From: Agathobacter sp.
Lineage (GTDB): Bacteria; Bacillota; Clostridia; Lachnospirales; Lachnospiraceae
NCBI GenBank assembly: GCA_017409825.1
Contig: JAFQRZ010000029.1
Coordinates: 1-64,000 of the forward strand
Direction: 5' to 3'
Length of the DNA stretch: 64,000 nucleotides
The notes under the pieces were generated by a model, which saw only the letters and a program-made list of their open reading frames with translations, had not been told where the DNA came from and did not search any database. Below, piece after piece: positions 1 to 64,000 of the stretch (position 1 is its first letter; the number at the start of each line of letters is the position of its first letter). Both the position numbers and the translations under genes were made by a program.

Positions 1-21
1 AGTCTTATAAAGGTGATATTA

Positions 22-81
22 CATGAGCCATGCAAAAACTCCGCACAAGAACAGTGCGTCAAACAGTTTGCATGGCTCATG
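22..81. repeat. Long nested inverted repeat
   Basis: Arms at 22-36 and 67-81 are perfect 15-bp inverted copies (catgagccatgcaaa and its complement). A second 5-bp stem (cgcac/gtgcg, 42-46 and 54-58) nests inside. RNA from either strand would fold into a long stem. There is no adjacent T-run, so it is not a standard intrinsic terminator. Function unknown. Confidence 0.75.
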
Positions 82-115
82 ACATTTTATAATCCTGCCC
101 ACATAAGAGAAACGA

Positions 116-146
116 GCATGAAAAGGTTCGCTGGACCTTTTCATGC
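116..146. repeat. 12-bp perfect inverted repeat
   Basis: Positions 116-127 (gcatgaaaaggt) and 135-146 are perfect inverted copies around a 7-nt loop. It lies 35 bp after the larger hairpin at 22-81. No T-run follows. It could be a structured RNA element or a remnant of a short palindromic repeat. Nothing more can be said from one copy. Confidence 0.7.
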
Positions 147-411
147 ATGCTTGGCAACGAAATCCTCGCAATGGTGTCTTTTTGCACACGCACAAAGTGG
201 TGCAGAGTGTAAAACTTTTGACAGACAGAACAAATCATAGAAGCCAGCAGTGTGTTTCTAAGAAAATACGCGTTTTACTTAACCGAGAGAAATTCCCTAG
301 AAGATACAGCGACATATTTTATTTCAAAAGTAACATAAGGCGTCGGCAAATCGGAATATAATAAGTCCCTGCTTTGTGGATTGAATATTTAGTGTAATTT
401 GGTGGAATTTA

Positions 412-441
412 TTGACAAAAACCGCAAGATAAGGGTATACT
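412..441 (+). promoter_or_regulatory. Promoter of nrdR
   Basis: A consensus -35 TTGACA (412-417) and -10 TATACT (436-441) are separated by 18 bp and lie about 46 bp before the nrdR start codon. Confidence 0.75.
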
Positions 442-487
442 TACAGTATATTATTATGCGTAAATTGGCAGAATCGGAGGTGGCATT

Positions 488-937
488 ATGAAATGTCCTT
501 TTTGTAGCAGTGAAAATACTAGAGTAATTGACTCACGTCCAGCAGATGACAACAACTCTATCAGACGTCGTCGTCTTTGTGATGATTGTGGCAAACGTTT
601 TACCACGTATGAAAAAGTGGAAACGATTCCATTGATTGTCATTAAGAAAGATAATATTCGTGAGCAGTATGATCGTTCTAAAATTGAGGGTGGCGTACTT
701 CGTGCATGTCATAAGCGTCCGATTTCTGCAGACCAGATTACCAAATTGGTGGATGATGTTGAAGTAGAAATCTTCAATCGTGAAGAAAAAGAAATTCCAA
801 GTACGGTTATCGGTGAAATCCTTATGGATAAATTAAAAGACTTGGACTCTGTAGCGTATGTTCGTTTTGCATCTGTATATCGTGAATTCAAAGACGTAAA
901 TACATTTATGAACGAATTGAAGAAAATGTTAGGTTAG
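488..937 (+). CDS. nrdR: Transcriptional repressor NrdR
   Basis: NrdR represses ribonucleotide reductase genes when its ATP-cone domain senses high dATP. The 149-residue product has the expected family length. An N-terminal zinc ribbon is visible with Cys pairs at 3/6 and 31/34 (KCPFC and CDDCG), followed by the basic IRRRRLCDDCGKRF segment and an ATP-cone domain from about residue 49 to 139. The start is fixed by CGGAGG seven bases upstream of ATG. The gene has its own promoter at 412-441 and is closed by a strong terminator at 948-982, so it appears monocistronic. No reductase gene lies in the window, so its targets are elsewhere. Identification is firm. Confidence 0.97.
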   Translation: MKCPFCSSENTRVIDSRPADDNNSIRRRRLCDDCGKRFTTYEKVETIPLIVIKKDNIREQYDRSKIEGGVLRACHKRPISADQITKLVDDVEVEIFNREEKEIPSTVIGEILMDKLKDLDSVAYVRFASVYREFKDVNTFMNELKKMLG

Positions 938-947
938 CATTAGTTAG

Positions 948-982
948 GGAAAGAATCTCCCGTCGAGATTCTTTCCTTTTTT
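948..982 (+). terminator. Intrinsic terminator after nrdR
   Basis: A 12-bp perfect stem (948-959 with 965-976) around a 5-nt loop is followed by a T-run at 977-982. Confidence 0.9.
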
Positions 983-1007
983 CCGCGAATAAAAACGAGG
1001 TTATAAG

Positions 1008-1550
1008 ATGAGTATATTTTTTCCAGGAGAATATTTGGATTCCACTTATGTGATTGATTTTGATAAATTGTATCAGGATGGTTATCGTGCGGTTATCTTT
1101 GATGTAGATAATACGTTGGTACCACATGGAGAGCCAGCGGATGAAAGAGCGAAGGAACTATTTGCTCATTTAAAGGAGCTGGGCTATTCCTGTATGCTTC
1201 TTTCCAACAACAAGGAGCCGCGTGTAAAGATGTTCAATGATGTGGTTCAGGTAAATTATATTTTTAAAGCAAATAAACCGATGCCGGCCAATTATAAGAA
1301 AGCGATGGAAATCATGGGAACGACGAAAGAGAATACCTTGTTCGTAGGAGACCAGATTTTTACTGATGTGATGGGTGGCAATTTGGCAGGTATTCGTACC
1401 ATTTTGGTGAAGCCGATTCATCCAAAGGAAGAGATTCAGATTGTATTAAAACGAATACCTGAGAAATTAATCTTGTTTTTCTACAAGATTGCACGTAAAG
1501 TATTTGGTGAAAAGTATGAATCCTCAGTGAAAGCTGAATATAAGAAATAG
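1008..1550 (+). CDS. YqeG-family HAD-IIIA phosphatase
   Basis: This 180-residue protein belongs to the YqeG subgroup of HAD phosphatases, which is widespread in Firmicutes; its physiological substrate is not established. The catalytic DxDxT motif is present as FDVDNTL with Asp32 and Asp34. Motif II is in the LLSNN segment and the acidic motif GDQIFTD completes the active site. A C-terminal basic and hydrophobic stretch (about residues 140-170) is typical of the subgroup. GAGG at 997-1000 sets the ATG at 1008. It lies between nrdR and rpiB on the same strand with a 25-bp gap to rpiB, so it probably shares a transcript with rpiB. The family call is secure, the role unknown. Confidence 0.88.
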   Translation: MSIFFPGEYLDSTYVIDFDKLYQDGYRAVIFDVDNTLVPHGEPADERAKELFAHLKELGYSCMLLSNNKEPRVKMFNDVVQVNYIFKANKPMPANYKKAMEIMGTTKENTLFVGDQIFTDVMGGNLAGIRTILVKPIHPKEEIQIVLKRIPEKLILFFYKIARKVFGEKYESSVKAEYKK

Positions 1551-1575
1551 TATATATTTTTGAAGGAGATTGATT

Positions 1576-2013
1576 ATGAGAATCGCAATTGGCAATGACC
1601 ACGCAGCTACAGCTCTTAAATTTGAGATTATGGAGTATGTAAAAGAATTAGGACATGAAGTAGTAAACTTCGGTACAGATACAAACGATAGCTGCAACTA
1701 TCCAGAAATCGGTGCACGTGTAGGACATGCAGTGGTAGAAGAAGGTTTCGACTGTGGTATCCTTATTTGTGGTACTGGTGTAGGTATTTCTATCGCAGCG
1801 AATAAGGTAAAAGGCGTTCGTGCAGGGGTTTGTTCTGATGTAGCAACTGCACATTTAATCAAAGAACACAACAACGCCAATATTATCGCATTTGGTGCAC
1901 GTATTGTAGGTACGGAACTTGCAAAAGATATCGTAAAAGCATATTTGGAAGCTGAATTTATGGGTGGAAGACACCAGATGCGTGTAGATATGATATCAGA
2001 CCTTGAAAAATAG
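1576..2013 (+). CDS. rpiB: Ribose-5-phosphate isomerase B
   Basis: RpiB interconverts ribose 5-phosphate and ribulose 5-phosphate in the pentose phosphate pathway; some members of this RpiB/LacAB family act on allose or galactose phosphates instead. The 145-residue length is right. The N-terminal IAIGNDHAA phosphate-binding start, the catalytic Cys in ICGTGVGISIAANK and the HQMRVD tail are all visible. An in-frame TTG lies six bases upstream, but AAGGAGA (1563-1569) is placed correctly for the ATG at 1576, so I use that start. No allose or galactose genes are nearby, so the pentose phosphate role is the default reading. Confidence 0.93.
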   Translation: MRIAIGNDHAATALKFEIMEYVKELGHEVVNFGTDTNDSCNYPEIGARVGHAVVEEGFDCGILICGTGVGISIAANKVKGVRAGVCSDVATAHLIKEHNNANIIAFGARIVGTELAKDIVKAYLEAEFMGGRHQMRVDMISDLEK

Positions 2014-2054
2014 GCGAAAAATACCATTTTTCCGGTATTTCAAGCAAAAATAAG

Positions 2055-2083
2055 TTGAAATATAGCTTGTTTTATAGTAGAAT
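2055..2083 (+). promoter_or_regulatory. Promoter of efp
   Basis: TTGAAA (2055-2060) and TAGAAT (2078-2083) with 17-bp spacing lie 46 bp before the efp start. Confidence 0.65.
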
Positions 2084-2129
2084 AGTCAAAGAATTGTGCA
2101 AACACAAAATTTAAGGAGGAAGATCGTAA

Positions 2130-2687
2130 ATGGTAACAGCAGGCGATTTTAGAAATGGTATGACCATCGAATATGATGGAAATATCTGTCAGGTTATTGA
2201 ATTCCAGCATGTAAAACCTGGTAAAGGTGCAGCATTCGTTAGAACAAAATTACGTAATATCATCAGTGGCGGTATTGTAGAAACATCTTTCCGTCCAACA
2301 GAAAAATTCCCACAGGCTCGTATCGATAGAAAAGATATGCAGTACTTATATGGTGATGATGATTTCTACAACTTCATGGACGTAGAAACTTATGACCAGA
2401 TTAGCTTAACAAAGGAATCTGTTGGTGATGCTCTTAAATTCGTAAAAGAAAACGAAATGTGTAAAATATGTTCACACAATGGTAACGTTTTCGCAGTAGA
2501 ACCACCATTGTTCGTAGAATTAGAAATCACAGATACAGAACCAGGTTTCAAGGGCGATACAGCTACAGGTGCTACAAAACCAGCTATCGTTGAAACTGGT
2601 GCAAAAGTTATGGTTCCATTATTCGTTGAAATTGGAAACGTAATTAAGATTGATACTAGAACAGGTGAATACCTCAGCCGTGTATAA
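2130..2687 (+). CDS. efp: Elongation factor P
   Basis: EF-P binds stalled ribosomes between the P and E sites and promotes peptide bond formation at polyproline stretches. The 185-residue product shows the three OB-like domains of the family in the usual order. The modification loop KPGKGAAF places the tip lysine at residue 32. The C-terminal signature around [11 protein letters not shown] is complete. AAGGAGGA precedes the ATG. The gene has its own promoter and a strong terminator at 2704-2732. It may matter locally because the amylopullulanase at 6.6 kb carries a proline-rich repeat (PPVEPEDP); that link is inference only. Confidence 0.97.
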
Positions 2688-2703
2688 TCAATAATAACTT
2701 AAG

Positions 2704-2732
2704 TCGGGACGCGCAAAGCGCCCCGATTTTTT
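2704..2732. terminator. Bidirectional terminator between efp and flippase
   Basis: A GC-rich stem-loop (2704-2726, tcggg and gcgc arms around aaa) is followed by T6 at 2727-2732. The convergent flippase gene ends at 2731 inside it, so it probably serves both genes. Confidence 0.85.
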
Positions 2733-4059
2733 ATTGTTTACATTTGGCGTTTACGACCCAAATCAATTCCCCAGTTACTACTACTGCAGCCACAATCATC
2801 GAAATGATATATGCATACATTCCATACGCAGGGACGAGAAACCAGATTGCGAGGATTCTCACAGCACAGCCGGACAGATTGCATGCCAGTGTCAATGAAG
2901 CATAGCCTAGACCGTTTACAATGCTGCTGAGCAGACTGGAGGTGTACATAAATGGGCAGAGGATGCTTAATGTGCGGATATAAAATCCGGCCAACGCATT
3001 GTCGAAGATGTAGGTGCCAAACCAGTCGGCGGATAATAAGAATAAGAAGGTACATAAGGAGCCTAATGCGACACCGCAGCACAGGGCTCCTTTTATTGTG
3101 TCTAAAACAGCACAGATATCGCCTTTGGACTTGGTTTCTGAGATGCGTGGAAGCAAAAGGACGGACAGGGAATTGGTGATGGCAGAAGGAAAAAAGATGA
3201 CCGAAAGTGCCATGCCAGTCAGGATGCCGAAATGTCCGAGTGCTTCGTCAGATGTGTAGCCAAATGCCATGAGCTGTTGTGGAAGTAAGAGGTTTTCCAA
3301 GCTGTGGCTTAGTGTCATGAGAACGTGGTTTAAGGTTAGGGGAATCGCCATAATGCTTAAGTTTTTCAGCGGTTGTGTAATGATGCTGGATAAAGTGCCT
3401 TTGTTTGCAGATGAGTTATGGAAAATTGCACCCTTGTCAGTGAGGAGATAAGCTGTAATATTGACCAATAGCCCTGCGAGTTCGCCGATGACCAGGCCCC
3501 AAACGGCATGAATCGGTTCCAAAGGGCGGCCCTCTTCCTGTAAGACCTGATAAATGAATAAGGTTCCGAATACCCTTACTAATTGCTCCGTAATCTGGCA
3601 GATGGCAGGCGGAATCGAATTTTTTTGGCCATAGTAATAACCGTTGAAGCAGGCGTGGATTGCAGCAGGAATTAGTGAATAACTCATAAGCTGGAGCAGT
3701 TCTAAGGTGCGAGGTTCTTTTAAAATGTCGGAAGCAATCCGAGGTGCCAGACTATGTACAAATAACGCTAAAATACCAGCTAATGCTACCGATAAAAGCA
3801 TACCGCAATACAAATATCTACGAGAGGATTTTTCCGACGCGACATAGCGAGAAATAGCGGTCTGGATACCACTTGCGGATACGGCTAAGCAGAGGGAAAA
3901 GACTGGAAAAATTAGTTGATATAAACCTAGTCCGCTAGCACCAATGGTTCGCGACAGGAATATTCTATAAAAGAAGCCCAGTATTCTGCTTATGATACCA
4001 GCACCGGTAAGTAATACGGTGCCGAGGATTAAGGGGTGTTTTTTTATTTGAGAAAGAAT
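2731..4059 (-). CDS. MurJ/SpoVB-like lipid-linked sugar flippase
   Basis: This is a polysaccharide-biosynthesis/MATE-superfamily membrane protein that would flip a lipid-linked saccharide across the membrane. The first in-frame ATG, GTG or TTG gives only about 360 residues starting at 3813, but the frame stays open to 4083 and encodes the conserved family N-terminus (KKHPLILGT, then GAGIISRILGFFYRIFLSR and SASGIQTAISRYVA). No standard start codon exists in that extension. A strong GGAGG (4068-4072) is followed eight bases later by ATT at 4059, so I infer an AUU start giving 442 residues, the normal family length. About 12-14 hydrophobic segments are visible. It is divergent from the cysteine desulfurase gene. 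The function is firm at family level; the start codon is inferred. Confidence 0.8.
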   Translation of the reverse strand: MLSQIKKHPLILGTVLLTGAGIISRILGFFYRIFLSRTIGASGLGLYQLIFPVFSLCLAVSASGIQTAISRYVASEKSSRRYLYCGMLLSVALAGILALFVHSLAPRIASDILKEPRTLELLQLMSYSLIPAAIHACFNGYYYGQKNSIPPAICQITEQLVRVFGTLFIYQVLQEEGRPLEPIHAVWGLVIGELAGLLVNITAYLLTDKGAIFHNSSANKGTLSSIITQPLKNLSIMAIPLTLNHVLMTLSHSLENLLLPQQLMAFGYTSDEALGHFGILTGMALSVIFFPSAITNSLSVLLLPRISETKSKGDICAVLDTIKGALCCGVALGSLCTFLFLLSADWFGTYIFDNALAGFYIRTLSILCPFMYTSSLLSSIVNGLGYASLTLACNLSGCAVRILAIWFLVPAYGMYAYIISMIVAAVVVTGELIWVVNAKCKQ

Positions 4060-4115
4060 AACGAATACCTCCGAAATGGGGCTTTAATATTAGTATATGT
4101 GGAGAGGTGAATTGT

Positions 4116-5291
4116 ATGAACAATCGAATCTATCTGGATCATGCAGCTACAACAGATATGTTACCAGAGGTCGCCTATGCCATGGAGCCATATTATATCA
4201 AGAAATATGGGAATGCATCCGCCACATATGAGTTAGGGGCAGAGGCGAAACGTGCAATTGAACTTGCAAGAGAGTCTATAGCTGCAAGCATTCATGCAAA
4301 ACCAAGTGAGATATTTTTTACATCAGGAGGAAGTGAAGCGGATAATTGGGCGGTAAAAGGCATGGCAGGCGAGCGAAAACAGCAAGGGAAGCATGTTGTT
4401 ACATCAAAAATCGAGCATCATGCAATACTACATTCCTGTGAGCATTTGGAGAAATTAGGATATCGCGTATCGTATTTAGATGTAGACCAAGAAGGAATTG
4501 TGAAAATGGCAGATTTGGAGCAACTAATAAGAGCTGGAGAAAGAAGCCACCAATTACAAGATAAGATTACCTTGATTTCGATTATGTACGGAAATAACGA
4601 GGTTGGAACGCTACAGCCGGTGGAAGAAATCGGAGCTTTGGCAAGAAAACATCAGATTCCGTTTCATACGGATGCGGTGCAGGCGGTGGGGCAGGTGCCG
4701 ATTTCAGTGAAACGCCTGCCGATAGATATGCTTAGTTCCAGTGCGCACAAATTTCATGGGCCGAAAGGTGTGGGGTTTTTGTATGTGAGAGAAGGAGTAA
4801 ACCTGCCTTCCTTTATCCATGGTGGCGGTCAGGAAAGCGGAAAAAGAGCTGGGACGGAGAATGTAGCTGGGATTGTGGGGATGGCGAAGGCTTTGTCTAT
4901 AGCAACGAAAGAAGTGGAGAGAAAGGCGAAGGAAGTAGCTGGGTTACGAAATTACTTCATAAAGAGAGTGATGCAGGAAATCCCAGAGGTTCGACTAAAC
5001 GGGCATAGTAAGAAACGATTGCCAGGAAATGCCAATCTATCATTTCATGGTGTTTCAGGAACCGCATTGCTTGTTTTGTTAGAAGAAGAGGGGATATATG
5101 CTTCCGCAGGGTCTGCCTGCAGTGCGGGCTCCACTCGTCTTTCTCACGTGATAAAAGCGATAGCTGTGCCAAAAGAATACGCCTATGGCACCATCCGATT
5201 TACCTTGGGGCGAGAAACCACACGGGAGGAATTGGATAGAACCATAAGCGTTTTAAAAAAATCTGTAAAAATTCTTCGCCAGGAAGAATAA
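4116..5291 (+). CDS. Cysteine desulfurase (IscS/NifS family)
   Basis: The enzyme removes sulfur from cysteine as a persulfide using pyridoxal phosphate, for iron-sulfur clusters or tRNA thiolation. The 391-residue protein begins NNRIYLDHAATT, has SSAHKFHGPKG containing the PLP lysine, and has GSACSAGST containing the persulfide cysteine. This active-site loop fits the IscS/NifS class rather than SufS. An in-frame GTG lies nine bases upstream, but GGAGAGG at 4101-4107 is spaced for the ATG at 4116. No iscU or thiI follows; the next gene is convergent and begins nine bases after this stop. The sulfur acceptor therefore cannot be read from context. Confidence 0.93.
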   Translation: MNNRIYLDHAATTDMLPEVAYAMEPYYIKKYGNASATYELGAEAKRAIELARESIAASIHAKPSEIFFTSGGSEADNWAVKGMAGERKQQGKHVVTSKIEHHAILHSCEHLEKLGYRVSYLDVDQEGIVKMADLEQLIRAGERSHQLQDKITLISIMYGNNEVGTLQPVEEIGALARKHQIPFHTDAVQAVGQVPISVKRLPIDMLSSSAHKFHGPKGVGFLYVREGVNLPSFIHGGGQESGKRAGTENVAGIVGMAKALSIATKEVERKAKEVAGLRNYFIKRVMQEIPEVRLNGHSKKRLPGNANLSFHGVSGTALLVLLEEEGIYASAGSACSAGSTRLSHVIKAIAVPKEYAYGTIRFTLGRETTREELDRTISVLKKSVKILRQEE

Positions 5292-5299
5292 AATGCATA

Positions 5300-6145
5300 T
5301 TATAGAGTAGGGATAAAGTTTCGTATGGCGGCTCCGACACCATCCTCATTGTTTGAAGTGGTGATGTAATCGGCGATTGCTTTGATGTCATCCGATGCAT
5401 TTCCCATAGCAACCCCTACACCAGCGGCGTTTATCATAGAAAAATCGTTTTCGGAATCCCCCATTGCCATGGTGTGTTCGAGGTCTGTGCCAAGATAAGA
5501 GGCAAGAATTGCTAATCCTTCTCGTTTGGTAACGCCAGCCTTACTAATCTCAAAGTTGTTGAAACCGCCGCAAACAACTTCAATTTCCGAATTTGCCTTA
5601 AGAAATCTCAAGGTTTCATCGCGGTGAAGGAAGGTTCCGTCTGGCTGTGGATAGAAATTCAAGTTGATTTTTTGAATCTTTTTGCCACAGTCATTTACAT
5701 AAGCCATCAAATCCTCAACAGTGGTACGGGTGGCAATCATGTAATTGCGTAAAGATTCGGGCACGTCCAAACGCCCAATGTTTTCTCTGCATCGAATCGG
5801 AGTGAATCCAACTCCGTCTGTATAGATATCGATATGAATTTCCCTAGCTAATATCCAATCCATAATTGGTTTGACGGTTGCGATATCCATTCCATCTTCA
5901 TGGAGACATTCCTTTCCATCAATGCGGTAAATGGAAGCACCATTGGTTGTAAGTGCGTATTCAATCGCAGTGTCCTTAATCTGGTCAAAAGGGAGTCCGT
6001 TAAAAGGACGACCTGTGGAAATAACAATTTTGACACCTTGTGCAGCAGCACGGTTTAGTTCCGCCTTGGTCATAGGTGTGATGATGCCATCTTTGTTAAA
6101 TAGTGTGCCGTCTAGGTCGAGGGCGATGAGTTTGATTTCTTTCAT
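5300..6145 (-). CDS. Cof-type HAD-IIB sugar/nucleotide phosphatase
   Basis: This 281-residue protein is a Cof-like HAD-superfamily IIB hydrolase, a group that dephosphorylates sugar phosphates, flavins or nucleotides in the cytoplasm. The N-terminus has LIALDLDGTLFNKDG with the nucleophile and acid Asp residues. ISTGRPF supplies motif II, the basic residue of motif III lies before GLAILASYLG, and GDSENDFSMI is motif IV. A longer open frame extends upstream across the tRNA-Met gene, so I start at the ATG at 6145, which has AAAGG upstream and begins the conserved MKEIKLIALDLD. It converges on the cysteine desulfurase. The substrate is unknown. Confidence 0.9.
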   Translation of the reverse strand: MKEIKLIALDLDGTLFNKDGIITPMTKAELNRAAAQGVKIVISTGRPFNGLPFDQIKDTAIEYALTTNGASIYRIDGKECLHEDGMDIATVKPIMDWILAREIHIDIYTDGVGFTPIRCRENIGRLDVPESLRNYMIATRTTVEDLMAYVNDCGKKIQKINLNFYPQPDGTFLHRDETLRFLKANSEIEVVCGGFNNFEISKAGVTKREGLAILASYLGTDLEHTMAMGDSENDFSMINAAGVGVAMGNASDDIKAIADYITTSNNEDGVGAAIRNFIPTL

Positions 6146-6206
6146 GGATAAGAGCACCTTTCTTGTGGAAATTATATCGTGATTATATTTATTGCGTTCT
6201 GCGGGT

Positions 6207-6239
6207 AATAAAAAACCACTTGGTTTTATCCAAGTGGTT
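6207..6239 (-). terminator. Terminator after tRNA-Val/tRNA-Met transcript
   Basis: A perfect 10-bp stem (6214-6223 with 6230-6239) is followed, in the minus direction, by a T-run at 6207-6213. Confidence 0.88.
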
Positions 6240-6241
6240 AG

Positions 6242-6315
6242 TAGCGAGAGGGGGATTCGAACCCTCGACACTACGGGTATGAACCGTATGCTCTAGCCAA
6301 CTGAGCTATCTCGCC
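6242..6315 (-). tRNA. tRNA-Met (anticodon CAT)
   Basis: The 74-nt sequence folds into a cloverleaf with acceptor stem GGCGAGA/TCTCGCT, D-arm TAGCTCAGTTGGCTAGAGCA and anticodon stem TACGG/CCGTA with loop TTCATAC. T-loop GGTTCGAATCC is canonical. The D-arm is of elongator type. A CAT anticodon could also be the lysidine-modified isoleucine tRNA, which sequence alone does not exclude. CCA is not encoded. Confidence 0.93.
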
Positions 6316-6345
6316 ATGGTATTTAATTATCACATTTCAGTGAAG

Positions 6346-6418
6346 TGGGACCAACAGGGCTCGAACCTGTGACCCCCTGCTTGTAAGGCAGGTGCTCTCC
6401 CAGCTGAGCTATGATCCC
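6346..6418 (-). tRNA. tRNA-Val (anticodon TAC)
   Basis: The 73-nt cloverleaf has acceptor stem GGGATCA/TGGTCCC, anticodon stem CCTGC/GCAGG with loop CTTACAA and a standard T-arm. It is transcribed ahead of tRNA-Met from the promoter at 6449-6477. CCA is not encoded. Confidence 0.95.
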
Positions 6419-6448
6419 AAGGTGTCGTTGTTTACCAGCGACTTGATT

Positions 6449-6477
6449 AGTATAACTTGTCCCAAAGTAAATGTCAA
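6449..6477 (-). promoter_or_regulatory. Promoter of the tRNA pair
   Basis: On the minus strand, TTGACA (6477-6472) and TATACT (6454-6449) are separated by exactly 17 bp, a near-consensus sigma-A promoter. Confidence 0.88.
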
Positions 6478-6547
6478 CAACTTTTTTGTAAAAAATTTAA
6501 GAAATTATAAATGGATTGTGAAAAATGGAATTTTGTACAAAAACTAT

Positions 6548-6631
6548 CGAAAAGTTTCGTAAACTTGTCCAATTTATTTTTTGTATTTTTTGAAGTACAA
6601 TATAGTTACGAAAATATGCGAAAACATATCG
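6548..6631 (+). promoter_or_regulatory. Candidate operator and promoter of amylopullulanase gene
   Basis: CGAAAAGTTTCG at 6548-6559 is a dyad (CGAAA-AG-TTTCG). A weak -10 TACAAT is at 6596-6601, and a second small inverted repeat (ATATG/CATAT, 6614-6629) lies before the start. CGAAA-type dyads are common operators of LacI/CcpA-family regulators of starch genes, so sugar control is plausible but inferred. No regulator gene is adjacent. Confidence 0.4.
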
Positions 6632-6660
6632 TGAGGAGCGATAAGGAAAGGTAGGAAGCT

Positions 6661-9600
6661 ATGAAAGGAAAGAGTCACAAGAGATTTGGAATGCAGATTC
6701 TCAAAAGAGTAACGAGCGCAGTGCTGGTAGCAGTGATGTTCTTTACTATGGTGGGAATTTATATTCCAGCGGAGACGTTTAAGGCGGCGGATGGTGTAAC
6801 AGTAACATTACATTTTGCAAAACCGACTTATATGGATTCGTCAAGAACTAATTTATATGTATGGGGCGTTGAAGGTGGCGATGTCGCTGCTTGGCCAGGT
6901 TTGAACATGACAGCGAATACAGAAAATTCTGCTTCATTTACAAGTGGAGGAGAGTCATGCAACTGGTATACCGTGACGATACAGAACTATACGAAAAAAG
7001 GATTGAACTGTATAGTAGATTCTTATCAGGGGTCGGATGAAAAGAAATCTTATGACAAACTTGTGATATCTGACAGTTTGACACAGGATTATGAATGTTG
7101 GATAACTATGGGCGGATGGAGTGAGTCCGACGAAAATGGAATGTGGAAGTTTGAGTTGATTACAACTACTGACGCTCCTACGGGCTGGGTGAAAAGTGAA
7201 CCCGACAACACCGAATACAACTACACCCTTTACGTAGCAGATACCATAGAAGATAAATGGGATGATGCAGATTCAAAGGTTCATACATGGAGTGTAGGGG
7301 AAGGCGGAACGGATCGCACATTAGAGGAGACAAATGAAACCTGGAAAGGTGGAAAATGGCGTAAGGTAGAGTTTACAGGAAAAGCCAACATTGGTTTCAT
7401 ATTGGCGGAAAAGAGTTGGAAATGGCAGACTGAGAACATAATGCATACGAATACGACTGGTGCGGACCAGACGATTTATTATGTAAATGGAACGGTATAT
7501 ACTGATTTGGCAAGTGTGCCAGATTTGAGTGTAGATCACTATGCATTTATTGAGTATGGTGGAGAGGCACCATACGGAGCGACTGCTTTTGCATGGGGGA
7601 CAGGATATTCTAAGATTGTAAATGGTTCAGATTGGGGACTCTTTGTTCCATTTAGAGAAACTGCAGATGGAACTTATATTGCGAAGATTCCAGTGAAATC
7701 AAATGGTGGGGAAGACATGAAGTTTGGATTCCTTGTGAATTCAGCACCAAATTTTGATAACACTACAAAATATAGTGGCGATTTATATCATACAATAGAT
7801 GGCGACATTGGCTATTCTAAGGCGGTATTCTCTGGTGGTGCAATTGTAAAAGACAGTACAAGCATTAAGAGTAGTGAAGTGCATCGTAAGAATGGAGAGA
7901 TTATTTTCCATTATAGAGACAATGCGGTTTTTGGAAAAACTGGTGTTGGAAACTTGGGTGAAAACGCAAGTGTAAAGGTAAATGTAATTGAAAAGACAGA
8001 TACTGCACAGTCACAGGTTACCTCTTATGCAATGGAATATGATAAAGCAACAAGTTCTTATACATATTCATTAACATTAAAGGATGATACAGACTATTAC
8101 TATTACTATACCGTAAATGGTGCAGAAGTAGCGGATAACAATACAACCAGAAAAGTAGAACTAGATGGCAAAACCTACAGTTATAACCGCAATAAGGTAT
8201 ATAACGTAGCGGTTGGAGCAGAGCTGTTCTATTCTAATATGGATTATGACCAGAGTAATCTGATTTGTATTTCTTATGGTCCAGCAACAATCAAGGATAG
8301 TTTGGATGGGTTCAAATTAGAACATGTTTATTTGGATTTATCTGAACTGGGCTTAGGCAGCAGAGTAGAAGTAAGTAAAGATTTATTGACTATGGATGAT
8401 AGCAATAATGAAATTAGAATTACTTTTGGTTGTGCAGATACTGTAGAACCAGGTACCAAGAAGATTAAAGTTACCTTGGTAGATGACTGCGATGGTGAAT
8501 ATGTAGGGGAAGCTAATGTAAATGTAACAGCAAGAAATAAACAGGCAAATGATTTTGACTGGGATGAAGCGATTATTTACTTTGCAGTAACAGACCGCTT
8601 CTATGATGGTAATCCAAATAATAATACAGTAATAGATGATGGACAGCAGACAACCGCTTATGACAAGACAAATCCACTTGGTATTCATGGTGGTGACTTT
8701 GCTGGTTTAACTGAAAAATTAGATTATTTAGAAGAATTAGGTGTAAATACCATTTGGATTACACCGATTGTAGATAATATCGATGAATTAGTAGATGGAA
8801 ATAATAAATCATCTGCTTACCATGGTTATTGGGCAGAGGATTTTGAAACATTGAATCCTCATTTGGGTACGGAAGAAGAATTTGTAACATTGTTGGAGGA
8901 AGTGCACAAACGTGGCATGAAAATTATGGTCGACGTAGTGCTAAATCATCCAGGCTATGAAACAGATGATATCTTTAATAATAAATTGGATTCTGGACAT
9001 AAAGATGCAGGTGGCAATACTGTGTATGATGATATGATTCGTGCGGATGCAGATGTTGTTGCGGATGACGATGAAAAGATGGAGCTTTCTGGATTGCCAG
9101 ATTTCATGACAGAAGATCCAGAAGTAAGAGCGCTTTTAATTGCATGGCAGACTTCATGGATTCAAAAGTATGAAGAACATATTGATTACTTCCGTGTAGA
9201 TACAGTAAAACATGTTGATGATGCTACTTGGGTAGAGTTCAAGAATGAAATTACAAAAATTAATTCTAGATTTAAGTTAATTGGCGAATATTACGATGCC
9301 GGTTATTTAAATGATTACGGCCAGCTTGGAACTGGAATGATGGATTCTATTTTGGATTTCCATTTTAATGATATTTTATCAAAGGTATCACAGGAAAATC
9401 TTTCTGAGATTGAAAAAGCATTACAAGAACGTAATGCAACATTAAACAATGTTGAAATGATGGGCTCATTCTTAAGCAGCCATGATGAAGATGGTTTCTT
9501 ATATACATTGATTCAGAATGAGAAAAACAAGAATGAAGAGTGGGCAAAGAACCAGATGAAGGTAGCTGTTACCTATCAGATGACAGCCAAAGGTCAGCCA

Positions 9601-12600
9601 GTGATTTACTATGGTGAAGAAATCGGTATGACTGGTTCAAGTAAGTATCCAGCTCAGGCAAACCGTTATGATTTTGATTGGTCTAAAGCAACGGATAGCA
9701 ATGCGATGCTTACTCACTACAAGAAGATGGTAAATATCCGTAAGGAATATTCCGAAGTTTTTGCTAAGGGTGACAGATATAGTGTTGTGATAGCTGATTC
9801 ACAGTCAAAGGTAAATGATGCGTTAGTAGACATCAATGAAGGCTATGAAGTATTTGCTAGAAGTTATAATGGTGAAACTATTTATGTAGGTACAAATATC
9901 TTTGGTGATGCAAAACAGGTAACTTTCTATGTAGATGGTGTTGCAGGAAGCACTTATACAAATCTTTATGATGAAAAAACATATACAGTTTCAGAAAATG
10001 GAACTATCACAATTTCGATTCCAGGTGCAGCAAATGGCGGTACAGTAGTATTAGCTAGAACTGCTGGAGAAGCGACAGAAATCGTAGATGACAACGAAGT
10101 AACAGTAGTAATTCACTACAATAGAAAAGATGGCAATTATGCAAACTGGAATGCATGGCTTTGGGCAGATACTCTTGGCGGTGCACAGTATGATTTTGAA
10201 GAAGTAAACGGTGAAATGGTTACCGAAGTTACTGTAGATGGTCGTACAAATACAAAGCTTAACTTCCGAATTCGCTATGGTGAATGGAAGGATAATGACC
10301 ATGATGGCAAAGACCAGAGTATTGATATTTCAAATATCGTTTCTGGTACTGTACACTACTATATTGAGTCTGGTGTATGGGGCGGAACAATGGTGCTTGG
10401 TAGTGATGCAATCGTAGGAAACAAGATTGTAAAGTCTTCTTATGATAGAATTACAAATACATTTACCATTACAACGGCTCGTCCAATTAGTGGTGCAGTT
10501 CAGAGTGCTTTTGATATCACATGTACTACAGATAAGAAAGATATCACTATTTTAGATGTAACTGGAAATGGTTGTGTATATACAGTAACCATAGAGGAAA
10601 ACATTTCTTCTATGAAGGAAGTACTAAAGGCTTACACAGTAGAATTTGATGAATATGTATATAATTTGGTAATGCCAAATATCTATTCAACCAAGGAATT
10701 CGAAGATGCATATACGTATGAAGGAAAAGATTTAGGACTTACATACACAGATGTTAAATCTACATTTAAGGTTTGGGCTCCTACGGCAGAGAAAGTAGTT
10801 CTCAATGTATATGCAAGTGGTACAAAAGGAACGGATGATAAACTTGGTTCATACGAAATGACCTTAGGGGAAAAAGGCGTATGGACTTATGAGTTAGCAG
10901 GAGACTGGAATGGTAAATATTATACCTACTCTGTTTCCGTAAACAATGAAACAAATGAAGTATGTGACCCTTATGCTAGAACCACTGGTGTAAACGGTAA
11001 CAGAGCAATGATTCTTGATTTAGACAGCACAGACCCTGATGGCTGGGCTGATGACAAGAATAAGATGCCAAACAATGGTATGTCTTACACAGATGCAATC
11101 ATTTACGAACTACATGTAAGAGACCTTTCAAGTGACGATAGTTCTGGCGTATCAGAAGAACATCAGGGCAAATTCCTTGGACTTACAGAAACTGGAACCA
11201 GAACACCAGGTGGAAATCTTACAGGTTTAGATCATATCGTAGATTTAGGCGTAACACATGTACACCTATTACCTGTATATGATTATGCATCAGTAGATGA
11301 AACAAAATTAGATGAACCACAGTTTAACTGGGGTTACGATCCGTTAAACTACAATGTACCAGAAGGTTCCTACTCTACAAATCCATACGATGGAGCAAGC
11401 AGAGTAAGCGAAATGAAGCAGATGGTAAAAGCATTACATGATAACAATATCAATGTAATCATGGACGTGGTATACAATCACGTATACGATGCAGGTACAT
11501 TTGGATTCAATCAGATCGTACCAAGCTACTTCTCTAGAACCAATGCAGACGGAACCTTCTCAAATGGTTCAGGCTGTGGTAACGATACTGCAACCGAACG
11601 TTCTATGGTTCACAAATATGTAGTAGAATCGATTCTTTATTGGCACAATGAATACCATATCGACGGTTTCCGTTTCGACTTGGTAGGTTTATTAGACACA
11701 GAAACCATCAATACTATCGTAGAAGAGGTACATAAACTTGATCCAGATATCATTTTCTACGGCGAAGGCTGGACATTAGGAACAGCTGTAAGCAAAGAAG
11801 GATATTTCATGGCAACACAGGCAAATGCAAGCAAGACACCTGGATTTGCTTACTTTAGTGATACACTTCGCGATAATTTAGCAGGAAATAACACAAATGG
11901 ACAGGGCTTCATTTGGGTGAATGGTAATGTAGATACTATGAAGTATGCGTTCGCAGGAAACTCTTCTTGGTGTCCGGAACCAACACAGACGATTAACTAT
12001 TCCTCTTGTCATGATAACTATACAATCATGGATAAGATTAATGAAGTATCCAATGCTCCTTATGATAGTTATGATGATGCTCCTGGTGCATATCAGGTAA
12101 AATTAAACAACTTATCTGCAGCATACTATATGTTTGCACAAGGTATTCCATTTATCCATGCAGGAGAAGAATTCTTAAGAACGAAATTGGATACAGATGG
12201 AACCGTTATCCATAATAGTTACAATGCATCTGATTATGTAAACACATTGCGTTGGTATAATCTGGATGGGACAGAAGGCGACTATGCACTTTATGCAGAT
12301 ACAGTAGAATACTATAAAGGTTTGATTGAATTCCGTAAGAACCACGAAGCTCTTCGATTGACAACGGATGCAGAGGTAAATCAAGTATTAACTACCTATT
12401 CGTACGAAAACTATTTATTAGCATACAAATTAGATGGAACGAAGGTAGAAGGCGAAGTAGCAGATGAAATCATCATTATCTACAATGCATCAAACCAGGC
12501 GAGAGATGTAAACATCAAAGAAAACCTCGGTGCAGCTGGTGGTACATATAATGTTTGTGTAGATGTAAATGATGCAGGCACAGATGTACTTAGAACGATT

Positions 12601-14145
12601 AATGCGGATAACGCTTGGCCAACGGTAGAAGCACACTCTGTATTAGTACTTGTTAAGGGTGAAACAGTGGACAACGATACCGTATATGCTAGAAATAATA
12701 ATGTATCTATCTCGTTAGATAAGATCGCATTAGAATTAAAGGAAAATGCTACTGCAACCCTCGCAGCCACCGTAAATCCAGCAAACAGCACATTGATTTG
12801 GACATCATCCAATGAAAATGTTGCAACAGTGGATGCAGATGGAAATGTAACAGCGGCAGGTGTAGGTACAGCGACTATTACAGTAAGTACCTTACATGGC
12901 GTATCAGCGACATGTACTGTTACCGTAAAAGAGCTTACTGGCGTAGGATTAAACAAAGTAAATCTTACATTAAAAGAAAAGGAATCAGAAACCCTCGTTG
13001 CAACTACAAAACCAGCAGGTTCCGCGCTTACATGGTCATCTAGTGATGAAACAGTAGCAACAGTAGACCAGACTGGTAAAGTTACAGCAATTGGTGCTGG
13101 TACTGCAACTATCACAGCAACCATGGCAAATGGTGAAAAAGAAAATTGTGAAGTAACGATACTCCATACATTAACTGAAGTAGCAGCAAAAGAACCTACT
13201 ACGACAGCTACTGGAAATATCAAATACTATGTATGTGATGCATGTGGTAAGCTTTTCTTAGATGAAGAAGCGACACAGCCAACTACATTAGCAGATGTAA
13301 CACTGGATAAATTACCAACAGAGGAACCAGACGACCCAGTGACACCACCAGTAGAACCAGAAGACCCAGTAGTTCCACCGGTAGAGCCAGAAGACCCAGT
13401 GACACCACCAGTAGAACCAGAAGACCCAGTGGTTCCTCCAGTGGAAAAAGAAGATGTGGTTTACGTTCCTGAGGAAGAAATTCATGAGCAGGTGAAGGAT
13501 GAAGCTGGCAAGCTGACCGATATGATTGTAAATGATGAACTGGAAGAAGGCGTTGTTTCCGAAGAAACCTTAGAGAAAGTACAGCAGGCAATCGAAAATG
13601 ACGAAGAAATCATCACGGAACTTGTGATTGAAAACATGAAAGATGTCGAGGTGGATGCGTCAGCAAAAGAATTAGTAGAGGAAGCAGTAAAAGATATTAT
13701 CGAAAATGTAGCATCTACAATCGCACAGTACTTAGATATCAAGGTTGTGTTGAAGACAGAAGAATCTGGTGAGGAATTAGGTACTTTAAATAAACTCTCA
13801 GAAGAAATTACATTGACCTTTGAAATTCCAGACGAATGGAAGAAAGAAGGTAGAACCTTCCATGTGATTCGTGTACATGAAGGCAAGACAGATGTATTGG
13901 ATGTATGGGAAAATGAAGATGGTACTGTTTCATTCAAGACAGACCGTTTCTCAACCTATGCATTGGTTTATACAGATGCAGAAGTGGAAGAAGATATAAC
14001 TCCTACACCACCTGTAACTCCAGAGGTAACACCTCCATCAACGGGAGACAATAGTATGCCAGGTATATACTTCCTTGTATTACTTGCAGGATTTGCAATG
14101 GCAATTGCTGGTATGACAGTTTCAAGAAGAAAAAATGTTAAATAA
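6661..14145 (+). CDS. Secreted, wall-anchored bifunctional amylopullulanase
   Basis: This 2494-residue surface enzyme should cleave both alpha-1,4 and alpha-1,6 bonds of starch. In order it has a signal peptide (about 1-43), CBM26-like and other starch-binding segments (to about 630), a GH13 alpha-amylase domain (about 640-1110; Asp847, Glu876, Asp942), a pullulanase-type binding domain (about 1145-1240), a CBM48-like segment (about 1355-1450) and a type I pullulanase GH13 domain with FNWGYDP (1555-1561) and Asp1673, Glu1702, Asp1785. Two BIG2 Ig-like repeats (about 2008-2172), four PPVEPEDP-type repeats, a further domain and a C-terminal PSTGD-hydrophobic helix-RRK tail follow, which suggests sortase-type or membrane anchoring. 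All six catalytic residues are intact. The adjacent sugar symporter and intracellular GH13 enzyme fit a starch-use locus. Confidence 0.93.
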   Translation: MKGKSHKRFGMQILKRVTSAVLVAVMFFTMVGIYIPAETFKAADGVTVTLHFAKPTYMDSSRTNLYVWGVEGGDVAAWPGLNMTANTENSASFTSGGESCNWYTVTIQNYTKKGLNCIVDSYQGSDEKKSYDKLVISDSLTQDYECWITMGGWSESDENGMWKFELITTTDAPTGWVKSEPDNTEYNYTLYVADTIEDKWDDADSKVHTWSVGEGGTDRTLEETNETWKGGKWRKVEFTGKANIGFILAEKSWKWQTENIMHTNTTGADQTIYYVNGTVYTDLASVPDLSVDHYAFIEYGGEAPYGATAFAWGTGYSKIVNGSDWGLFVPFRETADGTYIAKIPVKSNGGEDMKFGFLVNSAPNFDNTTKYSGDLYHTIDGDIGYSKAVFSGGAIVKDSTSIKSSEVHRKNGEIIFHYRDNAVFGKTGVGNLGENASVKVNVIEKTDTAQSQVTSYAMEYDKATSSYTYSLTLKDDTDYYYYYTVNGAEVADNNTTRKVELDGKTYSYNRNKVYNVAVGAELFYSNMDYDQSNLICISYGPATIKDSLDGFKLEHVYLDLSELGLGSRVEVSKDLLTMDDSNNEIRITFGCADTVEPGTKKIKVTLVDDCDGEYVGEANVNVTARNKQANDFDWDEAIIYFAVTDRFYDGNPNNNTVIDDGQQTTAYDKTNPLGIHGGDFAGLTEKLDYLEELGVNTIWITPIVDNIDELVDGNNKSSAYHGYWAEDFETLNPHLGTEEEFVTLLEEVHKRGMKIMVDVVLNHPGYETDDIFNNKLDSGHKDAGGNTVYDDMIRADADVVADDDEKMELSGLPDFMTEDPEVRALLIAWQTSWIQKYEEHIDYFRVDTVKHVDDATWVEFKNEITKINSRFKLIGEYYDAGYLNDYGQLGTGMMDSILDFHFNDILSKVSQENLSEIEKALQERNATLNNVEMMGSFLSSHDEDGFLYTLIQNEKNKNEEWAKNQMKVAVTYQMTAKGQPVIYYGEEIGMTGSSKYPAQANRYDFDWSKATDSNAMLTHYKKMVNIRKEYSEVFAKGDRYSVVIADSQSKVNDALVDINEGYEVFARSYNGETIYVGTNIFGDAKQVTFYVDGVAGSTYTNLYDEKTYTVSENGTITISIPGAANGGTVVLARTAGEATEIVDDNEVTVVIHYNRKDGNYANWNAWLWADTLGGAQYDFEEVNGEMVTEVTVDGRTNTKLNFRIRYGEWKDNDHDGKDQSIDISNIVSGTVHYYIESGVWGGTMVLGSDAIVGNKIVKSSYDRITNTFTITTARPISGAVQSAFDITCTTDKKDITILDVTGNGCVYTVTIEENISSMKEVLKAYTVEFDEYVYNLVMPNIYSTKEFEDAYTYEGKDLGLTYTDVKSTFKVWAPTAEKVVLNVYASGTKGTDDKLGSYEMTLGEKGVWTYELAGDWNGKYYTYSVSVNNETNEVCDPYARTTGVNGNRAMILDLDSTDPDGWADDKNKMPNNGMSYTDAIIYELHVRDLSSDDSSGVSEEHQGKFLGLTETGTRTPGGNLTGLDHIVDLGVTHVHLLPVYDYASVDETKLDEPQFNWGYDPLNYNVPEGSYSTNPYDGASRVSEMKQMVKALHDNNINVIMDVVYNHVYDAGTFGFNQIVPSYFSRTNADGTFSNGSGCGNDTATERSMVHKYVVESILYWHNEYHIDGFRFDLVGLLDTETINTIVEEVHKLDPDIIFYGEGWTLGTAVSKEGYFMATQANASKTPGFAYFSDTLRDNLAGNNTNGQGFIWVNGNVDTMKYAFAGNSSWCPEPTQTINYSSCHDNYTIMDKINEVSNAPYDSYDDAPGAYQVKLNNLSAAYYMFAQGIPFIHAGEEFLRTKLDTDGTVIHNSYNASDYVNTLRWYNLDGTEGDYALYADTVEYYKGLIEFRKNHEALRLTTDAEVNQVLTTYSYENYLLAYKLDGTKVEGEVADEIIIIYNASNQARDVNIKENLGAAGGTYNVCVDVNDAGTDVLRTINADNAWPTVEAHSVLVLVKGETVDNDTVYARNNNVSISLDKIALELKENATATLAATVNPANSTLIWTSSNENVATVDADGNVTAAGVGTATITVSTLHGVSATCTVTVKELTGVGLNKVNLTLKEKESETLVATTKPAGSALTWSSSDETVATVDQTGKVTAIGAGTATITATMANGEKENCEVTILHTLTEVAAKEPTTTATGNIKYYVCDACGKLFLDEEATQPTTLADVTLDKLPTEEPDDPVTPPVEPEDPVVPPVEPEDPVTPPVEPEDPVVPPVEKEDVVYVPEEEIHEQVKDEAGKLTDMIVNDELEEGVVSEETLEKVQQAIENDEEIITELVIENMKDVEVDASAKELVEEAVKDIIENVASTIAQYLDIKVVLKTEESGEELGTLNKLSEEITLTFEIPDEWKKEGRTFHVIRVHEGKTDVLDVWENEDGTVSFKTDRFSTYALVYTDAEVEEDITPTPPVTPEVTPPSTGDNSMPGIYFLVLLAGFAMAIAGMTVSRRKNVK
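13321..13440 (+). repeat. 30-bp coding tandem repeat in amylopullulanase linker
   Basis: Four units of about 30 bp encode alternating VEPEDPVTPP and VEPEDPVVPP. This is a proline-rich spacer between the Ig-like domains and the anchor. Units are nearly identical in DNA, so copy number could vary by slippage. Confidence 0.85.
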
Positions 14146-14162
14146 AACAGAATTTGTTTGGG

Positions 14163-14190
14163 AAAGCGACTCGAAAGAGTCGCTTTTCTT
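14163..14190 (+). terminator. Terminator after amylopullulanase gene
   Basis: A perfect 10-bp stem (14163-14172 with 14177-14186) with a GAAA tetraloop is followed by TCTT. Confidence 0.85.
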
Positions 14191-14249
14191 TTGGGGATAT
14201 GCTATAATTTTATGTAAGCTTTAAATATAATGGAAAAGGAGTTTTTACA

Positions 14250-15719
14250 ATGGATGAACAAAAGACATTGAAAAGGAATCTATGGTTTTTCCCACTGGGA
14301 ACAGTAGGACGTGATATGATGTACAGCTTGGTTACGAACTTCCTGCTGACCTACATTCTTTTTACAAAAGGACTGGATGCTGCACAGCTTGCAGCGATTA
14401 CAGCTATCATGGTAGCTGCACGTGTATTTGATGCGTTAAATGACCCTATCATGGGCAATATCATCGAAAATACACATACGAAATGGGGCAAATTTAAGCC
14501 ATGGATGGTTATCGGTACAGTGCTTTCTTGTATCGTGGTATTTATGGTATTTTCTACCAACTTAAGGGGCTGGGCATTCGTAGGATTGTTTGGCGTGTTC
14601 TATTTCTGCTACAGTATTGCATACACCATGCATGATATTTCTTACTGGGGTATCGTGCCAGCGCTTAGCTCAGATGCAGGTGCACGTGATGCATTTACTT
14701 CCCGTGCAACACTTTTCGCAGGTGTAGGCGGAACCTTGGCATCTATCATCATTCCGATGTTTACGACAGGTGCGACAGCGATTGGGGGTAATGCAAGTAC
14801 TGCTTATGCAGTAGTAGCACTTGGAATCTGTATTGTGATGCCTGCGTTTTTCCTCTTTACGATTTTAGGGGTAAAAGAGCATAGAGCAGCCGAAAAACCA
14901 CAGCAGAAGGAAAAAGGCGTATTCAAGAAGATGATTAACGCGGTAAAACACAATGACCAGCTTCGTTGGATTGCAGTGATTTTCTTAATTCAGCAGATTG
15001 GTAACAATTTCGTGTTAGGTGGAATCGGTTCTACATATATTTATTTGCAGTACGGATATGAAGGTGGATTATATTCCCTTTTCTCTACCGTAGGTGTGGC
15101 TGCGACTGCATTCCTTATGATTTTCTATCCAGCCATTTCAAAGAGAATCAATCGTAAACCACTTATGAATATCATGGTAGTGATTTCAACAGTAGGATTT
15201 GCACTTATGATTTTATCTCGAATCATTCCAAGCATCGGTTTTGTGTTGCTTACCATTGGCTATATGGTTTCGAACTTTGGTTTATATTCCTACTACCTTA
15301 TCATGATGATTTCTATCATCAATACGGTAGAGTACAACGAATACAAAACAGGCGATCGTAACGAAGCGATTGTGGCTTCGGTTCGTCCGCTGATTACAAA
15401 GATGAGTTCTGCACTTGTTGTAATGATGACGACGGCTACTTATATGATTTTTGGTGTAACCAATTATACGAATAAGATTTCGGATTTTGAAAGTGCAGCG
15501 GCAGCAGGTGCTATTACAGAGGCACAAAAATTAGCCGAAATCGAAAAGGTTATTCAGGGCGTTGACCAGAGTCAGACACTTGGGCTTCTCGCTCTTATGG
15601 TAGTAGTGCCTTATGCAATGATGCTTCTTTCTAACTTCTTATACCAGAAGAAGTACAAATTAGATGAAGCAGAATATGACCGTATTTGTAAAGAGCTTGA
15701 AGCGAGAAAACAAGCATAA
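14250..15719 (+). CDS. GPH-family (MelB-like) glycoside:cation symporter
   Basis: The 489-residue membrane protein belongs to the glycoside-pentoside-hexuronide symporter family of the MFS. About twelve hydrophobic segments are visible. The family signature follows helix 2 as DALNDPIMGN...TKWGKFKPW, with the conserved Asp and Arg/Lys pattern of MelB-type carriers. A second conserved motif before helix 10 reads NTVEYNEYKTGDRNEA. A good GGAG precedes the ATG. It sits between the secreted amylopullulanase and a cytoplasmic GH13 enzyme and is 22 bp from the latter, so the two form a likely operon. Import of malto-oligosaccharides or isomaltose is inferred from this position; the substrate is not readable from the protein. 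Confidence 0.9.
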   Translation: MDEQKTLKRNLWFFPLGTVGRDMMYSLVTNFLLTYILFTKGLDAAQLAAITAIMVAARVFDALNDPIMGNIIENTHTKWGKFKPWMVIGTVLSCIVVFMVFSTNLRGWAFVGLFGVFYFCYSIAYTMHDISYWGIVPALSSDAGARDAFTSRATLFAGVGGTLASIIIPMFTTGATAIGGNASTAYAVVALGICIVMPAFFLFTILGVKEHRAAEKPQQKEKGVFKKMINAVKHNDQLRWIAVIFLIQQIGNNFVLGGIGSTYIYLQYGYEGGLYSLFSTVGVAATAFLMIFYPAISKRINRKPLMNIMVVISTVGFALMILSRIIPSIGFVLLTIGYMVSNFGLYSYYLIMMISIINTVEYNEYKTGDRNEAIVASVRPLITKMSSALVVMMTTATYMIFGVTNYTNKISDFESAAAAGAITEAQKLAEIEKVIQGVDQSQTLGLLALMVVVPYAMMLLSNFLYQKKYKLDEAEYDRICKELEARKQA

Positions 15720-15741
15720 TGCTTCATTTCTGGAGGGGAAA

Positions 15742-17589
15742 ATGAGTACAGTAAATAAGATTACAAAACAGAGTAAAATCGGAGAATTATATAACACGAC
15801 CGTAGGACATGATGCTTTGGAAAAGGTGCTTTTGCAGCTAAATATTCCGACATCAGCGATTACGAATCCGATCGTTTCGAATATTAAAATTGAAGGCTTG
15901 GAAAAGGTAATTGGCAAGAAGTTTGGGGATGGTTTCTTTGATTCGATTCTAGATTTGGTGAATTCAGATACCGAAGCACCGTTTGTTAGCAAGGAGCCAG
16001 TAACCGAAAAATGGTGGAAGGAAGCGGTTATTTATCAGATTTATCCTAGAAGCTTCTATGACACGAACGGGGATGGTATCGGTGATTTGCGTGGTATTAT
16101 CGAAAAGTTAGATTATTTGGAGGATTTGGGTGTAACTGCGATTTGGATGTCACCAATCTATGATTCACCAAATGACGACAATGGTTATGATATTCGTGAT
16201 TATCGTAAGATTATGACCGAATTCGGTACGATGGAAGATTTTGATGAGCTTTTGGAGAAGACGCATGCTAAGGGCATGAAGGTTATCATGGATCTTGTAA
16301 TCAATCATACTTCGGATGAGCATGAATGGTTCCAGAAGGCATTGGAAGATCCTGACGGAGAATATGGCGATTACTATTTCTTCCGTGATGGTAATGGCGG
16401 CAAAGCTTATCCAAATAACTGGACGAGTTTCTTCTCAGGTCCAGCTTGGAATTATTATGAAAATATCGACAAGTACGCACTTCATCTTTTCTCTAAGAAG
16501 CAGATGGATTTGAACTGGGATAACCCAAAGGTACGTGAGAATTTAATCGAAATGATTAACTGGTGGCTGGAAAAGGGTGTTGATGGCTTCCGTATGGACG
16601 TTATTAACTATATTTCCAAGTCCGAAGGACTTCCAAATGGGGATGAAACTATCGGTGCGTTGATGGGCTATCCGGGCATCGAAACCTATTACTACGGTCC
16701 AAACCTTCACAAATACTTACATGAAGTACGTACGAAAGCATTTGACCTTCATGGTGCCTTTTCGGTAGGAGAAACACCAGGTGTAGGTATGAAGATGGCA
16801 CAGATGCTTACGGGCGAAGAACGCAAAGAGCTCGATATGGTATTCTCATTTGATAATTTAGAGACACCAGGTCATGTACGTTGGGATGATTATGAATATG
16901 ATTTGAACTACTATAGAGATTATATTACGGACTGGATGTTACACTATGGCAATAACTGTTGGATGTCCTTGTTCTACAACAACCATGACAATCCACGTAT
17001 GGTTAGTAAAATCAGTTTGGACCCACAATATACAGAAGCAATCGAAAAACTCCTCGCAGTTATGCAGTTGACACTAAAAGGAACACCGTTCATTTTCCAG
17101 GGAGATGAGATGGGACTTGTGAATTATGAGTTTATCAGCCCAGACGAACCTACGGATGTCGAAGCGAAAGGACTTGTAGCGGAGCTTCGTGAAAAGGGTA
17201 AGTCAGAAGAAGAAATTCTTAAGACGATTAATGCTGGAACGAGAGAGCACACACGTATCTTACTTCCATGGAATACATATCCAGAAGATATGCGTGAAGG
17301 ATTGCGTCAGCAGATTAATGAAGAAATCACTAAGACATACAAAGAACTTATCGCACTTCGTAAGAGTGATAAGACTCTGATATATGGTGATTTTGAAGTG
17401 CTGAATAAGAAAAAAGATAGATTTGTTTATAGCCGTACGTTTAATGGGACAACATATATTGTAGACTGCAACTTAGGAAAGAAACAACAGAAGGCATATC
17501 TTCCAGAGGGATATAAAGCTGTTTATCTTTCTAAAAACAGCATCTGTCATGAGTTATCACCTTTCGAAGTACGCATTTGGAAGAAATAA
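15742..17589 (+). CDS. Cytoplasmic GH13 alpha-glucosidase (oligo-1,6-glucosidase-like)
   Basis: The 615-residue enzyme lacks a signal peptide and should hydrolyse imported malto- or isomalto-oligosaccharides. The catalytic barrel starts near residue 92 (WWKEAVIYQIYPRSF), with Asp286 (GFRMDVIN), Glu344 (SVGET) and Asp416 (NNHDNPR) as the catalytic triad. This resembles GH13 subfamily 31. MDLVINHTSDEH carries the usual motif; Val before Asn-His is more typical of alpha-1,6 specificity. About 90 extra residues precede the barrel and form a small helical region absent from classical enzymes. GGAGGGG before ATG 15742 fixes the start, although an open frame runs further upstream into the symporter gene. 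It ends at a hairpin (17598-17620). Confidence 0.9.
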   Translation: MSTVNKITKQSKIGELYNTTVGHDALEKVLLQLNIPTSAITNPIVSNIKIEGLEKVIGKKFGDGFFDSILDLVNSDTEAPFVSKEPVTEKWWKEAVIYQIYPRSFYDTNGDGIGDLRGIIEKLDYLEDLGVTAIWMSPIYDSPNDDNGYDIRDYRKIMTEFGTMEDFDELLEKTHAKGMKVIMDLVINHTSDEHEWFQKALEDPDGEYGDYYFFRDGNGGKAYPNNWTSFFSGPAWNYYENIDKYALHLFSKKQMDLNWDNPKVRENLIEMINWWLEKGVDGFRMDVINYISKSEGLPNGDETIGALMGYPGIETYYYGPNLHKYLHEVRTKAFDLHGAFSVGETPGVGMKMAQMLTGEERKELDMVFSFDNLETPGHVRWDDYEYDLNYYRDYITDWMLHYGNNCWMSLFYNNHDNPRMVSKISLDPQYTEAIEKLLAVMQLTLKGTPFIFQGDEMGLVNYEFISPDEPTDVEAKGLVAELREKGKSEEEILKTINAGTREHTRILLPWNTYPEDMREGLRQQINEEITKTYKELIALRKSDKTLIYGDFEVLNKKKDRFVYSRTFNGTTYIVDCNLGKKQQKAYLPEGYKAVYLSKNSICHELSPFEVRIWKK

Positions 17590-17597
17590 ATTTTTGT

Positions 17598-17620
17598 CGG
17601 GCGGAGAGGTTCTCCGCCCG
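17598..17620 (+). terminator. GC-rich hairpin after GH13 gene
   Basis: A perfect 9-bp stem (17598-17606 with 17612-17620) follows the stop codon. The T-run after it is only three long (AATTT), so it may be a weak terminator or an mRNA-stabilising hairpin. Confidence 0.6.
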
Positions 17621-17643
17621 AATTTAAACGAAGGACATTGTGT

Positions 17644-18753
17644 ATGAAATTACAAATTTATGTCATGACGCATAAGCAGTTTGAGGTGCCGCAGGATGCG
17701 TTGTATCAACCGTTACATGTTGGGCATATCCATGCACAGGATTTCGGTTATCCTGGGGATGATACAGGAGAAAATATTTCCCATTTGAACTGCTATTACA
17801 GTGAGCTGACAGGGCATTATTGGCTTTGGAAGAACTGTAAAGATGTGGAATATATTGGCACCTGCCATTATCGAAGATATTTGATTAATGAGCAGGAAAA
17901 GGTGTTGACGAAAAATGAATATGAGTATTTGTTGAAGGACTATGATCTGGTTACGACCAAGCGTGTGATATTAAACAATTCGTATCATTATGGTTTTTCA
18001 GCAAATCATAATATAAAAGCGTTGGATTGTACGGGAGAGGTAATTCGGGACTTGTATCCAGAATATTATGATACATTTATCACTTTGGTACATGAAAATG
18101 AGACATACTTCGGAAATATGTTTGTGACGAGTAAGGCTTTGTTTGACCAGTATTGTGAGTGGTTATTTACGATTTTTGCGGAAGTAGAGAATCGTATGGA
18201 CTTAGATACGGATGAAGATGCGTACCACAAACGTGTGCTGGGTTTTATCTCGGAGTTTTTGCTTTTGGTATGGGTGCGTGTAAATCAGTTGAAGGTTTAT
18301 GAATGTAAGGTAGGTATGCTTGGAGAAAAGGCAGAAACGCGAGAATTAAAAGAGCGATTGGCGGAGTATTTCCGCGGGAAAGATATCGAAGGTGCGATGC
18401 AGTATTTTATGCAGGTAAAAACAGCCCGACCGGATGTGATGATGGAAGCATCTGACGTGACAGGAGAATTACGCCTTTGCATGCAAATTATCGTGACTGC
18501 GGGAAAAGAGCAGGCTACATACGGGCGGAGTGTGTTGGATAGAGAAAATGATTTTCGCAGACTGATTGCCTTGTTTACAGAACTGAACAACGTGATATAT
18601 CGAAAGCATCATGGCGGGATGACGCTTGCAGATGAGGTTTTTTTGAAAGAAAATACGATTTCAGAGCTGGCTTTGGAAGTGGCAGAAGCGGTATATGCTT
18701 CTATTGCAAGAGCCAGAGAAACATCACCGGAATTTTGGGAAAGAAGGAAATAA
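17644..18753 (+). CDS. DUF4422 family glycosyltransferase-like protein
   Basis: The 369-residue protein starts LQIYVMTHKQF and contains CHYRRYL, both hallmarks of the DUF4422 family, which is found in capsule and exopolysaccharide clusters and thought to be glycosyltransferases. The conserved part covers about residues 1-240; the C-terminal 130 residues look helical and less conserved. There is no signal peptide or membrane segment, so it acts in the cytoplasm. AAGGA at 17631-17635 selects the ATG at 17644 over a TTG two codons earlier. No other polysaccharide genes are adjacent; instead an HD hydrolase gene begins two bases after its stop. The acceptor and donor are unknown. Confidence 0.8.
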   Translation: MKLQIYVMTHKQFEVPQDALYQPLHVGHIHAQDFGYPGDDTGENISHLNCYYSELTGHYWLWKNCKDVEYIGTCHYRRYLINEQEKVLTKNEYEYLLKDYDLVTTKRVILNNSYHYGFSANHNIKALDCTGEVIRDLYPEYYDTFITLVHENETYFGNMFVTSKALFDQYCEWLFTIFAEVENRMDLDTDEDAYHKRVLGFISEFLLLVWVRVNQLKVYECKVGMLGEKAETRELKERLAEYFRGKDIEGAMQYFMQVKTARPDVMMEASDVTGELRLCMQIIVTAGKEQATYGRSVLDRENDFRRLIALFTELNNVIYRKHHGGMTLADEVFLKENTISELALEVAEAVYASIARARETSPEFWERRK

Positions 18754-18755
18754 AT

Positions 18756-19409
18756 ATGTTATATGCAGAAATTCGAAAAAATGAAGAGGTGAAGGAACTT
18801 CTAAAGAAAGGGAATGCTAATTTGCGTGTGTTGGGCTTTACGGACCATTCAGAAGCACATACCACAGTTGTGGCAGATCGTGCCGCGATGATTTTGGAAA
18901 AGTTTGGATATACGGCACATGAGCAGGAATTGGCACGAATTGCTGGCTATATGCATGATATTGGGAATGCAATTAATCGTAAGAATCATGCGGAATATGG
19001 TGGTTTGCTTGCAAATGATATTCTAAAAGCGTATGATTTGTCCATTGAAGATAGAATCACCATTGTTTCAGCAATTAGCAATCATGACGAGTCGACAGGA
19101 CGTGCGATGGATGCGATTTCGGCAGCGCTTATTATTGCGGACAAGACGGATGTACGCCGCAATCGTGTGCGGGATGAAATCAAAGACTTTGATATTCATG
19201 ATCGTGTAAATTATGCAGTTGTTGGGACGAATCTCAAGATTGATGTAGAAAACAAGGTGATTTCGCTCAATTTGCAGATTGATGAAGAATACTGCAATAT
19301 GTATGATTACTTTGAGATTTTTCTTGGGCGTATGATGATGTGTCGTAATGCAGCAGCGATGCTCGGCGCAGAATTTAAGCTCAAAGCAAATGGAATCAAG
19401 ATACTTTAG
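18756..19409 (+). CDS. HD-domain phosphohydrolase
   Basis: This 217-residue protein has the metal-binding HD signature: His35 (SEAHTT), His67-Asp68 (YMHDIGN), a second histidine in NRKNHAEYGG, SNHDE, and a distal Asp in LIIADKTD. Such proteins hydrolyse nucleotide phosphates or phosphodiesters. The last third after NYAVVGTNLKI has no recognised fold. The ATG at 18756 has GAAGGA upstream; a TTG start overlapping the previous gene is possible but poorly placed. It is followed after 17 bp by a nucleotidase-kinase fusion, so a nucleotide-pool role is a reasonable inference. The substrate is not known. Confidence 0.82.
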   Translation: MLYAEIRKNEEVKELLKKGNANLRVLGFTDHSEAHTTVVADRAAMILEKFGYTAHEQELARIAGYMHDIGNAINRKNHAEYGGLLANDILKAYDLSIEDRITIVSAISNHDESTGRAMDAISAALIIADKTDVRRNRVRDEIKDFDIHDRVNYAVVGTNLKIDVENKVISLNLQIDEEYCNMYDYFEIFLGRMMMCRNAAAMLGAEFKLKANGIKIL

Positions 19410-19426
19410 AAACGAGGAAGATAGAG

Positions 19427-20488
19427 ATGTTAAGACCAAAGATTGGCTTGGATTGGGATGATGTAACTGCACCATTCAATAGTATCGCCATCAATATGGC
19501 AAATGAAAAATATCAGTATGAGAATCCACTTCGGCTGGAAGAAATTACAAGCTGGGAAAATACAGGACGAACAAGCGTAATCAAAGAATTTTATCAGTGC
19601 GAGGAGCTGTATAAACGCCAGGTCGTAACAGAAAAGACCAAGAAATGCGTTCGCAAGCTGATGGAAATCGCAGATGTATACTTTATCACAGCCGCATATC
19701 CACAGTTTATGGGTATTCGTGCGGCACAGATTTTGGAGGCATTTCCAGAGCTACCACCTGAAAATATCATCTTGGGAAATGCGAAAAATCTCGTGCAGTT
19801 TGATATTATTTTAGATGATGCGATTCACAATGTATTGGAATCTCCAGCGACCTATCCGGTTTTGATGCGCAAGCCATGGAACTGGAAGATGACAGGACTT
19901 TTGTCTGTGAATAATATGAGTGATTTCGTACATCTAGTGAAGCAGATTATGAATGCAGCAATGCATAGAACACAGGAAGTCAAAGTACCATCGGTACTTG
20001 CTTTGGTTGGTCCTTCTGGTTCAGGCAAGAGCCGTATTGCCAAGGAGCTTCGCACAGACGCCCGTTTCGAAAGTCCGTTGACGTATTGTACCAAGAAATC
20101 CAAGAAGCACAACTATCTTTCGGAAGCAGAGTTTGCACAGCAGGAATTCTTTGAAAAGACCCGTTATGCAGGCATTCAGTATGGCACGAAGAAAGAGGAC
20201 ATTCAGGCTGTTTTGGATCGTGGACATTTTGCAGTCATGCCACTGGATATGTGCGGGGCGATTGCGATGAAACGCCATTTCCCAACAGCGATTATTTATA
20301 TCAATAAGGATAAAGAAGCCTTGATACAGGATATCGTTGAAAGTGATTATACGACAGAAGAAAAGACACTAAGACTTCTTTCCATCGATGCAGAAAAGCG
20401 GAATCGCGAGATTTGTGACTATGTGATTGACAATACAAAGGGCTATGGTGGAGAGCAGATTTTGGAAATAATCTTTGGAGAAAAGTAG
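19427..20488 (+). CDS. 5'-nucleotidase (NT5C-like) fused to guanylate-kinase-like domain
   Basis: The 353-residue protein joins two nucleotide enzymes. Residues 1-180 resemble HAD 5'(3')-deoxyribonucleotidases: GLDWDDVTAPFN with Asp9 and Asp11, a Thr in YFITAAYP, and a distal FDIILDD. Residues 190-353 carry a P-loop GPSGSGKS (195-202) and a guanylate-kinase-like layout (LTYCTKKSK, GIQYGTKKEDI, AVMPLD). A kinase and a phosphatase acting on nucleoside monophosphates in one chain is unusual and could cycle or monitor a nucleotide. The gene follows the HD hydrolase by 17 bp and overlaps the next start by one base. Domain calls are fairly safe; the joint function is unknown. Confidence 0.78.
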   Translation: MLRPKIGLDWDDVTAPFNSIAINMANEKYQYENPLRLEEITSWENTGRTSVIKEFYQCEELYKRQVVTEKTKKCVRKLMEIADVYFITAAYPQFMGIRAAQILEAFPELPPENIILGNAKNLVQFDIILDDAIHNVLESPATYPVLMRKPWNWKMTGLLSVNNMSDFVHLVKQIMNAAMHRTQEVKVPSVLALVGPSGSGKSRIAKELRTDARFESPLTYCTKKSKKHNYLSEAEFAQQEFFEKTRYAGIQYGTKKEDIQAVLDRGHFAVMPLDMCGAIAMKRHFPTAIIYINKDKEALIQDIVESDYTTEEKTLRLLSIDAEKRNREICDYVIDNTKGYGGEQILEIIFGEK

Positions 20489-21162
20489 TGAAAAACAAAA
20501 AAATTTTTATTACGGACAATGAATGGTTTGAAACAGGAGCATTGAAAAATCCCCTTTCTACTTTGGATTGTGAATTAGAAGAATATTATCCAGAATTATT
20601 TTCTGTGAATTACGATACAAAACTTCTGGCGACGAGTCCACCTACGAAAAATGAAGAGGACTTCTATATGTATAATGGTTATAGGGAGCAATATGGAACC
20701 TATGATTTGAGTGCTTTGGATGATAGGATTCAAGAGACTGGTGCAAAGAATATTTTACTGAATGGATTCACACAGGAACTATTTGAGTATATAGTTCCCC
20801 TTATCAAGGATACAGTTGAGATTATATATTTCTTCAAATGTCCAAAGATAGCAAATTTAAGTGTATTATCACAATTTTCAAATCTCAAATGTGTTCATAT
20901 TTTTTATAATAATTCTTTAACAGAACTTTGGGATATGAAAGATAATACAAAGTTAAAAGTGATTTCATTTACTCATATTACAAAATTAAGTAGTATTGAA
21001 GAACTTAAGCATTCTTTTGTAAAGTATGTACATATAGACAGTGCAGATAATTATGGCCGTACGAAGCCAGCTCTGTTTGAGGTTCCTGAATTAGAAGAAA
21101 TGCCACATATTCGTTATTTGTCAATTAATTTTACACGTTGTAAAATAAAAAAGAGTCGTTAG
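20488..21162 (+). CDS. Leucine-rich-repeat-like protein, probably truncated
   Basis: The 224-residue product starts at GTG and overlaps the upstream stop codon by one base (TAGTG), so it is translationally coupled. From about residue 85 it has short LRR-like repeats with beta-strand periodicity: IEIIYFFKCP, LKCVHIFYNN, LKVISFTHI, VKYVHIDSA, IRYLSINF. There is no signal peptide or anchor. The chain ends abruptly after KKSR, and its final codons lie inside the terminator hairpin at 21147-21176. This suggests that the 3' end was lost and replaced by the terminator. I do not recognise a named family. A protein-binding role is possible for LRRs but is inference. Confidence 0.6.
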   Translation: MKNKKIFITDNEWFETGALKNPLSTLDCELEEYYPELFSVNYDTKLLATSPPTKNEEDFYMYNGYREQYGTYDLSALDDRIQETGAKNILLNGFTQELFEYIVPLIKDTVEIIYFFKCPKIANLSVLSQFSNLKCVHIFYNNSLTELWDMKDNTKLKVISFTHITKLSSIEELKHSFVKYVHIDSADNYGRTKPALFEVPELEEMPHIRYLSINFTRCKIKKSR

Positions 21163-21176
21163 TACGACTCTTTTTT
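21147..21176. terminator. Bidirectional terminator overlapping two gene ends
   Basis: A 13-bp perfect stem (21147-21159 with 21164-21176, A6...T6) contains the stop codons of both convergent genes, the LRR-like gene on plus and the EamA gene on minus. Confidence 0.9.
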
Positions 21177-22103
21177 GCATTCTGGAAGCTGTGAAAGTAT
21201 TACTGCAGCAAAAACCAAGCCGCATCCGATGAATTCTTTGGTTGAAAGCACTTCTTTTAAAATTACCCATCCCGTTAACGTAGCAAATACAGATTCCAAA
21301 CTCATGATAAGTGAGGCAACTGTAGGTGCAAGATGTTTTTGACCGATAATCTGAAAGGTATATGCAACTCCGCTGGATAATATGCCTGCATAAAGAAGAG
21401 GGATAGCTGCACCGAGGATATCCTCCCACGTTGGAAGTGCATGAAATAGCATACAAACACCGGATAAAACAGCAGTAACGAAAAATTGTACCATGCTAAG
21501 TGCGATACAGTTTACCTTAGGAGCGAAATAATCTACAGCAGTAATTTGTATGGTAAAGAAAAACGCACAGAGCAAAAGATAAATATCTCCGATTTCTAAA
21601 ACAAAGGTTTCGTTTTTCATGCACAGTAGGTATAAACCAATCATGGCGAGGATGACACCGCACCAGATTTGCAGTGGAAGTTTCTTTTTGAAGAAAAGTC
21701 CAAGCAGTGGAACAAGCACGATATAAAGCGTGGTAATAAAAGCCGACTTGCCTACGGTAGAGGTTTCAATCCCCATTTGCTGGAAATTGGAAGCCAGGCA
21801 AAGGGCAGTGCCACAGAGGATGCCACCGAGGAGTAAGTCCTTGGTAAATACCGATTTTAAGGCAGATGCTGGTGAAGTGTTACAATAAACATCGTTTTGA
21901 ACACTGTTCACACCTTCCTTTTTTGTGCATACCTGCCATAACAAAACTGGGATTAAAGCAAACACACCGATGAAATTTCGGATGCAGTTAAAGGAAAATG
22001 CATCCAGGTGATTGGTTCCCATACTCTGAGCCACAAAGGTAGTTCCCCAGATGAATGAGCCGATAAGTAAAAGGGTTGCCCCCTTCATTGGATTTTTATG
22101 CAT
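21159..22103 (-). CDS. EamA/DMT family transporter
   Basis: The 314-residue protein has ten predicted membrane segments arranged as two EamA repeats (about residues 8-150 and 165-305). The opening KGATLLLIGSFIWGTTFVAQ and later PLLGLFFKKKLPLQIWCGV and SLESVFATLTGWVILKE are typical of drug/metabolite superfamily exporters. The ATG at 22103 follows AAAGAAG. Two GC-poor hydrophobic halves and conserved glycines point to an intact carrier. The gene is alone on its strand and divergent from pta. Family members export amino acids or metabolites; the substrate here cannot be assigned. Confidence 0.88.
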   Translation of the reverse strand: MHKNPMKGATLLLIGSFIWGTTFVAQSMGTNHLDAFSFNCIRNFIGVFALIPVLLWQVCTKKEGVNSVQNDVYCNTSPASALKSVFTKDLLLGGILCGTALCLASNFQQMGIETSTVGKSAFITTLYIVLVPLLGLFFKKKLPLQIWCGVILAMIGLYLLCMKNETFVLEIGDIYLLLCAFFFTIQITAVDYFAPKVNCIALSMVQFFVTAVLSGVCMLFHALPTWEDILGAAIPLLYAGILSSGVAYTFQIIGQKHLAPTVASLIMSLESVFATLTGWVILKEVLSTKEFIGCGLVFAAVILSQLPECKKESY

Positions 22104-22191
22104 AAATCATTCTTCTTTCTATATTTTAAATGAACGTTCCTATTGTATGAGATAAAGAACTTTTTTTCAAGAGAAAGTGTACAATTATAAC

Positions 22192-22220
22192 TTGTTTTTC
22201 TAGGAAAACGGGTATAAAAT
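22192..22220 (+). promoter_or_regulatory. Promoter of pta
   Basis: TTGTTT (22192-22197) and TAAAAT (22215-22220) are separated by 17 bp, 45 bp before the pta start. Confidence 0.6.
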
Positions 22221-22265
22221 TATAGGTAACTAGTAAATAAATACCAAAAAGGAGAAGTGTATATT

Positions 22266-23243
22266 ATGTTTACAAAAATGATTAACATCTTAAAAGAAAA
22301 CCCAAGAAAAATCGTTTTCCCAGAAGGAAGCGATCCACGTATCTTGGAAGCATCTGCTAGATTACTTGCAGATGGCATTCTTACTCCAATCTTAGTTGGA
22401 AACAAAGAAGAAATCGAAGCAGCTGCAGCAGCTGGCAATTTCGATATCACAGGTGCAGAAATCATCGATCCAGCGAACTACGACGGATTCGAAGAAATGG
22501 TTGATATGTACTGTGAACTTCGTAAGAAAAAAGGTGTTACACCAGAAGAAGCTCGTAAAGTTTTATCAGCTTCTAACTACTTCGGAACAATGCTTGTAAA
22601 AATGGGCAAAGCTGAAAGCTTACTTGGTGGAGCAACATACTCTACAGCTGATACAGTTCGTCCAGCATTACAGCTTATCAAAACAAAACCAGGCAACACA
22701 ATCGTATCTTCTTGCTTCATCTTGGCTCGTCCAGATGGCAATGGCGGAAATGAATTATTAGCAATGGGTGACTGTGCTATCAATTTATTCCCAACAGATG
22801 ACGAATTAGTAGAAATCGCTGGCGAAACAGCAAAATGTGCTGAAATCTTCGGTATCGATCCTAAGGTTGCATTCCTTAGCTACTCAACACTTGGCTCAGG
22901 AAAAGGCGAAGCAGTTGACAAAGTTCGTTCAGCAGCGAACAAAGCAAAAGAAAGATATCCAGAACTCGCTATCGATGGCGAATTACAGTTCGACGCAGCA
23001 GTTTCTCCAACAGTTGCTAAGACAAAATGTCCAGATAGCAAGGTAGCAGGACAGGCTAACACATTCGTATTCCCTGACATCAATGCTGGTAACATCGGTT
23101 ACAAGATTGCACAGAGACTTGGTGGATTCGATGCTTATGGCCCAATTCTTTTAGGATTAAATGCACCAATCAACGACTTATCTCGTGGATGTAATGCAGA
23201 AGAAGTTTACGCAATGGCTATTATTACAGCAGCTCTTGCATAA
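22266..23243 (+). CDS. pta: Phosphate acetyltransferase
   Basis: Pta converts acetyl-CoA and phosphate to acetyl phosphate, the first step of acetate formation and ATP gain in fermentation. The 325-residue length matches the short bacterial form. The core includes KIVFPEGSDPRIL near the start, SNYFGTMLVKMG, and the C-terminal AGQANTFVFPDINAGNIGYK and GPILLGLNAPINDLSRG signatures that form the CoA and phosphate sites. AGGAGAA sets the ATG at 22266; a GTG three codons earlier is too close to it. ackA, often the next gene, is not present here: a terminator (23281-23317) follows directly. Optimal-codon-rich sequence suggests high expression. Confidence 0.97.
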   Translation: MFTKMINILKENPRKIVFPEGSDPRILEASARLLADGILTPILVGNKEEIEAAAAAGNFDITGAEIIDPANYDGFEEMVDMYCELRKKKGVTPEEARKVLSASNYFGTMLVKMGKAESLLGGATYSTADTVRPALQLIKTKPGNTIVSSCFILARPDGNGGNELLAMGDCAINLFPTDDELVEIAGETAKCAEIFGIDPKVAFLSYSTLGSGKGEAVDKVRSAANKAKERYPELAIDGELQFDAAVSPTVAKTKCPDSKVAGQANTFVFPDINAGNIGYKIAQRLGGFDAYGPILLGLNAPINDLSRGCNAEEVYAMAIITAALA

Positions 23244-23280
23244 TCTGCAATATATTTTAAATCTTCATTTTTGATTCAGA

Positions 23281-23317
23281 AGCCAGTTTCTACTGTAAAG
23301 TAGAGACTGGCTTTTTT
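23281..23317 (+). terminator. Terminator after pta
   Basis: A 14-bp stem with one G-T pair (23281-23294 with 23299-23312) around GTAA is followed by T6. Confidence 0.92.
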
Positions 23318-23433
23318 GCTTTTCATTTTATACAATTTTCTTTACCATGCTATGCATTGACTTTCTAAAACGAGAGGAATATACTAGCTTTTGGTGCGAA
23401 AAAATATAATAAAATACGAAAGAAGGAATGAAA

Positions 23434-24786
23434 ATGTTAGCACAAATTTTTGCCGTAGTGATTTTTATTGCGATGTTTGTACTGATCGTAACGGAAATTG
23501 TGGAGAGACACATTGTTTCATTGGTAAGTGCTCTTCTTACCATGGTTTTGGTGTTTGGCGTAGGAATGCACAGCATGGAAGCAGTGTGGGAGACTTTAAA
23601 TATTAGTAGTATTTTTTCGCCAGGGTTCTGGTATGCGGGAGCAGCATCCCATGGAAGCGCAGCCGGAATTAACTGGGAAACCATCGTATTTATCTTTGGT
23701 ATGATGGTTATGGTAGAAGGCATGGCTCATGTAGGCTTCTTCCGATGGTTATGTATGCGTATTGCAAAGATGGTAAAATATCAGATTGTACCTATTTTCT
23801 TTACATTCATGATATTATCTTTTATTCTTGCCATGTTTATTGATAGTATCACGGTTATCTTGTTCTTGGCAGCAGTAACCATTGAGTTAGCAGTACTTTT
23901 GAAATTCAATCCAGTTCCAATGATTTTGGCTGAGATTTTCTGCGCGAACTTAGGTGGTTCTGCAACCATGTGTGGTGACCCACCAAACATTATTATTGGT
24001 ACATCTTTGGGATATTCATTTATGGATTTCGTAATGAATACCGGTGTGATGGCATTCGTATCGTTGATTTTTGTACTTGTTTATTTCTATCTTGTGTTCA
24101 AAAAAGATTTGGTAAGCAAAGCGGAAAACATGGATTATAGTACCTTGCCAACCCCAGAATCAGCGATTACAGATAAGAATGGATTTATTATTAGCACGAT
24201 TATTTTCCTTGTGACGGTTGTATTGCTGGTGACACATGCACAGACAGGGCTTACCGTTTCCACAATTGGTACATTAGTTGCAATTGTAACATTGGTTTTT
24301 TCTGGAAAAAATGCTATAATGTTATTAAAGAAGGTAGATTACAAAACGATTGGCTTTTTCATCGGTCTTTTCGTTGTAATTGGTGGTTTGGAGCAGACAG
24401 GAATCTTAGAAATCGTTGCAGGTTTCATCGGACAGATTAGTGGCGGAAATATCATGGTTATGATTGCTATTATTCTCTGGTTGTCAGCGATTGCAAGTGC
24501 TATCGTAGATAATATTCCATTTGCAACTACAATGATTCCTATTATCAAGGCTTTGTCAGCAACTTATGGAGTAGATTTGTCAGTACTTGCATGGACCTTA
24601 GCAATGGGAACAGATATTGGTGGTAGTGCAACTCCAATTGGTGCTTCTGCAAACGTAGTAGGTATTGCGACGGCAGCTAGAGAAGGATATATCATTAAAT
24701 GGGGACCATATCTTAAGAAAATGGTGCCAGCAACAGTTATCGTAGTTCTGATTTCAATGGTAATTATCTACATGAGATACTTATAA
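23434..24786 (+). CDS. SLC13/ArsB-NhaD superfamily ion permease
   Basis: This 450-residue membrane protein has 10-12 hydrophobic segments and the ion-transporter superfamily layout of two inverted repeats. The first repeat has SFILAMFIDSITVILFLAA and then the signature NLGGSATMCGDPPNIIIG; the second has AIASAIVDNIPFATTMIP and IGGSATPIGASANVVG. The paired (N/I)(L/G)GGSAT-P motifs are the substrate and cation sites of these carriers. A first ATG at 23428 abuts the AAGGA, so I use the ATG at 23434 with normal spacing. A small kinase-like gene follows after 15 bp. Substrates in this superfamily range from dicarboxylates to arsenite or sodium/proton exchange, so I leave it open. Confidence 0.87.
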   Translation: MLAQIFAVVIFIAMFVLIVTEIVERHIVSLVSALLTMVLVFGVGMHSMEAVWETLNISSIFSPGFWYAGAASHGSAAGINWETIVFIFGMMVMVEGMAHVGFFRWLCMRIAKMVKYQIVPIFFTFMILSFILAMFIDSITVILFLAAVTIELAVLLKFNPVPMILAEIFCANLGGSATMCGDPPNIIIGTSLGYSFMDFVMNTGVMAFVSLIFVLVYFYLVFKKDLVSKAENMDYSTLPTPESAITDKNGFIISTIIFLVTVVLLVTHAQTGLTVSTIGTLVAIVTLVFSGKNAIMLLKKVDYKTIGFFIGLFVVIGGLEQTGILEIVAGFIGQISGGNIMVMIAIILWLSAIASAIVDNIPFATTMIPIIKALSATYGVDLSVLAWTLAMGTDIGGSATPIGASANVVGIATAAREGYIIKWGPYLKKMVPATVIVVLISMVIIYMRYL

Positions 24787-24801
24787 GAGGGGGAACTTTT
24801 T

Positions 24802-25398
24802 ATGGAAAAACAGTTGATTATTGCTCTCGGAAGAGAAGTTGGTAGTGGTGGTCATGAGATTGCAGAAATACTGGCGAAACACTACAATATTCCACTTCTT
24901 GATAAAAATATTTTAGAAGAAATCGCAAAACAGAAAAATGTAGACGCTGCTGCTTTGAAGGATATAGACAAAAAATTTGTATTTCCATTGATTAACAGAA
25001 ATGTTCGTGGATTTAGTAGCTCTATACAGGAAAATGTTTACTTACTGCAGTTTGAGTATTTGCAGGAAAAAGCAAAAGCTGGTGAATCCTTTGTAATCGT
25101 TGGCCGTTGTGGGGAAGATGTATTAAAAGAGTATGACTCTTTAGTATCTGTTTTCGTTTTAGGCGATAAAGAAGTGAAAAAAGAGCGTATCATGCAAAAA
25201 TATAACAAGAACGAGTTTATGGCGGAACGCTTGATGCGTGAAAAGGATACCGAACGTAAATGCTACCACAATAGCTTCTGTGAAGGGAAATGGGGAGATT
25301 CCAGAAACTATGATATTTCAGTGAATAGTAGTGTGCTGGGAATTGAAGAGACCGCAGAACTCTTAATTGATTTTATTGATAAAAAAAGAAACAAATAG
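24802..25398 (+). CDS. Cytidylate kinase-like family protein
   Basis: The 198-residue protein belongs to the cytidylate-kinase-like P-loop group common in Clostridia. The nucleotide-binding start is ALGREVGSGGHEIAEILA, in which the classical lysine of the Walker A motif is lacking, as is usual in this subgroup. LLDKNILEEIAKQ follows, and FVIVGRCGEDVL and the basic LMREKDTERKCYHNSFCEGKW region form the expected lid. CMP kinase activity has not been shown for this subgroup. It sits 15 bp after the permease gene and ends at a strong terminator, so the two form an operon. The link between permease and kinase is unknown. Confidence 0.8.
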   Translation: MEKQLIIALGREVGSGGHEIAEILAKHYNIPLLDKNILEEIAKQKNVDAAALKDIDKKFVFPLINRNVRGFSSSIQENVYLLQFEYLQEKAKAGESFVIVGRCGEDVLKEYDSLVSVFVLGDKEVKKERIMQKYNKNEFMAERLMREKDTERKCYHNSFCEGKWGDSRNYDISVNSSVLGIEETAELLIDFIDKKRNK

Positions 25399-25405
25399 AG
25401 TATAG

Positions 25406-25442
25406 AAAGACGGACTTCGTAAATGTACGAAGTCCGTCTTTT
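25406..25442. terminator. Bidirectional terminator
   Basis: A 15-bp perfect stem (25406-25420 with 25427-25441) with flanking A and T runs lies between convergent genes. Confidence 0.92.
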
Positions 25443-25471
25443 ATTGAGGAAATAAATAAGTATAAAATACA

Positions 25472-26170
25472 TTAAATCTGCGCAAAGTCGATAGAGATTT
25501 CGCCTACTCCGCCGGTTACTTTGAGGTGATTTGGGCCGCTTCCGTAGGTTATGCCGTTTCCAGATGTAAATCCATTTACGCAGAGACGTCCGATGCCTTT
25601 TGCGATAGTTGCGGAGTAATCGTCCGGGGTACCGAGAAGCTGTAAATGGATTTCTCCAACGCCTGCAGTGATGTGGGAAGCTCCAGTAAGTGCTGCTTGA
25701 ATGTGTATTTCTCCAGCACCAGAGGAGATATCTAGATTATTGATATGACCAGTGTCTATATGTACTTCACCAGCGCCACTTTCGATAGAGGCATGGTTGT
25801 ATACGTTTAACTCTTTTGCATGAAATTCTCCTGCGCCCATTTTAAGGGATAATGCATTGGTAGTAAGAGAATCTGCATGGATTTCACTGGCACCTGTTGT
25901 AAGTGTAATTTTTTCAAATGCATGCTGGGCAGGAACAGTGATTCGAATAACAGGAGTATAGTCCTGTTTCTTGCCGAATAGTCGGATGTTTCCTTTTCGT
26001 TTATCATGAATATAGAGACAATCGCCTTCTTCTTTGATTTCAAAATCGTTTTCTGGGATGTTTTCACAAACAGCAGAAAATGTTTCGCCGGTCGTGAATG
26101 TCATTTCTCCATAGTTTAAATTAATATTGATTTTTTTAATTTCATTTGTGATTGAGATAAGGTCGTTCAT
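25472..26170 (-). CDS. DUF4097 beta-solenoid protein
   Basis: The 232-residue protein shows the DUF4097 pattern of short beta-strand turns. From about residue 90 onward the motif (S/T)GAGE(I/V/F)H recurs about every 20 residues: TGASEIH, MGAGEFH, SGAGEVH, SGAGEIH, AGVGEIH and finally GGVGEIS. Such repeats build a right-handed beta-solenoid. There is no signal peptide and no membrane helix, so it is probably cytoplasmic. AAGGAAA precedes the ATG at 26170. Family members sit beside envelope-stress regulators in other Firmicutes, but here the neighbours are a kinase-like gene and a MATE exporter, which gives no clear role. Confidence 0.78.
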   Translation of the reverse strand: MNDLISITNEIKKININLNYGEMTFTTGETFSAVCENIPENDFEIKEEGDCLYIHDKRKGNIRLFGKKQDYTPVIRITVPAQHAFEKITLTTGASEIHADSLTTNALSLKMGAGEFHAKELNVYNHASIESGAGEVHIDTGHINNLDISSGAGEIHIQAALTGASHITAGVGEIHLQLLGTPDDYSATIAKGIGRLCVNGFTSGNGITYGSGPNHLKVTGGVGEISIDFAQI

Positions 26171-26332
26171 AAGTTGTTTCCTTTCGTAACTTTGTATATG
26201 CTTACTTTAGCAGATATTTTTGCGAAATCAATAGTTCTAGGATAAGTGGTAAATTATATGCAGTAAGAGGTTTATTTTTGGAAGGAAAAGGAGTAAAATA
26301 ATAGAATAGTTTTAGGGAGAACAAGTAGTATC

Positions 26333-27706
26333 ATGAGTAACACAACGAAGAAAAGCACTGCCCTGACTGAGGGCTCGATTCCAAAGAAAATCATAGGTTT
26401 TGCAATTCCGCTCTTTCTGGGCAATCTGTTTCAGCAAATGTACAATATGGCGGACTCCCTTATCGTAGGAAATTTCCTAGGAGATGAAGCGCTTGCATCG
26501 GTTACCTCTACAGGAAGTTTGATTTTCCTTTTGGTAGGTTTTTTCAATGGAACGGCCATGGGAGCGGGTGTTGTTATCGGCAGATATTTTGGTGCCAAGG
26601 ATTATGAAAAAGTAAAGAAAGCAGTACATACCGATGTGGCGTTCGGGCTTATTGCAGGTGTGCTGATGACGATTATTGGGGTTTGTTTTACACCGACGAT
26701 ACTGAGTTGGATGGGGACGCCAGCAGATGTATTTCCGCGTTCAGTGATGTACCTGCGGGTGTATTTCTGTGGTTCATTGGCATCGATTATGTATAACATC
26801 TGCATGGGCATTTTACATGCGATTGGAGATAGCAAGCATCCACTGTACTATTTGATTTTCTCGTCTGTTGTAAACATATTATTAGACTTGATTTTCTGTG
26901 GTGTGTTTCGATTAGGCGTAGAATTTGCAGCATTGGCTACGATTATTGCACAGTTTTTAAGTGTTGTGCTTTGTATGAGTCGATTGATGCGTGTGGATGA
27001 GGTATACCAGATTCGAATTCGGGAGGTTCGAATGGATACACAGTTGATAAAACAGATTATTAAAATTGGGTTGCCATCGGGAATCCAGAATTCGATTATT
27101 TCACTAGCGAATATCGTCGTACAGTCAAATATTAATGCTTTTGGTACTGCGGCGATGGCAGGTTGCGGTTCGTACAGTAAACTAGAAGGCTTTGGATTCT
27201 TACCGATTACTTGTTTTACGATGGCGCTTACGACCTTTGTCAGCCAGAATCTTGGAGCGAAAGAATATGAGCGTGTGAAAAAAGGCACCGCATTTGGCAT
27301 CGGATGTACCTTGTTCTTGGCGGAAACAGTGGGGCTTTTGATTTTTGTGCTGGCACCTCACGTCATTGGTATTTTCGGTGGCGGTGCGGAGGCGATTGCT
27401 TATGGAGTCTTACAGGCGAAAACAGTTACCCTGTTTTATTTTTTACTGGCTTTTTCCCATGCAGCGGCTGCAATTATGCGAGGTGCAGGCAAATCAACCG
27501 TTCCGATGTATGTCATGCTGATCTCCTGGTGTTTGATTCGAATCTCATATATTACAGTTGTTGGGACGTTGTTTGACAATATCCAATTGATTTTTATGGC
27601 ATATCCAATAACTTGGACTATTAGTTCGGTGATTTTTTTGGTATACTTATGTAAGGCAGATTGGATGCACAATTTTGAAAGGCAGGAATTGAAAGAATGC
27701 GCGTAG
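26333..27706 (+). CDS. MATE family efflux transporter
   Basis: This 457-residue protein has the twelve-helix layout of the MATE family, which exports organic cations or drugs using sodium or proton gradients. The start contains [31 protein letters not shown], and the second half repeats it as [23 protein letters not shown]. The conserved MADSLIVG and FGTAAMAG positions are both present. GGGAGAA stands before the ATG. The end overlaps the ispF start by ten bases, so ispF is probably co-transcribed and coupled. The substrate is unknown. Confidence 0.92.
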
Positions 27707-28224
27707 GATTAGGATATGATGTTCACAAATTAGTAGAGGACAGAAAATTGATTTTAGGTGGAGTAGAGATTCCACATACATTAGGACTTTTGGGACATTC
27801 GGATGCAGATGTATTAGTACATGCGATTATGGACGCTTTGCTTGGTGCAGCGGCACTTGGCGATATCGGAAAACATTTTCCAGATACAGATCCAGAATAC
27901 AAAGGTGCTGACAGCATGAAGCTGATGGCACATGTGCGTGATTTAATCGAGGAAAAAGGATATGTAATTGAAAATATCGATGCAACGGTTATCGCTCAAA
28001 AGCCAAAGCTTCGCCCTTATATCGACCAGATGGAAGAAAATATTGCGAAAGTGCTTCGTATCGAACGAGACCAGATTAACGTAAAAGCCACGACGGAAGA
28101 AAGACTTGGTTTTACCGGTCGTGAAGAAGGTATGGCAGCACAGGCAATTTGTTCGCTTGCGACGATGTATGAAGCGAGTATGCCAGTAGGTTGTAATGGC
28201 GGCTGTGGTGGATGTCAAGAGTAA
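27697..28224 (+). CDS. ispF: 2-C-methyl-D-erythritol 2,4-cyclodiphosphate synthase
   Basis: IspF forms the cyclodiphosphate intermediate of the non-mevalonate isoprenoid pathway. Metal ligands Asp8 and His10 (GYDVHKL) and His42 ([10 protein letters not shown]) are all in place, with the conserved [18 protein letters not shown] and [16 protein letters not shown] segments. The enzyme normally ends near residue 158; this one has about 15 extra residues ending [10 protein letters not shown], four cysteines in a glycine-rich tail that could bind metal. The ATG at 27697 lies inside the end of the MATE gene. In B. subtilis ispF also lies just upstream of cysE-cysS, so the placement is conserved in outline. 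Confidence 0.96.
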
Positions 28225-28254
28225 GCAAAAGACAAGGCATAGAAGGTATAGTAT

Positions 28255-29028
28255 ATGGGACTTACAAAAGCGATTTTAAAATTTGCAGCACCACTTCCCA
28301 AAATTGAAGAACAGAAAAAATTCCTTTTTATTGGGCCTCATCCAGATGACATTGAAATTGGAGCAGGTGCAACTGCGGCCAAGCTGGTAGATATGGGGAA
28401 AGAGGTGCGTTTTTTGGTCTGCATAGATGGTAGATTTGGGACGGGGAATGCTCCAGAAGGTATTGATGGTGCCGAATTGGTCGCACTGCGACAGGAAGAG
28501 GCGAAGAATTCTGCGGCCATGCTAGGTGTGACAGACGTGCATTTCCTTAATTTAAAGGACGGCGGATTCTATGAGCAAAAAGAATTGATTTTAGGCATCG
28601 CAAAAGAAGTAGGTGATTTCCAGCCTGATGTGATTTTTGCTCCAGATCCTTGTGTGACTAGCGAATGCCATATTGACCATTTGAATGTAGGAAATGCAGC
28701 AAAACAGATTGCGTATTTCGCTCCATATAAGGAAATTATGGCAGAATATGGAGCCGTTTCTGCTCCGGTGAAAGCATTGGCATATTATATGACTGCGAAA
28801 CCGACGCAGTACGTTAAGACATCTGGTTACTTGCAGAAACAGTTAGATTCTATTTTTACATGTCACCTTAGTCAGTTCCCAGAAGGTTGTGGGGATGCGC
28901 AGTCGATTCCTTTGTACTTGAAATTACGAAGTATTGATTTTGGTATTCGGTCACTGAAAGGTTGTGCGGAAGGCTTTCGTGTATTGGGCGTGACGCAGAT
29001 GCATTGTTTGCCAGAGACAGGGAAATAG
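28255..29028 (+). CDS. PIG-L/LmbE family deacetylase
   Basis: The 257-residue protein has the PIG-L zinc hydrolase signature GPHPDDIEIGAGATAAKL near residue 30 and the third zinc ligand in CHIDHLNVG. Family members remove N-acetyl groups from sugars (GlcNAc-PI, mycothiol or bacillithiol precursors, lincosamides). The segment after the first motif (CIDGRFGTG) differs from the DLTRGE seen in bacillithiol enzymes, so I do not call it BshB. It follows ispF by 30 bp and precedes the T-box promoter. The start has AGAAGG upstream. The substrate is unknown; a link to the cysteine genes downstream is possible but not shown. Confidence 0.85.
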   Translation: MGLTKAILKFAAPLPKIEEQKKFLFIGPHPDDIEIGAGATAAKLVDMGKEVRFLVCIDGRFGTGNAPEGIDGAELVALRQEEAKNSAAMLGVTDVHFLNLKDGGFYEQKELILGIAKEVGDFQPDVIFAPDPCVTSECHIDHLNVGNAAKQIAYFAPYKEIMAEYGAVSAPVKALAYYMTAKPTQYVKTSGYLQKQLDSIFTCHLSQFPEGCGDAQSIPLYLKLRSIDFGIRSLKGCAEGFRVLGVTQMHCLPETGK

Positions 29029-29034
29029 ATTCAC

Positions 29035-29063
29035 TTGACAAAATACAGTTTTCTGCATAAACT
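29035..29063 (+). promoter_or_regulatory. Promoter of the T-box/cysE transcript
   Basis: TTGACA (29035-29040) and TAAACT (29058-29063) have 17-bp spacing, immediately before the T-box leader. Confidence 0.75.
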
Positions 29064-29084
29064 ATATTGTAAGTTTTGTTTTAT

Positions 29085-29358
29085 ATGAGAAAGGCTTGGA
29101 ACGGAAAGAGTAGAAAGCTACGTAAAGCAAAAGAGAGAAGCGGTCACCGGCTGAAAGCCGCTTTGGTTTTACATTTCGAACGTGCATCCGGGAGCTGACT
29201 TGGTGAAGCAAGTGCCTAGCCAGGTACGTATCGCATACGTTACGTGCGTTGAGGAAGTATACGAGAAGTGGGCTTAACCCCTTCAAGACGATACTTTGAA
29301 TTAGAGTGGAACCACGGACTATCCCGTCTCTATAGAGGCAGGATAGTCCTTTCTTTTT
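29085..29358 (+). promoter_or_regulatory. T-box riboswitch, probably tRNA-Cys specific
   Basis: The leader carries the hallmark T-box sequence GTGGAACCACGG at 29306-29317, an AGAGAG-type Stem I segment at 29132-29137 and a terminator hairpin (29316-29324 with 29341-29349) followed by a T-rich tract. The antiterminator would form from the T-box sequence, which overlaps the terminator stem by two bases. A TGC codon at 29183-29185 (context cgaacgTGCatccgg) lies where the specifier loop is expected. Together with cysE and cysS downstream this indicates sensing of uncharged tRNA-Cys, so cysteine shortage should raise expression of the operon. Confidence 0.9.
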
Positions 29359-29398
29359 CCGCGAATAAGCAGAGAGGAAGCAAAACAGGAGGTCGCTT

Positions 29399-30094
29399 AT
29401 GGGATTTATTCAGAACGTAAAAGAAGAAATTAATATTATACGCGAAAGAGACCCTGCAATTCACTCCAACTGGGAAGTGTTTTTATACCCTAGCTTTAAA
29501 GCAGTTATGATGTATCGAACTGCACATAAATGGTATGTAAATGGTCATTATTTCTGGGCGAGATGGTTGTCACAGAAAGCGGTACGGAAGACTGGGATTG
29601 AGATTCATCCAGGTGCACAGATTGGAAGAGGTCTGTTTATTGACCATGGTTCTGGGGTTATTATAGGTGAGACTACGATTATTGGTGACAATTGTACCTT
29701 ATACCAAGGAGTAACCTTAGGTGGTACAGGGAAAGAACAGGGCAAGCGTCATCCTACCCTTGGCAACAATGTCATGGTAAGTGCGGGTGCGAAGGTTTTA
29801 GGCTCTTTTACCATCGGTGACAATTGCAAAATTGGTGCAGGTAGTGTAGTATTGGAAGAGGTACCACCGAACTGTACCGTAGTGGGTATTCCAGGCCGTA
29901 TTGTGAGAAGAAACAATGATAATGTTCCACAAGAACTATTAGACCATGATAATCTTCCTGACCCAATTCAGGATGAAATCGGTTGTCTGGAAATGAATGA
30001 AGCCGAGCTTGGCAAACGAGTAGACAGTTTAGAACAGGAAATCGAGCAGTTAAAGACTTTGCTGGCTGTGACGGCTGGTAATATAACGAACTAG
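29399..30094 (+). CDS. cysE: Serine O-acetyltransferase
   Basis: CysE makes O-acetylserine from serine and acetyl-CoA, the precursor of cysteine. The 231-residue protein has an N-terminal helical part and a left-handed beta-helix of hexapeptide repeats from about residue 65: IHPGAQIGRGLFIDHGSG, VIIGETTIIGDNC, YQGVTLGGTGKEQGKRHPT and IGAGSVV. The catalytic His in FIDHGSG is present. The C-terminal tail after about residue 200 is a heptad-like stretch (LGKRVDSLEQEIEQL) not typical of CysE and may be a short coiled coil. AGGAGG sets the ATG. It is first in the T-box-controlled operon and is 13 bp from cysS. Confidence 0.95.
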   Translation: MGFIQNVKEEINIIRERDPAIHSNWEVFLYPSFKAVMMYRTAHKWYVNGHYFWARWLSQKAVRKTGIEIHPGAQIGRGLFIDHGSGVIIGETTIIGDNCTLYQGVTLGGTGKEQGKRHPTLGNNVMVSAGAKVLGSFTIGDNCKIGAGSVVLEEVPPNCTVVGIPGRIVRRNNDNVPQELLDHDNLPDPIQDEIGCLEMNEAELGKRVDSLEQEIEQLKTLLAVTAGNITN

Positions 30095-30107
30095 AGGAGA
30101 CATAAAG

Positions 30108-31541
30108 ATGGAAAACAAATTTAAGTTTTACAACACATTAACAAGAAATATTGATACCGTTATCCCAAACGTAGAAGGCAAAATTTCTATGTATACCTGT
30201 GGACCAACGGTGTATCACTTTGCACATATTGGAAATCTTCGCAGCTACATCATGGAAGACGTATTGGAAAAATCACTTCGCTACGTGGGCTATGATGTAA
30301 AGCGTGTCATGAATATCACTGACGTTGGACACCTTTCCAGCGACGCAGATACAGGCGAAGACAAGATGTTAAAGGGTGCAAAGCGTGAAAATAAAACAGT
30401 TATGGAAATCGCACAGTTCTACACAGATGCATTTTTCAGCGATTGTGAGAAATTAAATATCAAACGTCCGGACGTCGTAGAGCCAGCAACCAACTGTATT
30501 CCTGAATTTATTCACATGGTACAGGTATTGTTGGATAAAGGCTTTGCTTATGAAGCGGGTGGCAATGTATATTTCGATACCAGCAAATTAGAAGATTATT
30601 ATGTGTTCTCTTCTGCAGTAGAAAAGGAACAGCTTTTAGAAGGTGTTCGTGCAGATGTAGACGTGGATGATAATAAGAAAAACTCAAACGATTTCGTGCT
30701 TTGGTTTACAAAATCCAAATTCGAAGACCAGGCTTTGAAATGGGATAGTCCATGGGGTGTAGGTTACCCAGGCTGGCATATTGAATGCTCTTGCATCAGT
30801 ATGAAGCATTTGGGCGAATATATGGATATTCACTGTGGTGGTGTGGACAATATTTTCCCACATCACACCAATGAAATCGCACAGTCAGAAAGCTTTACCG
30901 GACATAAATGGTGTAATCACTGGTTCCATGTAAATCACTTGAATGACCAGTCTGGCAAGATGAGTAAATCCAAAGGAGACTTTCTGACCGTTTCTTTGAT
31001 TGAAAGCAAAGGATATAATCCACTTGTGTATCGTATGTTCTGCTTACAGTCACATTATCGTAAACCATTGGTATTCTCTTACGAAGCATTGGATAATATG
31101 GTGGCTGCATATAATAAACTGGCAAAAAAAGTAGCTGAGCTTAAGAATGAGGGCGAAGTAGATAAAGAAGTATTTGCACAGTATAGAGCGAAATTCGAAG
31201 ATGCACTTTGCAATGATTTGAATACATCGATGGCGATTACCGTGCTTTATGATGTTGTAAAAGCAGATACCAATGATGCAACGAAGCTTGCACTTATTAA
31301 TGATTTTGATTATGTATTATCCTTAAATCTCTACGAAGAAGGCAAGAAACTTGCAGAAACACCAGAAAATGCAGGCGTAGATGCAGAATTAGAAGCATTC
31401 GTTCTTGCAAAGATTGAGGAGCGTGCAGCAGCAAAGAAAGCAAAGGATTTTGCGACCGCAGATGCAATTCGTGATGAACTTCTCGCAAAAGGTGTTGCAA
31501 TCAAAGACACCAGAGAAGGCGTAAAGTGGGAACTCGTTTAG
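30108..31541 (+). CDS. cysS: Cysteinyl-tRNA synthetase
   Basis: CysRS charges tRNA-Cys. The 477-residue protein has the class I HIGH signature as HIGN (40-43) and KMSKS at 284-288 (SGKMSKSKGD). The zinc site includes Cys31 (YTCGPTVY) and GWHIECSCIS with downstream His/Glu residues. The C-terminal DALR-like helical and anticodon-binding region is present to the end. AGAGGAGA precedes the ATG. The gene is the second of the T-box operon, so its supply is tied to tRNA-Cys charging. Its 3' end overlaps a possible GTG start of mrnC. Confidence 0.98.
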   Translation: MENKFKFYNTLTRNIDTVIPNVEGKISMYTCGPTVYHFAHIGNLRSYIMEDVLEKSLRYVGYDVKRVMNITDVGHLSSDADTGEDKMLKGAKRENKTVMEIAQFYTDAFFSDCEKLNIKRPDVVEPATNCIPEFIHMVQVLLDKGFAYEAGGNVYFDTSKLEDYYVFSSAVEKEQLLEGVRADVDVDDNKKNSNDFVLWFTKSKFEDQALKWDSPWGVGYPGWHIECSCISMKHLGEYMDIHCGGVDNIFPHHTNEIAQSESFTGHKWCNHWFHVNHLNDQSGKMSKSKGDFLTVSLIESKGYNPLVYRMFCLQSHYRKPLVFSYEALDNMVAAYNKLAKKVAELKNEGEVDKEVFAQYRAKFEDALCNDLNTSMAITVLYDVVKADTNDATKLALINDFDYVLSLNLYEEGKKLAETPENAGVDAELEAFVLAKIEERAAAKKAKDFATADAIRDELLAKGVAIKDTREGVKWELV

Positions 31542-31558
31542 AAGAGGATATACAGTTT

Positions 31559-31993
31559 ATGGAAATGAAGATTGATTCTTATATCAAAGAGCAATTCGGG
31601 ATAAATAATGTAGACATCCGCACATATTCACCATTGGCACTGGCGTATATTGGAGATGGTATATTTGATTTGGTCATCCGTTCCCTTATTGTAGGGAAGG
31701 GAAATACCAAAGCCAGCCAGCTACATTATCAGACCAGTCATATTGTAAAGGCGGAGACGCAGGCAAAAATTATAGAAGCATTGGAACCTGAGCTGACAGA
31801 GGAAGAAGCGGATATTTACCGCAGAGGCCGCAATGCCAAATCCCCAACGATGGCAAAGAATGCCTCGATGGCAGATTATAGAAAAGCGACTGGGTTTGAA
31901 GCTCTGATGGGATATCTATATTTGAAGGATGAATTCCCTAGAGTGGTAGAACTGACGAAGCTTGGTATAGAACGAGCAAATATTACCATATAG
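31559..31993 (+). CDS. mrnC: Mini-ribonuclease III
   Basis: Mini-III is a compact RNase III lacking the dsRNA-binding domain and matures 23S rRNA ends in Firmicutes. The 144-residue protein has SPLALAYIGDGIFDL with the catalytic Asp33, the RRGRNAKSPTMAKNASMADYRKATG RNA-binding strip, and FEALMGYLYL with the second acidic residue. I use the ATG at 31559, which has AGAGGA ten bases upstream; a GTG at 31526 inside cysS is also in frame. The gene order cysS-mrnC-rlmB matches B. subtilis. Confidence 0.93.
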   Translation: MEMKIDSYIKEQFGINNVDIRTYSPLALAYIGDGIFDLVIRSLIVGKGNTKASQLHYQTSHIVKAETQAKIIEALEPELTEEEADIYRRGRNAKSPTMAKNASMADYRKATGFEALMGYLYLKDEFPRVVELTKLGIERANITI

Positions 31994-32055
31994 AGTGCGG
32001 TTGAACGATGTTCAATCACTGTGGATGAGTGCAATATGCACAATTTGGAGGAAAC

Positions 32056-32799
32056 ATGGGATACGAAGAAAACAAAATTGAAGGACGTAATGCGGTATTA
32101 GAAGCCTTTCGTTCTGGAAAAACCATTGATAAATTATTTGTATTAGATGGCTGTCAGGATGGACCAATCAAATCCATCACAAGAGAAGCGAGAAAGGGCG
32201 ACACCATCATCAATTATGTAAACAAGGAGCGTCTGGATCAGATTTCTGAAACAGGAAAGCACCAGGGTGTAATTGCAATTTCTGCAGCGTATGACTATGC
32301 AGAAGTAGAAGATATTTTGGCGAATGCAGAAAAGAAGGGCGAAGCACCATTTATTATTATCTTGGATGGTATTGAGGACCCACACAATTTGGGAGCAATT
32401 ATTCGTACTGCAAATCAAGCTGGAGCACATGGCATCATTATTCCCAAACGCCGTGCGGTAGGACTTACACCTACGGTAGCTAGAACATCGGCGGGGGCGA
32501 TTAACTATACACCAGTTGCGAAGGTAACGAATATTACCCAGACCATCAAGGATTTGAAAGACAAGGGCATGTGGTTCGTTTGTGCAGATATGGATGGCAC
32601 GCCAATGTATGATTTGAATCTGACAGGTTCGATTGGTCTTGTCATCGGAAATGAGGGAGACGGCGTTAGCAAGCTCGTGAAGGAAAATTGTGATATGGTT
32701 GCTACGATTCCGATGAAAGGGGATATCGATTCCCTGAACGCATCTGTTGCAACTGGCGTTTTGGCTTATGAAATTGTGCGTCAGAGACTTGGAAAGTAG
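32056..32799 (+). CDS. rlmB: 23S rRNA Gm2251-type 2'-O-methyltransferase (SpoU)
   Basis: This 247-residue SpoU-family enzyme methylates ribose in 23S rRNA. An N-terminal substrate-binding domain (about 1-80, IEGRNAVLEAFRSG) precedes the SPOUT knot. Motif 1 is GIEDPHNLGAIIRTANQAG, motif 2 is GLVIGNEGDGVS and motif 3 is IPMKGDIDSLNASVA. The GGAGG at 32045-32049 fixes the ATG at 32056, although the frame is open further upstream. It follows mrnC by 62 bp and precedes sigH by seven. The exact rRNA target is inferred from synteny with the B. subtilis gene. Confidence 0.93.
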   Translation: MGYEENKIEGRNAVLEAFRSGKTIDKLFVLDGCQDGPIKSITREARKGDTIINYVNKERLDQISETGKHQGVIAISAAYDYAEVEDILANAEKKGEAPFIIILDGIEDPHNLGAIIRTANQAGAHGIIIPKRRAVGLTPTVARTSAGAINYTPVAKVTNITQTIKDLKDKGMWFVCADMDGTPMYDLNLTGSIGLVIGNEGDGVSKLVKENCDMVATIPMKGDIDSLNASVATGVLAYEIVRQRLGK

Positions 32800-32806
32800 G
32801 ATATTG

Positions 32807-33406
32807 ATGAATTACAAAGATTTTACGGACGAAGAGCTGATAGAAAAGCTCCGTGCGGGTGATGCAGAAATTACAGATTATATCATGGAAAAATACAAGC
32901 CATTGGTGCGAAAAAAGACCAATGCCATGTATTTAATCGGCGGCGATACCGAGGACCTGATACAGGAAGGTATGATAGGACTGTTTAAAGCGGTAAGAGA
33001 CTTTAATCCAGAAAAAGAAGTGAGCTTTTTCTCATTTGCCGAAATGTGTATCAGCCGTCAGTTATATTCTGCGCTAGAGGCATCCAATCGCAAGAAGCAT
33101 ATACCGCTCAATACCTATATTTCTTTTTCGAATCAGGATGAGGCGGATGGAATCAATTTGGAACAGATGATTACAGAGCAGACCATCAGTCCAGAGCAGA
33201 TGCTGATTGAACAGGAAGGGAAAAAAGAATTTTTCGATAAATTAGAAGAAAAATTGAGCCCAATGGAAAGAAAAGTGTTATACTTATACTTAGAAGGAAG
33301 TAGTTACACACAAATTGCCGAACAGATGGGAAAATCTGCTAAGTCGATTGATAATACGTTGCAGAGAATTCGAGGAAAGATTAAAGTATTAAAGGATGAC
33401 ATGTAA
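32807..33406 (+). CDS. sigH: RNA polymerase sigma factor SigH family
   Basis: The 199-residue sigma-70 family protein has region 2 (YKPLVRKKTNAMYLIGGDTEDLIQEGMIGLFKAV) and region 4 (LSPMERKVLYLYLEGSSYTQIAEQMGKSAKSIDNTLQRIRGK). The length, sequence and position after rlmB match SigH (Spo0H), which drives early sporulation, competence or stationary-phase genes. I start at ATG 32807, with TAGGA upstream; an open frame extends back into rlmB but lacks a better site. In B. subtilis a yacP gene lies between rlmB and sigH; here it is missing. No other sporulation gene is in the window. Confidence 0.9.
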   Translation: MNYKDFTDEELIEKLRAGDAEITDYIMEKYKPLVRKKTNAMYLIGGDTEDLIQEGMIGLFKAVRDFNPEKEVSFFSFAEMCISRQLYSALEASNRKKHIPLNTYISFSNQDEADGINLEQMITEQTISPEQMLIEQEGKKEFFDKLEEKLSPMERKVLYLYLEGSSYTQIAEQMGKSAKSIDNTLQRIRGKIKVLKDDM

Positions 33407-33450
33407 TGTGTCGATATATAAGATATATTTAGAAGAAAGGGGGAGCGAAC

Positions 33451-34122
33451 ATGGAATTTAGCCGTGAGGGAAACAACATTATTCGCTGCGTGATTTCGGA
33501 AGAAGAAATTGAAGAATTAGGCTATACCATTGATGACATTATCAGCAATGGTGCACGTACACAGCAGTTTATGAATCAGATTTTTGATTTGGCAGAGCAG
33601 GAATTTGATACGAAATTCGAACTAGGCATAAAATCCGTGCGTGCCGACATTATGCCAGATCACACAATATCGCTGACCTTTTCCGAACATCCGGGAACGG
33701 AAGGTGTCATGGATCATATTAAGGATATTGTAAATGGTCTGTTGAGTACGATTCCGAAACAAAAATGGGATGAAATAAAAGGAATGAAGGATTCTGGAGC
33801 TGGTATTGCAGAAAGCAAGCCAGATAGTGCGTTAAAGATTATCGTTCTGTTTGTATTTGAGGAGTTAGATATCCTGATGCGTTATGCAAAGCAGGTAAAG
33901 GTAGAACAAATTCCGTTTAACCAGCTATATAAATTTGATGGATTATATTTCTTAATGATGGATATGACAGATGCAAATGAAGGAGATGTGAAGAAGCTTT
34001 CTGCACTTACCGATGAATATGCAGCAGATATTTTCGTTGGAGCAGAGAAGAGAGCTTTTATCTATGAGCATGGAAAAGAAATCCTGAAAGAAAGAGCGAT
34101 AGAGCAGTTACGAGAAATATAG
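33451..34122 (+). CDS. mecA: MecA-like adaptor protein
   Basis: MecA adaptors deliver substrates such as ComK to ClpC protease in Bacillus. The 223-residue protein has the family's N-terminal substrate-binding segment (NIIRCVISEEEIEELGYTIDDII), a charged linker at about 115-130 and a C-terminal ClpC-binding domain with the FDGLYFLMMD pattern. The length fits. GGGGGAG precedes the ATG. It follows sigH by 44 bp on the same strand and ends at a strong terminator, so the two may be co-transcribed. Its targets in this organism are unknown. Confidence 0.87.
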   Translation: MEFSREGNNIIRCVISEEEIEELGYTIDDIISNGARTQQFMNQIFDLAEQEFDTKFELGIKSVRADIMPDHTISLTFSEHPGTEGVMDHIKDIVNGLLSTIPKQKWDEIKGMKDSGAGIAESKPDSALKIIVLFVFEELDILMRYAKQVKVEQIPFNQLYKFDGLYFLMMDMTDANEGDVKKLSALTDEYAADIFVGAEKRAFIYEHGKEILKERAIEQLREI

Positions 34123-34147
34123 TTTAATTTGATTTAAACCTAAAAAG

Positions 34148-34175
34148 ACCCGACCACCTATGTGGTCGGGTTTGT
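34148..34175 (+). terminator. Terminator after mecA
   Basis: A perfect 10-bp stem (34148-34157 with 34162-34171) around CTAT is followed by TTGTTGTTT. Confidence 0.85.
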
Positions 34176-34188
34176 TGTTTATGTAGGA

Positions 34189-34551
34189 TTAGCTTAAAAC
34201 TTTTTTAATGGATTCAATTACACGGTCAGCCTGGAATGGTTTTACGATGAAGTCTTTTGCTCCGGACTGGATAGCTTCGATAACCATTGACTGCTGTCCC
34301 ATAGCAGAACACATGATACATAATGCACTTGGGTCTGCTGCTTTGATATCCTTTAATGCTGCAATACCATCTTTGTTTGGCATTGTGATATCAAGTGTTA
34401 CAAGGTCAGGTTTTAATTCGTTGTATTTTGCAAGTGCTTCTACACCGTCAGCAGCTTCGCCGCAAACTTCAAAACCACCTTTTGTAAGGATATCTTTGAG
34501 CATCATTCTCATGAATGCCGCATCGTCTACTACTAAAATTCTCTGTGCCAT
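34189..34551 (-). CDS. cheY: Response regulator CheY
   Basis: The 120-residue single-domain receiver has the acidic pair Asp9-Asp10, the phosphorylation site Asp54 (VTLDITMPNKDG), the conserved Ser in MCSAMGQQ and the Lys in FIVKPF. With no output domain and a CheC-type gene directly upstream, it is best read as CheY, which signals from CheA to the flagellar switch. AGGAGGG lies within the end of the upstream gene and one base separates stop and start, so the two are translated together. No cheA or flagellar genes are in the window. Confidence 0.93.
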   Translation of the reverse strand: MAQRILVVDDAAFMRMMLKDILTKGGFEVCGEAADGVEALAKYNELKPDLVTLDITMPNKDGIAALKDIKAADPSALCIMCSAMGQQSMVIEAIQSGAKDFIVKPFQADRVIESIKKVLS

Positions 34552-34552
34552 T

Positions 34553-35131
34553 TTATATGCCCTCCTGGTCTAAAATCTGTTTTACAATACTTAATGGGTA
34601 TAATTGCCAAATTGTACTATTGATTAGTCCGTCTACGGTTAAACGGAAAGTTACTTTTACAATGTCAGTGCCATTGCATAATTCGTCAGGAATAACGAAT
34701 GTGGTTTTATACTGAGAGTTAATCAGTGGAAAACCAATGTCTGTAGGTTTATGTAAGAGCTCAGACATGGATGTAGCAATTCGACCACACATCTGGTTCA
34801 TAGCTTCGGAAATTGCTGAGATGGTGATTTCGTCAAATTCCATTCCTGTAGTGTCACCATTGCCCCCCATCATAAGGTTCGCAATGATAAGTGCATCCTG
34901 TTCCTTCAGGATCATAAGATTGGTTCCGTCCAAGCCTTTGGTGTATGGAACCTTAACCAAGATACGCTCTGGTTTAATCAGATTCTCTTCTTTGTCAAGA
35001 ACTTCAACCACAGGCGTAGTGATGTTGGTTGGTCGATTGATAATCAAACTAAGTGCAGTAGCAGCATTACCTGTACAGATATTGGCTACTTCACCGATGA
35101 TATCAGCTTGTTTTTTTGTTATCCCTTCCAT
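34553..35131 (-). CDS. cheC: CheC/FliY-type CheY-P phosphatase
   Basis: The 192-residue protein has two CheC-type active-site segments: EVANICTGNAATALS and SEAMNQMCGRIATSMS, with the Glu and Asn pairs required for dephosphorylating CheY-P. The second resembles the N-terminal domain of FliY more than classical CheC, but the C-terminal FliN domain of FliY is absent. An open frame extends further upstream, but GGAGG selects the ATG at 35131. It is the first gene of a two-gene operon with cheY, which supports a role in signal termination. Confidence 0.87.
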   Translation of the reverse strand: MEGITKKQADIIGEVANICTGNAATALSLIINRPTNITTPVVEVLDKEENLIKPERILVKVPYTKGLDGTNLMILKEQDALIIANLMMGGNGDTTGMEFDEITISAISEAMNQMCGRIATSMSELLHKPTDIGFPLINSQYKTTFVIPDELCNGTDIVKVTFRLTVDGLINSTIWQLYPLSIVKQILDQEGI

Positions 35132-35284
35132 TGTATTCCTCCATAGTACCTTTATCCTAACATACATTATAGCAAACAAGTGAAAAATATGGAAGAAAAT
35201 TATTTTATTTTTTGCTGTTTTTTGTATTGAATGTGGTACAATAGAAAAAAAAGAGGACAGTACACCAATAAAAGGAGTCAATTT

Positions 35285-37195
35285 ATGGGTGAATTAACAT
35301 ATTTAGAAGCACAAAGACGTGGAAAAAAAGAACAGAAAAAATGCTTGCTATTGGGACGTTTCCCATACTTGCCAGTATTGGATGAGATTCTGACACAACA
35401 GAATATTTTGACAGAACAGAATCTCGGATTAGTACATATTCCACTAGACCATGTGGTTGGTACTAGCACAAAAGGAAGAACCTATGCATTTGCAGCGAAT
35501 TTTATGCCAATCTTAGATGAGCAGTCTGAATTTGCATACAAATGGGAGGCACTGGCGGATGCTCAGTTAAGCGAAGGGATTCGAGACCCAATCAAAGTAT
35601 ATGAATTCATGAACCGTTTTTATGTCGTAGAGGGCAATAAACGTGTTAGTGTTTTGAAATATTTCGGAGCAGATAAAATTGCAGCTTATGTAACGCGAAA
35701 GATACCTGCACCTTCCGAGGATTTGGATATTAAGCTTTATTATGAGTTTATGAAATTTAATGAGGCGACAGGACTAAATACGGTAGAGTTTACCCGATTA
35801 GGCTGTGCGAATAAGCTGCTGGATTTGGTCGGTGCAGAGATACCATGGGATGACAAAACCAAAGAAGATTTCCGTGGGGTACACTTCCGTTTTTCAAAAG
35901 CATTCGAGCAGTGCGGTGGGAATCACCTGCCAATCACAGTCGGAGATGCACTGAATGCGTTCCTAAAGGTGTATAGCTATGAAGAGGTATTAGCTATGAC
36001 ACCACAGGAATACAATTCCAACGTATCGAAATGTTGGAAAGAATTCCTAGTGCTTACGGAAAAAAATCGAGTAGACCTGGTATTGGATCCAAAGGAAGCC
36101 AGTGGAAGAAAATCGCTGTTCAGCTATTTAATACCAAGCTCATCCAAGAAGTTTACAGTTGCATTTTTATATCCAAAGTCAGCAGAAGAATCGAATTGGA
36201 CCTATGCACATGATTTGGGACGTAGTTATTTGGAAGAGACCTTCCCAGAGCAGATTAGTACGATTTGTGTGAATCACGTAGATGCAGAGAATATTGAAGA
36301 AGTATTGGCGGATGTGGTAGAAAAGGGTGCGAGTATCGTGTTCGAGGTTGGTGTGGAAATGATGGAGCCATCCTTGAAATTTGCGGTAGAGCATCCAGAG
36401 ATAACCATCTTGAACTGTTCCTTAAATACACCGCACAAAAATATCCGTACGTACTATGCACGTATGTATGAGGCGAAATTCATTTCGGGAATGATTGCTG
36501 GTGCAATGGCAGAAAATGACAGGATTGCTTATGTGGCGGATTATCCGATTTATGGTATGATTGCAAATATCAATGCATTTGCACTTGGTGCCGCTTGTGT
36601 AAATCCACGTGCGAAGGTGTATTTGGATTGGTCGACAAGAAAAGACCATGACCTGGATTATTTCCTTACTATGAATGATATTCACTATGTATCCAATCAG
36701 GATATGATTCGTCCAATCAACCCGACCAGAGAATATGGGTTGTATCGGTATGAAAATGGGGAAGCGACCAACCTTGTAATGCCAGTTTGGAACTGGGGTA
36801 TTTACTATGAGAAACTGATTCAGGGAATTTTGGCAGGTACCTATCAGTCGGAAGATGAAGGCGAAGCGAAGGCGTTAAATTACTGGTGGGGTATGTCAGC
36901 AGGAGTGATTGACCTTGTATATTCGAAACACGTTCCATTAGGTGTCAAACGTTTGGCAGAGCACATGGAATACGATATCAGTGTAGGGGATGTGGTCCCA
37001 TTCTATGGTGAAATTCGTGCACAGGATGGTACACTCAAAAACAATGCGGGCGAAGCTATGAGCCCGGAAGACATCATGAAAATGGATTATTTGGTAGAAA
37101 ATGTGGAGGGTGACATTCCATCCATTGATTTACTAAAGGAAAAGGCGAAACCAATTGTAGAGTTGAAGGGTGTAGAGGAACAGAAGGAAGATTAG
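35285..37195 (+). CDS. ParB-like domain fused to BMP/PnrA-type ligand-binding domain
   Basis: This 636-residue protein lacks a signal peptide or lipobox. The N-terminal 200 residues contain a ParB/sulfiredoxin-like segment (DPIKVYEFMNRFYVVEGNKR and VSVLKYFGA). From about residue 290 to 600 it resembles the BMP (PnrA/Med) nucleoside-binding lipoproteins: FTVAFLYPKSAEES, ENDRIAYVADYPIYGMIANINAFALGA and YYEKLIQGILAGTY. BMP proteins are usually secreted ABC-transporter receptors. A cytoplasmic version joined to a nucleotide- or DNA-binding type fold suggests an intracellular ligand sensor; that is inference. AAGGAG precedes ATG 35285. A metallophosphoesterase gene follows after four bases, which implies joint function. 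Confidence 0.8.
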   Translation: MGELTYLEAQRRGKKEQKKCLLLGRFPYLPVLDEILTQQNILTEQNLGLVHIPLDHVVGTSTKGRTYAFAANFMPILDEQSEFAYKWEALADAQLSEGIRDPIKVYEFMNRFYVVEGNKRVSVLKYFGADKIAAYVTRKIPAPSEDLDIKLYYEFMKFNEATGLNTVEFTRLGCANKLLDLVGAEIPWDDKTKEDFRGVHFRFSKAFEQCGGNHLPITVGDALNAFLKVYSYEEVLAMTPQEYNSNVSKCWKEFLVLTEKNRVDLVLDPKEASGRKSLFSYLIPSSSKKFTVAFLYPKSAEESNWTYAHDLGRSYLEETFPEQISTICVNHVDAENIEEVLADVVEKGASIVFEVGVEMMEPSLKFAVEHPEITILNCSLNTPHKNIRTYYARMYEAKFISGMIAGAMAENDRIAYVADYPIYGMIANINAFALGAACVNPRAKVYLDWSTRKDHDLDYFLTMNDIHYVSNQDMIRPINPTREYGLYRYENGEATNLVMPVWNWGIYYEKLIQGILAGTYQSEDEGEAKALNYWWGMSAGVIDLVYSKHVPLGVKRLAEHMEYDISVGDVVPFYGEIRAQDGTLKNNAGEAMSPEDIMKMDYLVENVEGDIPSIDLLKEKAKPIVELKGVEEQKED

Positions 37196-37199
37196 GGGA

Positions 37200-37790
37200 A
37201 TGAAGATATTATTTATGTCTGATGAGGAGTCAAAAGAGTATTGGGATTTTTTCCGTAGAGAAGCCTTTGAAGGAATTGATCTGATTGTTTCCTGTGGAGA
37301 TTTGGAGGCGGAGTATCTAAGCTTCCTTACCACGATGACATCCATTCCAGTTTTGTATGTCAAAGGCAATCACGATTATAAATATGATACACGTCCGCCA
37401 GAAGGCTGCATTTGTATCGAAGATGATGTCTTTGAATTTGAAGGGGTGCGTTTCGTAGGATTAGGTGGCTCGTACCGCTATAAGGAAGGTGGAAACCAGT
37501 TCACTGAAGATGAGATGCGAAAGCGGGTGCGACGTCTTTGGTTCAAGTTGCTTCGAAAGAAGGGCTTTGACGTGCTGGTTACCCACGCACCAGCCTACGG
37601 AGTGAATGATGGGGAGGATTTGCCACATAGGGGCTTTGAAGCCTTTGGAGAACTTATCCAGAAATACAATCCGAAATATTTTGTTCATGGACATGTACAT
37701 ATGAATTACGGACGTCAGTATCCAAGAGAGGATGTACTGGGGGAAACAAAGGTGATTAATGCGTATAATCACTATATTGTAGAATTATAA
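37200..37790 (+). CDS. Calcineurin-like metallophosphoesterase with altered first motif
   Basis: The 196-residue protein has the metallophosphoesterase motifs SCGDLEAEYL, KGNHDYKYDT, VTHAPAYG and the final HGHVHMNYG. The first motif, usually DxH, reads MSDEESKEY, so Glu replaces the metal-binding His. Other clostridial members of this small family appear to share that change, but I cannot check. It lies four bases after the ParB-BMP gene and shares its transcript; the hairpin at 37814 ends it. A phosphodiesterase acting with a ligand sensor is a possible reading. The substrate is unknown. Confidence 0.82.
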   Translation: MKILFMSDEESKEYWDFFRREAFEGIDLIVSCGDLEAEYLSFLTTMTSIPVLYVKGNHDYKYDTRPPEGCICIEDDVFEFEGVRFVGLGGSYRYKEGGNQFTEDEMRKRVRRLWFKLLRKKGFDVLVTHAPAYGVNDGEDLPHRGFEAFGELIQKYNPKYFVHGHVHMNYGRQYPREDVLGETKVINAYNHYIVEL

Positions 37791-37813
37791 AATGAAACGT
37801 AATAAGGATAAGA

Positions 37814-37840
37814 AAAAGCCCTCGATATTCGAGGGCTTTT
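37814..37840. terminator. Bidirectional terminator
   Basis: A 12-bp perfect stem (37814-37825 with 37829-37840) with A4/T4 ends serves the metallophosphoesterase transcript on plus and tRNA-Thr on minus. Confidence 0.88.
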
Positions 37841-37841
37841 A

Positions 37842-37914
37842 AGCTACTAACGGGAGTCGGACCCGTGACCTCTACATTACCAATGTAGCGCTCTACCACC
37901 TGAGCTATAGTAGC
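37842..37914 (-). tRNA. tRNA-Thr (anticodon GGT)
   Basis: The 73-nt cloverleaf has acceptor GCTACTA/TAGTAGC, anticodon stem CTACA/TGTAG with loop TTGGTAA and a T-arm CGGGTCCGACTCCCG. CCA is not encoded. Confidence 0.95.
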
Positions 37915-37944
37915 ATTTATAAAGTTGACCGAGTCAACTGTTAA

Positions 37945-37973
37945 ATTATACTATGCAAAAAGCAAAATGTCAA
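37945..37973 (-). promoter_or_regulatory. Consensus promoter of tRNA-Thr
   Basis: On minus, TTGACA (37973-37968) and TATAAT (37950-37945) are exact consensus hexamers with 17-bp spacing. A 7-bp inverted repeat (37923-37929 with 37933-37939) lies just downstream in the leader. Confidence 0.92.
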
Positions 37974-37990
37974 CTGAAATTTGCATGGAA

Positions 37991-38797
37991 TTAGGATTTA
38001 TAAATCGACATAATTTGTTTTACATAGTTCTGTGTTTCTTCAAACGGTGGGATGCCACCATATTCTTCGACACGATTTGGACCGGCATTGTAGCCAGCAA
38101 GTGCGTATTCGATATTTCCATCAAACTGCTTCAATAAAGAGGCGAGGAATTTTGCACCGCCCATAATATTTTGTTCTGCATCATAGGCATCTGTCACGCC
38201 TAAATATTCTGCTGATTTTGGCATGAGCTGCATTACGCCCATAGCACCAGACTTACTGGTAACGTCTGGACGGAAACGAGACTCTGCATACGCTACGCAT
38301 TTCAGCAGTTTTACATCAATATCATAGGTTTCGGCAGCTTTTGCGAAATATTGGTTGAGTTCGTCGCTACATGCCAGTGGACCATCATTTGGAACTGTGC
38401 TTGTTGAACCATGATTCTTGGTGGATTCGCTTTGAATCGGTGTATTTTCGCCAGGTGTCGTGCTGGTTGCAGGCTTGGTAATCGTAGGTGTTACCGGTGG
38501 TACATGAACCTTGAGTGGTGCGCCTGGATTCCAGTCGTCGGTAGGAACTGGTGATTGGATGTTCGCACCGAGTGTACTACGGAAGCGCATAATGGCAGCC
38601 GCATCTACAGAATCAGGATTGACAGAACCTGTAGCACTTTCCTTTACCATGGCATCGATAGTCATAGCCTTCAAAGCGGTTTGATTGAGTACCAAAACGT
38701 CCTGAAAGGATTTTTCCTCTGGGATATTGGTAATCGTAGTCTTGCCACTGGTATCAACAGATGAAGTTGGAACATAACTGCTAACTTTAATTTTCAT
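37991..38797 (-). CDS. Lytic transglycosylase (SLT domain) without signal peptide
   Basis: The 268-residue protein ends in an SLT goose-lysozyme-like domain (about 140-268) with catalytic Glu172 in VAYAESRF, followed by SKSGAMGVMQLMP and LAGYNAGPNRV, which are the family signatures. The N-terminal 140 residues are polar, Thr/Pro-rich, and contain no hydrophobic signal or anchor. Similar signal-less transglycosylases in motile clostridia lie near flagellar genes and may pass through the flagellar export route; the nearby cheY/cheC makes that plausible but unproven. It is monocistronic and divergent from lysA. Confidence 0.87.
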   Translation of the reverse strand: MKIKVSSYVPTSSVDTSGKTTITNIPEEKSFQDVLVLNQTALKAMTIDAMVKESATGSVNPDSVDAAAIMRFRSTLGANIQSPVPTDDWNPGAPLKVHVPPVTPTITKPATSTTPGENTPIQSESTKNHGSTSTVPNDGPLACSDELNQYFAKAAETYDIDVKLLKCVAYAESRFRPDVTSKSGAMGVMQLMPKSAEYLGVTDAYDAEQNIMGGAKFLASLLKQFDGNIEYALAGYNAGPNRVEEYGGIPPFEETQNYVKQIMSIYKS

Positions 38798-38981
38798 TCT
38801 TTTCTCTTTCTGTAAAATCTTAATACATTACATAATTTATATCGGCACAAAAGCAATTTTGGATTATACCCTATAATTATAAGAAGTATAACATAAAAGT
38901 CTCTTGAAATAAACGCAAACTTGTTGTAGTCTAAGAAAGTATTATTTTGTCACATAATATGTGGCTTAAAGGAGAATCTAG

Positions 38982-40247
38982 ATGAAAAAATTACCTTTTG
39001 TAACAAAAGAACAGGTGGAAGAAATAGTAAAAACATATCCGACTCCATTTCATCTTTATGATGAAGCAGGGATTCGTGCGAATGCGAAAGCGGTAAAGGA
39101 AGCCTTCGCATGGAATAAAGGATTTCGTGAATATTTTGCAGTGAAGGCAACACCAAACCCATTTTTGATTGATATTTTGAAGGAATATGATTTCGGATGC
39201 GATTGTTCATCCATGACAGAGCTTATGATGGCAAAAGCGTGCGGAATGGATGGAGAACACATCATGTTCTCTTCCAATGAGACACCATTAGAGGAGTTTG
39301 CTTACGCAAATGAATTAGGTGCTATCATCAATTTGGATGATTTCACACATATCCAGTGTCTCGAAGATACTTTGGGCTATATTCCAGAAACGATTAGCTG
39401 CCGTTACAATCCAGGCGGTGTGTTTGCCATGAGCAATGGTATCATGGACAACCCTGGCGATTCGAAATATGGTATGACAAGAGAGCAGCTTTTCGATGCA
39501 TTTAAACTTTTGAAGGAAAAGGGAGCAAAAAAATTCGGTATTCATGCTTTCCTTGCCAGCAATACAGTAACGAATGAATATTATCCTAAGTTGGCGCGTC
39601 AGTTGTTTGAATTGGTGGTAGAGCTTCAGAAGGAAACGGGCTGTCATATCGCATTTGTAAATCTTTCTGGCGGCGTTGGCGTACCTTATACACCAGATCA
39701 GGAACCAAACGACATCTATGCGATTGGAGAAGGCGTTCATCAGGCATTTGACGAAGTATTAGTTCCAGCAGGTATGGGTGATGTGGCGATTTATGCAGAG
39801 ATGGGCCGTTTCATGATGGCGCCTTATGGCTGCCTCGTAACACAGGCAATCCACGAAAAACACATCTACAAGGAATATATCGGGGTAGATGCTTGTGCAG
39901 TAAACCTTATGCGTCCAGCAATGTATGGTTCCTACCATCATATTACTGTACTTGGCAAAGAAGAGGCGCCATGCACAGAAACTTACGATGTCGTAGGTTC
40001 TCTCTGTGAAAACAATGATAAATTTGCTATCGACCGCAAGCTTCCTAAGATTGATAAGGGGGATTACCTCGTCATTCATGACACAGGAGCCCACGGCTTC
40101 TCTATGGGCTACAGCTACAATGGCAAACTTAAATCAGCAGAGCTTTTATTACAGGAGGATGGCAGCGTGAAAATGATTCGTCGTGCAGAAACACCAGCGG
40201 ATTATTTTGCAACGTTTGATTGCTTTGAATATAAGTTTGAGAAATAA
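38982..40247 (+). CDS. lysA: Diaminopimelate decarboxylase (PLP fold III)
   Basis: The enzyme decarboxylates meso-diaminopimelate to lysine. The 421-residue protein has the PLP lysine Lys55 in YFAVKATP, the phosphate-binding NLSGGVGVP, and C-terminal active-site elements LMRPAMYGSYH, SLCENND and HDTGAHGFSMGYSYNG. The CENND motif replaces the more usual CESGD, so a related decarboxylase such as carboxynorspermidine decarboxylase should be kept in mind. AAAGGAG precedes the ATG. An intrinsic terminator follows at once, and the phage-tail cluster starts just beyond it. Confidence 0.85.
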   Translation: MKKLPFVTKEQVEEIVKTYPTPFHLYDEAGIRANAKAVKEAFAWNKGFREYFAVKATPNPFLIDILKEYDFGCDCSSMTELMMAKACGMDGEHIMFSSNETPLEEFAYANELGAIINLDDFTHIQCLEDTLGYIPETISCRYNPGGVFAMSNGIMDNPGDSKYGMTREQLFDAFKLLKEKGAKKFGIHAFLASNTVTNEYYPKLARQLFELVVELQKETGCHIAFVNLSGGVGVPYTPDQEPNDIYAIGEGVHQAFDEVLVPAGMGDVAIYAEMGRFMMAPYGCLVTQAIHEKHIYKEYIGVDACAVNLMRPAMYGSYHHITVLGKEEAPCTETYDVVGSLCENNDKFAIDRKLPKIDKGDYLVIHDTGAHGFSMGYSYNGKLKSAELLLQEDGSVKMIRRAETPADYFATFDCFEYKFEK

Positions 40248-40273
40248 AAAAAGCACCTTATGGTGCTTTTTTT
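40246..40273 (+). terminator. Terminator after lysA
   Basis: A 12-bp perfect stem (40246-40257 with 40262-40273) around TTAT, with T7 in the 3' arm. It marks the left border of the tail cluster. Confidence 0.9.
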
Positions 40274-40303
40274 GATATAAAGTACTACCATATATGGTAC
40301 TAC

Positions 40304-40534
40304 TTAGGTAGAATGTGCCGCTCTTTCTAACAGGTTCACAGAGCATTCTTTCTCAAAATCGTTATTACATATATGAGCCATAGCGTGTAAAAATTTTTGC
40401 TGCTGTTGTTCCTGCGATAATGTAGATTCAATCAGAATGGTGTAGCTGCCATCTTCGTTTGGCACTACTGCTTCCTTCACAGGCCCATGAAATTCAATCA
40501 AGCGGACCTGATAATCAACATTATAGAGTAGCAT
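40304..40534 (-). CDS. Short ImmA/IrrE-like protein
   Basis: The 76-residue protein resembles small phage-associated relatives of ImmA/IrrE metallopeptidases: EAVVPNEDGSYTILIESTLS, then KFLHAMAHICNNDF. The zinc motif HExxH reads HAMAH, with no catalytic Glu, so protease activity is doubtful. Its start overlaps the stop of the XRE repressor by one base (TAATG), so the two are coupled. In temperate phages such pairs control repressor release after DNA damage. This version may act by binding only. Family assignment is tentative. Confidence 0.6.
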   Translation of the reverse strand: MLLYNVDYQVRLIEFHGPVKEAVVPNEDGSYTILIESTLSQEQQQQKFLHAMAHICNNDFEKECSVNLLERAAHST

Positions 40535-40902
40535 TAATCGATATTCCCCTGTTCCTTTCTTTTTAAGGCAAGTAACATACTGTGAATGGTCTGTAAATCC
40601 TCCGGACTAGAGTCTCTAGCCGCATCAAAAAGCACACGAAGCTCTTTGTTTTCGAAAATAGCCTGAGCTACTTTCACAGTCTCATCGTTTAAATAATAGG
40701 TTTCTGATTCTTCTTCGCCAGTTCGTAAGTATTCCACAGAAACACCTAGAAAATCCGCGATCTTTGAAAGTTTATCATTCTTAGGATTACTTCTTCCAGA
40801 TTTCCAATCAGAAAAAGTAGATTTCGTAATGCCAGTAGCCCTTACTATATCGGCATCTTTTAATCCTTTTGCATCTCGTATCTTGCAATAAATTTCATAC
40901 AT
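40534..40902 (-). CDS. XRE/Cro-CI family repressor of the tail cluster
   Basis: The 122-residue protein has an N-terminal helix-turn-helix (residues about 5-62: KGLKDADIVRATGITKSTFSD and NPKNDKLSKIADFLGVSVEYL) and a short acidic C-terminal part. It reads leftward from a shared control region with four TTCnGAA sites, opposite to the SSB and tail genes, like a phage repressor. GGGG upstream supports the ATG at 40902; the frame is open to 41019, but that part is not conserved-looking. It likely represses the rightward promoter. There is no self-cleavage domain, so induction may involve the ImmA-like partner. Confidence 0.87.
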   Translation of the reverse strand: MYEIYCKIRDAKGLKDADIVRATGITKSTFSDWKSGRSNPKNDKLSKIADFLGVSVEYLRTGEEESETYYLNDETVKVAQAIFENKELRVLFDAARDSSPEDLQTIHSMLLALKRKEQGNID

Positions 40903-40948
40903 GATATTCCCCCATCTAAAAAAAGTTTTAAAATCCGTATAAAAATGA

Positions 40949-41066
40949 TTGACAAGTTCTGAAATCCAAACTATTATAAATACACAAGGTTCGGAAATCA
41001 AAACAAATCTATCTAGCAAATATATTATAACTGATTTCCGAACTTATATCAAGAAAAAGTTCGGAA
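40949..41066. promoter_or_regulatory. Divergent control region with four TTCnGAA operators
   Basis: TTCTGAA (40957-40963), TTCGGAA (40990-40996), TTCCGAA (41036-41042) and TTCGGAA (41060-41066) are near-identical dyads. The first lies in the spacer of a rightward promoter TTGACA (40949-40954)/TATTAT (40972-40977, 17-bp spacing). The second lies upstream of a leftward TATAAT (40979-40974). The last abuts the ribosome binding site of the SSB gene. This is the expected layout for control by the adjacent XRE repressor. Confidence 0.8.
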
Positions 41067-41079
41067 GGGAGTGAATTTG

Positions 41080-41700
41080 GTGAATAATCAAACAGAAAAC
41101 AATCAAGTTACCTTAGTCGGTCATATTGCATCTGGTTTTACCTTTAGTCATGAAGTATATGGGGAAGGGTTTTACCTGCTGGAGGTCGACGTGAAGCGAT
41201 TATCAGGAGCCACGGATAAGATTCCAGTTATGGTCTCAGAGCGTCTAGTGGATGTAAGCCAGGAGTATTGTGGGGAAGCAGTATACCTGATAGGACAGTT
41301 TCGTTCGTTTAACAAACAGGGAGAAAACAAAAAGCATCTCATGTTATATGTGTTTGCGAGAGAATTTTTATTCTTGGATAAGCCAGATGCTGTAGATGAG
41401 CAGAACCATATTATATTGGATGGATATATCTGTAAAGAGGTGTTATATCGAAAAACGCCACAGGATAGAGAAATTGCAGATGTATTAGTAGCTGTAAATC
41501 GTTCATACGGGAAATCAGACTATATCCCATGCATTATTTGGGGAAGAAATGCTCAGTTTATTGCGAATTTTCCAGCAGGCACCCATGTGCAGCTTTGGGG
41601 TAGGGTTCAAAGCCGAGAATACCTCAAAAGAAAAAATGAGAACGAGACAGAACAACGTGTAGCCTATGAAGTGTCTGTGAGCAAGGTTAATTTACCTTAG
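41080..41700 (+). CDS. SSB-like protein with two OB-fold segments
   Basis: The 206-residue protein resembles clostridial single-stranded DNA-binding-like proteins. Two OB-like segments are visible: residues about 8-105 (VTLVGHIASGFTFSHEVYGEGFYLLEVDVKR) and 110-206 (HIILDGYICKEVLYRKTP...ADVLVAVNR and IPCIIWGRNAQF). It lacks the acidic C-terminal tail of housekeeping SSB. AAGGGAG is best spaced for the GTG at 41080; an upstream GTG is too close. It is the first rightward gene and is under the repressor operators. An SSB in a cluster with no replication genes is odd; it could be a leftover early gene or have a regulatory role. Confidence 0.78.
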   Translation: MNNQTENNQVTLVGHIASGFTFSHEVYGEGFYLLEVDVKRLSGATDKIPVMVSERLVDVSQEYCGEAVYLIGQFRSFNKQGENKKHLMLYVFAREFLFLDKPDAVDEQNHIILDGYICKEVLYRKTPQDREIADVLVAVNRSYGKSDYIPCIIWGRNAQFIANFPAGTHVQLWGRVQSREYLKRKNENETEQRVAYEVSVSKVNLP

Positions 41701-41713
41701 AAATGGAGGTCAA

Positions 41714-42166
41714 ATGGTTCTGACAAGACAGGTATTAGAAGATTATCAAAAATTGGGGCGTGAAATTGCCCGAATTAATAAAAAACTCGATTATTATGCA
41801 AATACCCCATTGAAAGCCCAACATGGTATCGTAAAAGGTTCTACAAAAGGCTTTCCATACACGGAACGTCGTATTGAGGTAGGAGCCCCTAGCATCGCAG
41901 ACACGAAGCAGCGGGAGCAAAAGGTGAGAGAACTGATGATTCAGCTTGGCAATAGGAAAAAGGAGTATGAGCAACTGAAATTTGATATCGATATCGAGAT
42001 AGAAGAGATAGAAGATATGGAAATGCGTCAGATATTGCAGTATAGATACATAGATGAAATGACAATCGCGGAAATAGGAGAATCCATCGGCTATGACCGA
42101 AGCACCATCTCCAAAAAAATAGACCGATTCCTAGACAAACAGGTTTCCCCCACTTCACATTTATAG
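41714..42166 (+). CDS. ArpU/sigma region-4-like late activator
   Basis: The 150-residue protein has a coiled-coil N-terminal half (LEDYQKLGREIARINKKLDYY and EQKVRELMIQLGNRKKEYEQL) and a C-terminal sigma-70 region-4-like helix-turn-helix (LQYRYIDEMTIAEIGESIGYDRSTISKKIDRF). This layout matches DUF1492/ArpU-type phage regulators that switch on late genes. GGAGG lies before the ATG. It is 13 bp after the SSB gene and directly precedes the tail genes, as such regulators precede packaging and tail genes in intact phages. It is a candidate activator for the dyad-containing cargo promoters; that is inference. Confidence 0.8.
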   Translation: MVLTRQVLEDYQKLGREIARINKKLDYYANTPLKAQHGIVKGSTKGFPYTERRIEVGAPSIADTKQREQKVRELMIQLGNRKKEYEQLKFDIDIEIEEIEDMEMRQILQYRYIDEMTIAEIGESIGYDRSTISKKIDRFLDKQVSPTSHL

Positions 42167-42194
42167 TGTGCTAGGATGACTATTGTAAAGAATT

Positions 42195-42617
42195 ATGTTT
42201 AGAGAGGAGGTGACGGACATTCTTAGCGTAAGAGAGTTGATATACACACGATTAACCCAAAGACTTCTGGAAGACGAGGGCGCACCTTATACCGCAGAAA
42301 CATTACATCTGACGGAAACAAAAAAAGGTGTACCTACAGAGTTTCCAGCCTTGCACATAGATTTTATCGGTGAAACGAGTACTGCAGGAGATTTGGAAAA
42401 GACACAACAGAATGCGATTATTTCGACCATCGAATTAAAAGCATATTCCGATACATCGCTTGGAGAGGCAAGCGAAATTTTAGATAAAGCAGGTGATGTG
42501 ATGATTGCCATGGGCTACTCTGTGATTCAGGGGCCAGAAGATGTATCAGACACAAACCATGCCAAATCGGTACGTTTCCGCCGAACCATTGGAGACGAAG
42601 ATATCAAATATTTATAA
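42195..42617 (+). CDS. Tail terminator protein
   Basis: The 140-residue protein fits the tail terminator/minor tail (gpU-like) slot just before the tail tube. It shows ILSVRELIYTRLTQRLLE, a FPALHIDFIGE strand, IISTIELKAYSD and a final SVRFRRTIGDEDIKY strand, like small phage proteins that cap tail polymerisation. The annotated ATG at 42195 has only a weak AAAG upstream, whereas a strong GAGGAGG (42204-42210) sits inside the frame and is followed eight bases later by an in-frame ATT at 42219. Initiation at AUU would give 132 residues and parallels the flippase at 4059. The role is assigned mainly by position. Confidence 0.65.
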   Translation: MFREEVTDILSVRELIYTRLTQRLLEDEGAPYTAETLHLTETKKGVPTEFPALHIDFIGETSTAGDLEKTQQNAIISTIELKAYSDTSLGEASEILDKAGDVMIAMGYSVIQGPEDVSDTNHAKSVRFRRTIGDEDIKYL

Positions 42618-42644
42618 AAATCAAGAATTAGGAGGTAATTTAAC

Positions 42645-43139
42645 ATGGCAAGTACAAGTTATTTAGCAAGAGTAATTATTAAGGAGCACACAGACACAGG
42701 AGCAACTACAGATTTCACAGGAAATTACAAATTATTGATCAAAGCAAAATCAATTCCAGCACCTGTATCTGCACCAAACACAGTAGAAAGCACTACTCTC
42801 GAAGATGATACACAGACCTTTGAAATGGGCATCAAGACATCTGACAAGAGAGAAGTCAAAGGTAATCTTGAAAAAGAATACTTACAGGCAATTAACGAAA
42901 TGGCTGGTAAGAAAATCGACATCATCCACATGTATGGTACAGACGGTGTCGGCGGCGTAGCGAAATACGCTTATGTAGGACAGGTAGTAGCTACTCCAGA
43001 TGAAGTAGGCGGAAATGATGAAATCATCGGCATGACAGCAACTATCATTCCAAACACCGTAGCAGTAGAATGTACCGACGAATATGTCGTAACAGACAAC
43101 AAAGACGGCACATTCACTGTAGCAAAAGCAAATGCGTAA
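42645..43139 (+). CDS. Major tail tube protein
   Basis: The 164-residue protein is the probable tail tube subunit. It starts TSYLARVIIKEHT, has alternating beta strands typical of the tube fold (YKLLIKAKSIPAP, VESTTLEDDTQTFEMGIKTSD, KIDIIHMYGTDG) and ends in a short VVTDNKDGTFTVAKANA strand. AGGAGGT stands before the ATG and codon use is strongly optimised, as expected of the most abundant protein of the particle. No sheath gene is next to it, so the tail is non-contractile. Confidence 0.87.
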   Translation: MASTSYLARVIIKEHTDTGATTDFTGNYKLLIKAKSIPAPVSAPNTVESTTLEDDTQTFEMGIKTSDKREVKGNLEKEYLQAINEMAGKKIDIIHMYGTDGVGGVAKYAYVGQVVATPDEVGGNDEIIGMTATIIPNTVAVECTDEYVVTDNKDGTFTVAKANA

Positions 43140-43197
43140 ATCAGCATAAGGGAGACAGGAAATGTCTCCCTTTTCTCAAAAAGGAGGAGAGCATACA

Positions 43198-43638
43198 ATG
43201 TATAAACTTAAAATGAAAGACAAAGAATACGAGATTAAATTCGGATATAAGCCAACCCTGAAAGCCAACCTGATTTCACGCATGATTCAGGCTGGCAGTA
43301 ATGTTTCCCAGCAGGGAGAAGGCAGTGAGACCCTTTTGCAGGTAGAAGAAATGCTGCTGCTCATTCCAGAAATCATTCTGGTAGGATTGCAGAAAAACCA
43401 TAAGGATGAATTTGGATATGATTATGACACCGACGAAGGCAAGACGACTGCCTTGGACAAGGTTTTCGATATGATGGACGACTACTTCGAGGAAGAAAGT
43501 GCAGACATTCTCCAGTTGTACAATGATTTGCAGAACGAGATGTTGAGCGAGGGTTTTTTAAAGAGTATGTTCCAGAGGGAAATGGCGGAACAGAAGAAAG
43601 CGAACAAGAAGAATACCAAGAAAACTCCTCAGAATTAA
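43198..43638 (+). CDS. Tail assembly chaperone, short form (gpG-like)
   Basis: The 146-residue protein lies between the tube and tape measure genes, the standard place for the G chaperone, and begins YKLKMKDKEYEIKFGYKPTL. It is rich in acidic and leucine residues (VEEMLLLIPEIILVGLQKNH) and ends in a lysine-rich tail. The AAGGAGGAG spacing selects the ATG at 43198. A T TTT TTA slippery sequence at 43554-43560 in the correct frame lets a fraction of ribosomes shift -1 into the downstream frame, giving a longer GT form. It should bind the tape measure and recruit tube subunits. Confidence 0.87.
   Translation: MYKLKMKDKEYEIKFGYKPTLKANLISRMIQAGSNVSQQGEGSETLLQVEEMLLLIPEIILVGLQKNHKDEFGYDYDTDEGKTTALDKVFDMMDDYFEEESADILQLYNDLQNEMLSEGFLKSMFQREMAEQKKANKKNTKKTPQN
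43554..43560 (+). promoter_or_regulatory. Programmed -1 ribosomal frameshift site T TTT TTA
   Basis: The zero-frame codons are TTT (43555-43557) and TTA (43558-43560), preceded by T43554, an exact X XXY YYZ heptamer. The -1 frame has its last upstream stop at 43524-43526 and is then open to 44036. Chaperone G/GT frameshifting at this point is conserved in siphoviruses. Confidence 0.85.
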
Positions 43639-44036
43639 ACTGGTCCACCTATGTAGCTGAAATAAGACCGTATTGGCTGATGGTGACGAAAGGATATGGT
43701 TTCTCCATCCACGATATTGATTGTGCATGTCCAGCGGACTTGGAACCATACGCACAGGCTCACAAAATGGAGCTCAAGGGAAATGATAACATGGCATGGA
43801 TGTATTGTGGTAATTATGTCCTCAGTGCGATATCGGTCGCGTTAGAACACTGCCTGGCAGGCAGCAAGGCGAGATCAGAATATTTAAAAGAACCAGTTCT
43901 GACACGGCTTGGGGAATATGATGGTCTCACACAGGCAGAAATTGACGAAAGAGAGCTCCGAAAAATGCTTCTCGCAGAGAAACAGTGGCAGATGGTGGGC
44001 GATAGGAGTCATTTGTCGAAGACGGAATTGAAATAA
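43560..44036 (+). CDS. Tail assembly chaperone T extension (expressed by -1 frameshift)
   Basis: This -1 frame segment encodes 158 residues joined after Leu121 of the G product, giving a 279-residue GT protein. It starts with an acidic linker (KEYVPEGNGGTEESEQ), then WSTYVAEIRPYWLMVTKGYGF, DIDCACPADLEPYAQAHK and MAWMYCGNYVLSAISVALEHCL, a pattern seen after the chaperone in many Firmicutes siphoviruses. The in-frame ATG at 43680 has no ribosome binding site, so separate initiation is unlikely. The stop codon lies directly before the hairpin at 44038. Confidence 0.82.
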   Translation, partial: KEYVPEGNGGTEESEQEEYQENSSELNWSTYVAEIRPYWLMVTKGYGFSIHDIDCACPADLEPYAQAHKMELKGNDNMAWMYCGNYVLSAISVALEHCLAGSKARSEYLKEPVLTRLGEYDGLTQAEIDERELRKMLLAEKQWQMVGDRSHLSKTELK

Positions 44037-44037
44037 G

Positions 44038-44063
44038 GCATCTACTTAGGTAGGTGTCTTTTT
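44038..44063 (+). terminator. Cassette hairpin 1
   Basis: An 8-bp stem with two G-T pairs (44038-44045 with 44050-44057) around TTAG is followed by C and T5. Similar hairpins at 46227 and 50829 stand before the two tape-measure genes. This one instead precedes the first cargo block. Confidence 0.75.
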
Positions 44064-44179
44064 ATACAAGATTATCTTCACCCCATTCACAACTTTGGTA
44101 GTGTTGAGAAAATTACGAAATGGTTGAAATAAAAACAGATAAATAAAAATATACAAACTTTTAAGAGGAGAAATTCAAT

Positions 44180-44923
44180 ATGAGTAAGAAAAATGAAACG
44201 GTAGATGGTGCTAAAGAACCAATTTTTAAAAGGTGGTGGTTTTGGGTAATCGTTGTAGCACTTGTATTTGGTAGAGGCGGAAATTCAGGAGATGACAAGG
44301 ATACCCAGATTTCTAATAATTCTTCGAAAAATAGTGAAAGCCAAATGGAAGATAAAAATAGTGAAAGCCAAGTGGTAGATAAAAATAGTGAAAGCCAAGT
44401 GGTAGATAAAAATAGTGAAAGCCAAGCGGCAGATAATAATAGTTCTAATCAGGATGCGACAGATAAAGAAGCGAGTACAAATGAATCAAGTTTAACAATG
44501 GGTCAGAGAAATGCTTTGAAAAAAGCGAAAAGCTATTTGCAAGTCATGGATTTTTCCTATAAGGGATTGTTAGAACAGTTAAAATATGAAGGTTTTACGA
44601 CAGAAGAAGCAACTTTTGCGGTAGATAATTGCGGTGCTGACTGGAAGAAACAGGCATTAGAAAAAGCAAAAGATTATTTGGACACTATGGCTTTTTCTTA
44701 TAAAGGATTGTTAGAACAGTTAGAATATGAGGGTTTTACAAACGAGGAAGCTACATATGGTGTGAACAATTGTGGGGCGAACTGGAAGGAACAGGCCGCT
44801 AAAAAGGCAAAGGATTATTTAGATATAATGTCTTTTTCGAGAGAAGGGTTAATTGAGCAGCTTGAATACGAAGGTTTTACGGCAGAAGAAGCAGAATATG
44901 GTGTTACAGCTATAGGTTATTAA
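44180..44923 (+). CDS. Membrane-anchored Ltp-repeat protein (superinfection-exclusion-like)
   Basis: The 247-residue protein has a short cytoplasmic start, one membrane segment (about 17-31, RWWFWVIVVALVF), a polar linker with four copies of DKNSESQ, and three tandem Ltp helix-turn-helix repeats from residue 107. Each repeat has the form AKxYLxxMxFSxxGLxEQLxYE followed by GFTxEEAxxxV. Pfam's Ltp family includes the lipoprotein of Streptococcus phage TP-J34, which blocks DNA injection and acts on the tape measure. The usual lipobox Cys is absent, and a transmembrane helix replaces it. The gene lies between the tail chaperone and the tape measure. A role in exclusion or self-protection is inferred. 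Confidence 0.8.
   Translation: MSKKNETVDGAKEPIFKRWWFWVIVVALVFGRGGNSGDDKDTQISNNSSKNSESQMEDKNSESQVVDKNSESQVVDKNSESQAADNNSSNQDATDKEASTNESSLTMGQRNALKKAKSYLQVMDFSYKGLLEQLKYEGFTTEEATFAVDNCGADWKKQALEKAKDYLDTMAFSYKGLLEQLEYEGFTNEEATYGVNNCGANWKEQAAKKAKDYLDIMSFSREGLIEQLEYEGFTAEEAEYGVTAIGY
44330..44440 (+). repeat. 27-bp coding tandem repeat
   Basis: Four near-identical 27-bp units encode DKNSESQVV-type repeats in the linker of the Ltp protein, a flexible spacer lifting the Ltp domains off the membrane. Confidence 0.85.
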
Positions 44924-44941
44924 TTGTTGAAAAATTATTAT

Positions 44942-44983
44942 CCAATATGGTATGCATGCTTTTATATTATGTGATATGATTTT
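44942..44983 (+). promoter_or_regulatory. Cargo promoter 1 (dyad plus extended -10)
   Basis: TATCCAATATGGTA (44942-44955) is followed exactly 23 nt later by TATGAT (44978-44983) in the context ATGTGATATGAT. It matches the promoters at 45554 and 49729 in spacing and extended -10. It precedes the decayed zinc-ribbon gene. Confidence 0.65.
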
Positions 44984-45032
44984 TTATGATAAGCAATTAT
45001 ATATTGATAAAATTGTACTTAAGGAGAGGTAT

Positions 45033-45433
45033 ATGGATAGTAATGAATTAGATGCAATCGCGAAAGAAGTGCATATGAGTTATTATAGTAAGGGAAAGTT
45101 TGGAAAAGATCGAGAAGAGATTAAAGAGATATGTTAGCGGACCGGAGTTGATAAAGAAAGGCAATTGAAAAGATTAAACACCCATATGGAACTGGAATAA
45201 ATTATAGAGGTCCTGTTCCAAAGAAGCGTTGTCCAAAATGCCGAAGTGAAAAATTTCATGCGTTCGTACATGAAGAGGTAATTAGAGAGGGAATAGTAAA
45301 GACACATACTTCTTTAAATTTGAATCCATTCAAACCATTCACAATTTTTAATCATAGGCCAAAAGTTATCAGAAAACCTATAACGAAACAAGTAAGCAAG
45401 TTTGTTTGTGATAATTGTGGAGAAATCTTTTAG
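45033..45433 (+). pseudogene. Frameshifted zinc-ribbon protein gene
   Basis: An ATG at 45033 with AAGGAGAG upstream opens a 34-residue frame (MDSNELDAIAKEVHMSYYSK) that stops at 45135-45137. A second frame, open from 45155 to the stop at 45431 without any standard start codon, encodes IKHPYGTGINYRGPVPKKRC and then CPKCRSEKFHAF and FVCDNCGEIF, a two-CxxC zinc ribbon. The two parts look like one former gene broken by at least one frameshift near 45135-45155. The promoter at 44942 is intact, so the loss appears recent. The original function is unknown. Confidence 0.65.
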
Positions 45434-45553
45434 ATATTAATACTATTTGTAGCTATGTTTTCACCCCATTCACAGATTAGGTATGTTAAAATATATAGTG
45501 TAAAAAAGTACGCAAAACATAGCTTTGGGTATAGGCATAAAAAATACAAATAT

Positions 45554-45595
45554 TACCATATTCGGTATGCAAATACTTTTCTAATGTGTTATAAT
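45554..45595 (+). promoter_or_regulatory. Cargo promoter 2 (dyad plus extended -10)
   Basis: TACCATATTCGGTA (45554-45567) lies 23 nt before TATAAT (45590-45595), context ATGTGTTATAAT. Upstream are TTCACCCCATTCACA (45460-45474) and TAAAATATATAGTGTAA (45487-45503), both repeated before the third cargo gene. Confidence 0.72.
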
Positions 45596-45626
45596 TCCTT
45601 AAAAATAAGGAAAGGAGAAAAATCTT

Positions 45627-46184
45627 ATGAAAAGAAAATTAATACTTGTATTTGTTCTATGCATGTGCTTTTTAGTAGGCTGTGGCGGAAATGATGACGA
45701 GAAAGATAAGGGGAAAAATACAGAAACGAAGCAGGAGAGTGAAGTAGATACAGAAGCAGAAAAAATTGCGAATATGACAGAGGAAGAGTATAAAGCGTAC
45801 TGTGAGGTAATGTATAATAAAGAAATTTTTGAAAGAGATGATATAGAGGGAAAACATATCAAAATATATGGTTTTATTGCTGGAAAATATCGATATACAG
45901 ATTCATCTACATTTGGAATGGTAATAAATGATTTAACGAAAAAATATGATTTGGATACGAAGTATCTTGACCTTGGAGTTGCTCATGAGGGAAAAGGAAG
46001 TTATGCTGGAGATGGCGTGTATCTGTTATTTGATAATGAAGGTGATTTGTCTATTGATGACTACGAAAGTGGATTGGAGATTATTGTATATGGTGAAGTA
46101 GTTCAATGTTGGAATGGACCATTTGTTATTCCGAAATATATAGAAATATCAGAAATTGCGTTTCCTCATTTAGAAATGAAATAG
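45627..46184 (+). CDS. Lipoprotein with OB-fold-like domain
   Basis: The 185-residue protein has a lipoprotein signal peptide with lipobox LVGC and Cys19 as the lipidation site, a charged linker (about 20-50), and a C-terminal domain with strands HIKIYGFIAGKYRY, GDGVYLLFD and LEIIVYGEVVQCWNGPFVIPKY, resembling the OB-fold tRNA_anti-like group seen in clostridial lipoproteins. AGGAAAGGAG sets the ATG. It is exposed outside the cell and has its own dyad promoter. It sits between the tail chaperone and the first tape measure, so it may be an exclusion or immunity factor; no direct evidence supports that. Confidence 0.72.
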   Translation: MKRKLILVFVLCMCFLVGCGGNDDEKDKGKNTETKQESEVDTEAEKIANMTEEEYKAYCEVMYNKEIFERDDIEGKHIKIYGFIAGKYRYTDSSTFGMVINDLTKKYDLDTKYLDLGVAHEGKGSYAGDGVYLLFDNEGDLSIDDYESGLEIIVYGEVVQCWNGPFVIPKYIEISEIAFPHLEMK

Positions 46185-46226
46185 AGTAAATGTGAATTAA
46201 AATAGAAAATAAGGAATTTAATTAAG

Positions 46227-46256
46227 AAGACATCTATTTAGGTAGATGTCTTTTTT
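46227..46256 (+). terminator. Cassette hairpin 2 before tape measure 1
   Basis: A perfect 10-bp stem (46227-46236 with 46243-46252) ends in T6. It lies 33 bp before the tape-measure start and would separate cargo transcription from the tail gene, or act as an attenuator. Confidence 0.82.
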
Positions 46257-46288
46257 ATATGTCAAGAATTAAGAAAGAAGGTGAAAAA

Positions 46289-49200
46289 ATGGCAGAGAGC
46301 ATTGACAAAAAGCAATTAGAAGAGATTACAGAAGAAATGACAAATGCACTCAATGCGACAAGTAAATTGCAAGAAGAGGTAAGTGATTTAAATACTACTG
46401 TGAAAAAAATAGACATTAGTAAGCTGAGTGATATGACGGATGCTTTAGTACAAAGTAGGGATGCCGCAAAAGAAGCGTCAAATAATTCATCAGGACTAGT
46501 TACTGCTATGGAAAAGCTTTCTCAGAAGATGCCAAATATTAAAACAGCGGTGGATAAGATTACGCAATCTGTACCAAATATCAAGACAGTAATTGATGGT
46601 ATTTCAAAAAAATTACCAGATGTGAAGAAAACGATGGAGAATATTTACAAGGCGACAGAAAGTACAGAAGAATATTTCAAGTCATTTAATTACTATACAG
46701 ATACTTTCGGTGAAATTGCGTCGAAGTGGGATAAAGATTTTGAAACCTATGGGTCAGAAAATGCAAAGAAATATTCTAATACGTTTGTTCAGCAGATGAA
46801 TGAAAGTTTAGGCAAATTATCTGGAATGAAAGTAAGTCTGTCGGTAGATATGGAAAGTGGTATTTTAACAGAAAGTGGCATGAAAGACTTGGGATTAAAT
46901 GTTCAGGAGGTGACACAATTTGTTGCAGAGTTCGCTTCTATCTCAAATTCAATGGGGCAGACAGGGGATGTTTCTCTTGCAATTGCTGATGTATTTACCA
47001 AGTTAGCAGGAGATTTGTCGTCGTATTTTAATGTTGATTACAGTACAATAATGGAGGATTTACAAAACGCTCTCTTAGGACAGACCGATGCATTAGAGGA
47101 ATATAGAATTAATCTATCTGATGTCCAATTACAAACATTAGCCTATGAATATGGGATTGAAAAGTCGGTAGAGGATATGACTCAGGCAGAAAAAGCACAG
47201 TTAAAAATGATTGCGATTCTAAAGCAGTCAGATGCGTATTGGGGAAATTTGGCAGATACTATAAATACACCAGCAAATACATTCCGCGAATTAGCGAACA
47301 ACTGTAAAGAAGTAGTTACAGTATTTGGACAGTTATTTATGCCTGTTTTAGAGCAGATACTACCATTTGTTGATGGTGTTGTTATTGCAATAGGAAATCT
47401 TTTAACAAGTATCGCTGGATTTTTTGGAATAAAAGTCAACATGGATGATATGGGCATTGGAACAGATGGCGCATCCGCTGAACTAGAAGCAAATCATGGT
47501 GGAGAAACTGCTTATACAATAGAATACAATAGTTCTTTTAGCCTTGCAGATGGTTTCTTAGAAGAAGTGTCGCTATATGAGGAAGTTTGGAATCAGGCGT
47601 ATGAAAATATGAATAAGAAATCTCAGGAATGGGCAGATAAGGTAGATACGTTCTTCGGACCAGTGAAATCCATTTTCTCAAGCTTGGCAATTGGGGATTA
47701 TGTCAGTGTTGGAGAAAACGTAGGATTACTTGCAATTAGTATCATGGATTTCTTTAAAAATGCGATTGATAGTGTAGATTGGCAGGCAGTTGGAGAAAAG
47801 ATAGGGGAATTCCTTGAAGGAATAAATTGGACAGAAGTATTCTCTTCTATTGGTGAGTTAGTAGGTGAAGCAATTGGTTCAGCATTTGAAGTCTTAGGTA
47901 GTATTTTCGATGCTGCACCTTTGGAAACAGGAATTGTGACAGCGATTGGTCTTATCAAATGGACTGGATTAGGGAAGGCAATCTCATCAGGTAGTTTATT
48001 CAAGAGTTTAGCTACATTGTTTTCAGGGCAATTGCTAGAAGGGAATGGCTTTTTCTCAAAACTGGGAAATGCATTCGCATTGACAATTGGTGATGCAGGT
48101 GATTTTGGCGACGCGTTAATAACAGAGTTCGAAGGATTGGGTGGCATAGTTAAGATTGTGACGGCTGTTGGGTCAAAGATAAGACAGGTCGTTAGCGAAA
48201 TAGGTACAGGTATGAGGGATTTCCTTTCTGTGATTAGGTTGGTTTTGAGAGCAGTTGCAGAAAAGGTGGGGGCTCTTATACCTAAAATTGTAGGTGAAAT
48301 GACATCTGCCCTTAGTAAAGCAGGTGTATTTATTAAGTCCATTATAACATTCCTCCAACCATTTGCAGCTGCAATTGCAAGTGTAGTAGTAATTATAGCA
48401 GGTATCGCTTTCGCAGTGAGCAATTTTGTTACAATGTTCCAAGAGGGCTTTAGCTGGGTAAATGAAGCTATCATGCTTGTTGGAATTGCACTTGCTGCTG
48501 TGGGGGCAATATTTTTAGGGGCGCCTGCGTTAGTTTCTGGTATTGTAGCTGGTATTGTAGCAGTAGTAGCGACCCTAGTGGTGATAATTAAAGAAAACTG
48601 GAATGAAATATGTGCATTTATCTCAAGTGCAATAGGTTTGATTGGTGAAATGTTTGTGCTATGGGGAGTTGGTATCGTAAATAATTTTAAAGCAGTTGTT
48701 TCGATTATTGGATCGGTACTAAAAGAATTATGGAATTCCATCAAAGCAATATTTGAATCTCTAAAAACTATTTTTTGCGGATTCATTGAATTTATAACAG
48801 GAGTTTTTAGTCTAGATTGGAAAAAAGCATGGAATGGACTGGTTAATATTTTTTCTGGAATATTTGGGACTATTAAAAATGTTTTAATAATGCCATTGAA
48901 TGCTGTGATTGCATTGATTGAAACATTAGTTAATAAGATTATTGGAGGATGGAATTCTCTCGTAAAAGCTCTTAATAAATTCAGTATTGATATCCCAAGT
49001 TGGGTACCTGAAATAGGTGGAAAGAAATTTGGTATAAATATAAAAACGGCATCTACAATTACGATTCCACGTTTTGCCTCCGGTGGATTCCCAGAAGATG
49101 GTTGGTTCCGTGCGAGCCACGGTGAAATCATGGGTCGATTTGACAATGGACAGTCAGTAGTTGCCAATAATATGCAGATTACGGAGGGGATTGCTCGAGG

Positions 49201-49372
49201 CGTAAGAGAAGCAGTTTCGGGAGTTTTAATTCCATACTTAGCGGATATTGCGGATAGTTCAAGGAGAACTGCAAATAAGGATTTTACTGTTGCTAGTAGG
49301 GATGTATTCGAAGCTGTAAGAGCCGAATCAAGCAATTATACACGAAGAACGGGTGAATTAGCTTTTATTTAG
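46289..49372 (+). CDS. Tape measure protein 1 (long)
   Basis: The 1027-residue protein is the larger tape measure. Residues 1-130 are coiled-coil-like (LEEITEEMTNALNATSKLQEEV and repeats of KMPNIKTAVDKI). The central region has typical siphovirus tape-measure sequence (NVDYSTIMEDLQNALLGQTDALEEY) and hydrophobic blocks near 345-385, 685-715 and 729-767 that would insert into the target membrane. The end has GGFPEDGWFRASHGEIMGRF, NGQSVVANN and FEAVRAESSNY. AAGAAGG fixes the ATG at 46289. By the rule of about 1.5 angstrom per residue the tail would be near 150 nm. Its 3' end shares 98 identical bases with tape measure 2. Confidence 0.88.
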   Translation: MAESIDKKQLEEITEEMTNALNATSKLQEEVSDLNTTVKKIDISKLSDMTDALVQSRDAAKEASNNSSGLVTAMEKLSQKMPNIKTAVDKITQSVPNIKTVIDGISKKLPDVKKTMENIYKATESTEEYFKSFNYYTDTFGEIASKWDKDFETYGSENAKKYSNTFVQQMNESLGKLSGMKVSLSVDMESGILTESGMKDLGLNVQEVTQFVAEFASISNSMGQTGDVSLAIADVFTKLAGDLSSYFNVDYSTIMEDLQNALLGQTDALEEYRINLSDVQLQTLAYEYGIEKSVEDMTQAEKAQLKMIAILKQSDAYWGNLADTINTPANTFRELANNCKEVVTVFGQLFMPVLEQILPFVDGVVIAIGNLLTSIAGFFGIKVNMDDMGIGTDGASAELEANHGGETAYTIEYNSSFSLADGFLEEVSLYEEVWNQAYENMNKKSQEWADKVDTFFGPVKSIFSSLAIGDYVSVGENVGLLAISIMDFFKNAIDSVDWQAVGEKIGEFLEGINWTEVFSSIGELVGEAIGSAFEVLGSIFDAAPLETGIVTAIGLIKWTGLGKAISSGSLFKSLATLFSGQLLEGNGFFSKLGNAFALTIGDAGDFGDALITEFEGLGGIVKIVTAVGSKIRQVVSEIGTGMRDFLSVIRLVLRAVAEKVGALIPKIVGEMTSALSKAGVFIKSIITFLQPFAAAIASVVVIIAGIAFAVSNFVTMFQEGFSWVNEAIMLVGIALAAVGAIFLGAPALVSGIVAGIVAVVATLVVIIKENWNEICAFISSAIGLIGEMFVLWGVGIVNNFKAVVSIIGSVLKELWNSIKAIFESLKTIFCGFIEFITGVFSLDWKKAWNGLVNIFSGIFGTIKNVLIMPLNAVIALIETLVNKIIGGWNSLVKALNKFSIDIPSWVPEIGGKKFGINIKTASTITIPRFASGGFPEDGWFRASHGEIMGRFDNGQSVVANNMQITEGIARGVREAVSGVLIPYLADIADSSRRTANKDFTVASRDVFEAVRAESSNYTRRTGELAFI
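49091..49206 (+). repeat. Direct repeat copy 1 in tape measure 1
   Basis: Positions 49103-49200 are identical to 52183-52280 (98 bp, offset 3080). Including flanks, 49091-49206 has two mismatches to 52171-52286. It encodes GWFRASHGEIMGRFDNGQSV and the following VANNMQITEGIARGVR in both genes. Confidence 0.93.
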
Positions 49373-49497
49373 TGAAAAGCTGTTTACAGAATAAAGTAGA
49401 CAGCAATTATTATGAAAATTGTGATCTGCGATTGACAGATTATGTAAAGACTGATAAAACAATTAGCTTTGGTTATGAGGTTGTTTTTCGAAAATAG
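49372..49497 (+). pseudogene. Remnant of a cargo gene 3' end
   Basis: A GTG overlapping the tape-measure stop (TAGTG) opens a 41-codon frame whose last part, YYENCDLRLTDYVKTDKTISF and GYEVVFRK, reads like the end of a DUF4352/DUF5067-type surface domain rather than random sequence. No start signal or upstream part is present. I read it as a leftover of an older cargo gene. Sequence to 49570 shows nothing else recognisable. Confidence 0.35.
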
Positions 49498-49728
49498 CAT
49501 ACAATATGTCCTAAATGATATGAGAAAAACGTTTTATTTAAGTGTATAAACTGTGATTAAGATTATGATTTAGCAGGTGTCTTTTTATATGCAGGATTAT
49601 TTTCACTTCATTCACAATCGAAAGATGCTAAAATATATAGTGTAAGAAAGTGTGCAAGAGTAAATTCTATTTTGTGACTCTGATAGCGTGCTAAAAATCT
49701 CTTTTAGACCATAAAAATTTAGAATTAT

Positions 49729-49770
49729 TACCATATTTGGTAGTAATATAAGAAAAGAATGTGGTATAAT
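49729..49770 (+). promoter_or_regulatory. Cargo promoter 3 (dyad plus extended -10)
   Basis: TACCATATTTGGTA (49729-49742) lies 23 nt before TATAAT (49765-49770), context ATGTGGTATAAT. Upstream are a degenerate hairpin arm (AGGTGTCTTTTT, 49575-49586), TTCACTTCATTCACA (49602-49616) and TAAAATATATAGTGTAA (49629-49645), matching the block before 45627. Confidence 0.72.
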
Positions 49771-49800
49771 TCTTTTAAAACAAGAATGGAGGAGGAAGGT

Positions 49801-50784
49801 ATGGAAGAAGAAATTAAGAAAAAACCATATGGAATATGGTCTTTAGTTCTTGGAATAATTAGTATAGTGCTTTTCCTTAATGTTTCGTGGCTTGCACTTC
49901 TTACGAGTATAGCGGGAATTGTTTTGGGAGTATTAGGAGTATCAAATGGAAAGAAAGGTATATCAATTGCTGGTCTTATTTGTTCTGCGATTCCTGCACT
50001 GATTTTCTTTGTAATGATGTTAATAGTTATAGCTGGAAGTGGAACGTATACTCCTGACACAGAAAACTCAGAAGCGGATGAAGTAATTTACTTGCAAGAT
50101 TCTGAAATTGATAATGCATATGCTTCACCAGATAGTTATGCGGGAAAGTATATTGCTATTGGTGGTATAGTATTTGGAGAACCAGAAATTCATGAAGACC
50201 AAGTATATTTCCAAATGTATGGAGATGCAGTGAATAATGAGAAAAATACAATAGTGCGTTTTATTGGACAGGTAGACGTATCGGCTGGTGATTATGTTAA
50301 GGTAGAGGGGAAGATTGTAGGTTCGACGGAATATAAGAATATGCTTGGTGGAACTTTAACTGCATTGTTAATTGAGACAAAGAGTGTGACTGAAAGTACT
50401 TATATTGAATGTTGTTCACCAACCATCAAAGAAGTGGTATTAGACAAAACAATTGATCAATATGGTTATGCTGTTACTGTGAACAAGATAGAGTTTGCGG
50501 AAGCGGAAACGAGATTATACTTAACTGTAACCAACAATGGAAAAGATAATTTTAGTGTTTATCCATTTAAAATCAAAATTGTTCAAAACCAGAAGCAATA
50601 TGAATATAAATTCAACTTTGATGCGGATTATGAAGAACTCCAGACGGATTTACTGCCAGACACAAGCTCATCTGGTATTATAGTATTTCCACCAATGGAT
50701 CCAGAGATGGGGTTGAAAATTTACTGTAAAGGAAGTTGTGATGATTGGTCTGTTGATTTAGAAGACTATGTGTTTGAATATTAG
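49801..50784 (+). CDS. DUF4190-like membrane protein with OB-fold-like and Ig-like domains
   Basis: The 327-residue protein starts with a DUF4190-like pair of membrane helices (about 10-80: GIWSLVLGIISIVLFLNVSWLA and a second GLICSAIPALIFFVMMLIVIAG) joined by GVSNGKKG. An external OB-fold-like domain follows (about 100-205: YAGKYIAIGGIVFGEP and GDYVKVEGKIVG). The last 110 residues resemble DUF4352-type Ig-like domains (EVVLDKTIDQYGYAVTVNKIEF, LYLTVTNNGKDNFSVYP). GGAGGAAGG fixes the ATG at 49801. Like the lipoprotein at 45627 it presents an OB-like domain outside the cell next to a tape-measure gene and has the same promoter type, so the two are functional counterparts by inference. Confidence 0.75.
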   Translation: MEEEIKKKPYGIWSLVLGIISIVLFLNVSWLALLTSIAGIVLGVLGVSNGKKGISIAGLICSAIPALIFFVMMLIVIAGSGTYTPDTENSEADEVIYLQDSEIDNAYASPDSYAGKYIAIGGIVFGEPEIHEDQVYFQMYGDAVNNEKNTIVRFIGQVDVSAGDYVKVEGKIVGSTEYKNMLGGTLTALLIETKSVTESTYIECCSPTIKEVVLDKTIDQYGYAVTVNKIEFAEAETRLYLTVTNNGKDNFSVYPFKIKIVQNQKQYEYKFNFDADYEELQTDLLPDTSSSGIIVFPPMDPEMGLKIYCKGSCDDWSVDLEDYVFEY

Positions 50785-50828
50785 TAAATTTAAGAAAGCT
50801 AAAGTAAAATAAGGCATTCGACAGTGAA

Positions 50829-50858
50829 AAGACATCTACAAACGTAGGTGTCTTTTTT
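50829..50858 (+). terminator. Cassette hairpin 3 before tape measure 2
   Basis: An 11-bp stem with one G-T pair (50829-50839 with 50844-50854) around AAAC ends in T6. It stands in the same position relative to its tape-measure gene as the hairpin at 46227. Confidence 0.85.
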
Positions 50859-50889
50859 ACACTCAAAATTTAGAAGGAAGGTGACAGAA

Positions 50890-52452
50890 ATGAGTAAAAA
50901 CATGAATCAACTTTCGAATAGGACGATGGTTGAAATGATTAGGATGAATGATGCAATAGGAAAAAATGTAACTAAAATGGATAGAGCATTTGCATCGCTT
51001 TATAGTACTACTTTAAAATGTGGAGAAATATGGATGAAAACGGAGGAGAATATTAGCAATCTCACACTACAACTTGAAATAAGTTTAGTAAGTACATTTG
51101 AAACATTAGAGAAAATATCAGGAGAAATGTTGGATGATTTTCTTAGCACAGCGGAAAATGTGGACAAATTAGTTTCTAAGCTTGATGAATTTGTTGCAAA
51201 AATAGAAATACCTTCAATGGCAGTTGGAGGAGAAGAAAGTAGTAGTGGTGGTTTTCTTGAAAAGGAGTTAGCGGAGACAGTCGAAAATGGAATAGACATA
51301 AGTGATAGCATTAATCAATTGGAACCTTATATTCAAGAAAAGTTAGAAGATTGGTTGGAGATTGATGATGATGATATTCCATTATTATCTATGTTTTCTA
51401 AGCTCGCATTAGCATTCTATTACAATCTGGGAAAAGAATATGGAGAATTACTAAATAATGTTCATGAAGTAGGAGAAGAAGCTAGGGAGAGCAGTGGAAA
51501 AGGTGTGATGGATAAGGCTGCATTATATCTATATGATACAGAAAAGGTTAATACAGAAGTTCAGCAAGCACAAGTAGATGTTTTGGGAGAAAAAATATCT
51601 GGTCTGACGGATAAAGTAAAATTATTTCAACAGGAAACGACTACCGCAAATGATACGATAACGCAATCTTATGCAGATATGATTACTGGAATCGGAAAAA
51701 AAGTTGAAACATATCAAACAGATATCCAAGCTGCCAATGATGCAGTAACCCAATCTTATGCAGAAATGTTTTCAAATATGGGAACGAATGTAGCGACTTG
51801 GTGGACAGAAGATGTTTCACCGTGGTTTACTGCAGAAAAATGGCAAGAACTTGCAAGTGGTATGCAAATAGGATTATTCAATAAGTGGTTAGAAACAGAA
51901 TTATGGTGGGATGAAAACGGAGAATTGTCTGAAATTACGGTAGGGCTTTCCGACTTCCTAACAGAAACAATGGAAAAATGGCAAGAACTTCACTATTGGT
52001 GGAAGAATGATAAAAAAGGATTGGATGATTTAAAACTTGGAATAAAAATACCTAAGTTTAAAATAACCTTTGATGCGAAAGATGATTATGCTGATATTTT
52101 TAAGTTGTTTGGCTTAAATGGGACACCCAAATTCTCATTTGTATACAAAAAATACGCCACTGGCGGTTTCCCAGAAGATGGCTGGTTCCGTGCGAGCCAC
52201 GGTGAAATCATGGGTCGATTTGACAATGGACAGTCAGTAGTTGCCAATAATATGCAGATTACGGAGGGGATTGCTCGAGGGGTAAGGAATGCGAACTCAG
52301 AGCAAAACGCTCTTCTAAGAGAGCAGAATGCTCTTTTAAGACAGATTCTTGCGAAGGACACAGGGATTTCCACGAGAGCTGTTTTTGAGGCCGTGCGAAG
52401 TGAAAACCGGGATTACATTAATAGAAATGGGGAGAGTGCATTTGCATTTTAA
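50890..52452 (+). CDS. Tape measure protein 2 (short)
   Basis: The 520-residue protein has the same C-terminal signature as tape measure 1 (GGFPEDGWFRASHGEIMGRF, NGQSVVANN, VFEAVRSENRDY) but an unrelated, half-length body. Residues 1-60 are helical and polar. A 29-residue repeat occurs at 253 and 282 (ANDTITQSYADM, ANDAVTQSYAEM). Trp-rich segments follow (ATWWTEDVSPWFTAEKWQEL and ETELWWDENGEL), as in the periodic part of many Firmicutes tape measures. Long membrane-spanning blocks are lacking. GAAGGTGA sets the ATG at 50890. A tail built on it would be about 78 nm. It could be an alternative tape measure or a recombination donor. Confidence 0.78.
   Translation: MSKNMNQLSNRTMVEMIRMNDAIGKNVTKMDRAFASLYSTTLKCGEIWMKTEENISNLTLQLEISLVSTFETLEKISGEMLDDFLSTAENVDKLVSKLDEFVAKIEIPSMAVGGEESSSGGFLEKELAETVENGIDISDSINQLEPYIQEKLEDWLEIDDDDIPLLSMFSKLALAFYYNLGKEYGELLNNVHEVGEEARESSGKGVMDKAALYLYDTEKVNTEVQQAQVDVLGEKISGLTDKVKLFQQETTTANDTITQSYADMITGIGKKVETYQTDIQAANDAVTQSYAEMFSNMGTNVATWWTEDVSPWFTAEKWQELASGMQIGLFNKWLETELWWDENGELSEITVGLSDFLTETMEKWQELHYWWKNDKKGLDDLKLGIKIPKFKITFDAKDDYADIFKLFGLNGTPKFSFVYKKYATGGFPEDGWFRASHGEIMGRFDNGQSVVANNMQITEGIARGVRNANSEQNALLREQNALLRQILAKDTGISTRAVFEAVRSENRDYINRNGESAFAF
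52171..52286 (+). repeat. Direct repeat copy 2 in tape measure 2
   Basis: This is the second copy of the 98-bp identical block (52183-52280). Same orientation and reading frame as 49103-49200, so recombination would leave an intact hybrid tape-measure gene and remove 3080 bp. Confidence 0.93.
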
Positions 52453-52473
52453 ATGAATGATTAGGAGGTATAT

Positions 52474-52884
52474 ATGGCATTTAACGGATATTTATTAAAG
52501 ATGGGAGAGGATATATTTCCTCTCTTTTTTGTTTTCAAAGAAAGCTACAAAGTAGTACCAAACAGAAGAGTGGATTTAGATAGTTCTAGGAATGCAAATG
52601 GGAAATTGCAGAGAAATGTATTGGACCATATGCCTAGCACGATCTCTTTCCAAACAAAACCGATGTGGAATGACGAATTAAATGAGATGATGTCATTCAT
52701 TCGCAGTCATTTCTCGGTCGAGAAAGAAAAGAAGATGATTCTGGAATATTACTGTCCAGATACCGATGACTACAAGACTGGGGAGTTCTATGTTCCAGAT
52801 ATAGAGTACTCTATCAGTCGAGTTGATTTGGAGAACAACAAAATTTTTTACAATGGATTCCAACTTGAGTTCATTGAATACTAA
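52474..52884 (+). CDS. DUF6711-type distal tail protein
   Basis: The 136-residue protein begins AFNGYLLKMGEDIFPLFFVF and contains ESYKVVPNRRVDLDSSRNANG, LQRNVLDHMPSTISFQT and FYVPDIEYSISRVD, which fits the DUF6711 group of small phage tail proteins encoded right after tape measures in clostridial siphoviruses. It takes the place of the distal tail (Dit) protein, though it is shorter than classical Dit. AGGAGGT stands before the ATG. The stop is 15 bp from the next start. Its structural role is inferred from position. Confidence 0.72.
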   Translation: MAFNGYLLKMGEDIFPLFFVFKESYKVVPNRRVDLDSSRNANGKLQRNVLDHMPSTISFQTKPMWNDELNEMMSFIRSHFSVEKEKKMILEYYCPDTDDYKTGEFYVPDIEYSISRVDLENNKIFYNGFQLEFIEY

Positions 52885-52899
52885 GAAAGGAGGTGGATT

Positions 52900-55023
52900 A
52901 TGCTTAATGTTTCGAAAGAATTGAAAGAAGCCTTTTTAAGTGCTGAGCAGAAGAATTTAGTATTGACCTTTGATGATGGAACAGTGATTGACAATGAAGA
53001 TATAGCATCGGAGAGCATGGAATTAGAGCAAACGCTCTGTGATAGTGATGAACTGAAGTTTGGGAAAGTATCAAGTGCCTGTTTTAAGACAAAAATTGCT
53101 GCATCAACCAAGAGGTACAAGAACCTTTGGTTCAATGCAAGTATTGGTGTAGGCGAATATGAGATACAGCTTGGTAGATTTAAGGTTTATACCGATAACA
53201 TGACTTCTGATCGCTTATATCGAGAGATTGTGGCGTATGATAGTTTGTTCTGGGCGACGAATACAGATGTTACAGAATGGTACAACGGACTTGCCTTCCC
53301 TATTTCGCAGAAAGCATTTAGAGATAGTTTGTTTGCGTATTTAGGAATCGAGCAAGAAAGTGTAGAGTTGCCAAATGATAGCATTTCTTTTCAGCGTACT
53401 GTGGATGCTGAAAATCTAACAGGGCTGACTGTATTACAAAAGTTATGCGAGCTGAATGCAGCATGGGGTGTTATCAATAATGCGGGTAAGTTCAAATATG
53501 TGCATATGCGAACCCATGAACATGATGCTTTATATCCAAGCGACGATTTATATCCAAGTGACAATGTATACCCTGATGATATTTACGATGATAGATTGTC
53601 AAAAGCGGATTATTACCAGGGATCATTAACGTATAAGGAGTTTGATGTACAATCTATTTCAAAGGTCACGATTAGAGAAGATTCCGAAGATGTAGGATAT
53701 TCATACGGTGTGGATGGAAATACCTACGTCGTAGAAGGGAACTTCTTGTTGTATGGTGCGACAGCCGCTACATTACAGATGGTTACTAAGAATTTTTACG
53801 AGTATGCCAGCTATCTGGATTACACTCCGTCACAACTCAAATGTAAAGGCGCACCTTGGAGAGAAGTAGGGGATTTGCTTAGAGTAATTGCAGATAAGCG
53901 AGTGCTCACAGTTCCTATCTTCAACCGCCAGTTAAATGGTATAACTGCTTTAAATGATACCTATATTGCTAGGGGGGCAGAGACCTGTGGCGAAATGAAA
54001 AACAGTCCTACTGAGCAGCTAAAACAGTTGCAGAGCAAAACAAATAAGCTGACACGTACGCTGGATGAAACGAGGTCAGAGATGCAGAAGTTTGAAACTG
54101 ATGTAAATGGACAGTTAAATAGTATGTCCAGTACTATTTCTCAAACTGCAGAAAAAATTTCACTTGACGTTTCTAAGAGCTTGGAGAATTACTCAACCAA
54201 AGAAGAAATGAATAGTGCTATACAAGTTAAGGCTGATAAGATTAGTTTAGAGGTTGGTAAAAAGGTTGGAAATAATGAAGTTATTTCTGCAATTAATCAG
54301 ACTGCAGAAGATATAACTATTGATGCAAGTAAAATAAATCTTCGTGGAGTTGTTACTGCGAATAATTATTTTAAGATAAATGAAGAGGGTTCTATGGAAT
54401 CCACTGGCGGTAAGATTGCAAATTGGGATATTAAGTCGGATTACTTAGGTTCATATGGAGAGGCTGCTGACACATTATTTTTGTCACAAAATGGTAAAAA
54501 TGCGTATATAAATGCATTAAATGCTTCAAAAGACTGTAATATTTATGCTAAAGGAAATTTTGCGGTAGATACAACCGGAGTGGCTTATATGACTAATGCT
54601 AATATCAGTGGTGTGCTTACAGCTGGTAAAGGTTCCTCTCTTGGAGGATTTTCTGTAGATGATGATTCGCTATTTTCGGGAAAATGGGGAAATCATACAA
54701 TGCCAGATGTTTTCATGTGCACTGGTGCACCTGGTTCATATTATGTCGGCGATGAGTTAGTTACGGGTTTAGCATTTGGTGCTGGAGGAAAATTCGGTGT
54801 AACTAAGAATGGCGCTTTATATTCAAAAAATGGCAACATTGGCGGGTTCGACATTAATGGTTCATATCTAGGTGGTGCAGCAAATACAGGCGGTTATGTT
54901 GTTGCATTTTATCCAAAAGGAACTCCATTAGATGGAACTACTTTCTTTTTGGTGATTTATAAAGACAGTGTCTATGGTGATGCTGTTGGTGGGATTTGTT
55001 TATCAGGATGGAGAACTCTATAG
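52900..55023 (+). CDS. Tail hub/spike protein (Tal-like)
   Basis: The 707-residue protein probably forms the tail tip. The first 380 residues resemble hub/endopeptidase-tail (Tal) proteins: LSAEQKNLVLTFDDGTVIDN, FGKVSSACFKTKI, YEIQLGRFKVYTDNMTSDR, and a repeat DALYPSDDLYPSDNVYPDD. A coiled coil (about 370-440, LKQLQSKTNKLTRTLDETRSE) leads into a beta-rich stalk with INLRGVVTANNYFKIN, GGKIANWDIKSDYLG and GNIGGFDINGSYLGG motifs common in gp58-like tail spikes. AAAGGAGG precedes the ATG. No clear peptidoglycan hydrolase domain is visible. Confidence 0.82.
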   Translation: MLNVSKELKEAFLSAEQKNLVLTFDDGTVIDNEDIASESMELEQTLCDSDELKFGKVSSACFKTKIAASTKRYKNLWFNASIGVGEYEIQLGRFKVYTDNMTSDRLYREIVAYDSLFWATNTDVTEWYNGLAFPISQKAFRDSLFAYLGIEQESVELPNDSISFQRTVDAENLTGLTVLQKLCELNAAWGVINNAGKFKYVHMRTHEHDALYPSDDLYPSDNVYPDDIYDDRLSKADYYQGSLTYKEFDVQSISKVTIREDSEDVGYSYGVDGNTYVVEGNFLLYGATAATLQMVTKNFYEYASYLDYTPSQLKCKGAPWREVGDLLRVIADKRVLTVPIFNRQLNGITALNDTYIARGAETCGEMKNSPTEQLKQLQSKTNKLTRTLDETRSEMQKFETDVNGQLNSMSSTISQTAEKISLDVSKSLENYSTKEEMNSAIQVKADKISLEVGKKVGNNEVISAINQTAEDITIDASKINLRGVVTANNYFKINEEGSMESTGGKIANWDIKSDYLGSYGEAADTLFLSQNGKNAYINALNASKDCNIYAKGNFAVDTTGVAYMTNANISGVLTAGKGSSLGGFSVDDDSLFSGKWGNHTMPDVFMCTGAPGSYYVGDELVTGLAFGAGGKFGVTKNGALYSKNGNIGGFDINGSYLGGAANTGGYVVAFYPKGTPLDGTTFFLVIYKDSVYGDAVGGICLSGWRTL

Positions 55024-55055
55024 TTATTCAATAAAGTGCAAAAATTAATAATGTA

Positions 55056-55096
55056 AGGCTGCCATGCATCATCAATCAACGCATGACAGTCTTTTT
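55056..55096 (+). terminator. Hairpin between hub and fibre genes
   Basis: A 12-bp stem with one mismatch (55056-55067 with 55081-55092) ends in T5. It lies inside the tail operon, so it is probably an attenuator that lowers fibre expression or a processing site. Confidence 0.65.
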
Positions 55097-55116
55097 CTAT
55101 AAGGAGGTAGCAAAAA

Positions 55117-56559
55117 ATGCAAAAATTATATTCAAGAATAAATTGGGAAAACGAACCTAGTACAAACACAGCGATAAATGAAGATAACCTAAATAAGATG
55201 GATTATGCATTAGATCAGATTGACAATAGGGTTGTGAGTTTATCAGGATATGAAACACGAGCAGCGCAAAGTGAGGCGAATGCGACGGCTCGGGCGTTAG
55301 AGGCTAATGAAAAAGCAGAATTGGCAGGACAGCAGTCATTGATGGCGGAGTCGTATACACACGGCGGAACTGGTTTAAGAGAAAATGAAACGGTGGATAA
55401 TGCTCAATACTATTTAGAACAGGCAAAACAGATATCTCAGTCGATGAATGGACTTGTGCCTATGGGAACCATTGCATTTGCAGATTTATCTGCGACGAAA
55501 AATCAAGTGTCAAAATATATGTTTAATATATCCGACAGCTTTGTTACAGATGCAACATTTAAGGAAGGTGTCGGACACAGTTTTCCAGCGGGAACGAATG
55601 TATACCGCACAAATGACGGATATTGGGACTGTTTAGCTGGTTCATTCCAGACACCAAATGGAGATACGAAAGATAATATAGTGACGTTTACTCAAGCTTC
55701 CGTCAGAAGTAATATTGCTTCTGGCGAGAAGTTCTCGGTAATGTTTGGAAAGATTGCAAAGTTTTTTACTGACTTAAAAGCAGTGGCATTTAGTGGTAGC
55801 TATACTGATTTGAGCAACAAACCTACGATTCCAACAAAAGTTTCACAGCTTACAAATGACAGTGGTTTTAAAACAACAGACACAACCTACGGTGTAGTAT
55901 CAACAACAAGCAATGGACTATGTCCTAAGAGAAGTGGTACAACTACAAAATTCCTTCGCGATGATGGAACATGGGCAGTGCCTCCAGATACCAATACAGT
56001 ATATACTCATCCAACAACTGCTGGAAACAAACATATCCCAGCAGGTGGTTCAAGTGGACAGATTTTAAGATGGAGTGCTGCTGGTACTGCTGCTTGGGGA
56101 GCTGATAGCAATACAACATACAGTGCGGCTACAACAAGTGCGAATGGTCTTATGACGGCTGCGATGGTTACTAAATTAAATGGTATTGCTACAGGAGCTA
56201 CAAATTTTGATGGAAGTTGGGATGGCTCTAATTACAGTTATTATTTCAAGTTTACTGATGGTACTCTAATTTGTGTTAAAGGTGTCACTACAACTGTAGC
56301 TATTAATATTGCATGGGGTAGCATATATCAAAGCCCAGAAATATCATTGGGTACATGGGCATATTCTTTTGCATCAAATCCTTATGTTGTTCTTTGTCCA
56401 TATTTTTCTTTATCTGCTTCTGCAAAATATACGTCATGGGGAGCACAGGCAGGAAATGTTACTACATCAAGTGCTGGGACTACATATTTACATAGACCTG
56501 TATCTACTGTTTCTGCATCATATACGATAGATGTTATTGGTATTGGTAGATGGAAGTAA
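55117..56559 (+). CDS. Tail fibre / receptor-binding protein
   Basis: The 480-residue protein is the likely receptor-binding fibre. It starts with a virion-anchor segment shared by clostridial fibres (RINWENEPSTNTAINEDNLNK), then a coiled coil (about 50-110), a middle region with SYTDLSNKPTIPTKVSQLTND and FLRDDGTWAVPPDTN, and a repeat-like stretch with YTHPTTAGNKHIPAGGSSGQ ending in AAWGAD. The C-terminal 130 residues are Ser/Thr/Tyr-rich and beta-like and would contact the receptor. AAGGAGG precedes the ATG. Anchor and trimer-stalk features support the call; the receptor is unknown. Confidence 0.83.
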   Translation: MQKLYSRINWENEPSTNTAINEDNLNKMDYALDQIDNRVVSLSGYETRAAQSEANATARALEANEKAELAGQQSLMAESYTHGGTGLRENETVDNAQYYLEQAKQISQSMNGLVPMGTIAFADLSATKNQVSKYMFNISDSFVTDATFKEGVGHSFPAGTNVYRTNDGYWDCLAGSFQTPNGDTKDNIVTFTQASVRSNIASGEKFSVMFGKIAKFFTDLKAVAFSGSYTDLSNKPTIPTKVSQLTNDSGFKTTDTTYGVVSTTSNGLCPKRSGTTTKFLRDDGTWAVPPDTNTVYTHPTTAGNKHIPAGGSSGQILRWSAAGTAAWGADSNTTYSAATTSANGLMTAAMVTKLNGIATGATNFDGSWDGSNYSYYFKFTDGTLICVKGVTTTVAINIAWGSIYQSPEISLGTWAYSFASNPYVVLCPYFSLSASAKYTSWGAQAGNVTTSSAGTTYLHRPVSTVSASYTIDVIGIGRWK

Positions 56560-56575
56560 AGGAGGATAATATTTA

Positions 56576-57460
56576 ATGAAAATAAAATACAATAATATGG
56601 TTGAATTTTACAATATTGATGATTTTAATGTTATAAATTTCGAAAGGACTCGTTTATTTGGTGTTAACATTCCTGAAAACACTTCTGGATTTGATATATA
56701 TGATGATGATGAAAATTTATTACATTCATGTCAAAATCATAACGTAGTTTATGAAGTCGGTGAAGATTTTGTAGAATATACAAATGATACTTACACATAT
56801 TATATATATTATTTATACGATAATAATAATTTTGTTACAGACATTTTTTCTTCTTGGCATGATTCGATGGATAATGGTATATTAGTTGATTATGGAAAAG
56901 GTAAAAAATATGCAAAACCAACCACAGACCTCATCTTTATAGATAAGGATGGTTTTTATAATTACAAAGTGGTAGATGGTAAGATAATTGAAATAACAGT
57001 TGAAGAAAAAGATGTAATGAAAGCTGAGAGGGCCATCGAAGCAGATAAGGCTTCTAAGCTTGCTTTCGAAAATAATAAAATTGACAAGATTAAAGAATCC
57101 AAGGATTTATTAGCTTTGTATTTAGAAAATCATCCTCTCGTATCAAAATGTCATAATGGAATGGAAGCAAGGTACAACGTTACGTTGGAAAAACAGAGTT
57201 TGATGACGAGTCATTATGCTACATACAGCATCGAGAAGGAATTAGGTGCAAATCCAGTACTAAAATGGAATTCTACAGGTGCAGAATACGAAGAATGGAC
57301 CGAAGAAGAATTTGTTTCGCTGATGTTGGAAATAAAAGCCTATGTAGAGCCATTAGTAACTTTGCAACAGAGTTATGAAGTACAGATTAGAAATTGTATT
57401 ACACAGGAAGAATTAGATGCAATTGGGATCATGTATGAAGTATATGGGATTACGGAATGA
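56576..57460 (+). CDS. DUF4376-containing tail accessory protein
   Basis: The 294-residue protein follows the fibre gene. Residues 1-140 are beta-like and Tyr/Asp/Asn-rich (TYTYYIYYLYDNNNF), unlike its neighbours and AT-rich at the DNA level, which suggests separate acquisition. The C-terminal half has the DUF4376 pattern: SLMTSHYATYSIEK, LKWNSTGAEYEEWTEEEF, EIKAYVEPLVTLQQSYE and NCITQEELDAI. DUF4376 proteins are regularly encoded next to phage fibres and may aid fibre assembly or cap the fibre. GGAGG precedes the ATG by ten bases. Confidence 0.72.
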   Translation: MKIKYNNMVEFYNIDDFNVINFERTRLFGVNIPENTSGFDIYDDDENLLHSCQNHNVVYEVGEDFVEYTNDTYTYYIYYLYDNNNFVTDIFSSWHDSMDNGILVDYGKGKKYAKPTTDLIFIDKDGFYNYKVVDGKIIEITVEEKDVMKAERAIEADKASKLAFENNKIDKIKESKDLLALYLENHPLVSKCHNGMEARYNVTLEKQSLMTSHYATYSIEKELGANPVLKWNSTGAEYEEWTEEEFVSLMLEIKAYVEPLVTLQQSYEVQIRNCITQEELDAIGIMYEVYGITE

Positions 57461-57488
57461 AAGTAAATAAGATAGAGAGGTAAAGTAT

Positions 57489-57914
57489 ATGAACAGCATA
57501 AAAGCAACTGTATTAACACTATTCGGAACCTTGGGCACATTTATCTTCAAACATCTTCTCGGCGGATGGACAGAGGATTTATTTACTCTGTTATCCATGA
57601 TGGGAGTGGATTTCTGTCTTGGATTGCTCATTGCAGCAGTGTGGAAAAAGAGCAGCAAGTCAGAAACAGGGGCACTCAACAGCTATTCCGCGTGGAGAGG
57701 TTTATGTAGAAAAGGAGGAACATTGTTGGTGGTGATGATTGCCTATCGATTAGATGTAACTTTAGGCGTAGACTATATCAAAACAGGAGTTGTACTTGCG
57801 TTTATCGCAAATGAAACGATTTCGATTATGGAGAACCTCGGCATTATGGGGATTCCATTACCAAATGTATTAACAAGAGCAATTGAAGTATTGCAGGAAA
57901 AGAAGGGAGAATAA
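57489..57914 (+). CDS. Holin (TcdE/phage holin family 4-type)
   Basis: The 141-residue protein has the layout of the toxin-secretion/phage-lysis holins: LLSMMGVDFCLGLLIAAVW, a basic loop KKSSKSETGALNSYSAWRGL, then LLVVMIAYRLDVTLGVDYIKT, VVLAFIANETISIMENLGIMG and a charged C-terminus. Three to four membrane segments are visible. It would make membrane pores that release the amidase encoded two bases after its stop. Presence of a complete lysis pair means the particles could be freed by cell lysis. Confidence 0.92.
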   Translation: MNSIKATVLTLFGTLGTFIFKHLLGGWTEDLFTLLSMMGVDFCLGLLIAAVWKKSSKSETGALNSYSAWRGLCRKGGTLLVVMIAYRLDVTLGVDYIKTGVVLAFIANETISIMENLGIMGIPLPNVLTRAIEVLQEKKGE

Positions 57915-57916
57915 TT

Positions 57917-58720
57917 ATGGCAAATAAAGAACTTACAATCTGCTTAGATGCAGGTCATTATGGCAAATATAATCAGAGTCCGGCGGTGAGGTCATACTAT
58001 GAATCGGATATGGTTTGGAAGCTACATTTGCTCCAGAAGAAATATCTGGAACAATACGGATTCAAGGTAATTACAACAAGGGATAATCAAGCGACGGATT
58101 TAGCATTATATACAAGGGGTGCAACCGCAAAGGGTTGTGCTCTTTTTATTTCGAATCATTCCAACGCGGTCGGTTCCTATGTGAACGATTCGGTAGATTA
58201 TGTTTCGGTATATCGTTTGTATGATGATACGACAACGAATTGTGATGATATCAGCAAGGAAATTGCAGAAACACTTGCACCTGTGATTGCGGAGCAGATG
58301 GGTGTTTCCCAAGGTTACCGAGTGGTTACACGCAAGTCGGATAATGACAGAAATGGTGATGGTATCTTGAATGACAATTATTATGGCGTTTTAAATGGTG
58401 CGAGAGCAGTAAATGTGCCTGGCATGATTCTGGAACATTCCTTTCATACCAATACTAGAATTACGAACTGGCTTTTGGACGATAGTAATTTGGACAAGCT
58501 GGCACAAGCAGAAGCAGCAGCTATTGCGAAATATTTTGGCATGACGAAACAGGAAGAAAACGAGGAGAAGATTGAGGCGGAAAAAGATGCCGCAGATGAA
58601 GTATTGTATCGCGTACAGGTCGGTGCATATCGTGTGAGAGCAAATGCAGAGGCACAGCTCGCAAGGGTGAAAGCAGCAGGTTTTGATGCTTTTATTACGA
58701 CTGTGAAGGTGGATGCATAG
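57917..58720 (+). CDS. N-acetylmuramoyl-L-alanine amidase with SPOR-like tail
   Basis: The 267-residue endolysin cleaves the peptide stem from peptidoglycan. The Amidase_3 domain covers about 1-210 with zinc ligands His14 (DAGHYG), Glu29 (YYESDMVW) and His in FISNHSNAV, and the catalytic Glu in MILEHSFHTN. A charged linker (KQEENEEKIEAEKDAADE) leads to a SPOR-like segment (VLYRVQVGAYRVRANAEAQLARVKAAGFDAFI) that binds denuded glycan. No signal peptide is present, which fits holin-dependent export. It is the last gene of the tail cluster. Confidence 0.93.
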   Translation: MANKELTICLDAGHYGKYNQSPAVRSYYESDMVWKLHLLQKKYLEQYGFKVITTRDNQATDLALYTRGATAKGCALFISNHSNAVGSYVNDSVDYVSVYRLYDDTTTNCDDISKEIAETLAPVIAEQMGVSQGYRVVTRKSDNDRNGDGILNDNYYGVLNGARAVNVPGMILEHSFHTNTRITNWLLDDSNLDKLAQAEAAAIAKYFGMTKQEENEEKIEAEKDAADEVLYRVQVGAYRVRANAEAQLARVKAAGFDAFITTVKVDA

Positions 58721-58730
58721 GGGGAGTAAG

Positions 58731-58759
58731 TTTCAAGGCCGAAAAATTCGGCCTTGAAA
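58731..58759 (+). terminator. Hairpin ending the tail cluster
   Basis: A perfect 13-bp stem (58731-58743 with 58747-58759) around AAA closes the lysis genes. The tract after it (AATAAAATTTT) is AT-rich rather than a pure T-run. Confidence 0.75.
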
Positions 58760-58772
58760 AATAAAATTTTAC

Positions 58773-58801
58773 TTGCATTCCAAGTAGTCTTATGCTAATA
58801 T
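58773..58801 (+). promoter_or_regulatory. Promoter of tRNA-Leu
   Basis: TTGCAT (58773-58778) and TAATAT (58796-58801) have 17-bp spacing. A perfect hairpin (CGTTCG-ATA-CGAACG, 58807-58821) fills the gap to the tRNA 5' end. Confidence 0.7.
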
Positions 58802-58822
58802 AGATACGTTCGATACGAACGA

Positions 58823-58905
58823 GCAGGAGTGGCGGAATGGCAGACGCATCAGACTCAAAATCTGACGAGGGCGACCTCGTGTGGGTTCAAGTCCCATCTC
58901 CTGCA
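58823..58905 (+). tRNA. tRNA-Leu (anticodon CAA)
   Basis: The 83-nt class II tRNA has acceptor GCAGGAG/CTCCTGC, anticodon stem TCAGA/TCTGA with loop CTCAAAA, a long variable arm and T-loop GGTTCAAGTCC. CCA is not encoded. It flanks the right end of the tail cluster. Confidence 0.95.
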
Positions 58906-58914
58906 TGAAATGAG

Positions 58915-58950
58915 AGACTCAGACGAAAACGTCTGGGTCTTTTCTTTTTT
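58915..58950 (+). terminator. Terminator after tRNA-Leu
   Basis: An 11-bp stem with one G-T pair (58915-58925 with 58930-58940) with an AAAA loop is followed by a T-rich tract. Confidence 0.9.
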
Positions 58951-59000
58951 ATGTAATGTGTTATAATAAACGAAACGTTTTAGAAAGTGAGAGTAAATTT

Positions 59001-60179
59001 ATGAAGCGAAAATTAAACTACTTACTAATGATAATGGCATTGCTCACGGTAATCTTAGTAGGGTGTGGAAATAGTGCAAGTAGCGGAAATAGTCAAGCTA
59101 CAGAAAATACACAGGAAAGCGAAAAGGTATGTGAGCACGTTTACACGGAAGCTACCTGTGAAACACCTTCGTACTGTACATTGTGTAGAGAAGTCAATGG
59201 CGAGGCATTGGGACATACGTTAACAGAAGCGACCTGTACCGAACCAGCGGTTTGTAGTGTGTGTGGTGAAACAGAGGGCGAGGCATTAGGACATAGCTTC
59301 ACAGAGGCGACCTGTGCAGCACCAGCGACTTGTAGTGTATGTGGTGCGACGGAAGGCAGTGCCAAAGAGCATAGCTTTACGGCGGCGACCTGTACCACTC
59401 CAGCGACTTGTAGTGTATGCGGTGCAACAAGTGGCGATGCCAAAGGACATAGCTATTCAGGAGCGACCTGCACCACTCCAGCGACCTGTAGTGTATGTGG
59501 AGCAACCGGTAGTTACGGTGGACACAGTTACCAAGATGGCGTATGTGTACATTGTGGAAAGACGAGTCCAGCTAGTACAGCAATTAATTTAACGGCTTCT
59601 ATGGATACTGCTTTGTTTATCGGAGACTCTAGAACAGAGGGCCTCAGATTGTATACGAAAGAATATACAGGTACAGCGGACTTTTTCTCAGCAACCAGTT
59701 CATCGGCAAGTGGAATTTTGAATGGTGCAAGGGTGGATGTTGCTGGTGTAGGAAATGTTTCGCTTTCTGAACTCCTTGATCAGGTAAGATATGACAAAGT
59801 GTATATCATGCTTGGTATCAATGAAGCAGGAAATGGGCCATCGGTAATTGCTCAAAAAACAAAGCAGCTTGTGGATTTGATTCAGCAGAAGCAGCCGGGT
59901 ACTGTAGTTTTCATCATGGCAAACCTATATGTTAGCTCAGGGTACTCTAGCAGCCGTCCTGTTTTTGCAACATCCAATATGAGTGCAATCAATGCAGCTC
60001 AGGGAGCATTGGCAAATGGGCAGGATATTTTCTATTTGGATGCAAATCCGATGTTTGTAGATGGAAATGGAGACTTATCTACCGCATATTCCAGTGATGG
60101 ATGTCATTTAAATAAAGCCGCTTGTAAAACATTTGCTGCGTGGATTATTGAACAGACCAAATCACTGTTAGGACTATAA
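59001..60179 (+). CDS. Lipoprotein with Cys-rich repeats and SGNH hydrolase domain
   Basis: The 392-residue protein has a lipoprotein signal peptide with Cys22 in ILVGC, then five to six 26-residue repeats (about 45-185) of the form HxxTEATCxxPAxCSVCGxTxG. Each repeat has H-x6-C-x5-C-x2-C, a potential metal site. Residues 200-392 are an SGNH/GDSL hydrolase: Ser210 in FIGDSR, LGINEAG replacing GxND, and Asp366/His369 in DGCHLN. It is surface-anchored and probably removes acyl groups from a glycan or glycoside. I choose ATG 59001, which begins the signal peptide. Repeats of this Cys type occur in other clostridial surface proteins, but their role is not known. Confidence 0.85.
   Translation: MKRKLNYLLMIMALLTVILVGCGNSASSGNSQATENTQESEKVCEHVYTEATCETPSYCTLCREVNGEALGHTLTEATCTEPAVCSVCGETEGEALGHSFTEATCAAPATCSVCGATEGSAKEHSFTAATCTTPATCSVCGATSGDAKGHSYSGATCTTPATCSVCGATGSYGGHSYQDGVCVHCGKTSPASTAINLTASMDTALFIGDSRTEGLRLYTKEYTGTADFFSATSSSASGILNGARVDVAGVGNVSLSELLDQVRYDKVYIMLGINEAGNGPSVIAQKTKQLVDLIQQKQPGTVVFIMANLYVSSGYSSSRPVFATSNMSAINAAQGALANGQDIFYLDANPMFVDGNGDLSTAYSSDGCHLNKAACKTFAAWIIEQTKSLLGL
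59211..59520 (+). repeat. 78-bp coding tandem repeat
   Basis: Units starting at 59211, 59289, 59367 and 59445 are about 78 bp each and highly similar in DNA. They encode the cysteine repeats of the SGNH lipoprotein. They are in frame and coding, not a CRISPR array. Confidence 0.88.
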
Positions 60180-60231
60180 AGCTTACAGAAAGGCTGTCGG
60201 CAAATATTAATTTGTCGATGGTCTTTTTTAC

Positions 60232-60261
60232 TTGACAAAAGTTATCATATATGATAACTTT
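60232..60261 (+). promoter_or_regulatory. 24-bp palindromic operator in promoter of XRE gene
   Basis: Positions 60238-60261 form a perfect 24-bp palindrome centred at 60249/60250 (core TTATCATATATGATAA). TTGACA at 60232-60237 directly precedes it, so the palindrome fills the promoter spacer and -10 region. The downstream XRE protein is the natural candidate to bind it. Confidence 0.8.
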
Positions 60262-60298
60262 AGAGCATAGCTCGGTTCGAAAATAGGAGAATAGTGTA

Positions 60299-60514
60299 TT
60301 GAGTAAATTGACTTCGCCCAGAGAAGATGTGGTGCGCCAGTTGAAGGAAGTGCGAAAAGCGGAGGGAATGACGCAGGAGCATTTGGCAGAGCTGGTAGGC
60401 ACGAAGAAATCGAACATTTCTCGTTTGGAAAGTGGGCGTTATAATCCAAGTTTGGACTTTCTGGTGAAGGTGGCAGATGGACTTGGGAAACAGATTTCAG
60501 TGAAAGTAATGTAA
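60299..60514 (+). CDS. XRE family HTH regulator (HigA-like)
   Basis: The 71-residue protein is nearly all helix-turn-helix: VRQLKEVRKAEGMTQEHLAE, LVGTKKSNISRLESGRYNPS and LVKVADGLGKQISV, typical of HigA-type antitoxins or small phage regulators. It starts at TTG 60299, with AGGAG nine bases upstream; no ATG or GTG is in frame nearby. The perfect palindrome at 60238 makes autoregulation likely. No HigB-like toxin precedes it, but a 94-residue conserved-looking gene follows 30 bp later and could be the partner. Confidence 0.85.
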   Translation: MSKLTSPREDVVRQLKEVRKAEGMTQEHLAELVGTKKSNISRLESGRYNPSLDFLVKVADGLGKQISVKVM

Positions 60515-60544
60515 GAAACAGTCATGTAGGAGGTACGGGGTGTC

Positions 60545-60829
60545 ATGGCGACGATTAAGAAATTGGGAAATTTTACAGGAAATGATATTGAGTTGTGTAG
60601 AACGACGAATGAGAATGCAGGGATTTTGACCGTGCAGGCGTTGATGGATGCACGCATTCCGTTTACGAGAAACTCGAAGAGAATTCCCTTTTTTAAAAGA
60701 GAGCAGTTTAATGGTGCGAAAGAGTTTATGGTGATTAGCATCAATCCACACAGATATGGTCAGGCGAGACGTGTCATTGACCAAATTGACAGTTTGTATC
60801 GTAGAAGATTGGTTTTGTCCAATTATTAA
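60545..60829 (+). CDS. Conserved small protein of unknown function, downstream of XRE gene
   Basis: The 94-residue protein (IKKLGNFTGNDIELCRTTNE, ALMDARIPFTRNSKRIPFFK, EFMVISINPHRYGQARRVID) is basic, with a net charge well above neutral and no membrane segment. I do not recognise a named domain. TAGGAGG lies eleven bases before the ATG. It is 30 bp after the XRE gene and probably on the same transcript under the palindromic operator, an arrangement seen in toxin-antitoxin and phage-control pairs. Calling it a toxin would be speculation. Confidence 0.6.
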   Translation: MATIKKLGNFTGNDIELCRTTNENAGILTVQALMDARIPFTRNSKRIPFFKREQFNGAKEFMVISINPHRYGQARRVIDQIDSLYRRRLVLSNY

Positions 60830-60946
60830 GTGAAATTTAACCAATATATCGAAAGAAATAATTTTAAAATGTGAGCAGATATGGTAGAATGAAATCTAGT
60901 GTATCTGCTCCTTTTGTATTTGGGACAGATTTGGAAGGAAGAAGAA

Positions 60947-62704
60947 ATGAGAAAAGAGAAGGAAAAATTCCTTGAAGAAGAGGAACTGGATCAAACGACA
61001 CGACGTATGCTTACGATACTTCGTGTGCTAATTTTTACGATTGTGCCGATTGTTTTGTTTTATTTAATGGAGGCATTTGAGCATAATGCGTTTGAGGAAG
61101 TACGAAGCTTGGCACAGCTATATAATATATTTTTGTTTGAGTTGATTGCGTGGCTGCTGTTTTTTATTACGGGAAGTGGAAGGCTTGCGCTTCGTATTGA
61201 GACGGTAATCGCACTGGTGTATGGATTAGTAAATCATTATGTGATGGCATTTCGCTCGACGCCATTGGTGCCATGGGACATTTTTTCGATAAAGACGGCC
61301 GCTAGTGTAGCGGGAAACTATGATTTTACACCGACGAAAGAGCTTTTACTAGTGTGTGGTGGATTTGTATTGCTATTTCTATTGTTGCATTTTGTGAAGT
61401 TGAAGTTTCCGTATGGTGTGTTTTTGCGGATTATTCCAACCATCTGTATTGGTTTGGTGCTGTGTACCTTTGTCAATCTGCTTTGGGATGAGGACTTTCA
61501 GACGGACAGTTATTTGTATCCATTTTTGTTTACACCAGCTCATATGACAAAGGTAAATGGAATGGCAGTAACTTTTGCGATGGATATGGCTTTTGTGTAT
61601 GTAGACAAACCGACGGGATATAGTGTGGAACGAGCAGAGTCGATATTAAAAGAGTATACGACCGAATATGTAGAAGAACTACAGGAGGAACAGCCAAATA
61701 TCATTGTTGTGATGAATGAGGCGTTTTCAGATTTGTCTGTGTTGGGAGATTTTGAGGTAAATGAGGATTATATGCCTTTCATCCACTCCTTGCAGCAAGG
61801 GCATGAGAATACCGTGACGGGAAATCTGACCGTTTCGGTTTGTGGTGGAAACACTGCGAATACCGAATTTGAGTTTTTAACAGGACATACGATGGATTAT
61901 TTCCCAGTAGGAAGTATTCCATATCAGCAGTATATTAGTGGGGAGATACCTTCCCTCGCAAGCCAGCTGGCGGATTTAGGCTATGCTACTTACGGGATGC
62001 ACCCTTATAATGCATCTGGCTGGAAGCGAAATGAGGTATATCCTTGGTTAGGTTTCCAGGAATCGTATTTCTTATTTGATTTTTCGAATCGTTATTACAT
62101 TCGCGATTATGTCAGTGATAAGACGGCATACCAGAAAATTATCAATACCTTTGAGGACAAAGAAGAAGGAAAGCCAGCATTCATTTTTGAAGTGACGATG
62201 CAGAACCATGGAGGCTATACAGAAGAACACGATAATTTCATAGCTGACATTCATGCAGAGGATTTGAACAGTGTTCAATTAGACCAGTATCTTTCCTTGA
62301 TGAAGGTTTCGGACCAGGAATTTGAGAAATTAGTGGATTACTTCCGTATGGAAGAGGAAAAGACCATTCTTGTGTTTTTCGGGGACCATCAGCCAAGTGA
62401 TTCGGTGGTGAGACCAATTTTGCGTTGGAATGGTGTGAACACAGTGAATATGAGTGTAGAACAGGCGCAGCTTCGTTATGTGGTTCCGTATGTGATCTGG
62501 GCAAACTATGATATCGAGGAAGAGATGGAAGCCGATACAGATATCAGCTTTTTGGCGGCAAATCTGTTAGAAAGAGCAGAGATGCCAACGACAGCTTATC
62601 AGAATTTCCTTTTGGAATTAGAAAAGAATCCAGATTCAGAAAAACTGCTGAATCAGTATGAAGTACTGCAGTATTATTATATGTTTGATTATCAGGAAGA
62701 GTAA
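60947..62704 (+). CDS. LtaS-like sulfatase-family membrane enzyme
   Basis: The 585-residue protein has five N-terminal membrane helices (about 25-230) and an external sulfatase-like domain. IIVVMNEAFSDL carries the metal Glu, GGNTANTEFEFL the catalytic Thr303, and FFGDHQPSD the distal metal site. This is the layout of lipoteichoic acid synthase and related phosphoglycerol transferases, which move glycerol phosphate from phosphatidylglycerol to a glycolipid or glycan outside the membrane. GGAAGG lies before ATG 60947. The YfhO-like gene begins two bases after its stop, and YfhO-type proteins are linked to teichoic acid glycosylation, so the pair forms an operon with a cell-wall role. Confidence 0.9.
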   Translation: MRKEKEKFLEEEELDQTTRRMLTILRVLIFTIVPIVLFYLMEAFEHNAFEEVRSLAQLYNIFLFELIAWLLFFITGSGRLALRIETVIALVYGLVNHYVMAFRSTPLVPWDIFSIKTAASVAGNYDFTPTKELLLVCGGFVLLFLLLHFVKLKFPYGVFLRIIPTICIGLVLCTFVNLLWDEDFQTDSYLYPFLFTPAHMTKVNGMAVTFAMDMAFVYVDKPTGYSVERAESILKEYTTEYVEELQEEQPNIIVVMNEAFSDLSVLGDFEVNEDYMPFIHSLQQGHENTVTGNLTVSVCGGNTANTEFEFLTGHTMDYFPVGSIPYQQYISGEIPSLASQLADLGYATYGMHPYNASGWKRNEVYPWLGFQESYFLFDFSNRYYIRDYVSDKTAYQKIINTFEDKEEGKPAFIFEVTMQNHGGYTEEHDNFIADIHAEDLNSVQLDQYLSLMKVSDQEFEKLVDYFRMEEEKTILVFFGDHQPSDSVVRPILRWNGVNTVNMSVEQAQLRYVVPYVIWANYDIEEEMEADTDISFLAANLLERAEMPTTAYQNFLLELEKNPDSEKLLNQYEVLQYYYMFDYQEE

Positions 62705-62706
62705 GA

Positions 62707-64000
62707 ATGAGTGAAAAAATCGTAGCATTGTTGAAGAAAAATTGGATATGGAGTGTGCTGGCATTTGGGATTCCATTTGTGGTGAGTGTGATTATCTGTG
62801 CCGCAGCGGGAATTTATCCGTTTGGAGATAATTGTATCCTGCATGTGGATATGTATCACCAGTATTGTCCATTTTTTATGGAAATGCAGGAAAAACTGAC
62901 GAGTGGTGGAAGTTTTCTTTATTCCTGGAATTTAGGCTTAGGCTCCGATTTTGTGGCGCTTTATGCATATTATCTGGCAAGTCCGCTGAACTGGCTGTTA
63001 TTGCTTTGCCCAAAGGGGTTGGTGATAGAGTTTATGACAGTGACTATCTGGATTAAGATTGCATTGGCGGGATTATTTTTCTTCTGGTATTTGAGAGAGC
63101 ATTTCCAATTAATTGGTAAAGATGGCAAGTATCATACGAATACGGTGCTTCCAGCTTTGGTTTTTTCTACGGCTTATGCGTTTTCTGGTTTCGTAGCGAC
63201 TTATAGCTGGAATATCATGTGGATGGATTCGATTGCATTGGCGCCGCTGATTATCTTAGGATTGGAGCTTTTGGTGAAAAAGAATAAACCAGCCTTGTAT
63301 TATGTGACTTTGGCACTTTCCATCCTTTGTAATTTTTATATTTCATTGATTATTTGCATTTTCCTTGTGCTTTATTTTGTGATTTTGTTCTTTGAGCAGA
63401 AAAAAGGAAAATTTATGGCTTGCGTACGTTTCGCATGGTATTCGCTTTTGGCGGGAGGAACAGGTGCGATACTTCTAATTCCAGAAGCTAAGGTATTAAG
63501 CTATGCGGAATCGGCAGATGCAAGCTTTCCAGAAGCGGTAGAGTGGTACTTTGGAATCATAGAGGAATTGTCGCGTCTTTGTACAACAGCGACACCGTAT
63601 ACGGGCAATGACCACTGGCCAAATCTATATTGTGGTGCATTTACGGTGCTTTTGGTGCTGATGTATGTGTTAAATAAGCAAATCAACTGGAAGGAGAAGC
63701 TTCCGAGAGTGCTCATGTTGGTGCTGTTTATTCTTAGCTTTGCGAATAACTATTTGGATTATTTCTGGCATGGGCTTCGTTTTCCAAATTCATTGCCAGG
63801 CAGACAGTCCTTCCTTTTTATCTTTATGATGCTAGTAATTGGATATGAGACACTGCTCAAACGCAAAGGAAGCCGCATTTGGCATGCGGTCGTTGCAATG
63901 GCACTTACATTTGCGGTGTTAATCGCTGGCGGTGTAAAAACGGATGCCAGCATTACAGATTCCCTCGCATTTATTTTGAGCGGAATTTTCATTGCGGCGT
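62707..64000 (+). CDS. YfhO family membrane protein (3' end outside window)
   Basis: The first 431 codons are present and the frame is open to the window edge. The protein begins with a basic MSEKIVALLKKNW and then many membrane helices. FGDNCILHVDMYHQYCPFF and FLYSWNLGLGSDF, and the later NIMWMDSIALAPLIILGLE, are hallmarks of YfhO-type proteins, which have a GT-C glycosyltransferase-like fold and in B. subtilis and Listeria are implicated in glycosylation of lipoteichoic acid. It starts two bases after the LtaS-like gene. AAGAATG is a weak ribosome site, so coupling to the upstream gene is likely. Confidence 0.88.
   Translation, partial: MSEKIVALLKKNWIWSVLAFGIPFVVSVIICAAAGIYPFGDNCILHVDMYHQYCPFFMEMQEKLTSGGSFLYSWNLGLGSDFVALYAYYLASPLNWLLLLCPKGLVIEFMTVTIWIKIALAGLFFFWYLREHFQLIGKDGKYHTNTVLPALVFSTAYAFSGFVATYSWNIMWMDSIALAPLIILGLELLVKKNKPALYYVTLALSILCNFYISLIICIFLVLYFVILFFEQKKGKFMACVRFAWYSLLAGGTGAILLIPEAKVLSYAESADASFPEAVEWYFGIIEELSRLCTTATPYTGNDHWPNLYCGAFTVLLVLMYVLNKQINWKEKLPRVLMLVLFILSFANNYLDYFWHGLRFPNSLPGRQSFLFIFMMLVIGYETLLKRKGSRIWHAVVAMALTFAVLIAGGVKTDASITDSLAFILSGIFIAA

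Follow-up and report, generated by a model that had tools for sequence, protein, structure and literature searches.

F-type tailocins such as F-pyocin, the Listeria monocin and rhizoviticin are headless siphophage-like tail sets that are accompanied by regulator and lysis genes and occupy a fixed chromosomal place, features that the locus described here shares. Morons of lambdoid and other phages are genes that have entered a late operon together with a promoter and terminator of their own, and polymorphic toxin and bacteriocin loci with orphan immunity genes display arrays in which membrane proteins stand alongside incomplete effector genes that have homologous ends. A further point of comparison is the Ltp protein of phage TP-J34, which stops DNA entry by binding a tape measure (PMC3952083), and whose gene a table of the same source places in the lysogeny module by the integrase. 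One protein of the present locus resembles it in being predicted to be exported and in possessing PF07553 repeat domains; the tape-measure target published in that source is that of TP-J34 Ltp only (PMC3952083).

Gene content of the headless tail locus

In the window (the whole 64,000-nucleotide stretch that was analysed), tailocin parts, namely repressor, tail tube, chaperone, tape measure, tip, fibre, holin and amidase, are flanked by host genes. A Pfam and PHROGs scan of the major ORFs of 38982-60179, combined with a reading of the flanks by eye, recovered no gene for a head, portal, terminase or integrase inside the host flanks, and hence the product would be a tailocin; the siphovirus setting assumed in the sequence-only reading is not supported. 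No match to a sheath was seen among the scanned ORFs, while a non-contractile tail gene set is present, with the tube, chaperone and tape measure recognized through PHROGs or Pfam and the tip through its position and a DUF6711 domain. The regulator and lysis genes are represented by the CI-like repressor, the holin and the amidase. By gene content, 40534-58720 is thus a headless F-type tailocin and not a prophage. The parts outside the tape-measure region are as follows.

40534..41019 (-), CI-like repressor at the locus start; HTH_3 E 2e-9, Phage_CI_repr E 2e-5, phrog_8
41071..41700 (+), SSB-like protein; PF00436 E 3e-18
41714..42166 (+), sigma-like transcription activator; Sigma70_r4 E 5e-7, phrog_36
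42195..42617 (+), probable tail terminator; by position only, without Pfam or PHROG match
42645..43139 (+), major tail (tube) protein; phrog_158 E 7e-6
43162..43638 (+), tail assembly chaperone; phrog_183 E 1.5e-7, Phage_TAC_12 E 3.5e-4 (below cutoff)
43680..44036 (+), probable second chaperone reading frame; by position only, without family match
52474..52884 (+), tail-tip (Dit position) protein, DUF6711; PF20458 E 8e-41
52900..55023 (+), tail protein (Tal position); phrog_18190 E 3e-117, a family of unknown function
55117..57460 (+), fibre-like genes (55117-56559 and 56576-57460); weak matches for the first, phrog_1348 tail fiber E 2e-4 for the second
57489..57914 (+), holin; PF05105 E 1e-29
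57917..58720 (+), endolysin (amidase); PF01520 E 2e-18

The left host flank is the same in another species (decarboxylase 98%). The tail machine is under purifying selection, with dN/dS values of 0.02-0.07 for the chaperone, 0.07 for the amidase and 0.009-0.015 for the tail tube, which shows 99% amino acid identity in both relatives (dN/dS 0.015 and 0.009). Searches with the tip protein drew in 4 loci in IMG/VR and none in genome contigs. The headless tail is probably a weapon directed against relatives of its gut bacterium.

The cassette array around the tape measure

Between the chaperone and the tail tip lie an Ltp-type exclusion protein, an OB-fold lipoprotein and a DUF4352 membrane protein, interspersed with tape-measure genes, hairpins and palindromes.

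44035..44063 (+), hairpin 1 with T tract; z -5.1, same family as hairpins 2 and 3
44180..44923 (+), Ltp-type superinfection-exclusion protein; PF07553 E 5e-53, phrog_4980 E 4e-72, solved chain 4eqq E 3e-14
45553..45596 (+), palindrome TACCATATTCGGTA then an extended -10-like box, upstream of the lipoprotein gene; by consensus match alone
45627..46184 (+), OB-fold lipoprotein; lipobox in the sequence, OB-fold structure matches, model pLDDT 73.5
46227..46255 (+), hairpin 2, before tape measure 1; z -5.9
46289..49372 (+), tape measure 1 (1027 aa); phrog_1535 E 3e-35, other models of tape measures also matched, 6 hydrophobic segments
49103..49200 (+), 98-bp identical block, copy 1; exact run at offset 3080
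49379..49573 (+), Zn-ribbon gene remnant, intact in relative L051; 78% nucleotide identity, L051 ORF intact at 207 aa
49593..52463 (+), second cassette (membrane protein and tape measure 2); absent from L051
49728..49771 (+), palindrome TACCATATTTGGTA then an extended -10-like box; consensus match only
49759..50784 (+), membrane protein with OB-like and DUF4352 domains; DUF4352 E 7e-6 (above its cutoff), two hydrophobic segments
50829..50857 (+), hairpin 3, before tape measure 2; z -6.1
50890..52452 (+), tape measure 2 (520 aa), resembling tape measures in its C-terminal half; a prophage tape measure aligns with residues 276-532 at 37% identity
52183..52280 (+), 98-bp identical block, copy 2; exact run at offset 3080

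On sequence comparison this stretch is a recombining cassette array, in which a cassette consists of a putative promoter region, a gene for a membrane-anchored protein, a hairpin and a tape-measure gene or its 5' part. In the window, L051 and L115 taken together, each of the 7 tape-measure starts is preceded by an exported-protein gene and a GACATCT hairpin. Four copies of tape-measure 5' remnants end at one common site, which is followed by the upstream region of the next cassette, and the array varies by the presence of cassettes, L051 lacking the second one, and by remnants. The tape-measure comparison omitted four of the IMG/VR major-tail loci, L102, L104, L107 and L114, which stop short of a tape measure, and L105 and L101 were left out of the annotation. 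P0003 and A1, searched in IMG/VR, retrieved the known relative only.

The Ltp-type protein is a confident member of its family (PF07553 score of 177.6 bits against a cutoff of 23.2). It displays a hydrophobic stretch, RWWFWVIVVALVFG, near its N terminus that falls below the 19-residue threshold used, and no lipobox was seen in its sequence. The family was detected in 53 of 397 genomes, the present one included, and many of these genes elsewhere are lone chromosomal genes. Its neighbours were judged by eye, except in L131 and L098, in 21 of the 52 other genomes (20 and L098) and in 12 of 24 IMG/VR loci; a tape measure was nearby in just one of the 21 other Lachnospiraceae contexts and one of the 12 IMG/VR contexts, which counts against the explanation that we favour below. 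A charge complementarity between Ltp and tape measure found no support, as the Ltp repeats have a net charge of -9 and the last 100 residues of the two tape measures -1 and 0; this nearly neutral C terminus differs from the positive one reported for P008.

The OB-lipoprotein yielded 3 full-length matches in 294 genomes, all of them in this tailocin locus of 2 genomes. Its model, built from 5 sequences, aligned with the OB folds of tRNA synthetases, CST and RPA with TM scores of 0.30-0.43 (by query length) and with siphovirus proteins with TM scores of up to 0.61; given that this fold is common, no function follows from these matches. A cognate pairing of its ectodomain with the tape-measure head, compared over 72-residue heads, was not supported: no co-variation was apparent in 5 pairs (r -0.10, with 71 of 120 permutations giving at least this value), and between L051a and L115a the ectodomains are 86% alike and the tape-measure heads 47%.

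The similar hairpins and leaders noticed earlier before both tape measures are borne out, the hairpins at 46227 and 50829 folding with z-scores of -5.9 and -6.1 and GAAGGTGA lying upstream of both ATGs. As to a promoter and terminator of their own, such as morons have, the hairpins of the cassettes fold well and the promoter and terminator consensus scans showed no enrichment: a simple terminator scan listed none of the three hairpins, and the promoter consensus was matched 36 times against 44.8 expected, both of which count against the favoured explanation. The palindrome was considered as a tailocin-only operator and rejected, as only 3 of its 10 distinct sites genome-wide lie in the locus and the 7 outside have mixed neighbour genes (by eye).

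We hold with moderate confidence that the locus is an F-type tailocin with a recombining cassette array, whose membrane proteins protect kin and whose tape-measure parts are exchanged. The membrane proteins would be made in resting cells from their own promoters, and could stop own or kin tailocins at the membrane in the manner of TP-J34 Ltp, along with phages whose tape measures are similar. The hairpins would restrict how much transcription reaches the tape measures at rest; upon induction, read-through would produce the tape measures, and swapping of tape-measure ends and bodies may diversify the killing or entry part. The absence of cassettes from the closest other headless locus, L097, speaks against this explanation. 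A more specific version appears doubtful to us, in which the array membrane proteins would be an anti-tape-measure immunity, the cassettes would change weapon and protection together, and the short tape measure 2 would be a second warhead with a shorter tail.

Two tape-measure genes and their shared block

Both tandem ORFs reported in the sequence-only reading are present. The first spans 46259-49372 (1037 aa, or 1027 aa counted from the ATG at 46289) and the second 50848-52452 (534 aa, or 520 aa from the ATG at 50890). In tape measure 1, residues 100-350 and 950-1037 are conserved, and residues 1-100 and about 550-900 are variable, the latter holding most hydrophobic segments; PADLOC returned weak coiled-coil matches to this protein only and none for the other five proteins. 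The 98-bp identity is exact and in frame (49103-49200 and 52183-52280), and the exact runs of at least 12 nt at offset 3080 are this block and 49088-49101. It lies within a longer repeat of 131 nt at 95%, in the same frame (self-BLAST E 4e-56), and a 201-bp probe found two sites only in its own 2.8-Mb genome, both of them the tape-measure copies. The earlier view that this block alone unites otherwise unrelated bodies needs correction, since the two proteins are related beyond the block, with 59% identity over P0002 residues 419-532 (approximately the last 115 residues). The two copies agree in 98 of 98 nt, and over this length the block departs from the tape measures of two relatives at 9 and 13 positions, counted from the codons, which upholds the claim of a recent exchange; by this comparison the 3' block of tape measure 2 has recently been homogenised with that of tape measure 1.

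An assembly artefact behind the identical block or the second cassette seems highly improbable: this is a draft genome of 36 contigs, and exact repeats attract misassembly, but the sequences on either side of the two copies diverge from the very edges of the block, and any chimeric join would have to fall in the interval from the Zn-ribbon remnant to the second cassette, which contains no repeats other than short, imperfect ones. It had further been proposed that recombination between the blocks switches tail length or the tape-measure body. In favour of such a switch stand the in-frame 98-bp repeat and its recent homogenisation, yet neither of the 2 relatives with a complete tape measure contains the hybrid expected from a 3080-bp deletion, both carrying the first-type C-terminal tail; the deletion would be one-way, and what varies in the array is instead cassettes and remnants. 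We consider this switch distinctly unlikely.

Under the favoured explanation, tape measure 2 would be either a shorter alternative ruler or a hitchhiker. It is placed directly before the tail-tip gene and has C-terminal homology to tape measures; predicted alone, it gave a model that is mostly helical only, with a mean pLDDT of 36. It may instead have no part in tails and be a leftover or passenger of a moron cassette, the array then reflecting ordinary moron gain beside the tape measure; this is a real possibility to which we give somewhat less than even weight. Consistent with it, Pfam and PHROGs searches at E up to 0.1 matched tape measure 2 to no family of tape measures, the protein lacks a hydrophobic segment, its residues 1-275 drew no homologue, and other remnants are common in the array. 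Against this stand a frame intact over 520 codons with a good leader, and a C-terminal part that is tape-measure-like and has kept the block in frame. The intactness of both ORFs, and the conserved C-terminal part common to them, which by position should meet the tail tip, would also suit a simultaneous use of both tape measures, with particles of two lengths, near 150 and 78 nm, arising from one locus; tape measure 2 is, however, devoid of the core that is conserved in tape measure 1 (residues 100-350), and this scenario appears unlikely.

Comparison with known systems

Likened to F-type tailocins by gene content, the locus differs from them in the array of exported-protein cassettes around the tape measure and in its two tape-measure genes. 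Unlike its TP-J34 counterpart, the Ltp-type protein is encoded next to the tape measure within a headless tail operon, and has three repeats and no visible lipobox. The cassettes depart from morons in that they carry tape-measure 5' parts and recur in tandem, and from polymorphic toxin and bacteriocin loci in that the effector would be the tape measure, with the cognate pairing unsupported here. A tailocin with linked immunity, if true, would be new. With a relative of a tape-measure-blocking protein beside the tape measure of a tailocin operon, the question of how producers of tail weapons spare their kin becomes testable, and the locus would also show where tape-measure diversity arises.

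The probable tailocin locus and its conservation

The sequence-only reading had assumed a siphovirus setting for the two tape-measure genes, which had to be abandoned. Between its host neighbours the locus has, as judged from its predicted genes, the gene complement of an F-type tailocin: tail, regulator and lysis genes are present, and none of the ORFs scanned was recognised as coding for a head, portal, terminase, sheath or integrase protein. The order of features is as follows:

38982-40247: host decarboxylase, left neighbour of the locus
Minus strand: CI-like repressor, first gene of the locus after the decarboxylase
Thereafter: SSB-like protein, sigma-like activator, probable tail terminator, major tail protein, chaperone, probable second chaperone frame
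44035: hairpin, start of the cassette array that holds both tape measures
44180-44923: Ltp-type protein
45627-46184: OB-fold lipoprotein
46227: hairpin
46289-49372: tape measure 1
Thereafter: Zn-ribbon remnant
49759-50784: DUF4352 membrane protein
50829: hairpin
50890-52452: tape measure 2
3' of the array: DUF6711 tail-tip protein, tail protein, fibre-like genes, holin, amidase
58956-60179: host GDSL lipase, right neighbour

The left neighbour is the same, at 98% amino-acid identity, in L115, a contig of another species, Agathobacter sp. RGIG4703, that also bears the handle G007. Out of 62 genomes from the genus, 3 have a match to the major tail protein, which in two reaches at least 99%; among the 397 genomes sampled from the family there are 9 such genomes, the own genome being included in both counts. 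Purifying selection acts on the tailocin machine, as seen from the dN/dS values of the tube (0.015 against L051, a single IMG/VR contig also listed as L003, L047, L101 and others, and 0.009 against L115), the chaperone (0.07 and 0.02) and the amidase (0.07 against L051). The corresponding values are 0.20 and 0.16 for the Ltp-type protein, 0.28 and 0.31 for the OB-lipoprotein and 0.38 and 0.32 for the tape measure; the fibre gave 0.37.

Two tape measures and their shared repeat

The two tape-measure ORFs, the 98-bp identical run, the similar hairpins and the GAAGGTGA leaders reported earlier were all borne out. The run itself stands, but the proposal that relatedness is limited to it does not, as the proteins are alike over approximately their last 115 residues. 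The tape-measure repeat spans 131 bp at 95% identity (E 4e-56, far from chance) and has two occurrences in the whole genome. Over the 98 nt the two window copies show no differences, as against 9 between tape measure 1 and L003 (eight silent) and 13 between it and L115 (twelve silent; hand counts). This agrees with the recent exchange that had been proposed, and means that the copies were homogenised, or the second one made, after the three lineages parted.

Comparison of tape measure 1 with L051 and L115 revealed conservation of residues 100-350 and 950-1037, and variability of residues 1-100 and about 550-900. The latter stretch holds most of its hydrophobic segments; by the same criterion tape measure 2 has none. 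An open antisense frame of 545 aa (47698-49335, minus strand) lies within tape measure 1, presumably by chance from codon bias.

In L051 the tip gene follows the pre-tip hairpin by some tens of bases, and at that place the window has the stretch 49593-52463. The head of the DUF4352 membrane protein in this second cassette is 93% DNA-identical to that of the membrane protein preceding the L051 tape measure. Residues 276-532 of tape measure 2 share 37% identity with the final part of a tape measure from a prophage of the genome G053, and its residues beyond the block are similar to that prophage and unlike tape measure 1. No homologue of residues 1-275 was recovered from 194 genomes, 26 IMG/VR loci and the locally compared loci.

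Cassette arrays in the window and its relatives

The arrays of the two relatives are ordered thus:

L051: Zn-ribbon, lipoprotein, Ltp, OB-lipoprotein with tape-measure remnant (twice), lipoprotein, DUF4190-like membrane protein, complete tape measure, Zn-ribbon, tip
L115: Zn-ribbon, lipoprotein, Ltp, Zn-ribbon, OB-lipoprotein with remnant, OB-lipoprotein with complete tape measure, Zn-ribbon and, where the contig stops, another remnant end plus a lipoprotein

Each of the seven visible tape-measure starts (two in the window, three in L051, two in L115) is preceded by an exported-protein gene and then a hairpin with a GACATCT stem. Four remnants (L051 6856 and 8020; L115 15470 and near its far end) share the end site GCGAC[AT]GAAAG|CCAT, at which the following cassette's upstream region starts. 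A single ancestral event followed by duplication accounts for this common end; alternatively, a site-specific process or recurrent breakpoint may have produced it.

Downstream of the chaperone and ahead of the tail tip, three strong hairpins (44035-50857) lie in what is presumed to be a late operon. Expression of the tip and lysis genes would then depend on read-through or antitermination. The palindrome TACCATATNNGGTA occurs at 10 distinct genome sites (control 0), three of them at the locus (40286, 45554, 49729) and others, by eye, near a NACHT-like gene, a recombinase and a sensor-like gene; it could mark a host regulon or be a spread element.

Array membrane proteins and other tail loci

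For the Ltp-type protein, matches were obtained to PF07553, to superinfection-exclusion families in PHROGs and to 4eqq, a solved chain that we take to be the TP-J34 protein. The repeat domains of TP-J34 Ltp are described as binding the tape measure, whereby DNA injection is stopped (PMC3952083). In the window protein the spacer KNSESQVVD is encoded by 27-bp tandem repeats (44327-44461). Full-length matches to the OB-lipoprotein numbered three in 294 genomes (two in G007, one in the window), all at the tailocin locus; elsewhere, matches extend over no more than roughly the model's first half and fall mainly on the signal peptide. In the contexts viewed, Ltp genes mostly lie away from tape measures, being near one in 1 of 21 family and 1 of 12 IMG/VR contexts. 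In two other lineages it does lie near a tape measure within a tail module: in the unrelated IMG/VR contig L131 the gene (2808-3707) sits between the tape measure, directly upstream, and a minor tail protein; in the prophage locus L098 it is one gene further downstream. Taken together, the Ltp family and its TP-J34 target, the confinement of the OB-lipoprotein and these two further lineages suggest that the array proteins exert their action on arriving tails at the membrane. Given that tailocin producers die while their kin must survive, kin protection by the array proteins would be the likely use in a tailocin.

Against this reading, the pairing of OB-lipoprotein with tape-measure head failed as a test, Ltp genes are seldom near tape measures in the contexts viewed, and charges did not fit the published contact between Ltp and tape measure. 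The promoter consensus scan lent no support (36 found, 44.8 expected), and the three hairpins are absent from the list of the terminator consensus scan. Protection from phages, not tailocins, would explain the same array genes.

Thirteen further loci in which a tape measure is visible (L054, L078, L097, L098, L103, L106, L108-L113 and L116, with L111 and L112 nearly the same) have one each, separated from the chaperone by 0 to 2 genes; these tape measures were identified by size, place and, where matched, BLAST, and the contigs of L108, L111 and L113 stop within them, those of L112 and L116 soon after. By eye, most are apparently full prophages with head genes; L097 (G434) is apparently headless and lacks cassettes. 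In L098 (9964-16718; G378) the prophage tape measure is interrupted by a 334-aa ORF, GIY-YIG nuclease-like by eye. In the literature searched, which takes in neither subscription papers nor preprints, we found neither a tailocin with an immunity protein or superinfection exclusion nor two tape measures in one phage. The phrase 'two tape measure' in the parts seen of PMC3271669 and PMC3447690 refers to proteins compared across strains and to mass-spectrometry homologues, rather than to two genes per tail locus.
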